From contig JAENYG010000029.1 in assembly GCA_016841875.1 (NCBI GenBank), positions 1 to 34,374 on the forward strand: a stretch of DNA of 34,374 bases, given 5' to 3'. Positions 1-34,374 of the stretch are shown here, piece by piece. Source of the DNA: Syntrophomonas sp. (GTDB lineage: Bacteria; Bacillota; Syntrophomonadia; Syntrophomonadales; Syntrophomonadaceae). The translations under genes were made by a program, and so were the position numbers. How positions within the stretch are numbered: the first letter of the stretch is position 1; every line of letters begins with the position of its first letter. A model generated the notes under the pieces. That model ran no database searches, had not been told where the DNA came from, and saw nothing but the letters and a program-made list of their open reading frames with translations.

Positions 1-217
1 AATTTTATCAACAGGTCGCTTAACATCTAGCGACACTTATTGTTACAATTAACTATTATGCCCTGACCCCATTTTTCCTGTATATTAATTATTTTATTAA
101 TGGTACAATTTCCTATGGTGCTGGTGGCATGAGATTATTATGTGGAAGTGCCGGTCTGCATCCATTTATTTAATTGGACTAGAAAATCAAACATTTTTAG
201 AATGAGGAAATGAAATC

Positions 218-1585
218 ATGGATGAAAGAGCCCTTCAATTAGGAGAGAAAAAAATCAGCCATCTTCTATGGCAGTTTTCATTGCCGGCTATCATCGGGAT
301 GCTGGCCAATTCTTTCTATATAATAATTAACCGCTTATTTGTAGGCAACGTGGTAGGTGCAGATGCTATTTCAGGAATGACAGTTACCATGCCCATTTCT
401 TTGATCATCATGGCCTTCGGCATGCTGGTGGGCATTGGTGCCGGCGCAATGATCTCCATTCGTCTTGGGCAGCGGCAGCAGGACGAAGCCGAACAAATCC
501 TGGGTAATGCGCTTTCCCTGCTCCTCATTATTGCCGTAGTGGTATCGGGAGTATTACTCCTTTCCCTGGATTATCTCCTAACTGCGTTTGGAGCCAGTCC
601 TGATATCCTGCCTTATGGACGTCAGTTTATCAGCATCATCCTGTTTGGATCAGTTTTTCAGCATATAAGCTTTGGATTGGGAGCTACAATTCGCTCTGAG
701 GGTAATCCCCGTATTTCTATGAATATCATGCTGCTCAACGCAGGCTTAAATATTGTTCTGGATTTTATTTTCGTATATATTCTGGGGTATGGAATGCCCG
801 GTACGGCTGTTGCAACAGTTATTTCCCAGGCTATCTCAGCCTCGCTGGTTATTCGTCACTTTCTCAGTCCTGCCAGTGTAGTACGGCTTAAACTGAAAAA
901 CCTACGTCTGCGCAGGCATATACTTATGGGCATATTAAGTATTGGCATGGCTCCGTTTTCCATGCAGCTGGTCTCCAGCGTGATAATCATTCTCTACAAC
1001 CAGGGTTTAGCCAATTATGGAGGAGATGCAGCCATCGGCGCTTTTGGAATAATTTATTCCATCACCATGTTCATTCTCATGCCGGTGATTGGTATCAGCC
1101 AGGGTGCACAACCGGTTATTGGTTTTAACTACGGGGCAGGAAAGTATACCCGCGTGAAAGAATCTCTCAAATTGGCTGTCATCTATGCTACGCTCATTGT
1201 AACCCTGGGATTCATTCTGATCCAAGTTTTTGCCGCGCCCATCATGAAAGCATTTACCTCGGATCAAGAGCTGCTTCAAATCGGGATACATGGTATACAC
1301 ATCTTCTTGTTATGCCTGCCGGTAATTGGGTTCCAGATCGTCAGTGCCAATTTCTTTCAGGCTATTGGGAAAGGTTTTACTTCCATGTTCCTGAATATGC
1401 TGCGCCAGGTGATCTTACTCATACCAATGCTTTTAACTTTCCCGCATTTCTTCCACTTGGACGGTATATGGTTTTCTTCCCCGGCATCTGATTTTACTGC
1501 TTCAATGATAACTGCCATCGTACTCTTTAGAGAATTGCGAAAATTAGATATGAAGCAGAGCAAAATGCTGCTGGAAAATGATTAG
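218..1585 (+). CDS. MATE family efflux transporter
   Basis: Probable Na+- or H+-driven multidrug exporter of the MATE family in the cytoplasmic membrane. The 455-residue length is normal for the family. The protein is almost wholly hydrophobic helices (about twelve) in two similar halves. The N-terminal half opens with a cytosolic stretch followed by the helix WQFSLPAIIGMLANSFYIII, and a second MATE-like repeat starts near residue 235 (GILSIGMAPFSMQLVSS). The loop GISQGAQPVIGFNYGAG in the second half is typical of MATE proteins. The ATG at 218 is preceded by a GAGG-type ribosome binding site at about 204-208. It is convergent with the downstream histidine kinase, with only 4 nt between the two stop codons. 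No partner gene suggests a substrate. The 217 nt upstream hold a weak -10-like TACAAT near 104 and nothing else clear. Confidence 0.93.
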   Translation: MDERALQLGEKKISHLLWQFSLPAIIGMLANSFYIIINRLFVGNVVGADAISGMTVTMPISLIIMAFGMLVGIGAGAMISIRLGQRQQDEAEQILGNALSLLLIIAVVVSGVLLLSLDYLLTAFGASPDILPYGRQFISIILFGSVFQHISFGLGATIRSEGNPRISMNIMLLNAGLNIVLDFIFVYILGYGMPGTAVATVISQAISASLVIRHFLSPASVVRLKLKNLRLRRHILMGILSIGMAPFSMQLVSSVIIILYNQGLANYGGDAAIGAFGIIYSITMFILMPVIGISQGAQPVIGFNYGAGKYTRVKESLKLAVIYATLIVTLGFILIQVFAAPIMKAFTSDQELLQIGIHGIHIFLLCLPVIGFQIVSANFFQAIGKGFTSMFLNMLRQVILLIPMLLTFPHFFHLDGIWFSSPASDFTASMITAIVLFRELRKLDMKQSKMLLEND

Positions 1586-1589
1586 AATT

Positions 1590-3347
1590 TTATGACCTGC
1601 GCTCGAACCTGACATTAAAAGTGGTTCCTTGTGAACCAGTCTCAATATCGATAGATGCATTATGTCGTTTAGCTATTCCATAGCATACTGCCAACCCCAG
1701 TCCTGTACCATGTTCTTTAGTACTAAAAAAAGGAGTACCCATTTTCTCCAACAGTTCAGGGGGTATTCCTTCGCCTTGATCTTCAATTGATAATATTATG
1801 TACTCGCCTTTCATGGCGGTTCTTATGGTCAGTATCCCGCCCGGAAGCATCGCTTCTAGTCCATTACGAACCAGGTTGAGCAGCATCTGACGTATTTCCT
1901 TTTCATCCAGAAAAAGCCTGGGAATATGTCCCAGTTCAAGCTCTACGAACTTATCCTGTGATATAGCATGTACTTGAAACAGGGGCAGCATAGTTTTTAT
2001 TATCAGGTTAAGGTCAGTTATTTCCAGTTTAACGAGTTTGTGTTTGGCCAGAGAAAGAAATTCTGTAATTATTGCGTTAGCTCTGTCAAGCTCATCAATC
2101 ATCAGTTCCAGGGTTTCATTGTCATCCAAATAGTTCTCTTCACCCTGTAACATCTGAAGAAAACCTCTTACAGTCGTCATGGGGTTTCTTATCTCATGAC
2201 CTATACTAGCAGCCATTTCTCCAACTAGATTCAGGCGATCCAGACGGTTCATTTCTATCTCCATTTGTTTCCTCTCGGTAATATCAATCAAAAGATTGAG
2301 TATACAGGCCTGCCCGGCTATATCAATTCTTTCTGCTGAAAATAATCCCAATCGCTGCTCTCCGCTTTTGGTCCCAAACCGTATTTCCATATCTCGTGCC
2401 GCCTGCTTCTTTTTAATCATGCTGAGTACCAGTGCGCGGTCATTTGGGTCCAACCAAAATCCTGCTTGCAATGAGGTTTTGCCCAGCATCTCTTCACGGT
2501 TAAAACCAATAACCTGGCAAAAGTAATCATTAACATCAATGAACAGACCGTCTTCATCAAAGGTAGTAATAAACATTATTATTGGAATGCCTTTAAAGGC
2601 TTTGGTAAATTTATCTTCTGCAGCTTCTAACTGGCGTATCCGCTCCAGGCCCATAGTAGCAAAAACTTGAACTAGCTGTGAGTAGAAATTCATGATGTTT
2701 TGCAGGCGATCTTCAGGAATTATTGGAACTTGTTCAAGTGCCTTCATGTAGGCTGCTTCGTCAAATCCACACTCCTTGGCCTGCTGGCGAAAAAATTCTA
2801 TGTCAGGCGGTTCGTGCAGAAACTGTCCCACATATACAGCAGCAAGTTTTTGCCCTTCTACAATGATTGGAACAGCATAGTCAGTAAGTCCATTTAAACA
2901 CTTATAACATATATCTCCATCTTCAATATGGGAAAATATAAAACTATCGCTTTCCCTGCATCGTTTTTCCGAATGCGGGCAGACTCGGTGAAATTTGGTA
3001 CAAATATCCAGCCAACCTACTGCACTTAGAATATTATTATCATTATCCAAAAGGGCATTGGTAACTCCTGTAATTGCATGGCATTCATACAACAACTTAT
3101 GTATAAGTGAGATATCTACCAGGTCAGATATATGATGTTTTCTAGTTCGAGTAGTTAAATTTTTGTATCCTTTTGCAGCTGGGACATCTGCTTCCTGCTG
3201 TTCAGCAGCATTTTTTTGGTATAGCAGCAACCAGTCGGAGACAATTGAAGTAAGATCGTCCTGCATATCAAGCGGATTCATATTTAGGGTTGACAATTCA
3301 GTCCATTCATACAAGGACTGCTTTTCTAAATTTTCTCTATTTTCCAC
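1590..3347 (-). CDS. PocR-PAS sensor histidine kinase, soluble, orphan
   Basis: Cytosolic sensor kinase of 585 residues with no membrane segment. Residues about 75-235 form a PocR-type ligand-binding domain with a cysteine-rich cluster (C123, C130, C147 and C150). PocR domains are thought to sense small organic compounds or redox state. Residues about 245-358 are a PAS domain. HisKA follows with the phospho-acceptor in SIGHEIRNP (H384), then HATPase_c with the N box NLVRNGLEA, the G1 box EDQGEGIPP and the G2 box GTGLGLAVC. The start is GTG (CAC on the plus strand at 3345-3347) behind a GGGAGG site. It lies downstream of aspA on the same strand, separated by 282 nt, so it probably has its own promoter. 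No response regulator is adjacent, so its partner must be elsewhere. Its stop is 4 nt from the MATE stop. Confidence 0.9.
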   Translation of the reverse strand: MENRENLEKQSLYEWTELSTLNMNPLDMQDDLTSIVSDWLLLYQKNAAEQQEADVPAAKGYKNLTTRTRKHHISDLVDISLIHKLLYECHAITGVTNALLDNDNNILSAVGWLDICTKFHRVCPHSEKRCRESDSFIFSHIEDGDICYKCLNGLTDYAVPIIVEGQKLAAVYVGQFLHEPPDIEFFRQQAKECGFDEAAYMKALEQVPIIPEDRLQNIMNFYSQLVQVFATMGLERIRQLEAAEDKFTKAFKGIPIIMFITTFDEDGLFIDVNDYFCQVIGFNREEMLGKTSLQAGFWLDPNDRALVLSMIKKKQAARDMEIRFGTKSGEQRLGLFSAERIDIAGQACILNLLIDITERKQMEIEMNRLDRLNLVGEMAASIGHEIRNPMTTVRGFLQMLQGEENYLDDNETLELMIDELDRANAIITEFLSLAKHKLVKLEITDLNLIIKTMLPLFQVHAISQDKFVELELGHIPRLFLDEKEIRQMLLNLVRNGLEAMLPGGILTIRTAMKGEYIILSIEDQGEGIPPELLEKMGTPFFSTKEHGTGLGLAVCYGIAKRHNASIDIETGSQGTTFNVRFERRS

Positions 3348-3394
3348 AGGTGCTGCCTCCCTTGGATGTAATAAATGTTATTATGTATAACAAT

Positions 3395-3431
3395 ATACTA
3401 TTAAACTCAAGGTTTTTGTCATAATTTGACA
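3395..3431 (-). promoter_or_regulatory. candidate promoter with dyad before the PocR kinase gene
   Basis: On the minus strand, ATGACA (3422-3417) and TAGTAT (3400-3395) are 16 nt apart and could be -35 and -10 elements. A dyad, TGTCA-N5-TGACA (3417-3431), overlaps the -35 element as an operator would. The match is modest. The rest of the 282-nt aspA-kinase gap shows no gene or clear terminator. Confidence 0.35.
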
Positions 3432-3629
3432 TGCACCTGCTGAAGATAAATGAGCTATAAGCTAACTATGATATGAATAATTTTTATTTGCTATACACTG
3501 GCTAATAATTTATAGCGGAAATAAAGAAACGGAAGGCACCTGAGTTGGCACATGATATCGATTTATCCCCACCGGGACAAGAAACCAAGCAATTGTCGTA
3601 AAATCATTTAAGCCTAAACATCGATTGTT

Positions 3630-5039
3630 CTATTTTCCTGGGATACCTGGTTTTGTTACTTGAAATAGATTTAGGATCTGCAAGGCTTGTTCTTCAGTCA
3701 TAATATCATCGTCCACCAGCACCTGTTTAATAGTTTTTCCCCTTTGACGAGCTTTTTCGGCTATCCGGGCCGCCTGGTCATAGCCAGTATAGTCGATTAA
3801 TGCGGCCGCCAGAGCGGAGGAGGCCTCTACATGTTCCCTGCATTTATCTACATCAATTATAATTCCTTTAATACATTTTTTATTAAAAATATCAACGGCC
3901 TTGGTGAGTATCTCTAGAGAGTCCAACAGGCATTCCGCTATCAATGGTATAAAGGCATTGAGCTCCAGCTGGCCTGATGCTGCTGCCAGAGTAATACAGG
4001 TGTCATTGGATATGACTTTCATAGCAGTCTGAACCACCATCTCACATATTACCGGATTCACTTTACCCGGCATTATAGATGAACCGGCCTGAACAGCCGG
4101 AAGCTTTATCTCCCCTATTCCTCCGACTGGTCCTGATGACAACAGCCGCAAATCATTGGCGATTTTTATCAAGTTAACTGCCGCTGATTTTAAGAGCCCG
4201 GATACTTCAACAAAGACATCCATATTCTGAGTGTTATCTATGGGGAAATCACTTCTGGCCAACCCCAATCCGCTTAAATCCTGCAGAATATCCGTTACTG
4301 TGTAGATATAAGCCAGCGGAGCATTAATTCCTGTACCTATTGCAGTACCTCCCAGATTAATTTCTCTGAGCCTTTCTTCAATTTTATACAGCCGCCATCT
4401 GTCCCGGGATACAGCTCTCGCATAAGCACCAAATTCCTGGCCTGCCGTTATCGGCAGCGCATCCATTAACTGAGTGCGCCCCAATTTCAATATGCCGCTG
4501 AATTTGTTTTCATTCGCCTGCAGGCTTTCCTGGAGATTCGCAAAGGATTCGCTTAAAATTCTCAGCAGCTTGATAGCTGCAATCCGTAGAGCAGTAGGAT
4601 ATACATCATTGGTAGATTGACAGCAGTTTACCTGGTCCAGGGGGTGAATTATCTGGTAATCGCCTTTTTTCTCTCCCATTATTTCCAGAGCCCGGTTAGC
4701 TATTACTTCATTGACATTCATGTTGCTGGAAGTTCCCGCCCCACCCTGCATGGCGTCTACAATAAAATGCTCATCCAGGTTCCCTGTCAGAATATCGTCA
4801 CAGGCCTTGATAATTGCCTGAGCTTTATCCTCTGTCAGTTGTCCAATATGAACATTGGCCATGGCCGCAGCCTTTTTTACCAGAACTATCGCATAAATCA
4901 GGTTTTGATTGGTTTTTCTGCCCGATACCCTGAAATTTTCCAAAGCGCGGGCAGTATGTATTCCATAATAGGCATCAGCAGGAATCTCTGCCCTTCCCAG
5001 CATATCCTCTTCTATACGATAGGTCATTTCTGTTTCCAT
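3630..5039 (-). CDS. aspA: aspartate ammonia-lyase (aspartase)
   Basis: Converts L-aspartate to fumarate and ammonia in the cytosol. The protein has 469 residues, the usual length. It carries the fumarase/aspartase superfamily signature GSSIMPGKVNP at residues 319-329, the conserved AGTSSNMNVNEV block (101-112) and STNDVYPT (142-149). Aspartase is preferred over class II fumarase because of the N-terminal YYGIHTARALENF segment, but substrate choice cannot be proved by reading. The ATG at 5037-5039 has an AAAGGA site inside the end of hydF. The gap to the hydF stop is 3 nt, so the two genes are almost certainly co-transcribed and translationally coupled. In several anaerobes, as I recall, aspA lies among the [FeFe]-hydrogenase maturase genes, so this pairing is not accidental. 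Ammonia for the H-cluster amine bridge is a possible role, by inference. Confidence 0.93.
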   Translation of the reverse strand: METEMTYRIEEDMLGRAEIPADAYYGIHTARALENFRVSGRKTNQNLIYAIVLVKKAAAMANVHIGQLTEDKAQAIIKACDDILTGNLDEHFIVDAMQGGAGTSSNMNVNEVIANRALEIMGEKKGDYQIIHPLDQVNCCQSTNDVYPTALRIAAIKLLRILSESFANLQESLQANENKFSGILKLGRTQLMDALPITAGQEFGAYARAVSRDRWRLYKIEERLREINLGGTAIGTGINAPLAYIYTVTDILQDLSGLGLARSDFPIDNTQNMDVFVEVSGLLKSAAVNLIKIANDLRLLSSGPVGGIGEIKLPAVQAGSSIMPGKVNPVICEMVVQTAMKVISNDTCITLAAASGQLELNAFIPLIAECLLDSLEILTKAVDIFNKKCIKGIIIDVDKCREHVEASSALAAALIDYTGYDQAARIAEKARQRGKTIKQVLVDDDIMTEEQALQILNLFQVTKPGIPGK

Positions 5040-5042
5040 ATG

Positions 5043-6278
5043 TTATTCGGTCCTTTCTGCGGCCAATTCCATCCTGGCCAGTGGAAACGGTATCAAAGCC
5101 CGATCCAATATACCGTGGACCCAGGCAATAAGCACTCCGTAATTCACAATGGGAACTCCGACATTTTTGGCTTGTTCTATACGGTGCATTACCTCTTTTC
5201 GGTTCAGCATACAGGCACCACAGTGAACTACCAATGCATATTCACCCAGATTTTTAGGATATTCAATGCCAGCTACATGGTCAAATATCAGCTGTTTTCC
5301 AGTCCTCTGGCGGAGCCAGCGTGGTATCTTGACAGTCCCTATATCATCGGATTGCCGGTGGTGAGTACAGCCTTCGCTGATCAATATCCGATCATGGTCT
5401 TGAAGATTTTCTATAGCTGAGGCCCCTTTGACCAATTCCACCAAATCTCCTTTGTAACGGGCAAAAAGTATAGAAAAAGAGGTCATCATAATATCTTTTG
5501 GTGTATCAGCAGATACTTTTAAAAATACCTGGGAATCAGTAATGACCATTTTAGGTTTTCTACCCAGATTAGCCAACGTTTCTCGCAGTTCATATTCCTT
5601 AGTGACCACAGCTATAGCATCGGTTTCCAGGATGTCGCGTATAGCCTGCTGCTGAGGCAGTATGAGTCTTCCTTTGGGTGCAGCCTTATCTATCGGTACA
5701 ACCAGTACTACAAAATCTCCTGGATCAATTAAATCGCCCACCAGCCGAAATTTGTCATTTTCATTCGGCAGGTTTTCTATCATCATCTTCTTGAGTTCTT
5801 CTATCCCCTGCCCGGTCAGAGCTGATACCGGTATAATAGGAAACCCGACCTGCTCAGGTAGTTCATTCATCTGAATATTGGCACTGCAGTCAATTTTATT
5901 CCAGGCCGCCACTATGGGTACATTTTTTTCTTTTAATAGGGCAGCAATAGATCGATCATAAGTTGTATACCCTTCCAGTGCATCTATTACTAACACTGCC
6001 AGATCAGCCTTATTTATAATATCCAGGGTTTTCTCTCTTCTCAATTCTCCCAGTTCACTGACATCATCCAGGCCGGCAGTATCGATCATGACCACCGGCC
6101 CGACTGGAAGCAGTTCCATTGGACGGTATACCGGATCGGTAGTTGTACCTTTCACTGGGGAAACCAGGGCGATGTTTTGCTTGCTGACAGCATTGATCAG
6201 ACTTGATTTTCCCGCATTAGTCCTGCCCAAAAAGGCAATATGATGTCTGTTGGCACGGGGCGTGGAATTAAGACTCAT
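5043..6278 (-). CDS. hydF: [FeFe]-hydrogenase H-cluster maturation GTPase HydF
   Basis: Scaffold on which the diiron subcluster of [FeFe]-hydrogenase is built with HydE and HydG before transfer to the apo-hydrogenase. It has 411 residues, as expected. The N-terminal GTPase domain shows the P-loop GRTNAGKSS (18-26), DTAG (66-69) and NKID (127-130). A dimerisation region follows. The C-terminal cluster domain carries the family signature C304-T-H306 followed by HCGAC (C353, C356), the ligands for its [4Fe-4S] cluster. The ATG at 6276-6278 follows a strong GGGAGGGG site. hydE and hydG are not in this window. The gene is first in an apparent hydF-aspA operon and lies behind a structured leader described separately. 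Confidence 0.97.
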   Translation of the reverse strand: MSLNSTPRANRHHIAFLGRTNAGKSSLINAVSKQNIALVSPVKGTTTDPVYRPMELLPVGPVVMIDTAGLDDVSELGELRREKTLDIINKADLAVLVIDALEGYTTYDRSIAALLKEKNVPIVAAWNKIDCSANIQMNELPEQVGFPIIPVSALTGQGIEELKKMMIENLPNENDKFRLVGDLIDPGDFVVLVVPIDKAAPKGRLILPQQQAIRDILETDAIAVVTKEYELRETLANLGRKPKMVITDSQVFLKVSADTPKDIMMTSFSILFARYKGDLVELVKGASAIENLQDHDRILISEGCTHHRQSDDIGTVKIPRWLRQRTGKQLIFDHVAGIEYPKNLGEYALVVHCGACMLNRKEVMHRIEQAKNVGVPIVNYGVLIAWVHGILDRALIPFPLARMELAAERTE

Positions 6279-6410
6279 TAATATCCCCTCCCAATAAAAT
6301 ACCCCTTTCCCGCCATAAGAGAGGAAAGAGGTGCACTATGTTCCAGTATTTTATTTGGGCGCCTTCCTCGCTCTCAGGCAAAAAACCCTTGAGGTGAGAA
6401 TACTTATATT
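6279..6410 (-). promoter_or_regulatory. structured, possibly bistable 5' leader of hydF-aspA
   Basis: Read as minus-strand RNA, this stretch can form two incompatible structures. Fold A, formed by the segments transcribed first, pairs GAGGAA and GGCGC (6369-6359) with GCACC and UUCCUC (6334-6321), with a 3-nt bulge and a few further outer pairs. Fold B pairs ten perfect bases, 6355-6346 with 6302-6293. Inside it, CCUCUUUCC (6331-6323) pairs with GGAAAGGGG (6310-6302, one wobble). Fold B ends exactly at the hydF ribosome binding site (6292-6285) and could hide it. This is the layout of a translational riboswitch, but I recognise no known family. Folding was done by eye. Confidence 0.45.
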
Positions 6411-6563
6411 TACTTTGCTATTATTTTCCTGTTAGTATTTGTTTTTGTCAAGAAGATAATTTTGCCAGGAGGGATATCACAACCATAATAACCATCTGAA
6501 TCCCGTATTAAGTCAGACAGCATCCTGCCACGGGAAAGGAAGAATCAGAACTAACTAAAAGCA

Positions 6564-6585
6564 ACCACTACTCGCCAGCAGTGGT
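6564..6585 (-). terminator. possible terminator of cadA
   Basis: Minus-strand hairpin with stem ACCACT/AGTGGT and a 10-nt loop, 14 nt past the cadA stop, followed by TGCTTTTA. The short stem and poor U-tract make it a weak candidate. Confidence 0.35.
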
Positions 6586-6599
6586 CGGCCAAACTATTC

Positions 6600-8696
6600 T
6601 CAAAAATGTTTCGCGGCCCGCAGGGTGCGGGTTGAGTTAAGGACTGCCAGCAAAGCTACCCCCACATCGGCAAATACTGCCTCCCACATAGCCGCTGCGC
6701 CCATTAAGCTCAAAATGACAACGGCGGCTTTTATTCCCAGGGTCAGGATAATGTTCTGGATGACAATTTTTCTTGTGAACCGTGCTATTTGGATGGCACG
6801 GGGCAGCTTGTTCAGGTGGTCATCCATCAATACCACATCAGCCGCTTCAATAGCGGCATCAGATCCCAGTGCTCCCATGGCCACACCAATATCTGCCCGG
6901 GTGAGCACCGGGGCATCGTTTATGCCATCACCTACAAATACCAGCTGTCCCTGTTTATCTGGAATAAATTCTTTTATGTCCTCCATCTGTTCTACCTTGT
7001 CCTGGGGAAGAAGTTCAGCATATACCTGATCTACCGCTAATTCACCGGCGACTATCTCCGAAGTGTTTCTATCATCTCCGCTGAGCATTATGATTTGTCT
7101 CACACCCAATTGTTTTAACTGATGTATTGAATCAGCTGCATCTATTTTTAATTCATCGGATATCAGCAAGCAGCCAGCGTGCCGCCCATCGACTGCCACA
7201 TAAACCATGGTCCCCGGTTCAGTCTTTCTTATATGCTCTATTCCTTCCCTATCCAATAGCAAGCTGCTTCCAAGCAAAACCCGGGTGCCTTTTATAACCG
7301 CTTTAATGCCGCTGCCCTCGATTTCTTCATATTTTTCAATCAGATCCGGGTCTAGTTTACCCGGCCATGCTTCTCTAACTGATCTGGCTATAGGATGGCT
7401 GGAATATATTTCTGCTAAGGCTGCCCATTCCAATATTTCTTTTTCATTAAAGCCATTTCTGCTTTCTATTTGAATCACTTTAAACATTCCCTGTGTGAGG
7501 GTGCCCGTTTTATCAAATACTACTGTGTCCACATTTACCAATTGATCCAGAACATTAGCTCCTTTAACCAGAATACCAGCCCGGGAAGCAGCGCCTATGC
7601 CCCCAAAGTAACCGAGAGGTATGGAGACCACCAGGGCACAGGGACAGGATATAACCAATAGAATAAGAGCTCTATAAATCCAATCGTCAAAAGCTGCTCC
7701 GGATATAAACAGCGGAGGAATAAAGGCAGTCAGCAGTGCTCCTGCTACTACCAGTCGAGTATACCGACCTGCAAAGCGGGTGATAAACTGTTCTGCAGGT
7801 GCTTTCCGACCTGCCGCATTTTCCACCAATTCTAATATTTTTGAAACCGAGGATTCCGCATACTCTTTGCTAACTCTTATTCTCAGCAGCCCAGAGCTAT
7901 TGACAACTCCGCTGAGAATTTCCATCCCCGCTTCAACTCGACGCGGTTTAGATTCCCCGGTCAGTGCAGAACTATCTACATATGATCTCCCTTCTATGAC
8001 AATACCGTCCAATGGCACCCTTTCACCTGGTTTGATCTCGATAATTTGCCCCACTATGACTTCAGCGGGATCCACCTTTTCGCTTCTGCCGTTCAGCAGC
8101 AAGTTAGCATAATCCGGGCGAAGGTCCATAAGCTCTGATATCGAACGGCGCGACCTGTTTACTGCCATATCCTGAAACATTTGTCCAACAGCATAAAAAA
8201 GCATAACGCTGACTGCTTCTCCCAGGGCATTAACTGCTATAGCGCCTATTGTAGCAATAGACATCAAGAAGTTTTCATCAAATATTTGTCCTTTCAAGAT
8301 ATTATTCATAGCCCTGGTCAATACAGGATACCCGGCCATAAGATAGGCGCCTGCATAGAACAGATAAGAAATATCGCCATAATTATCTTTTCTGTCTAAT
8401 AGCAGAGCTCCCCCCAGCAATACTGCGCTGATAAATATTCGGATGAGGCTATTCTTCGGATAATAATAATCCACCCTTTGGGCCTTAACCGCAGTTTTAT
8501 CTATGGCTACCAGACGAACACCAGGTTCCACGCGATCTGCTATCTTCTGAACGTTATCAGCAAATGAAGGTTCTAAATTCAAGGACATAGTAGCCAGGTT
8601 GATTTTTACATCTCTTAATTCTGGTATTTGGTTGATTTCTTTTTCAATTTTGGCGGCACAGTTGACGCAAGTGAGTCCCTGCAGAAAATATTTCAT
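6600..8696 (-). CDS. cadA: P1B-type Cd2+/Zn2+/Pb2+-exporting ATPase
   Basis: Heavy-metal efflux pump of the plasma membrane, 698 residues. An N-terminal HMA domain has the metal site CVNC (C10, C13). The membrane core carries TGES (246-249), the transport motif CPC in SCPCALV (351-353), the phosphorylation site DKTGT (395-399), the HP motif in SSHPIA (434-435) and GDGINDAP near residue 615. The last helix has ADVGVALLAVLNSTR, whose Asp marks the Zn/Cd/Pb class (CadA/ZntA) rather than copper pumps. The ATG is at 8696. A purine-rich AAAGGAAAAG lies a little far upstream, so initiation may be modest. A CadC-like repressor gene lies 219 nt upstream on the same strand, so cadmium, zinc or lead is the likely inducer. 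Confidence 0.95.
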   Translation of the reverse strand: MKYFLQGLTCVNCAAKIEKEINQIPELRDVKINLATMSLNLEPSFADNVQKIADRVEPGVRLVAIDKTAVKAQRVDYYYPKNSLIRIFISAVLLGGALLLDRKDNYGDISYLFYAGAYLMAGYPVLTRAMNNILKGQIFDENFLMSIATIGAIAVNALGEAVSVMLFYAVGQMFQDMAVNRSRRSISELMDLRPDYANLLLNGRSEKVDPAEVIVGQIIEIKPGERVPLDGIVIEGRSYVDSSALTGESKPRRVEAGMEILSGVVNSSGLLRIRVSKEYAESSVSKILELVENAAGRKAPAEQFITRFAGRYTRLVVAGALLTAFIPPLFISGAAFDDWIYRALILLVISCPCALVVSIPLGYFGGIGAASRAGILVKGANVLDQLVNVDTVVFDKTGTLTQGMFKVIQIESRNGFNEKEILEWAALAEIYSSHPIARSVREAWPGKLDPDLIEKYEEIEGSGIKAVIKGTRVLLGSSLLLDREGIEHIRKTEPGTMVYVAVDGRHAGCLLISDELKIDAADSIHQLKQLGVRQIIMLSGDDRNTSEIVAGELAVDQVYAELLPQDKVEQMEDIKEFIPDKQGQLVFVGDGINDAPVLTRADIGVAMGALGSDAAIEAADVVLMDDHLNKLPRAIQIARFTRKIVIQNIILTLGIKAAVVILSLMGAAAMWEAVFADVGVALLAVLNSTRTLRAAKHF

Positions 8697-8915
8697 AAAT
8701 CCGGTTCTTTTCCTTTCTCCCGGCAGATTCTAACGCTCAGGTTCAGGTACTTGTCAGCCTTTTAATATGTTTTACCCCAATTTTATTAATAGCCTCAGAT
8801 TCTTATAGTATAATTTTCCTTCTCTACCTGATGATCTTATAAAAGCATCCTCACGCGCCCTAAAGCATATCTTCTTTTAAGGCTCTATGGAAACTCTCTC
8901 TGACCAGGGTCAATT

Positions 8916-9275
8916 TCACTCATTTACATGCTCTAATCCCTGGTTAAATAACATGCCAATATGATGATCATCAAGTGAGTAATATATAACTTTTCCATCC
9001 CGCCGAAATTTAACCAGTTTCTGGGTTCGCAGCAGTCTGAGTTGGTGCGATACGGCTGATTCTGATGAATTAACCACCACGGAGAGATCACAAACACATA
9101 GTTCCTGCTGCTGCAGAGCATGGAGAATCTTCAGACGGGTCGGATCCCCCATACACTTAAAAAGTTCGGCCAGACTATTGATTATATTATCTTGCAGCAT
9201 ATACTGACGGGCCTTTTCCACCTTCTCTGTATGAATACATCTTACCTGGCAAATATCATCAAGTGACTGAGTCAT
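8916..9275 (-). CDS. cadC: ArsR/SmtB family metal-responsive repressor, CadC type
   Basis: DNA-binding repressor that releases its operator when it binds Cd, Pb or Zn. The winged-helix core of the 119-residue protein is PTRLKILHAL..SESAVSHQLRLL. Both metal sites known in CadC are visible. The alpha-3N thiol site has Cys9 and Cys13 at the N-terminus plus ELCVCDL (Cys60, Cys62), matching the known CadC cysteines with a two-residue shift. The alpha-5 zinc site is D103-x-H105-x10-H116-x2-E119 at the extreme C-terminus. I start the gene at the ATG at 9273-9275 because AAGGAGGC lies 7 nt before it. A longer frame from a GTG at 9303-9305 would begin inside the operator and lacks a ribosome site. It should regulate itself and cadA. 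Confidence 0.94.
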   Translation of the reverse strand: MTQSLDDICQVRCIHTEKVEKARQYMLQDNIINSLAELFKCMGDPTRLKILHALQQQELCVCDLSVVVNSSESAVSHQLRLLRTQKLVKFRRDGKVIYYSLDDHHIGMLFNQGLEHVNE

Positions 9276-9302
9276 GGTCTGCCTCCTTCTTTTAAATGCG
9301 TA

Positions 9303-9356
9303 CACCTGAATTATTGTTCATATGTACATTTTCTCTCATTTAGTTAGACAGGTCAA
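9303..9356 (-). promoter_or_regulatory. cadC promoter with SmtB/CzrA-type operator
   Basis: On the minus strand, TTGACC (9356-9351) and GAAAAT (9333-9328) are exactly 17 nt apart as -35 and -10. Just downstream, where transcription should start, is ATGAACAATAATTCAGGTG (9322-9304). Its core TGAACA-N2-AATTCA-like dyad (9320-9307) closely resembles the operators of SmtB and CzrA repressors. The position suits repression of the adjacent repressor gene. Confidence 0.75.
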
Positions 9357-9373
9357 GCTGCCTAAGCAAAAGA

Positions 9374-9389
9374 ATATGTTGCAACATAT
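9374..9389. repeat. perfect 16-bp palindrome ATATGTTGCAACATAT
   Basis: Perfect dyad placed 17 bp upstream of the cadC -35 box. It could be a second operator in the region. I do not recognise the binding protein. Confidence 0.6.
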
Positions 9390-9406
9390 CCCCCATCTTT
9401 TGTCCA

Positions 9407-9444
9407 AAAAGAGATGCAAGGCCTGATTACCTTGCATCTCTTTT
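9407..9444. terminator. strong bidirectional terminator-like hairpin
   Basis: Perfect 15-bp stem, 9407-9421 with 9430-9444, and an 8-nt loop. The stem base is AAAA on one side and TTTT on the other, so it could act in either direction. No annotated gene reads into it from either side. It may insulate the cadC promoter or end an unannotated small RNA on the minus strand. Confidence 0.7.
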
Positions 9445-9708
9445 CCTGTGCTTATTTTCATTTGGGTTCGCTTAGCATATACCCTATTTGGTTTCCTTAA
9501 TCATTTGATATTAGCAATTTAATATTTCCCTTAACAGATTCAATAATTCCAAGTATCATAAATATCATACTTAAACCCCATGCTACCCCTTAATCGCCCC
9601 TTTAGACTCGATATCCAACTTCAATAATTCGGGCTGAGCTTATGAACTGACCGGTTAGGTTTGACCCGGATTAACCTTAACTTAACATACATTTAATAAA
9701 TTCTTTGT

Positions 9709-9714
9709 TATAAT
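9709..9714 (+). promoter_or_regulatory. -10 box of the small orphan gene
   Basis: A perfect TATAAT lies 80 nt before the start codon. The upstream -35 match is poor: TTAACA at 9682-9687 is 21 nt away, and CATACA at 9686-9691 is at 17 nt. Confidence 0.35.
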
Positions 9715-9794
9715 TTGTTAAATGCTTTTAGCTTTTATATGGAATATACTATTCTTCTGAAAATACAATAAATATAGTGGGGAGGTGTCATAGG

Positions 9795-10070
9795 ATGAAA
9801 AAGACTCGTGGGTTTGATGTTATGACCAAATGTCTGGATAAGAGTAATGACACTATAGCAGCGCTGAAATACTTCGGTTATGATTCGCAGGAAGATGACA
9901 ATTTGCTTTTAAGAATTTTTTCTGCGGAGAGCACCACCGAAAACGGTACCTATATCCAACCTACCTGTTTGACCCTGGAAGGTAAGCAGGTAGTGGAGTT
10001 GTACAATTTTTTAGATCACTATTTTGGGTCCCGAGATATAGAAACGGCTGGCGATGAAAAGGATACCTGA
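9795..10070 (+). CDS. hypothetical small protein, 91 aa
   Basis: Not recognised. The ATG at 9795 is chosen because GGGGAGGTG lies 7 nt upstream. A GTG at 9777 would put the ribosome site inside the gene. The product is soluble and mildly acidic, with no signal peptide, membrane segment or cysteine-pair motif. Its beta-rich middle (GTYIQPTCLTLEGKQVVELY) resembles a small ligand- or protein-binding fold, but I assign no function. The gene has its own -10 box and a good terminator, so it is probably monocistronic. The spacing, ribosome site and terminator make it a credible real gene despite its size. Confidence 0.72.
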   Translation: MKKTRGFDVMTKCLDKSNDTIAALKYFGYDSQEDDNLLLRIFSAESTTENGTYIQPTCLTLEGKQVVELYNFLDHYFGSRDIETAGDEKDT

Positions 10071-10136
10071 TTATATCAGGTCCCAGATCGTCGACGAAGT
10101 CGGCAAGATGCCAGGCCGATTAGCTTGTGCTCCAGG

Positions 10137-10169
10137 AAAACCCGCACATCTGCGGGTTTTCGTTTTTTT
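10137..10169 (+). terminator. intrinsic terminator of the small orphan gene
   Basis: Perfect stem AAAACCCGCA/TGCGGGTTTT with the tetraloop CATC, followed by CGTTTTTTT. It is about 65 nt past the stop. Confidence 0.9.
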
Positions 10170-10180
10170 AATGGTGTTCT

Positions 10181-10208
10181 TTGGAAATATGCCAATCTAA
10201 AGTATAAT
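10181..10208 (+). promoter_or_regulatory. candidate promoter of the universal stress gene
   Basis: TTGGAA (10181-10186), a 16-nt spacer and TATAAT (10203-10208). It would give a leader of about 135 nt that includes an AAGCAG/CTGCTT inverted repeat. Confidence 0.45.
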
Positions 10209-10349
10209 AAAGTTAAGCAGTTTTAATTATCCAAGTTTTAACATTCTGCTTGCTTTCCATATGAATGTGTTTTTAGTCTTTACTGGATCCATTCCATTTG
10301 TAACCTGTTGTTATTTGTATTTAAACACAATAACTAAAGGGGGAATTTT

Positions 10350-10793
10350 ATGTTCAAGCATATTCTAGTCCCAGTAGACGGTTCCAAATTTTCCACCAAT
10401 GCTGCTCGCAAAGCGGTAATTATCGCTCAAAAACATGGCAGCAAAATTACGATCCTGCATGTGATTAATCACTCCCAGCTTTTTAGCATGGGGCCTCCTC
10501 AATCTCTGCCAATGATAACTGATGCCATGATGGATGGTTTAAAAACCGGTGCAGAAACGATTCTAGCGGACACCCTTAAAGCTGTTAGTCCAACTAATGT
10601 AGAAATTGAAACTGAGTTTGAATGGGGAATCCCTTCTCAGGTAATTATTGCTAAAGCCCGAGACGGAATCTGTGACCTCATTGTCATGGGTAGCCGCGGT
10701 CTGGGTGCCGTATCAGGCTTGCTGCTGGGAAGTGTCAGCGACCGGGTAGCCAAGTTAGCCCCCTGTCCAGTTATGATTGTAAAGGAGAATTGA
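10350..10793 (+). CDS. universal stress protein, UspA family
   Basis: Single-domain, ATP-binding-type universal stress protein of 147 residues. It starts with the family's typical KHILVPVDGS beta strand. Near the C-terminus it has the nucleotide-binding pattern G-x2-G-x9-G-S in GSRGLGAVSGLLLGSVS, followed by CPVMIVK. The protein is cytosolic. Members of the family bind ATP or AMP and help survival under starvation or energy stress; the exact job here is unknown. The ATG follows AAAGGGGG. The next gene, on the same strand 60 nt downstream, encodes an HD hydrolase, and the two may be read together. Confidence 0.95.
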   Translation: MFKHILVPVDGSKFSTNAARKAVIIAQKHGSKITILHVINHSQLFSMGPPQSLPMITDAMMDGLKTGAETILADTLKAVSPTNVEIETEFEWGIPSQVIIAKARDGICDLIVMGSRGLGAVSGLLLGSVSDRVAKLAPCPVMIVKEN

Positions 10794-10853
10794 TTAGCCA
10801 TACGACCATAGATGGACAGCGTAAACTGTGGGGAAAAATAGGAGGCTTTTCTT

Positions 10854-11405
10854 ATGAACCGTGATTTTCTTATTGAACAGGCATGTGAACTGGCCGCCCA
10901 GGCACATGCTGGCCAGGTTCGTAAAGGCACGAACATTCCCTATATTTCACATCCAATGGCGGTAGGCATTATTCTAGCTGAAGCCGGGGCTACAACCGAT
11001 GCGGTGATAGCAGGGATTATACATGATGTGGTAGAGGACAGCAGTTTGACTCTGGAAGAAGTGGACGAGCTTTTTGGAAATAGGGTTCGTGCCCTGGTAG
11101 AGGCTTGTTCTGAACCTGATAAATCACTGCCCTGGGAAGAACGAAAGAATCATACCCTGCAGTCACTCCAGGATGTTGATCGTGATATCTGGCTGACGAC
11201 TCTGGCCGACAAGCTGAATAATATCCGCACTATGCTGCGGGACTATGAAATATATGGTGAAGAAATATGGAATCGCTTCAATCGGGGCCGCCAGGAACAG
11301 GAATGGTATTATAAAGGATTGGTAGAAGCCCTGCGCCAGAACCGCAAATATCTCCCCTGTATGTTCAATGAATTCGAGAAGTTGGTAGGAAGACTCTTCA
11401 ACTAA
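10854..11405 (+). CDS. stand-alone HD-domain hydrolase, ppGpp-hydrolase (Mesh1/SpoT-HD) type
   Basis: Metal-dependent phosphohydrolase of 183 residues that resembles the hydrolase half of RelA/SpoT and the small hydrolase Mesh1. Visible motifs are RKGTNIPYISHP (H33), the HD pair in IIHDVVED (H57, D58, with E61 and D62) and LADKLNN (D119, N122), in the order seen in SpoT hydrolase domains. There is no synthetase, TGS or ACT domain, so it would only degrade (p)ppGpp or a related nucleotide. The ATG has AGGAGG upstream. It lies just after a universal stress gene, which fits a stress or starvation context. Substrate is inferred from family likeness. Other HD hydrolases act on different nucleotides, so this is moderately sure. 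Confidence 0.85.
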   Translation: MNRDFLIEQACELAAQAHAGQVRKGTNIPYISHPMAVGIILAEAGATTDAVIAGIIHDVVEDSSLTLEEVDELFGNRVRALVEACSEPDKSLPWEERKNHTLQSLQDVDRDIWLTTLADKLNNIRTMLRDYEIYGEEIWNRFNRGRQEQEWYYKGLVEALRQNRKYLPCMFNEFEKLVGRLFN

Positions 11406-11455
11406 CCAGGACTTAATATTATGTCGGCTCTGGATCCCAAAGTTAAAACCCCCGT

Positions 11456-11872
11456 CTATTCCCCAGGGTTAAGTTTATGCAGATATTTTTTTAGATTTTC
11501 GGAATCCTGATCTTTAAATTCTGCCAGGGCCTTCTTATTGGCATCAATAATGGCCTGGTTTACGGGCTGTTCTAATGCTCGCCCTTTACTGGTCAAAACT
11601 ACCTGTATAGCCCTTCGGTCCCGCGGACAAGGCTGCCGCTCTATCAAGACCTTCTGCTCCACGCGATCTAATATTCCAGTAATGGATGAACTATCAAGCG
11701 AAAGACGGTCAGCCAACTGCTTTGGTGTTTGCCCATCCTCGTCCCACAGACAGCTTAATATAGCATACTGGCCGGGTGTTATTCCAAAAGGGGCCAATTC
11801 AGCCTTAAAAAGCTGCTGTACCGCCTGTTGTGCCTTGGTCAGCGCGAAATTAATGCATTGTTCTAATTTCAT
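11456..11872 (-). CDS. MarR family transcriptional regulator
   Basis: Winged-helix regulator of 138 residues. The recognition helix region is LADRLSLDSSSITGILDRVEQ, and the wing is RDRRAIQVVLTSKG. Flanking helices form the dimer interface. I start it at the ATG at 11870-11872, which has AAAGGA 11 nt upstream. An in-frame ATG 21 nt earlier has no ribosome site. The gene is convergent with the HD hydrolase gene. It is upstream of the KefB-type antiporter gene on no shared transcript, because it is transcribed away from it to the left. Ligand and targets are unknown; self-regulation is usual for the family. Confidence 0.92.
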   Translation of the reverse strand: MKLEQCINFALTKAQQAVQQLFKAELAPFGITPGQYAILSCLWDEDGQTPKQLADRLSLDSSSITGILDRVEQKVLIERQPCPRDRRAIQVVLTSKGRALEQPVNQAIIDANKKALAEFKDQDSENLKKYLHKLNPGE

Positions 11873-12064
11873 AACCAAAAGAATCCTTTCCATATGGTTT
11901 AAGCTGGTCTATGATCCTGGTTAATTAAGCCCATACTTTCCTAATAAATAAAGGATATGTTTAGTAATATCTGATCTTTTGGCCAGCACCAATATAATCA
12001 CCTGATCTATATAAATAGTGTAAGACTTTTTTATCTGGTATACAAGATTTTTAATATTTAATTA

Positions 12065-12129
12065 GGGACACGGGGACAGGTTCCTTGTCCCAGCAATTAA
12101 CGGGGACAAGGAACCTGTCCCCGTGTCCC
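12065..12129. repeat. REP-like long palindrome, 27-bp perfect inverted repeat
   Basis: Arms 12065-12091 and 12103-12129 are perfect reverse complements around an 11-nt centre. Each arm also contains a nested inverted repeat (GGGGACA..TGTCCCC). It lies 30 bp past the kefB stop. Elements with this GGGGACAGGTTCC-type sequence occur scattered between genes in many Firmicutes, probably as REP-type elements. Confidence 0.85.
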
Positions 12130-12158
12130 ATGTTAGTACCCGACCCCACTGATCCTTT

Positions 12159-14144
12159 CTAAGCTCTGCTGAGCATTTTAGCCGCGCTCCTGATTTCATC
12201 TGGTCTTCCTATCATTATCAAACAGTCATCAGACTGTATTGTATTTTCTGCGCCCGGGTTGGGGATGTACTCTTCTCCTCGATTTATAGCCAGGATGGTA
12301 GCGCCGTGTCGCTTGCGAAAATCTGCCTCCAAGAGAGTTTTGCCTACTATTTCCGATTCTTTCTCAACTCTCATTTTCTTTACTTCCATATCACTCAGGG
12401 ATTTTTTCAGTATATTCATCTCTCTGCCCAAGGCCGAGACGCTTCGCAGCATTTCATAATTCTCGCTGCGTACCAGTGAAATATAGTCTTCTATTTCGTT
12501 TCGGGGCACCATGTACTGATCCAGTACCCGGGCAAAAATCTCCACCGAGGTTTCATATTCCTCGGGAATCACTGCATTGGCACCAAGTTCATGTAGATCG
12601 TCCATATCTGCGACCAGCCTGGTGCGAACGATTATATGAGTAAGCGGATTCAGTTTTCTTACCACGAAAGTTATTCTTCGAAGGGCAGCCGAATCACTTA
12701 TAGCGATTACCACAACTCTTGCGGTTTGGATTTTGATGTGGTTTAAAACCGTTTCGTGAGTTGCATCGCCAAAATATATAGGCTGACCGTTTTCCTGTTC
12801 CTGGCGTACCGTTTCAGCGTTAATTTCCAATATGACATAAGGTATCCCGGCGTAGAGAGCTGCCCGGGATAAGTTTCTGCCGTTCACCCCGTAACCTATA
12901 ATGACCAGATGGTTTTCCTGATCAATATCAGCTTTTAGATCAACCGTCCAGGGATATCTGCCGCTCAGCAGTCTCTCTGGCAGGGGAAGTTTAGATATCA
13001 TCTCAGCTGCCCGAGGCGCAACTGCAATAAGGAAGGGGGTCAGCATCATAGTCAATATGGATGCAGCTAGAAATCCCTGATAGAGTTCACTGCTCAGCAA
13101 ACCATTAGCTATTCCGCTCTGAGCCAGGATAAAGGAAAACTCCCCTACCTGACACAAGGTGAATCCAACCATCACCGCCACCCTCAACGGATATCCTAGG
13201 ATTATCGCAGCCAGAGAAGCTACCAGCCCTTTTAGGGTAAGAATGGCTAGAGTAAAAATAATGATGATACCCAGATGTGCGAAAGCTGTCTGCAGGCTTA
13301 AAAGCATACCAATGGACACAAAAAACAAACTGGTGAATGTATCTAAAAAAGGTATGATATTAGCCAGAGCTTGATGGCTGTACTCCGATTCGGCAATGAT
13401 CAGCCCGGCCAGAAACGCCCCTAGGGCCAGCGAAAGACCGGCACTGGAAGTAAGCCAGGCTATAGAAAAACATATCACTATGATACTTAACATGAATAAT
13501 TCCCGGCTCTGGGTCCTGGTGACTTGATAAAGTACCGGTGGAATCACGTATATTGATAGAATAATTACCATCACAATTAGAACAGCAGCCTTAATAAACA
13601 CCATCCACAGGGAGGTAGTCTCTGCAGTTCCGGAACCTAACCAGGGGGTAAATAACATCATAGCCACTACTATTATATCCTGGTAGATGAGAATACCCAG
13701 CGCTGTCTTGCCATGAGGCGCTTCCATCTCCAGTCTTTCCCCCAGCTGTTTGAGTACAATAGCAGTGCTGCTGAGAGCAACTATAAACCCCAGGAATACT
13801 GCCTGATTTATTGGCAGCTCCATCATACGAGCTATGATGAAGGTTAACAGAATGGTCAATCCGACCTGAAAGCTCCCCCCCAGCAGGATGGTCTTTTTAA
13901 TCCTGACCAAACTTTTAAAGGAAAATTCCAGACCAATACTGAACAGCAGGAGAACAACACCAATTTCAGCTATCGCTTCTACCTGATGAACAGATTTAAC
14001 CAGGCCAATACCATATGGGCCTGCCAGTATACCAGTCAACAGGAACCCAACTATGGACGATATTCTGAGCCGATGGCATATGAATAGTACTACTACCGCT
14101 ATACCGAATATTATGACTATGTCATGGAGTAAATTGGCTTCCAT
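12159..14144 (-). CDS. CPA2 cation/proton antiporter with RCK (TrkA) domains, KefB type
   Basis: Membrane antiporter of 661 residues that likely exchanges K+ (or Na+) for protons. Residues about 1-385 are twelve or so hydrophobic helices of the Na+/H+ exchanger fold, with the family block GILAGPYGIGL and EIGVVLLLFSIGLEF. Next comes an RCK-N nucleotide-binding domain starting at LVIIGYGVNGRNL (GxGxxG pattern), with DATHETVL. A TrkA-C domain fills about the last 85 residues. A short coiled-coil-like link (REMNILKKSLSDMEVKKMRVEKES) lies between them. The ATG at 14144 has only a weak ribosome site. The ligand could be NAD(H), glutathione adducts or a nucleotide second messenger such as c-di-AMP; the sequence does not decide. 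Confidence 0.93.
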   Translation of the reverse strand: MEANLLHDIVIIFGIAVVVLFICHRLRISSIVGFLLTGILAGPYGIGLVKSVHQVEAIAEIGVVLLLFSIGLEFSFKSLVRIKKTILLGGSFQVGLTILLTFIIARMMELPINQAVFLGFIVALSSTAIVLKQLGERLEMEAPHGKTALGILIYQDIIVVAMMLFTPWLGSGTAETTSLWMVFIKAAVLIVMVIILSIYVIPPVLYQVTRTQSRELFMLSIIVICFSIAWLTSSAGLSLALGAFLAGLIIAESEYSHQALANIIPFLDTFTSLFFVSIGMLLSLQTAFAHLGIIIIFTLAILTLKGLVASLAAIILGYPLRVAVMVGFTLCQVGEFSFILAQSGIANGLLSSELYQGFLAASILTMMLTPFLIAVAPRAAEMISKLPLPERLLSGRYPWTVDLKADIDQENHLVIIGYGVNGRNLSRAALYAGIPYVILEINAETVRQEQENGQPIYFGDATHETVLNHIKIQTARVVVIAISDSAALRRITFVVRKLNPLTHIIVRTRLVADMDDLHELGANAVIPEEYETSVEIFARVLDQYMVPRNEIEDYISLVRSENYEMLRSVSALGREMNILKKSLSDMEVKKMRVEKESEIVGKTLLEADFRKRHGATILAINRGEEYIPNPGAENTIQSDDCLIMIGRPDEIRSAAKMLSRA

Positions 14145-14227
14145 CTTTACTCACTTTCATACCCTGCCAACCGGGTTCACCTAGTTTTAAACTGGATAAA
14201 TTTATCGCCGGGTGACACTGGGCCAGC

Positions 14228-17200
14228 TTATTTCTCCCCCTGCTTTCCTGCTGTCCTGATGTAATCCAGCATATGCGGCATGAAGTGAGGGATAATTTCA
14301 TCCAGCATTTTTGGCATTAGAACCTCCATCGTTTTAGGCATCAAGTTGGGCATCTGCTCCTTGAGATAGTCGGGCATTATTATGGCCTCTCCTACCTTTT
14401 CCAGCATCCGGGGCATAATTTTAGGCATCATATCCGGCAACAGTTTGGGGAATAAAGCCGGCATAACGCTTTTCATCATGCTAATCATGGGTTCCTTAAA
14501 AACATCCGGGGATTCAAGCGCCATATGCATCATGCTGCGATACATGTCTGGCATAGCTTCGATCATATCCGGAATCATTTCTGCCATCATCTCAGCCATT
14601 CCCCAGGGGGTCAGCATGCGTATCATCTGTTCAAATACGCCCCACTTTTCATCGATCACCAGATCAGAATCGGGTATTTTAAAACCAAGGGACTCCGCAG
14701 CCAGAGTAGCCAGGTCCTTGATTTCAATGGGCATCTGCCTTAGATCCCGGGACCGTTTTAACTGCACCCGGCAGCAGGGACAGGCGGTGATCAAGGTATC
14801 CGCCTCTACATCCAGAGCTTCTTGTATCCGAACAGCGCCAAGTTCTTCAGCTACATCCGGATCAGCGACCAGACTCAATACCGCCCCGCAGCAGTGAGCA
14901 TCGTACTTATTGAATCGCATCTCCCGGAAATTACTGCCGGGTATGGCATTGATAAGGGTACGCGGGCCTTCAAATCGAACTCCCGCCCGACCCATATGAC
15001 AGGGATCATGGTAAGTTACTTTCCGGTTGATATCACCCGGCAGCTTAAACTCACCCGCCTCAATTTTTTCTGCCAGTACGTCAGCATAGTGCATAGCATG
15101 GAATGGGTATTCGATACCATTATCTTCCGCCCAGTGCCGGTAGTATATTTCCCATACCAGCCAGCAGGCCGGACAGGTGGTAATAACTGTTTTCGCACCA
15201 ATTTTCTTCATGTTTTCGATATTTTTGGCTGCAGTCTCAGCAAATACTTCCCATCGTCCAGCTACCAGCATAGGAATTCCACAGCAATCTTCTTCTTTAC
15301 CTATATAGGTGAATTCTATTCCGGTTGCATTCAAAATATGAGCCGCAGCCTGTGCCACATCATGTTCAACAAAAGAGGATGTACATCCCGGGAAGAAAGC
15401 AAACTCGCCCTGCTCTTTGACAAAGGCTCTAATTTCATCTGTCATCCATTCATCCCGATTACGGGCATAACTGCCCCATATATTACCCTGCTGACGCATG
15501 GTATTGACCATGATTTCAAACGGTGGAAAGGTTCGATACCCCATCTCATCAACCAACAGTCCCCTCAGTTTGAGCCAGGAAGATTCATTGGGCAGGTCCA
15601 GCTGACAGGTACGGTTGCATAGTTCACAGGTAGTACAGGCCAGAATGTTATCAACAGCTTTTTGAGTCCATTCCACTTCCCCCTCCAGGAATAATTTTAA
15701 AAAGGTCCACTTACCCCGGGGGGACTGAGACTCCCATCCCCGACCGTAGTACTGGTCACAATCATCTACGCAATATCCGCACTGGGAACAGGCATAAGTA
15801 TACCAGGCCACATCGCCAGGTATATCCTTTCTATCCTTAAATACTTCCCCGGGTTGTTTGGCCTTGGCCCAGTTACCAAATACTCTTATCAGAGGCTCGA
15901 AAGCACTGGCTATTTTTAGCCCGCTGGCTATCAAGGTCCCATCCATTACTTTACCCGGGTTCATAATTTCATTCTTGTCCACTTCGTGCTTGAATTGCTG
16001 CAGCCTCTCCAGTCGTTCCTTTCCCAGCACTTCAGCAGCAAATCCGGTGAAGTACAGTCCGGTAGCATAGGGACGCCCTCCATTTCTACGGGCGGTCTCC
16101 AGTGCAGTCAATGACAGACCATAGGCTAAATTGAAATTCAAGGTACGCTCGTCATGAGGAATAAATCCCAACAGCACGAATTCTCTGCGGTTGGTAGCAA
16201 ATCCCTCTAAAATGAAAGGCTGTTTTATACCCTGGCTGGTCTCTTTAATCACAGCAGCCAATTCACTGACCGGGACTACTACTTCACTGGGAATTAATGA
16301 TGGTGCGATCCTTTTAGCTTTCATGGGCTCAAAACGGCCCTCCCACTCGTGGTTGGAGATCTCTTCACCCAGTAACTCTCCATGATACTGTTCTGCCAGT
16401 TCCATTACATCATTCAGGATCAAGTCACACCGATCCGCAGTACAAGCCAATAAAGCGATATATTTTTCCGGGATTATCAGGCGGTGTGTATTTTCTACCG
16501 GCCGACCATGATGCAGATGAGGCGGAAGTTGGTTTTTCATCCGGGCCGCCTCGGGATTGATAAAACTGACCGACCATACCATGACCTTGCGATGATACAG
16601 CCCGTCCATGAAACCAGCCAGATCATCCACCGCGTCAAATGCTATCGCATTGGTATGCATAGGTTTCAACTGTTTAACTCTCACAACTACCTGAGTAATA
16701 AATCCGGTGATGCCGTTAGCTTCACTTATCAGTTCCAGGTCTTTTCCTACAAACTCCTGCACCACCCCATCTGGCCTGACCACCCGCGCTGATACTACAT
16801 TATCTATGAAATAGCCGAATTCATAGCTGCCTATTCCAGCCCCCCCTTGAGCTAACCATCCTCCCACCGTAGATGATGGTGCGCTGGTAGGGTAAACTGC
16901 CAGAGTCAAACCTTTCTGATTAAGCTGATACTCCAGTTCCTTCCATACCACTCCGGCTTCAACTGCAGCCGTACGGTTAGCTTCATCTATATCTATTATC
17001 CTGCGCATACGATTAAACTCAACCACCAGACCTCCGTCCACCGGCAGCACACCGCCATATCCGGAAGTGGCTTTGGCTCGTGGAGTAAGTTTGATGTTAT
17101 GCTGGTTGGCCATATTTACTAGATCAATTAATTCTTCTTCTGAAATCGGCTGGACTATACCGTCAGGTATAGGATTTCCAACCAGCGGTCTAACCATAGA

Positions 17201-17311
17201 TGGAATGACTCCCATATCGTGAGCATATATTTTTCTTTCCAGCTCATCAAAGCTAACCCGATTACCCCACCCGGGACCGAGTATCTCTTTAAGTGAATTA
17301 CTCTTAGTCAT
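14228..17311 (-). CDS. FAD-linked oxidase fused to Fe-S/CCG oxidoreductase, with Met-rich tail
   Basis: A 1,027-residue fusion resembling GlcD plus GlcF. The N-terminal half is an FAD-binding PCMH domain (ATSGYGGVLPVDGGLVVEF; PTSAPSSTVGGWLAQGGAGIGS) with an oxidase C-terminal domain. Then come two [4Fe-4S] motifs, CSQCGYCVDDC and CTTCELCNRTC, and two cysteine-rich CCG domains (DCCGIPM with CPAC; HCCGAVL with CPCC). Such proteins oxidise 2-hydroxy acids (lactate, glycolate) and pass electrons to a quinone, ETF or heterodisulfide-like partner. The substrate here is unknown. The last 134 residues are an unrecognised tail with 28 methionines and repeated Met-Pro pairs. The start at 17309-17311 is chosen for its GGAG site; an earlier ATG overlaps that site. 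The serine dehydratase genes lie upstream on the same strand, 275 nt away. Confidence 0.88.
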   Translation of the reverse strand: MTKSNSLKEILGPGWGNRVSFDELERKIYAHDMGVIPSMVRPLVGNPIPDGIVQPISEEELIDLVNMANQHNIKLTPRAKATSGYGGVLPVDGGLVVEFNRMRRIIDIDEANRTAAVEAGVVWKELEYQLNQKGLTLAVYPTSAPSSTVGGWLAQGGAGIGSYEFGYFIDNVVSARVVRPDGVVQEFVGKDLELISEANGITGFITQVVVRVKQLKPMHTNAIAFDAVDDLAGFMDGLYHRKVMVWSVSFINPEAARMKNQLPPHLHHGRPVENTHRLIIPEKYIALLACTADRCDLILNDVMELAEQYHGELLGEEISNHEWEGRFEPMKAKRIAPSLIPSEVVVPVSELAAVIKETSQGIKQPFILEGFATNRREFVLLGFIPHDERTLNFNLAYGLSLTALETARRNGGRPYATGLYFTGFAAEVLGKERLERLQQFKHEVDKNEIMNPGKVMDGTLIASGLKIASAFEPLIRVFGNWAKAKQPGEVFKDRKDIPGDVAWYTYACSQCGYCVDDCDQYYGRGWESQSPRGKWTFLKLFLEGEVEWTQKAVDNILACTTCELCNRTCQLDLPNESSWLKLRGLLVDEMGYRTFPPFEIMVNTMRQQGNIWGSYARNRDEWMTDEIRAFVKEQGEFAFFPGCTSSFVEHDVAQAAAHILNATGIEFTYIGKEEDCCGIPMLVAGRWEVFAETAAKNIENMKKIGAKTVITTCPACWLVWEIYYRHWAEDNGIEYPFHAMHYADVLAEKIEAGEFKLPGDINRKVTYHDPCHMGRAGVRFEGPRTLINAIPGSNFREMRFNKYDAHCCGAVLSLVADPDVAEELGAVRIQEALDVEADTLITACPCCRVQLKRSRDLRQMPIEIKDLATLAAESLGFKIPDSDLVIDEKWGVFEQMIRMLTPWGMAEMMAEMIPDMIEAMPDMYRSMMHMALESPDVFKEPMISMMKSVMPALFPKLLPDMMPKIMPRMLEKVGEAIIMPDYLKEQMPNLMPKTMEVLMPKMLDEIIPHFMPHMLDYIRTAGKQGEK

Positions 17312-17586
17312 TAAACTTTCTCCTTTCACTCATGCCGGTATAAGATGGATCAAATTCAAGCTATTTCCTCCATACTAGCACATGTGATGCCGGTTAGATA
17401 TGTATTATTGTTCAGACTCTTGATGACCCAGTTACATTGTTTTTGCCCTTTACTAATCAATACATCCCTCGATTCTCCTCAGCTTTAAGATGCCTATCTT
17501 TACTTGACATCTTAGCATACTGTTGCCAAATCAATATGAAACAGCTGGGGATATTGGGTTCGGGAACAGGTCAGTTTTACATTCTG

Positions 17587-18456
17587 TCATCTGATTGTTT
17601 TGGTGAATGCCAATGCGGTGGGAGTTACAGCACAGCCACCCCGGGCTGTTTCTCTCAAATCACTCGACATCATGTTCCCTATCCGAAACATGGCGTCCAC
17701 AACTTCATCAAAAGGGATAAAACTATTGATTCCTGCCAGGGCCATATCAGCACATATAATCGCATTGGCAGTCGATGTCGCATTCCGTTTGGAACAGGGC
17801 ACTTCTACCAATCCGGCTACCGGATCACATACCAAACCCAGGAGTCCTTTGAGAGCTATCGCTGCAGCCTCCATACATACACTCGTATTCCCTCCTCCCA
17901 GGTAAGCTGCTGAGGCAGCGGCCATTGCGGAAGCTGCTCCGCATTCTGCCTGACATCCTCCTGCTGCCCCGGACAGTGTAGCATTGCTGGCTATGATCTT
18001 ACCAATCCCAGCCGCAACAAACATAGCATTTATAACTTGTTCACGGGAGTACTCCTTTTCCTCTTTTAAGGCAATAAGTATCCCCGGGAGAATACCGCTG
18101 GAACCTGCTGTAGGTGCTGCCACTATCTTTCCCATGCAGGCATTATACTCCGTGACCGCCAGAGCATAGGCAACGGCTTGGTTTATGATTTTTCCTCCCA
18201 GGCTGCCATGTTGTAAATAGGAATTCAGTTTGGCAGCGTTCCCACCTATCAAGCCGCCTATAGATTTCAAGTCTGGTTCAAGTCCTTTTTCAACCGAGTT
18301 CTCCATGATCCCAAGCCTGGAATCCATTTCGTTCCATATCTCATCCCGACTCCGGCCCCATTCCTCTTGTTCCGACAGGATAACTGCATCAGGCAGTTTA
18401 AGATTTCGTTTATCACAAATTTCCAGCAATTCCCTGGCTCGACTGAACTGATACAT
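17587..18456 (-). CDS. sdaAA: L-serine dehydratase, iron-sulfur dependent, alpha subunit
   Basis: With the beta subunit, deaminates L-serine to pyruvate and ammonia using a [4Fe-4S] cluster rather than PLP. The 289-residue protein shows APTAGSSGILPG, the cluster-region cysteines in GAAGGCQAECGAA, and CDPVAGLVEVPC. Its C-terminal AVTPTALAFT is also typical. The ATG at 18456 follows ATGGAGG. It is 26 nt downstream of sdaAB, so both are in one transcript. The enzyme is oxygen-sensitive, which suits an anaerobe. Downstream, after 275 nt, lies the large FAD/Fe-S oxidoreductase. A TAAGATG/CATCTTA inverted repeat (17486-17514) lies in that gap. Confidence 0.97.
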   Translation of the reverse strand: MYQFSRARELLEICDKRNLKLPDAVILSEQEEWGRSRDEIWNEMDSRLGIMENSVEKGLEPDLKSIGGLIGGNAAKLNSYLQHGSLGGKIINQAVAYALAVTEYNACMGKIVAAPTAGSSGILPGILIALKEEKEYSREQVINAMFVAAGIGKIIASNATLSGAAGGCQAECGAASAMAAASAAYLGGGNTSVCMEAAAIALKGLLGLVCDPVAGLVEVPCSKRNATSTANAIICADMALAGINSFIPFDEVVDAMFRIGNMMSSDLRETARGGCAVTPTALAFTKTIR

Positions 18457-18482
18457 AAACTATCCTCCATTTATACATTTTT

Positions 18483-19142
18483 TTAAACGTCCACGAACAT
18501 TATTTTTACTATTTCAGGTACCGAAGCAATTTCATCCAGCATGGATCGTGTTACTTCCTGGTCAGTCTCTATCACCATGGATGCCTCACTGCCTCTCGAT
18601 TGTCGAAACACTTTAAGAAAAGCTATATTAACCGAATGATTAGCAAATATCGAACTCACCCGTGCCACTATACCCGGCTTATCACGATGAACAGTGATTA
18701 TAGTAGGGTACTGCCCGGAAAATTCGATATGGGTATTGTTTATAGACGAAACCCTCACCTCACCTCCACCAATCGAAGCACCGGTTAGTTCGCCTGCTGA
18801 ACCATCGGCGCAGCTCATGACTATTTTTACGGTATTGGGATGAACATCTCCCAGGTCCGCAGTGTGAAAAGCAACTTCAATACCAGACTCCCGGGCATAC
18901 TTAAAAGAGTCTCGTATCCTTTCATCTGCGGCATTCATACCCAGTACGCCTCCCAGGAGAGCCCTGTCCGTCCCGTGCCCCCGGAAGGTCTCAGCAAAAG
19001 AGCCATGAAGATAAAAATCCACTATACGTATTTTGTCAGTACAAACCCGACGGGCGATATTTCCCAGTTTCGTAGCTCCTGCAGTATGTGAGCTTGATGG
19101 TCCTACCATTACCGGTCCAATAATATCAAAAATACTAACCAT
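18483..19142 (-). CDS. sdaAB: L-serine dehydratase, iron-sulfur dependent, beta subunit
   Basis: Partner of SdaAA, 219 residues. The N-terminal domain carries the conserved FDIIGPVMVGPSSSHTAGA, which binds substrate with the alpha chain. Residues about 145-219 form an ACT domain (TIITVHRDKPGIVARVSSIF), a usual place for allosteric serine sensing. The ATG at 19142 has AAGGTG upstream. It is the first gene of the sdaAB-sdaAA unit. The upstream 225 nt, shared with the divergent LCP gene, hold the dyad ATTTGCA-N4-TGCAAAT, a candidate operator. Confidence 0.97.
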   Translation of the reverse strand: MVSIFDIIGPVMVGPSSSHTAGATKLGNIARRVCTDKIRIVDFYLHGSFAETFRGHGTDRALLGGVLGMNAADERIRDSFKYARESGIEVAFHTADLGDVHPNTVKIVMSCADGSAGELTGASIGGGEVRVSSINNTHIEFSGQYPTIITVHRDKPGIVARVSSIFANHSVNIAFLKVFRQSRGSEASMVIETDQEVTRSMLDEIASVPEIVKIMFVDV

Positions 19143-19223
19143 TTTATATTCACCTTCTTTACCTGCCTTAGTAACAGCTTATAGTGTATTCTGCCCCTGC
19201 TCCATATTTTTCATTAGAAACCA

Positions 19224-19241
19224 ATTTGCATTCTTGCAAAT
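19224..19241. promoter_or_regulatory. dyad between sdaAB and the LCP gene, candidate operator
   Basis: ATTTGCA-N4-TGCAAAT, a perfect inverted repeat with 7-bp arms, in the 225-nt space between the two divergent genes. The binding protein is not recognised. It could act on either gene. Confidence 0.45.
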
Positions 19242-19367
19242 ATTTTTGACCTTAGATAGTCCACATCCTGACAATACCTTCAAATCCTTCGTCCTGCGTC
19301 TGATGGGACATTTTTTTATGTATTCCGCATAAAATTAAAACTACCAGTCTTTTTTATAGGAGATATT

Positions 19368-20261
19368 ATGGCTTTTAAATTGGACCCCCGAATTCTTTTA
19401 ACCCTGATAATCAGCCTTACTATATTCAGCGCCCAATTAGACAGCGCATTCCCTCCCAGCCTGGAAGCAAGGTTGGAAAATAATGAGATCACCAATATAC
19501 TCCTTATAGGTATAGATGCTCGGCCGGAAGAAATCAATGCTCGCAGTGATACCATCATGCTGTTAAGTATAAATAACCAGATCAAGCAGGCCGCTATTAT
19601 ATCAATACCCCGTGATACACGTATAGTGTTCCAGGGTAAAAACAGAAAGATCAACATGGTTAACCAGTTGAAGGGCCCTAATGCCTTATGCCAGGAAGTA
19701 TCCACTTTAATGGGTACCAGTGTTGAGCATTATATCCTGACCAACTTTAATAATTTCAAAAATATTATAGACCAATTGGGTGGTATATGGATTGATGTGG
19801 ATATCGATCTACATAGTCCTGCTACAGGTGTATATCTAGGTAAAGGATACCAGTGTCTGAGCGGCCAAGAAGCCTTAACCTATGTTCGCTTCCGGAGCGA
19901 CGTAGATGGCGATATCGGAAGGGCACAGCGCCAGCAGAGATTTATTGCTGCCCTGGCCGAACAGATGTTAATAAAGGAAAACCTGCCGCGCTTGCCTGGA
20001 ATCGTCATGGAAATAAAAGAAAACGTGCAAACTAATATAAGCCTGCGGGATATGGTTTACCTCGCCCGTCTGGCATCAGAGTATAAAACGGATGATCTGA
20101 TTACTCAAACTTTACCGGGATATCATTACTGGGCTCAAAACTCAGGGGCAAGTTTCTGGGAAGTTGATCGCGAAATCGCCCGGAGCGTGATCGATTCATT
20201 ATTTAACGGTCACCGATATGAAACCCGGCTTGAGGCACCACCCTGGGTAAATAGTTATTAA
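19368..20261 (+). CDS. LytR-CpsA-Psr (LCP) family cell-wall protein
   Basis: Membrane-anchored phosphotransferase thought to attach teichoic acids or other glycopolymers to peptidoglycan from undecaprenyl-phosphate-linked precursors. The 297-residue protein has a short cytosolic start, one hydrophobic anchor (about residues 9-28) and an outer LCP domain. Family hallmarks are present: NILLIGIDAR, ARSDTIMLLSIN, SIPRDTRI, and the arginine-rich VRFRSDVDGDIGRAQRQQRF. The ATG at 19368 follows AGGAGAT. It is divergent from sdaAB and convergent with a nitroreductase gene, so it is probably transcribed alone. Annotating it as a transcription regulator (LytR) would follow an outdated name. Confidence 0.94.
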   Translation: MAFKLDPRILLTLIISLTIFSAQLDSAFPPSLEARLENNEITNILLIGIDARPEEINARSDTIMLLSINNQIKQAAIISIPRDTRIVFQGKNRKINMVNQLKGPNALCQEVSTLMGTSVEHYILTNFNNFKNIIDQLGGIWIDVDIDLHSPATGVYLGKGYQCLSGQEALTYVRFRSDVDGDIGRAQRQQRFIAALAEQMLIKENLPRLPGIVMEIKENVQTNISLRDMVYLARLASEYKTDDLITQTLPGYHYWAQNSGASFWEVDREIARSVIDSLFNGHRYETRLEAPPWVNSY

Positions 20262-20329
20262 TCCATTTCGATGGTTAGAGGACAGCTTATATTACCCTGC
20301 CCTATATGTTACAATTCTTTACTTATTCA

Positions 20330-20869
20330 TTAATATTTTTCATAATGTACAAATTGATTTATTTCTTTCCTGGCCGGCTTTACTCCTGGATGGATCGGAT
20401 AACCCAGTGGTATTATCTCTACACTCTCCACTGCCTCAGGCAGTCCGAGTATTTTGTCTACTTCCTTATGGTCAAATCCTCCAACATGTACTGCCCCCAA
20501 CCCCCTGGCATGTGCGGCCAGGCAAAAACTTTGTCCGGCAATCCCCATATCAAACATATGCCAATCACCTTTTATGGTTAGGGGTGATCCCTTGATATAC
20601 CCCGAAACCCCGATGCGGGCGCAAAATACCAGCACCACCGGCGCCTCTTTCAATCCTTTAGCGGCCGGATTACCCGGGGCAAGCTGCTCGATTAATGCCT
20701 CTTTATTCTTCTTATCTTTTACTACCACTACTTCCCAGCACTGGGTATTGTGCCACGATGGAGCCCACCTGACTGCTTCCAGGAGTTCCTCCAGTATTTC
20801 GTCAGTCACATCCTGTTCAGTAAATCCCCTCACACTCCGCCGAGTTTTGATACAGGTCAAGGTATCCAT
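20330..20869 (-). CDS. nitroreductase family protein
   Basis: FMN-dependent NAD(P)H oxidoreductase of 179 residues with the usual start, CIKTRRSVRGF, whose arginines and serine contact the FMN phosphate. It also has WAPSWHNTQCW, which is near the flavin, and GLGAVHVGGF. Natural substrates of this family are mostly unknown (quinones, nitro compounds, flavin recycling). The ATG follows GGAGGG. It is downstream of the MBL-fold gene on the same strand, separated by 99 nt that contain a REP-like palindrome. It ends 68 nt from the convergent LCP gene. Confidence 0.93.
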   Translation of the reverse strand: MDTLTCIKTRRSVRGFTEQDVTDEILEELLEAVRWAPSWHNTQCWEVVVVKDKKNKEALIEQLAPGNPAAKGLKEAPVVLVFCARIGVSGYIKGSPLTIKGDWHMFDMGIAGQSFCLAAHARGLGAVHVGGFDHKEVDKILGLPEAVESVEIIPLGYPIHPGVKPARKEINQFVHYEKY

Positions 20870-20923
20870 TAATCATCCCTCCAGTTAGATTTTGTTTTAC
20901 AGCGGGGTTAAGCAGAAAGTCAG

Positions 20924-20949
20924 CTAATAAGTTAATAAGCTAATAAGTT
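20924..20949. repeat. short direct repeat, 16-nt spacing
   Basis: The 10-mer CTAATAAGTT occurs at 20924-20933 and again at 20940-20949, with AATAAG between the two. It directly abuts a REP-like palindrome and may be part of the same inserted element. Confidence 0.6.
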
Positions 20950-20962
20950 AGTGCCTGGCACC
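20945..20962. repeat. REP-like palindrome copy 1 (core GTGCCTGGCAC)
   Basis: AAGTTAGTGCCTGGCACC. It matches 15 of 18 positions with the copy at 27186-27203, and two of the three differences preserve the dyad symmetry. It is just past the stop of the MBL-fold gene. Confidence 0.65.
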
Positions 20963-20968
20963 ATTAAC

Positions 20969-21862
20969 TTACCTTTTAAGAGAAAATCTCAGGTATTCGT
21001 CTTCCATGAAAACCACTGCTTGCCCCTCATCACACATATAGGATAAAAAAGCAGAAATGCTGGCCCACAGGCGAAAATAGTGGTTGCGGTTCATGTGCCA
21101 ACCCTTTCGGCTAATAACTTCTCGCATGATTTCCTCCCGGGTTCGGGTTCTTTCCAGTATGTTTTTCAGCATATTCAGGGTATCCATCAATATTCCATAG
21201 TTTATATCTATATCTCCAGGGACATCCTCTGTTATTCCCCCGTGGGACAGATAGAAGGGCAGATGACTTTTCAAGGTGATTTTCTCAATGGTTTTCAATT
21301 GTTTACCCAGGTCGGAAACATATAAAAACGAATTAAGCTGTAATGCGGCCGGTGAAATCAGACTATCCCCCACGAACACAACTTGATCGGGAGTCATTAT
21401 CCCCATATGCCCCAGACTGTGTCCAGCCAGGTCCAATATTTCAAATTCTTCTCCATTAATAAATTGAGATCCATGGTATATTATACTGCTTACTCTGGAT
21501 GGTGCTGGCATAAGAAATTTCCCGGTCAATAATTTTACTGGATGAGATGAATACATGCTGTAAGGAGTTAGAATGGGATGGTTGATAAAGGCGGCCTCCA
21601 TTTCCGAGGCTAATATCTGGCAGTGGCTCTCCTTCTGCATATATTGATTGCCGCCGCAATGGTCGGCATGGGCATGGGTATTAAATATTCCCCATACCCC
21701 CCAGCCTTGTTGTTCTAATATCTGCAAAGCTTCTGCGGCCCGGGCCTGGTTAGGGCCGCTGTCAATCAGCAGACAGCTTCTATCTTCAAACAGGTACAGC
21801 CCTATAGCGGCTGAATTACTCTCCAGGGCATAGGTGCTGCCAGTTATGTGCCGCAGTTCCAT
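20969..21862 (-). CDS. metallo-beta-lactamase-fold hydrolase
   Basis: Probable zinc hydrolase of 297 residues with the canonical metal site HAHADH (in THAHADHCGG, H63-H68), a later GHSLGHM histidine, and FVGDS supplying the bridging aspartate. The last 80 or so residues form an extra helical region of the kind found in MBL proteins related to glyoxalase II. The exact substrate is unknown; a thioester or lactone is possible. I start at the ATG at 21862, which has GGAGG 7 nt upstream. An ATG two codons earlier would be only 1 nt from that site. It follows lplA by 48 nt and may belong to the glycine cleavage operon. A thioesterase acting on lipoyl or acyl adducts would fit, but that is speculation. 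Confidence 0.9.
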   Translation of the reverse strand: MELRHITGSTYALESNSAAIGLYLFEDRSCLLIDSGPNQARAAEALQILEQQGWGVWGIFNTHAHADHCGGNQYMQKESHCQILASEMEAAFINHPILTPYSMYSSHPVKLLTGKFLMPAPSRVSSIIYHGSQFINGEEFEILDLAGHSLGHMGIMTPDQVVFVGDSLISPAALQLNSFLYVSDLGKQLKTIEKITLKSHLPFYLSHGGITEDVPGDIDINYGILMDTLNMLKNILERTRTREEIMREVISRKGWHMNRNHYFRLWASISAFLSYMCDEGQAVVFMEDEYLRFSLKR

Positions 21863-21910
21863 TATCATCCCTCCGGATATCCCTTTCTCTCACCATAATA
21901 TACCAAATTA

Positions 21911-22897
21911 TTACCTGCACAGCAGATCTGTGAATTCTTTTTTATTAGTGTGAGGAAGATATTTTTCCAGGTCCAATTGCTCCAGGCATTTTTTGATGTC
22001 CTCTTCTTGATACACTTCACCAATCAATGTCTTTTCCAATTCTTCAATATCACCACCTGCAAAGTAATCGCCATATATTCGGCATCCACTTATCAGGCCG
22101 CGTTTAATATCAAGCCGGATATCGATATTGCCCCACGGATAGGGGTGGGTTTTCCTGACATTATAAGCTGGCGATTTTCCGTAGTTCCACGCCCAAGCAG
22201 AATATTTATTATCCCTCAAATCGTTTACTGCATGCAGATCGCTATCTGTGAGCTGATAGCTATGGTTACTATCCTCCGCCCGCAGCACTTCTTCGGCTAG
22301 TATCTGCTTGAACTCCTCCACGCTGACCGGGATCGACAAGTGTTCACTGATATTGGTAACCCTGCTCCGCACCGACTTTATTCCCTTGGAAGATATTTTT
22401 TCGGTACTGGGATTTAATGCCTCAGCCATATCCTCCAATCTGGAATCAAATAAGATAGTGCCATGATGCAAAAGCCGGTCTCTAAACTTAAACTGGGCAT
22501 TGCCAGAAAACTTCCTGCCTTTAATGGTAATATCGTTCCTCCCGTTATTTTCAGCCTTAATCCCTATCCTTTTAAGCGCCGTTATTACCGGGCGGGTGAA
22601 TTTCTCAAAGTTAGCAAAATCGTTATTTTCGTCTACTACTACAGTAAAATTAAGATTACCCAGGTCGTGGTAAACAGCACCTCCTCCGGACATTCTCCGC
22701 ACCACTTGTATGCCCTTTTCCTCCAGGTAGGCCTGGTTTATTTCTTCAATAGTATTCTGGTTTCTTCCTATGATAACCGCAGGCTGATTCTGCCATAGTA
22801 TGAAATAGCTCTGGCTGCCTGGCCAGTTTTTTACCGCATACTCCTCCAGAGCCAGGTTAAAGCAGGGGTCGTGGGAGCTATTGGTAATTTCTATCAT
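21911..22897 (-). CDS. lplA: lipoate-protein ligase A
   Basis: Activates free lipoate with ATP and attaches it to a lysine of a carrier protein, here most likely GcvH of the same cluster. The 328-residue protein has the family motif RRMSGGGAVYHD (67-78) and the catalytic lysine region KGRKFSGNAQ (K129), followed by HHGTILFD. The C-terminal accessory domain is present, so both activation and transfer should be possible. The ATG follows GGAGGTGA 9 nt upstream. It lies 93 nt after lpd, with a strong hairpin between, so its level may be set lower than the upstream genes. Having it in the operon suggests lipoate salvage; no lipA or lipB is in the window. Confidence 0.95.
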   Translation of the reverse strand: MIEITNSSHDPCFNLALEEYAVKNWPGSQSYFILWQNQPAVIIGRNQNTIEEINQAYLEEKGIQVVRRMSGGGAVYHDLGNLNFTVVVDENNDFANFEKFTRPVITALKRIGIKAENNGRNDITIKGRKFSGNAQFKFRDRLLHHGTILFDSRLEDMAEALNPSTEKISSKGIKSVRSRVTNISEHLSIPVSVEEFKQILAEEVLRAEDSNHSYQLTDSDLHAVNDLRDNKYSAWAWNYGKSPAYNVRKTHPYPWGNIDIRLDIKRGLISGCRIYGDYFAGGDIEELEKTLIGEVYQEEDIKKCLEQLDLEKYLPHTNKKEFTDLLCR

Positions 22898-22930
22898 CCC
22901 GGCAACTCACCTCCGTAAGCCGAGTATAAA

Positions 22931-22964
22931 CAGCGGGGATACTGGAATTCCAGTATCCCCGCTG
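22931..22964 (-). terminator. strong hairpin between lpd and lplA
   Basis: Perfect 15-bp stem (22931-22945 with 22950-22964) around the tetraloop AATT. On the minus strand it is followed by TTTATACT, a weak U-tract. It may partly end gcv transcription or protect the 3' end of the lpd message, since a complete lplA gene with a ribosome site follows. Confidence 0.7.
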
Positions 22965-22990
22965 GCCATATATATCAGAGGGGGACGGCT

Positions 22991-24373
22991 CTAGCGCCCA
23001 GATGGAGCTAGATGAACAGCTTTTCCCTGAACATCGAGTACTGCTTCCATTACCGCTTCACTCAAGGTAGGATGAGGATGAATGGTCCCAGGTATTTCGG
23101 TCACTTTCATCCGATTTTTAACCATCATAGTTCCTTCTGTTATTAAGTCACTGGCATGAGGGCCGATGATGTGTACTCCAATAATCACCTCATCCTGGTC
23201 GGCCAGAACTTTTACCATACCATCGCTTTCTCCCATAGTTAAGGCCTTGCCATTAGCAGCAAACTGGAATTTTCCGGTCCGGTATTCGATTCCCTGTGCC
23301 CGTGCTTCCTCTTCGCTCATACCCACACTGGCAATTTCAGGTATGGTAAAAACACATCCGGGTACCGCATGATAATGAACCCGGGTATTCTGTCCGGCCA
23401 TATTTTCGACTGCAGCCATACCCTCTTCTGATGCGGCATGAGCCAGCATATAGCCTCCAATTACATCGCCGATAGCATATATGCCCTCTATATTAGTTGA
23501 AAAGCTGCTGTCAACTTTAATAAAACCTGATTCATCCAGGTCTATCCCCAACTTTTCCAAACCCAAACCCTCGTTGTACGGTTTCCGGCCTCCAGCCACC
23601 AATATGATGTCGGCCTGAGCTTCAATAAGTCCTTTTTTCCCCCGGGCGGTGATCTTCAAGACATCGTTATCCGCTTCAATTTTTTCTGCTGAGGCAGAAA
23701 TGTTAACGGATATATGCTGTTTTTTGAGAAATACCAGCATGCGTTTGCCCAGTTCGTTATCGAAAGTATTCAACAGGTAAGGCATATATTCGAATACGCT
23801 GACCTGACTGCCCAGGGAATTAAATATGCAGGCAAACTCCAGTCCGATAACTCCTCCCCCGATAATTACCAGTTTATCAGGCACCTGATCTATTTCCAAC
23901 ATCTGATCGCTGTTTAGTACTCCCGGTAAATCTATCCCGGCAATGGGCAGGGAAGCCGGAACTGAACCGGTAGCCAGCAGAAGGTTTCTGCCCTGAATAC
24001 ATTCACCGTTGACCAGTACCGTGGTTTTATCCAATAAAGCCGCTTCTCCTTTTATCCTTTCGACCCCATTGGCCTGCAACAGTTTTTCTATGCCCATAGT
24101 TAAACTTTGGACGATTTTATTTTTTCGCTCCTTAGCCCCGGCCATATCAAATAATATATTATCTGCCTGTATGTTAAATTCACTGCTGCTCTTTATGTCC
24201 CTCATGGCCAGAGCATTCCGATAATATGCTTTAGTAGGAATACAGCCCCGATTCAAACAGACCCCACCCACGGTGTCCTTTTCAATCAGAACCACACTCA
24301 TTCCCAGCTGACGAGCCCGGATGGCAGCTACGTAGCCACCTGGACCTCCACCTATTATAATCAAGTCTTTCAT
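22991..24373 (-). CDS. lpd: dihydrolipoamide dehydrogenase (glycine cleavage L-protein)
   Basis: Reoxidises dihydrolipoyl-GcvH with NAD+. It is an FAD disulfide oxidoreductase of 460 residues. Motifs: FAD-binding GGGPGG (8-13), the active disulfide in GGVCLNRGC (C39, C44), the NAD-binding GGGVIGLEFA, AIGDVIG, and the C-terminal HPHPTLSEA that provides the catalytic His-Glu pair. I take the ATG at 24371-24373, with GGGAGGC 9 nt upstream and 2 nt after the gcvPB stop. A longer GTG frame begins inside gcvPB. Its place directly after gcvPB assigns it to the glycine cleavage system rather than a 2-oxoacid dehydrogenase. Confidence 0.97.
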   Translation of the reverse strand: MKDLIIIGGGPGGYVAAIRARQLGMSVVLIEKDTVGGVCLNRGCIPTKAYYRNALAMRDIKSSSEFNIQADNILFDMAGAKERKNKIVQSLTMGIEKLLQANGVERIKGEAALLDKTTVLVNGECIQGRNLLLATGSVPASLPIAGIDLPGVLNSDQMLEIDQVPDKLVIIGGGVIGLEFACIFNSLGSQVSVFEYMPYLLNTFDNELGKRMLVFLKKQHISVNISASAEKIEADNDVLKITARGKKGLIEAQADIILVAGGRKPYNEGLGLEKLGIDLDESGFIKVDSSFSTNIEGIYAIGDVIGGYMLAHAASEEGMAAVENMAGQNTRVHYHAVPGCVFTIPEIASVGMSEEEARAQGIEYRTGKFQFAANGKALTMGESDGMVKVLADQDEVIIGVHIIGPHASDLITEGTMMVKNRMKVTEIPGTIHPHPTLSEAVMEAVLDVQGKAVHLAPSGR

Positions 24374-24375
24374 GA

Positions 24376-25824
24376 TCAAGGGGCCTCCCACTTAATCACT
24401 GGTTTACGGGCCGCGGTCACCTCATCAACTCGTCTGATCACTGCATTATGGGGCGCATTGATGACTAATTCCGGCTCTTCTGCCGCTTCTCGGGCGATAG
24501 ATCGCATAGCCTGAACAAAGTCATCCAGACGCTCTTTGCTTTCGGTTTCAGTAGGCTCAATCATTATGGCTTCACTTACGATCAACGGGAAATATACTGT
24601 GGGTGGATGATACCCGTAATCGATCAGACGTTTAGCGATATCCATGGTAGAAATACCATTCTGGTCAGCCTGTCTTTTGGAATTGGTTACAAATTCATGC
24701 TTGCACAGCCGGTCCAGGGGGATATTATAACTATCCCGGAGTTGATGGCGCAGGTAATTCGCATTTAACACCGCATGTTCACAGACTTCTTTTATCCCCT
24801 CCGCTCCCAATGCTTTGATATACACGTAGGCTTTGACAATAACTCCAAAATTTCCGTAGAAGTTCTTCACCTTGCCGATGGACAGGGGCATATCATAATC
24901 AAACCCATAGCTATCGCCTTTTTTAACGGCTACTGGCTTAGGCAAAAAGTCGAGCAGTATCGATTTAACTCCAACCGGTCCTGATCCTGGTCCTCCAGCA
25001 CCATGGGGAGTACCAAAGGTTTTGTGCAGGTTCACATGTATGACATCAAATCCCATATCTCCTGGTCGTGCAATTCCGATAATACCGTTCAGATTAGCTC
25101 CATCATAGTAGAGCAGTCCTCCACCTTCATGTACTATGGCTGCAATTTCCTGGATTTCTTCCTCAAATAGCCCCAGGGTGTTGGGATTGGTAAGCATCAA
25201 TCCGGCTACCTGCTCATCCATTTTTGCCCGCAGATCATCCAGGTCAACCAGGCCGCGATCGTTTGATTTTACTTCGATGACATCAAACCCTACCATATTA
25301 GCCGTAGCCGGGTTAGTGCCATGAGCCGAGTCAGGTACCATCATTTTGGTTCTCTGTTGATCCTGACGGTTCAGATGATAGGCTTTGATGGTCATAACAC
25401 CGACCATTTCTCCATGGGCTCCGGCCGCCGGCTGAAGTGAAAATCCATCCATCCCGGTTATCTCTGACAGCATCTCCTGCATCTCATAATATATTTGCAG
25501 AGCACCCTGGATGGTATCTTCTGCCTGGTAAGGATGAAGTCCAGCCAATCCTGGCAATCTGGCTGCCCACTCATTTATCTTGGGATTATATTTCATAGTA
25601 CAGGAACCGAGCGGATAGAACCCACTATCTACACCATAGGCACGGGTAGACAGCTCGGTAAAATGCCGTACTGCTTCTACTTCACTGACTTCCGGCAGAG
25701 CTGTTTCCTGGTCCCGCAGAAATTGCTTAGGAATGCTATCCAGATTTGCTGCTGGTATTGCCAGCGGAGGTAGGACAAAAGGATTGCTATCTGGGACATG
25801 CTTTTCGAAAATAAGTTTACTCAT
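24376..25824 (-). CDS. gcvPB: glycine dehydrogenase (decarboxylating) subunit 2
   Basis: PLP-bearing half of the split P-protein. With GcvPA it decarboxylates glycine and loads aminomethyl onto lipoyl-GcvH. The protein has 482 residues. The PLP lysine is K268 in [16 protein letters not shown], a glycine-rich block typical of the family. [11 protein letters not shown], near residue 75, is also conserved. The ATG at 25824 is 1 nt after the gcvPA stop, indicating translational coupling. Splitting P into two subunits is normal in Firmicutes and archaea. Confidence 0.98.
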
Positions 25825-25825
25825 C

Positions 25826-27139
25826 CTATTTCCCTCCTAACACTGCGGTCAGCTGGTCAATCTCTTCTTTGGTCCTCTTCTCAGTAAAGGCCAGCAGCAA
25901 AGCATCATCCAGTTCATATCCACCTATAATGCCATTTTCAAGTAATTTTCGATTAGCGGCAGCAGGATCATCGACTTTAATGGCAAATTCCATAAAATAA
26001 GGCTGCTTATATTTTAATTCCATTCCCGCCCTTTCTAATTGCTGTTGGGCATATAATGCCAGCTGGTGGCAGCGAGTTGCTATGTTTTTCAGGCCCTTTT
26101 CACCCACAAAAGTCAAGTACATACTGGCAGCCAGGGCACACAAAGCTTCATTGGAGCAGATATTGGATCCCGCTTTTTCACGTCGGATATGCTGTTCTCG
26201 GGCCTGCAGGGTTAATACATAAGCCCTCTTGCCATCCAGATCGCTGGTTTGTCCAACTATCCGACCTGGAATTTTACGCATTAGAGCCTTCCGGGCGGCA
26301 AAAAATCCCAGGTATGGTCCTCCCAGACTCAGACTGTTTCCCAGCGGCTGACCTTCCCCCACGGCAATATCCGCCCCCCATTCGGCGGGAGACTTTAATA
26401 AAGCCAGTGAAATAGGTTCCACGGCCATAATAAACATACCCTTGTTTTCGTGAACAGCCTTTTCTAAGGCTTCAGCATCTTCCAATATGCCATAAAAATT
26501 GGGCTGTTGAATGACAGCACAGGCAGTTTGGCTATCAACCGCCTGGATCATAGCATCAATATCTGCTGCACCTTCTTGACCCGGTACCATCACTACTTCC
26601 ATGTTCCCTGAAAGGGAGTAAGCCTTTAATATATCCAGGTATTCAGGATGAACCGTATCCGAAACTATAACCTTTTTTCGGCCTTTACTGCTGGCACAGG
26701 CCAGGTTACAGGCTTCAGCCAGGGCGCTTCCCCCATCATACATGGAAGCATTAGACACATCCATTCCAGTAAGTTTGCATATCATGGTCTGGTACTCAAA
26801 AATAGACTGCAAAATGCCCTGACTCATTTCAGGCTGGTAGGGTGTGTAAGCGGTGTAAAATTCAGAACGCAGCAGCAGCTGTTCCAGTGCTGCTGGTATG
26901 TAATGATCATAAGCGCCGGCTCCCAGGAAACATGGATGATCTTCAGCATTAACATTCCTGGCGGCCAGATCTTTCATTCTGCGGCGAAGCTCCATTTCGC
27001 CCATTCCTTCAGGAAGATTCAAAGCATTTTGAACCTTAACTTCAGCTTCAAGGTCGCTGAACAACTCATCCAAACCTTTCAGCCCTATCGTCTGAAGCAT
27101 TTCCTTTACTACGGATGGCGGATTTGGAGTATACTTCAC
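25826..27139 (-). CDS. gcvPA: glycine dehydrogenase (decarboxylating) subunit 1
   Basis: Non-PLP half of the split P-protein, 437 residues, required for the dimer's active site. It begins with the family-typical MLQTIG..LDELF segment. It carries [14 protein letters not shown] and [20 protein letters not shown], both strongly conserved. The start is GTG (CAC at 27137-27139) behind GGAGGG at good spacing. It is preceded by a 76-nt gap after gcvH that contains a REP-like palindrome, and is coupled to gcvPB by a 1-nt gap. Confidence 0.98.
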
Positions 27140-27185
27140 GGCACTCCCTCCTTATAAAGATTTTCCCATTTCAGCATAAGTTCGC

Positions 27186-27203
27186 AAGTTGGTACCTGGT
27201 ACC
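27186..27203. repeat. REP-like palindrome copy 2 (core GTACCTGGTAC)
   Basis: AAGTTGGTACCTGGTACC, in the gcvH-gcvPA gap. Compared with the copy at 20945 it has a paired G-to-A and C-to-T change that keeps the dyad. It also resembles the core of FapR operators, but no promoter or lipid gene is here. Confidence 0.6.
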
Positions 27204-27215
27204 TTATTTGGTACT

Positions 27216-27599
27216 TTATTCGAGATTTTTGCAAAATTCTGTATATGCTTCGGCAGACATGAGTTTTTCCAGATCGCTATGATCAGTCAATTCTATTATG
27301 GCAATCCAGTTACCATAAGGATCTTCATTTAACAATTCCGGAGCTTCCTCTAATTCCTCATTCACTTCTATGACTTTTCCTCCCGCCGGGCTGAAAAGAG
27401 TAGCCACGGCTTTTACAGATTCAATAACCCCTATAGATTCACCCATAGCCGCTTCCTCACCCACTTCCGGAAGTTCTACAAATACTATATCTCCCAGATG
27501 GTGCTGAGCATAATCGGTAATACCGATGTTACCCTTTTCTCCGTCAACCCTTATCCATTCGTGCTCGCTGGTGTAAAGTAATTTCTTGGGTATATTCAT
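27216..27599 (-). CDS. gcvH: glycine cleavage system H protein
   Basis: Lipoyl carrier that shuttles the aminomethyl group between P, T and L proteins. The 127-residue protein has the lipoylation lysine K63 in ESVKAVATLFSP and the conserved NEDPYGNWIA downstream. The ATG follows GGAGGGG. It is 132 nt after gcvT, a gap holding a small AATAAC/GTTATT hairpin right at the gcvT stop. Lipoyl H-protein has also been reported to take part in H-cluster bridge synthesis, which is of interest given hydF in this window. Confidence 0.98.
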   Translation of the reverse strand: MNIPKKLLYTSEHEWIRVDGEKGNIGITDYAQHHLGDIVFVELPEVGEEAAMGESIGVIESVKAVATLFSPAGGKVIEVNEELEEAPELLNEDPYGNWIAIIELTDHSDLEKLMSAEAYTEFCKNLE

Positions 27600-27731
27600 A
27601 TTAACCCCTCCATTAATTATTTTATTGATATAGATACATGATGACTGCTAAATCTCCTGTACCAATGTACGAGCGATAAAACAGCTGAAATTATAGGATA
27701 CTTAGATATCTTGTACTAATAACTTGAGTTG

Positions 27732-28838
27732 TTATTTAGATTTAGTTTTTTTCCTATAGAATATCCCCGAGTCCACTACTGCCTGTACCGTTTTACCCCG
27801 AATCACAATATCTATCTGAGTACCCGGTTCCGTAAACTCAATGTTAATCAAGGCTAGACCGATAGGCCTTTTAAACGTTGGAGCATGCAGTCCAGTAGTA
27901 ACATGTCCAATAGTAACCCCATCTTTTTGAACCTCATAGTGTGAGCGAGGAATTCCTTTGCCGATCATAGAAAATTCCACCACTTTTCTTTTTAAACCTT
28001 CTTCCTTCTGCTTAAGCAGAGCAGACCTGCCAATAAAATCATCAGTATTCAGTTTAACAAAGAAACCTAATCCTGCTTCCAACGGAGTTATATCCTGGTC
28101 AATTTCCTGTCCATATAAAGGAAGTTTGGATTCAAAACGCAGACTGTCCCTGGCCCCAAGTCCGACCGGGCTCACATCTTCCCCACCTGCCTGCAATATT
28201 TCCTCCCATATAAATGCCGCATCCTGAGGCTTAATATATAATTCAAAGCCATCTTCACCGGTATAACCGGTTCGGGATACAATACACTCTATACCTGATA
28301 TCCTGACGACAGGATTAAACCAGAAGAAACGAATACTGTCCAGATCCGTATCGCTCAACTTCTGCAATATCTCCTGGCTTTTAGGTCCCTGCAGGGCAAG
28401 CTGCGCATATTCATCAGAAACATTTTTAGCCTCTACTCCATCCATTAGGTTATTCTGTATCCATGTAAAATCCTTATCAACATTGGCCGCATTCACCACC
28501 AGAAGATATTTATTACGATTATACCTGTATACCAGCAGGTCATCCACTACTCCTCCAGTAGGGTAACACATCAGGCAGTAAAGTACCTGCCTATCCTCTA
28601 AAGTTTTCAAGTCATTGCTCACCAGTTTTTGCACAAAATCCTCGGCTTTATCCCCGGTCACCCAAACTTCACCCATGTGCGATACATCGAAAAGTCCTGC
28701 TTTCTCACGAACCATATTGTGTTCTTTGATGATACCCATACCTTCATATTGTACCGGTAGTTCCCAACCCCCAAAGTCAATAATTTTACCGTTATACTTG
28801 AGGTGCATGGGATAGATCGGTGTTTGTTTCAACGACAT
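27732..28838 (-). CDS. gcvT: glycine cleavage system T protein (aminomethyltransferase)
   Basis: Transfers the methylene group from aminomethyl-lipoyl-GcvH to tetrahydrofolate, releasing ammonia. It has 368 residues from the chosen start. Conserved parts are IDFGGWELPVQYEGM, the folate-domain DVSHMGEV, SRTGYTGEDGFEL, and a C-terminal barrel (GHVTTGLHAPTFKRPIGLA). Two ATGs are adjacent in frame; the second (28838) is better spaced from GGAGG (6 nt against 3). It is first in the order gcvT-gcvH-gcvPA-gcvPB-lpd. No clear glycine riboswitch precedes it, which is unusual among Clostridia and Bacilli. Confidence 0.98.
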   Translation of the reverse strand: MSLKQTPIYPMHLKYNGKIIDFGGWELPVQYEGMGIIKEHNMVREKAGLFDVSHMGEVWVTGDKAEDFVQKLVSNDLKTLEDRQVLYCLMCYPTGGVVDDLLVYRYNRNKYLLVVNAANVDKDFTWIQNNLMDGVEAKNVSDEYAQLALQGPKSQEILQKLSDTDLDSIRFFWFNPVVRISGIECIVSRTGYTGEDGFELYIKPQDAAFIWEEILQAGGEDVSPVGLGARDSLRFESKLPLYGQEIDQDITPLEAGLGFFVKLNTDDFIGRSALLKQKEEGLKRKVVEFSMIGKGIPRSHYEVQKDGVTIGHVTTGLHAPTFKRPIGLALINIEFTEPGTQIDIVIRGKTVQAVVDSGIFYRKKTKSK

Positions 28839-29403
28839 CATATTCCTCCTTTTTTAAAATCATCTGTTAATAATGGCTTCCTTTATCGAGCGGAAAGTTC
28901 AAGTGCATATATCATCAAAATGGAGAAGATTTATTATGCGCATTGGTCTGAACCAACCGTACCATTATTCTTGCTTTCAACTGGTATTTTCATACAACTA
29001 ATAGCAGTCCATCAATTTACGTACCGGTTTTCTAGCAATATACTATCATTTTCACATTTAAGTGTTCTGGTGATAAATTCCTGCATTATTATTCAGTATA
29101 ATCAATAGTTAATAATTAAAATACAATTTTTTTCCTCTAAACATTAGATCTTCATGACCTTTGCTGCCCAGGCCTTTATTCTCTAATTTTCCACATTGAA
29201 CTTCTACTCCCCGGTTCCTTTTTCTGATAATTAGATGATCAATTTTTTAAAACCTTATCTTATTGCTCCGCTGCGGTCTGGATACTTTTTATCAAAGCAA
29301 AAAAGAAAACCTGCCCGGGGCAGGTTTTATATGGAGATGTAATAGGGATGGGGGGTTAGTGAATTCTATCTAGTTAGCACAATCTGGAGAGTGAGAGTGT
29401 ATA
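28839..29403. other. intergenic region upstream of gcvT (565 nt)
   Basis: The right end holds the terminator of the MORN gene. The rest is A+T-rich with no credible gene; a 101-residue plus-strand frame overlaps gcvT and lacks family features. A minus-strand TATACT at 29100-29095 is a possible -10 box for gcvT, but its -35 is poor. Minus-strand RNA near 29220-29300 has short resemblances to a glycine aptamer core that I do not accept. Confidence 0.6.
29297..29328 (-). terminator. intrinsic terminator of the hsp20-MORN unit
   Basis: Perfect 10-bp stem AAAACCTGCC/GGCAGGTTTT with a 3-nt loop (29306-29328). On the minus strand it is followed by CTTTTTTGC. It lies about 75 nt after the MORN gene stop. 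Confidence 0.88.
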
Positions 29404-29724
29404 TTAGAAGGAAGTAGATCGAGGGTAATTCTCGGGTCTATCATTAACCCACTTACCTTCATAAGCTAGTGTTCCATCCGTGTAATAGGATTTGCCCTGA
29501 CCGCTGCGGCCGCCGTCTTCCCATTCGCCTTCATAGCGGAGAGTTCCATCCGGGTAAAATTCATTACCCTGTCCGCAGCGTTTACCTTCTTTCCATTGAC
29601 CTTCATATTTTCCCCCACTTCGGTAATAAGCATTTCCCATGCCGTGGGGTTTACCATCCAGAACTTCTCCCTCATAGTTGGCTATAACATTATTGTTTAA
29701 GGTCATATTTTCAATTCTTGCCAT
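29404..29724 (-). CDS. MORN-repeat protein
   Basis: Small soluble protein of 106 residues with about four MORN repeats, roughly residues 18-100: YEGEVLDGKPHGMG, YEGQWKEGKRCGQG, YEGEWEDGGRSGQG, YEGKWVNDRP. The repeats form a beta-ladder used for protein or lipid binding. Function cannot be told from the repeats alone. I use the ATG at 29722-29724, which has GAGGTGG upstream. A GTG 12 nt earlier lies inside that ribosome site. It is 51 nt after hsp20 on the same strand with no terminator between, and is followed by a clear terminator, so hsp20-MORN is a two-gene unit. Confidence 0.9.
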   Translation of the reverse strand: MARIENMTLNNNVIANYEGEVLDGKPHGMGNAYYRSGGKYEGQWKEGKRCGQGNEFYPDGTLRYEGEWEDGGRSGQGKSYYTDGTLAYEGKWVNDRPENYPRSTSF

Positions 29725-29775
29725 ATATAACTCCACCTCTCTTTCTCATCATCTCGTCCATTCCTAAGTGCTGTC

Positions 29776-30207
29776 TTATTTGATCTCTATCCGATGGCTA
29801 TCGGATGTACTTTCTTGCATCTTGGGAAGGATAATTTTCAGAACCCCATCTTTATAATCTGCAGTTATTCCATCACTATGAATATTCTGTACATAGAAAC
29901 TCCTGCTCACTTTACCAAGCTTTCTTTCCCGGCGCACATAGTTTTCTTTCTCTTCATCAATCTCTTTCTGTTTCTGGCCTGAGATGGTAAGAACATCTTC
30001 CTTGAACTCAACGACTATTTCTTCTTTGGTAACTCCGGGCAGTTCCGCCTCTACTATATACTCACTGTCATTTTCCTTTATATCTGCACGGATGCTCATA
30101 CCCAGCTCGTTAAGCAAATCTCCGCCAACAAATTCTTTGACTAACTCCGGGTTAAACAGACTTTCAACTAATTCTTTTCTTCTACGGCGATGCGTCAAAT
30201 CAAACAT
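29776..30207 (-). CDS. Hsp20/alpha-crystallin small heat shock protein
   Basis: ATP-independent holdase chaperone of 143 residues. The alpha-crystallin domain spans about residues 38-130, with VEAELPGVTKEEIVVEFKEDVLTISG and the C-terminal strand DGVLKIILPK. It ends in RIEIK, the I-x-I motif that links subunits into oligomers. I start at the ATG at 30205-30207, which has AAAGGAGG 8 nt upstream; a longer frame from TTG at 30243 has no such site. A sigma-54 type promoter lies 51 nt upstream and the gene next to it encodes a sigma-54 activator. That is an unusual control for a small heat shock gene, which in Firmicutes is more often under HrcA, CtsR or sigma-B. Confidence 0.96.
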   Translation of the reverse strand: MFDLTHRRRRKELVESLFNPELVKEFVGGDLLNELGMSIRADIKENDSEYIVEAELPGVTKEEIVVEFKEDVLTISGQKQKEIDEEKENYVRRERKLGKVSRSFYVQNIHSDGITADYKDGVLKIILPKMQESTSDSHRIEIK

Positions 30208-30257
30208 GTTCCCATCCTCCTTTACTCGAGAAATATTTTCCAATTAATCATAGTATA

Positions 30258-30274
30258 TGCAACAAATATGCCAA
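30258..30274 (-). promoter_or_regulatory. sigma-54 (-24/-12) promoter of hsp20-MORN
   Basis: Minus strand TTGGCATATTTGTTGCA. It has the required GG and GC exactly 10 nt apart and matches the consensus TGGCA...TTGCW. Transcription should start near 30247, giving a leader of about 40 nt before the hsp20 ATG. Confidence 0.78.
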
Positions 30275-30288
30275 TTCAGTGAATTTTG

Positions 30289-30322
30289 ATGAAAAAATTT
30301 AGACCGCCCATACTGAGCGGTC
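30289..30322 (-). terminator. intrinsic terminator of the sigma-54 activator gene
   Basis: Minus-strand stem GACCGCTC/GGGCGGTC (8 bp with one G-U) around a 5-nt loop, followed by TAAATTTTTTC. It lies about 100 nt past the stop. Confidence 0.85.
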
Positions 30323-30382
30323 CTTCCTGCCAATAGATTTTATTATTACCGGGTAGACTATCTTGTTTTCTCAGTGACGCAT

Positions 30383-30423
30383 AGTGTGGCACAATGTATT
30401 ATTCAGCATCACTGCGCCACACT
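30383..30423. promoter_or_regulatory. dyad repeat, candidate upstream activator sites for hsp20
   Basis: Two inverted 14-bp arms (30383-30396 and 30410-30423) agree at 12 positions. Each contains a TGTGGCACA-like near-palindrome, at 30385-30393 and 30413-30421. The centre is about 155 bp upstream of the predicted sigma-54 start site, in the usual range for enhancer-binding proteins. It begins 1 nt after the stop of the activator gene. In RNA it could instead form a 14-bp hairpin with two G-U pairs. Confidence 0.5.
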
Positions 30424-30424
30424 T

Positions 30425-32152
30425 TTACTGCTGTATTTTATAAAGCTTCATTTTTCTATATATGGTGCTGCGATTAACCCCCATCTCTCGTGCTACTCTG
30501 CTGATATTACCCGCAAAATGGTCAATCAAGCTGATTATCATCTCTCGCTCCTGCTCCTGCATCAATTTTTTTTGTTTCCCCCGGGCCTCATAAATGCTCA
30601 TGTCTGATGAATCAACCGCTGTATTCATAGGAACTGCTTCAGTTATTGTACGTCGTATCTCAGGGGGCAAATGCTTTACTCCCATCGGCAGGCTGCCAGC
30701 AAGATGCACCATTCTCTCTACTACATTTTGTAGTTCCCTGATGTTTCCGGGCCAGCTGTATCGTGTAAGAAATTCTTCAATTTTTTCACGCTCTTCTTCC
30801 TGGGGTGCCTTACTGATAGGGATTTTACTAAGGAAGTAATCAAAAAGTACTATAATATCTTCCTTACGATCTCTGAGTGGCGGTATATCGATGTTAATTA
30901 CATTTAATCGGTAATACAAGTCGGCTCTGAAGTTGCCCGCTTCAACTTCCTGCCACAAATTTTTGTTGGTAGCACAGATAACCCTGACATCTACGGGAAT
31001 GATTCGACTGTCGCCTATTCGGGTAATACTTTTTTCCTGAAGTACTCGCAGCAAGGTTACCTGCTGTTCCAGGGGCATATCTCCAATTTCATCCAGAAAC
31101 AGGCTTCCTCCGGATGCCAGTTCAAATTTGCCGGGACTACCGCCCTTGCGTGCTCCGGTAAAAGCGCCTCCGGTGTATCCGAAAAGCTCACTACCAATTA
31201 ATTCTCTCGGTATAGCCCCACAGTTTACTGCCACAAACGGACCGTTTCTTCGCTGGCTTTCACTATGTATTGCTTGTGCAAATACTTCTTTTCCGGTACC
31301 GCTCTCCCCTTCCAGCAGAACATTACTCACACTCGATGCTGCCATTTCAGCCAGGTGTATCGCCTCTTTCATGCTATGGCTGATGGTTATGATATCCTGA
31401 AAAGAATAACTGGCTCGGGCTCCGCTGAAACGATTAACCAGAAGATGAATATTTTCTATAGGACTCAGAAAAAGTACTCCGCCCCTGATAACACCCTCTT
31501 TATCCCTGACTGGTATGCCAGATATAACAGCATGCAGGTTGCGTTCCAACCCGGGTATTAACAATTCAACATCCCGGTAAGATTGCCCGGTCTCCAGCAT
31601 AGTCCGGGTATTAGGGATATCTATTCCCAGGTATTCACTTAGGTGTTTTCCCTGCATGTCCTGCAAACTCTGGCCCAAAATTGCTTCCGCCGCCAGGTTA
31701 GCCTCTTTGATCTTTCCCTGTTGGTTAACTATAATAGCACCATCCGGCATATGCATAAAAATGTCGGTATATATGCTGTTTATGTACTGCAGTTGATCAT
31801 TCTTTATCTGCATTACATGCCGACTGCTGATATCCCTAATATTCAACAAAAGAAGTCGGCTGCCGGATATGAATAGAGGTTTTATCTTTATCTCAACTGG
31901 AAATGGCTTTCCTTGCCCGGTATAATGAACTATCTCCACCGCTGTATCCTCAAATACCGCAGTCTCTATCAGCTGGAATATTTTTTCCCGGTGCTCCACC
32001 GGGCTGAGTTTGTAAATATCGAGCTTCAAGAGCTCAACTTTGCTTATCTCGTACAATTCCAGGGCTTTACGGTTGGCATCAATAATCCTCCCAGCAGGAT
32101 CAATCAGCAGCATACTCTCCGGATGGTTCTCAAAATAAAGTGACTCCATCAT
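30425..32152 (-). CDS. sigma-54 dependent regulator, PAS-PAS-AAA+-Fis
   Basis: Enhancer-binding activator of 575 residues that drives open-complex formation at sigma-54 promoters. Two PAS domains (about 5-115 and 125-235) replace a receiver, so it senses a ligand or redox cue directly. The AAA+ domain (about 255-490) has Walker A GESGTGKE (282-289), the sigma-54-contacting loop GAFTGA (329-334) and Walker B LFLDEIGD (351-358). The C-terminal Fis-type helix-turn-helix is NISRVAREMGVNRSTIYRKM. The ATG at 32152 has AGGAGGGG upstream; the next codon is also ATG. It ends beside a dyad and a sigma-54 promoter, which makes hsp20-MORN a likely target. Its own leader is long and structured. Confidence 0.96.
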   Translation of the reverse strand: MMESLYFENHPESMLLIDPAGRIIDANRKALELYEISKVELLKLDIYKLSPVEHREKIFQLIETAVFEDTAVEIVHYTGQGKPFPVEIKIKPLFISGSRLLLLNIRDISSRHVMQIKNDQLQYINSIYTDIFMHMPDGAIIVNQQGKIKEANLAAEAILGQSLQDMQGKHLSEYLGIDIPNTRTMLETGQSYRDVELLIPGLERNLHAVISGIPVRDKEGVIRGGVLFLSPIENIHLLVNRFSGARASYSFQDIITISHSMKEAIHLAEMAASSVSNVLLEGESGTGKEVFAQAIHSESQRRNGPFVAVNCGAIPRELIGSELFGYTGGAFTGARKGGSPGKFELASGGSLFLDEIGDMPLEQQVTLLRVLQEKSITRIGDSRIIPVDVRVICATNKNLWQEVEAGNFRADLYYRLNVINIDIPPLRDRKEDIIVLFDYFLSKIPISKAPQEEEREKIEEFLTRYSWPGNIRELQNVVERMVHLAGSLPMGVKHLPPEIRRTITEAVPMNTAVDSSDMSIYEARGKQKKLMQEQEREMIISLIDHFAGNISRVAREMGVNRSTIYRKMKLYKIQQ

Positions 32153-32796
32153 ATGCCCCTCCTAAGAACAAAGGTAAAATACCCGGTTTGTTTTTTTCCC
32201 CTCTTAATCCGGGCGTTTCAGGCTAAAACGGATGACAATGGGGATACCGATGCTCCCCTTTTGGGAGCCGGCGCACAGCAGTCCCCCCTAACGGGGACAT
32301 GCAGATTGTCATCTTTCGGGATGATATTTTGGACCCTCCGGAACCAAGGGCTGCTTCTAGTATATATACTATTTACAGCACCGATACCTGGCTGCTCCCT
32401 TATTAACCCCGGTATTGGATAACTGAAGCAACGTTGTCACTATCGCCTGTAAATCATCCTTAATATTCCTATTCTTTATTTTCTATTAAATCCCTGCCTC
32501 GAACTCTTTTTGCCCGGTCACTCGTTAGACTATTCCCTGCTCCAAAGATTTATCACTCTTTCAGGTGACAAATGATATTATTTTTATATTTATTGTTAAA
32601 ATTGCACTATTTCTATGGTTTTTTGGCTTTTCAGGAAGGTATTTCTGGGGTACAATCGAATTGATAGTCATAGTTCTATTTGAAAATTATTTTTATCAAT
32701 ATATTTTGTTATGACAAAAAACTGTTTTCGCCTGTTCTTTTCCTGGACGGGTATTTTCATCTTATGATTTATCATTTTTTAAGAGGTATATGAGTT
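32153..32796. other. intergenic region between divergent regulators (644 nt)
   Basis: It separates the sigma-54 activator gene (minus) from the BTAD-like regulator gene (plus). The left third holds a three-way-junction RNA candidate and a perfect palindrome TAGTATATATACTA (32358-32371). The right part is very A+T-rich and probably carries the BTAD gene promoter, which I cannot place firmly. No reading frame here looks real. Confidence 0.65.
32231..32313 (-). ncRNA. candidate structured RNA, three-way junction, family unknown
   Basis: A closing stem of 9 perfect pairs (GATGACAAT 32231-32239 with ATTGTCATC 32305-32313) encloses two hairpins. One has CCG plus GCTCCC pairing with GGGAGC plus CGG (32247-32271, 2-nt bulge). 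The other has GCA plus GTCCCC pairing with GGGGAC plus TGC (32278-32302, 1-nt bulge). Junction strands are 7, 6 and 2 nt. It would lie in the 5' leader of the sigma-54 activator on the minus strand, ending about 78 nt before the start codon. I recognise no known riboswitch. The strand is inferred from context. Confidence 0.5.
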
Positions 32797-34032
32797 ATGA
32801 ATGATATTCGGGGAGAGAAGATAAATAATAATGTAAGCCTGGAGATTTTTACCCTGGGCCAATTTGTAGTGCGCCGGGGCAGCGATATAATTTCAGGCGA
32901 GAATAAACGCTCTTATCGGATATGGGAACTATGCAAATATTTTATTACTAAACGGGATAAGCCAACTTACTCGGAAACCATAATGGAAGATTTATGGCCT
33001 GACCGTGATTATTCTGATTCAAAACAGGCTCTTCGAACCCAGATATATCGTCTGCGTATGCTTTTGGACCGGAAAGATACTCCAGAAGAATACTCCTGTA
33101 TAACCTTTTCCGGTGGCGCTTATGCTCTGAACAAAAATACCGGTTACTGGTTGGATGCCCAGGAATTTGAAAGCTTGTATAATGAAGCTGTCCATACCAC
33201 TCTTAAAAACCCGAATTCGGCTATAGAGAAATACAAAAAGGCAGCCAGTCTCTATAAAGGAGATTATCTTCCGGAAATTTCTTATGCCGAATGGGTCATC
33301 CCGGTGAGAAACTATTATAATCATCTCTATATACAGCTGGTACTGGATCTAACCGCCCTTCTGCATGATCAGGAAAGAAATGATGAAATTATTGAAGTCA
33401 TGGAGAATGCCTTTCTTATTGAGTTTTTTGAGGAGGAATTCCACTTCCGGTATCTAAGAGCATTGATTGCAGCCGGTCGACAGAGGCAGGCCCAATCTCA
33501 TTATGAATATACATCTTCAGTTTTTTACCGGGAGATGGGCATAGAAATGTCATCCTCTATGCGGGACTTATATCGAAATATTTTATTCCAAAACAATTCC
33601 GTAAATCGTGACCTCCATCTGGTTCAAAACAGCCTGTATGAAGTCCCTGAATCAGACGGCGCCTTTCTCTGTACCAGTGATGTTTTTCGCTATCTGTACA
33701 ACCTGGAAGTACGGCGCAACGAACGTACTGGTCAGTCAGTTTTTCTGGGTATGCTTACCCTGACCTGGCCCCCCTCAGACAATGAGGATCTGATCACAAT
33801 GAGAAATGATATGCACTGCCTGGAGGAAACCCTTTTAAACAGCCTGCGTAAAGGAGATGTAGTCTGCCGCTGGAATGAATCTCAGTATCTTATTCTCCTG
33901 CCCGAGATAACCCTGGAAAACACTGATCTAGTAATGCGTCGGATTAAATTTAATTTCCGTCGTTTTTCAAATAATCAACAGGTGGATATCACTACCAGTG
34001 TGAAACCAGTACAACCGGGAGGCATTATATAA
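32797..34032 (+). CDS. BTAD/SARP-like transcriptional regulator with degenerate GGDEF-like C-terminus
   Basis: Soluble regulator of 411 residues. Residues about 14-112 form an OmpR-like winged helix (LEIFTLGQFVV.. then SKQALRTQIYRLRMLL). Residues about 120-265 are a bacterial transcriptional activator (BTAD) helical repeat, with YKGDYLPEISYAEW and RALIAAGRQRQAQSHYE. The last ~115 residues resemble a nucleotidyl-cyclase (GGDEF) fold: LRKGDVVCRWNESQYLILLPE lines up with the R-x-D-x-x-x-R-x-GGDEF strand, but the catalytic GGDEF is replaced by WNESQ. It should therefore bind a ligand or partner rather than make c-di-GMP. The ATG at 32797 has an AAGAGG-like site. It is divergent from the sigma-54 activator gene; targets are unknown. 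Confidence 0.85.
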   Translation: MNDIRGEKINNNVSLEIFTLGQFVVRRGSDIISGENKRSYRIWELCKYFITKRDKPTYSETIMEDLWPDRDYSDSKQALRTQIYRLRMLLDRKDTPEEYSCITFSGGAYALNKNTGYWLDAQEFESLYNEAVHTTLKNPNSAIEKYKKAASLYKGDYLPEISYAEWVIPVRNYYNHLYIQLVLDLTALLHDQERNDEIIEVMENAFLIEFFEEEFHFRYLRALIAAGRQRQAQSHYEYTSSVFYREMGIEMSSSMRDLYRNILFQNNSVNRDLHLVQNSLYEVPESDGAFLCTSDVFRYLYNLEVRRNERTGQSVFLGMLTLTWPPSDNEDLITMRNDMHCLEETLLNSLRKGDVVCRWNESQYLILLPEITLENTDLVMRRIKFNFRRFSNNQQVDITTSVKPVQPGGII

Positions 34033-34230
34033 ATACCTCTGCCTTCCCTTCTCCCCGCCCGCCGCTATTATATTATTTGGTATTTCCGCTTAGATGGACC
34101 AGTATACCTTACTTTTACATTATCCTATATAAAAACCTGATAAATCTATTTCCTGTAACTGAGATGTAACTCTACCCTGCTAAGATGTACTTGAGATTAC
34201 TTCTAGCTTACCCTGAATGGTAGGCATCTG

Positions 34231-34260
34231 CAGCCGGGAATTCCCGGCTGTCTTTCTTTG
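34231..34260 (+). terminator. intrinsic terminator after the BTAD-like gene
   Basis: Perfect 20-bp palindrome CAGCCGGGAATTCCCGGCTG (8-bp stem, AATT loop) followed by TCTTTCTTTG. It lies about 200 nt past the stop. Confidence 0.75.
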
Positions 34261-34324
34261 AAGAGAAAAAATTATCCTCTCAAATATTTAGAACCTGAAA
34301 TTAGCTTCTAAGGCAATACCGGAC

Positions 34325-34374
34325 TGACCCCCTAATATTGGACAAAAACTCTTAATATCTGGCTGATACTTAGA
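34325..34374 (+). mobile_element. possible terminus of an IS3-family element, truncated by the window edge
   Basis: GACTGACCCCCTAATATTGG, followed by ACAAAAACTC, resembles the ends of IS150-group IS3 elements (TGACCCC...TTGGACA). No transposase is visible because the window stops here. Confidence 0.2.

Follow-up and report, generated by a model that had tools for sequence, protein, structure and literature searches.

The leader of the hydF-aspA transcript is best explained as belonging to the transcription-attenuation type, with a terminator before hydF, a reading to which we give slightly less than even odds (about 0.47). What can be stated plainly is the sequence of this leader, its conservation between two species and the presence of a non-random hairpin with a tail. 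A strong hairpin followed by a U-rich tail points to transcription termination rather than to the translational switch proposed by the initial annotation. The attenuator is a candidate in two related species; it is neither a demonstrated riboswitch nor a new RNA class.

According to the mechanism that we propose, the hydF-aspA transcript would begin at about 6416, the start expected from a promoter-like site that lies upstream of all stems, and would carry a leader of 138 nt. This leader would close with the intrinsic-terminator hairpin 6332-6301 and its tail AUUUUAUU, just ahead of the hydF Shine-Dalgarno sequence. By default, transcription in vivo would presumably stop at about 6293 or read through it in part. 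Speculatively, the upstream strand pairings 1:2 and 2:3 may allow a signal to favour readthrough, and an RNA-binding protein, a small molecule or the speed of RNA polymerase might each provide it. Any such signal could, again as speculation, relate to the amino-acid or ammonium state of the cell. The more specific proposal, that the leader is a lineage-specific RNA sensor of an H-cluster assembly signal (ammonium, an amino acid or iron-sulfur state) controlling termination before hydF-aspA, strikes us as very improbable.

Layout, conservation and distribution of the leader

On the minus strand of the window (the whole stretch of 34,374 nt analysed here), the 5' to 3' order is the end of a heavy-metal P-type ATPase gene, a terminator-like hairpin, a promoter-like site, the leader of about 138 nt, hydF and an aspA-like gene (Table 1). 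The last two are separated by 3 bases. The product of the aspA-like gene, assigned with NF008909, scores 553.7 against TIGR00839 (aspA), under that model's cutoff of 681.2. Because hydF has its own promoter-like site with a terminator-like hairpin upstream, its leader is likely a true 5' leader.

Table 1. Features of the hydF-aspA locus (positions in the window)
Feature	Position	Strand	Basis
aspartate ammonia-lyase gene (aspA-like)	3630..5039	-	NF008909, 667 bits, cutoff of 510 exceeded
hydF, [FeFe]-hydrogenase H-cluster maturation GTPase	5043..6278	-	TIGR03918, 578.9 bits against a cutoff of 325.6
conserved 5' leader of hydF-aspA, ~138 nt	6279..6416	-	alignment with sister species
hydF Shine-Dalgarno GGGAGGGG	6285..6292	-	sequence; identical in sister species
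U-rich tail AUUUUAUU, directly 3' of the hairpin	6293..6300	-	sequence, alignment
terminator-like hairpin ACCUCUUUCCUCUCUUAUGGCGGGAAAGGGGU; outer stem of 11 bp with G-U pairs, arms ACCUCUUUCCU/GGGAAAGGGGU	6301..6332	-	folding
antiterminator candidate (early fold): GAGGAA 6369-6364 with UUCCUC 6326-6321, GGCGC 6363-6359 with GCACC 6334-6330	6321..6369	-	
first hairpin: strand 1 UUCUC (6400-6396) with strand 2 GAGGA, inner CUC..GG/CC..GAG	6365..6400	-	predicted, both species
promoter-like site TTGACA-17-GAAAAT	6423..6451	-	consensus scan, 10 of 12 positions
terminator-like hairpin between the ATPase gene and hydF	6562..6587	-	consensus scan
heavy-metal P-type ATPase gene, 5' of hydF	stop at 6600	-	

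A search of 61 genomes with HydF returned a single close copy of the locus, in the metagenome-assembled genome Syntrophomonas sp. BM5_bin.8 (the sister species), whose HydF protein is 93% identical. The leader matches its counterpart there at 131 of 137 aligned bases (95.6%), whereas the remaining intergenic DNA that aligns in the window is 0.869 identical (Fisher p = 7e-4); this comparison is conservative, since some other intergenic DNA failed to align. Fourfold sites of hydF are 0.81 identical (19% divergence), and 12.6% of 130-nt windows across the region, which is mostly coding, match the similarity level of the leader. Leader and promoter together align over 206 columns with nine substitutions and two indels. 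Conservation of the promoter block (6407-6483, 73 of 77 positions identical) equals that of the leader, and homology is lost further upstream. The leader is real, and these alignments indicate that it is under mild constraint.

Two observations from the same alignments may be recorded here. Between about 200 and 330 nt upstream of hydF, beyond the shared promoter, the sequence of the sister species (L003) is unrelated and includes a long imperfect palindrome, GTTAGGCACTAACTTACCAACTTATT...AATAAGTTAGTAAGTTAGTGCCTGAC; this is perhaps a small mobile element. Elsewhere in the window, a 471-bp intergenic stretch free of listed genes (9306-9776) aligns almost end to end with the sister species at 92%.

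Searches for known families agreed with the view of the initial annotation that no named riboswitch precedes these genes: Rfam 15 at gathering thresholds gave no match in the window, and a relaxed search of 6240-6620 gave chance matches only, the best being L10_leader at 13.7 bits where 44 are needed. Three covariance models, of the early fold, the late fold and the 5' module, were built on the two available sequences, and among the 63 genomes of the order, which also make up the class-level set, they found the leader only in the two sister species. Conservation in relatives, on which the proposed switch had been made to depend, holds for one sister species and was seen in none of the other genomes of the order. 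Nothing credible appeared with these models in 398 genomes of the phylum, and a search of the leader's own genome showed no second copy; the filters of these searches are strict and could miss very divergent members. A new riboswitch class would have a covarying core in many genomes; here there are two carrier species with sequences 96% alike.

Weaker matches were rejected on inspection. Those of the covariance models lay antisense inside a phosphatase-like gene (L062), within a repeat-like stretch (L063), in a partial similarity confined to the 5' part (L064), in a terminator at a gene end (L068) and in a common short stretch near the ribosome site only (L071). A BLAST match (G001:C5) fell in the region around the ribosome site of a gene that looks like one for ribosomal protein L7/L12. 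Nearly all of 31 other hydF upstream regions lack a comparable hairpin, and many of these hydF genes lie directly behind another gene. Strong hairpins with a U tail do occur 39 and 64 nt upstream of hydF in L021 and L028, where the leader models find no match.

The terminator-like hairpin and its upstream competitors

The hairpin at 6332-6301, whose 3' arm is GGGAAAGGGG, has a predicted energy of -16.4 kcal/mol, and of -14.3 kcal/mol in the sister species, where a U-G to U-A substitution in the stem keeps the pair. The hairpin lies 22 nt before the hydF start codon. When the leader was shuffled, an equally strong hairpin with a U-rich tail arose in none of 200 sequences, and in one of 200 for the sister species, in which the tail reads AUUUUUAUU. 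In folding, the 132 nt as a whole exceed shuffles by a moderate margin only (z = -2.0, with 6 of 200 as good). The leader therefore contains the stable hairpin and U-rich tail of an intrinsic-terminator attenuator, the tail being imperfect in that it is interrupted (AUUUUAUUGGG); the hairpin is absent from the sites listed by a consensus terminator scan.

All of the pairings named in the initial annotation are present in the letters, with correct coordinates. Its late fold retains the perfect, AU-rich 10-bp stem (AAUAAAAUAC 6355-6346 with GUAUUUUAUU 6302-6293), to whose 3' side the U-rich tail also contributes, and the inner stem, given as 9 bp, comes to 11 bp once G-U pairs are counted. The sister species has one more U in the 10-bp stem, reads UA in place of CC beside it and has lost flanking pairs; the energy of this element is weaker there, at -17.3 kcal/mol against -25.1.

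Folding of growing transcripts gave in both species the order of a four-strand attenuator, with 1:2 and 3:4 on one side and 2:3 on the other. The 5' hairpin (6365-6400) is a candidate anti-antiterminator in this model; in the sister species a C to U substitution replaces a C-G pair with U-G, which keeps the strands paired. Its 1:2 pairing is of marginal strength, being equalled in 23 of 400 (6%) and 62 of 400 (16%) shuffles. Pairing of strands 2:3 reaches a probability of 0.5-0.6 at about 109 nt in both species, before the hairpin closes; thereafter it stays under 0.03, with a value below 0.01 at 120 nt, and the completed hairpin is favoured over it by about 4.8 kcal/mol. We also held the hairpin fixed and shuffled the 84 nt upstream, at two transcript lengths per species. 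The 5' arm of the hairpin was sequestered as strongly in 137 of 400 (34%) and 42 of 400 (10%) shuffles, and in 107 of 400 (27%) and 75 of 400 (19%) for the sister species. Since equally strong competitors arise in 10-34% of shuffles, selection for a switch is not supported, and the early pairing stays near the level of chance.

Competing explanations for the leader

This last result is what a constitutive structured 5' UTR would predict, in which the hairpin protects the 5' region of the mRNA or fixes a basal level of readthrough and nothing is sensed. It is the main rival, though one that we consider unlikely. In its favour, the alternative pairing is no stronger than in shuffled sequences, and most other hydF genes lack such a leader, so that control of this kind is not a general trait of hydF. 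It accounts less well for the conservation of all 138 nt above local intergenic DNA, well beyond the hairpin and including predicted loops such as GGAACAUAG. A constraint at the level of DNA, with operator sites under selection and the RNA folds incidental, could explain the equal conservation of the promoter block, and an operator could be seen in the near inverted repeat CCCAAATAAAATAC/GTATTTTATTGGG; the repeat is, however, changed on both arms in the sister species, and a reading of this kind does not easily explain why a hairpin should carry a directional U tail, which leaves the idea with little probability.

The translational switch, in which the ribosome binding site would be covered by the late stem or by an outer one, AGUAUUCUC/GGGGAUAUU, now appears quite unlikely. 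An outer stem of 9 bp involving the Shine-Dalgarno sequence is indeed predicted for an RNA that stops short of the start codon, and the sole substitution in this stem preserves pairing. Once the first hydF codons are included, however, enforcing either the early or the late fold gives about equal predicted pairing of GGGAGGGG, mostly with the hydF coding sequence; the late stem does not reach the Shine-Dalgarno, and the 10-bp stem is weaker in the sister species. By prediction, then, the leader does not switch the ribosome site between being covered and being accessible, and the pairing of this site is nearly independent of the state of the leader. Temperature, which had been offered as a possible signal, fares no better, because predicted Shine-Dalgarno pairing is almost flat between 25 and 55 C (means of 0.82 to 0.75, and of 0.76 to 0.75 in the sister species), unlike that of an RNA thermometer. 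A reading frame with a TTG start at 6381 (6268-6381, 34-37 codons, AAGGG 4 nt upstream) leads into the hydF start. Control through a leader peptide encoded there, by attenuation or translational coupling, would be consistent with the absence, in both species, of a stop codon in the frame before it reaches or crosses the hydF start. Three of the four substitutions in the frame nevertheless change residues and one is silent, an insertion shifts the frame in the sister species, and by our own estimate chance frames of such length are not unusual. The frame does not encode a conserved peptide with regulatory codons, as a peptide-leader attenuator would, and we regard this explanation as highly doubtful.

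H-cluster context and comparison with known systems

Should transcripts end at the hairpin, as the attenuation reading predicts, the leader would offer a testable point at which syntrophic bacteria control the maturation of [FeFe]-hydrogenase. Aspartate ammonia-lyase, a proposed nitrogen supplier of the H-cluster bridge (PMC11736057), would be made from this transcript as well. A 2024 paper (PMC11736057) reports that in vitro the bridge nitrogen can come from aspartate or serine through their ammonia-lyases, with the glycine cleavage H-protein taking part, and that many organisms carry aspA close to hyd genes. An iron-sulfur L-serine ammonia-lyase gene (17587-19142) lies in the same 34 kb, as do gcvT, gcvH, gcvPA and gcvPB for glycine cleavage and, on the basis of translations only, genes for lipoamide dehydrogenase and lipoate ligase. 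The position of hydF-aspA beside them is to be expected from these nitrogen-supply findings. In the literature that we searched, we found no description of RNA-level control of hydF.

Taken together, 17587-28841 and 3630-6278 (hydF-aspA, serine ammonia-lyase, glycine cleavage and lipoyl-related genes) contain the parts that the 2024 model for the H-cluster dithiomethylamine bridge names (PMC11736057). A perfect 15-bp hairpin, CAGCGGGGATACTGGAATTCCAGTATCCCCGCTG, lies at 22931-22964 between two lipoyl-related genes, in an intergenic region that has 16 inserted bases in the sister species. Upstream of gcvT (28842-29403) no glycine riboswitch was detected, relaxed thresholds included.

Among known systems, the riboswitches of Rfam 15 resemble the hydF leader in placing alternative folds in a 5' leader ahead of a metabolic operon, whereas the hydF leader reaches no family threshold and is not spread across genomes. 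With the trp-type peptide-leader attenuators it shares a four-strand arrangement and an upstream open frame, but its frame has no run of regulatory codons, and in the sister species this frame is shifted and little conserved. Intrinsic-terminator attenuation leaders, a general class in Bacillota, offer a further comparison. Although the hydF leader has no known sensor element, a candidate antiterminator at the level of chance and ends that we infer, it has in common with them a length of about 140 nt, a hairpin and U-rich tail before the first gene, and competing strands upstream.
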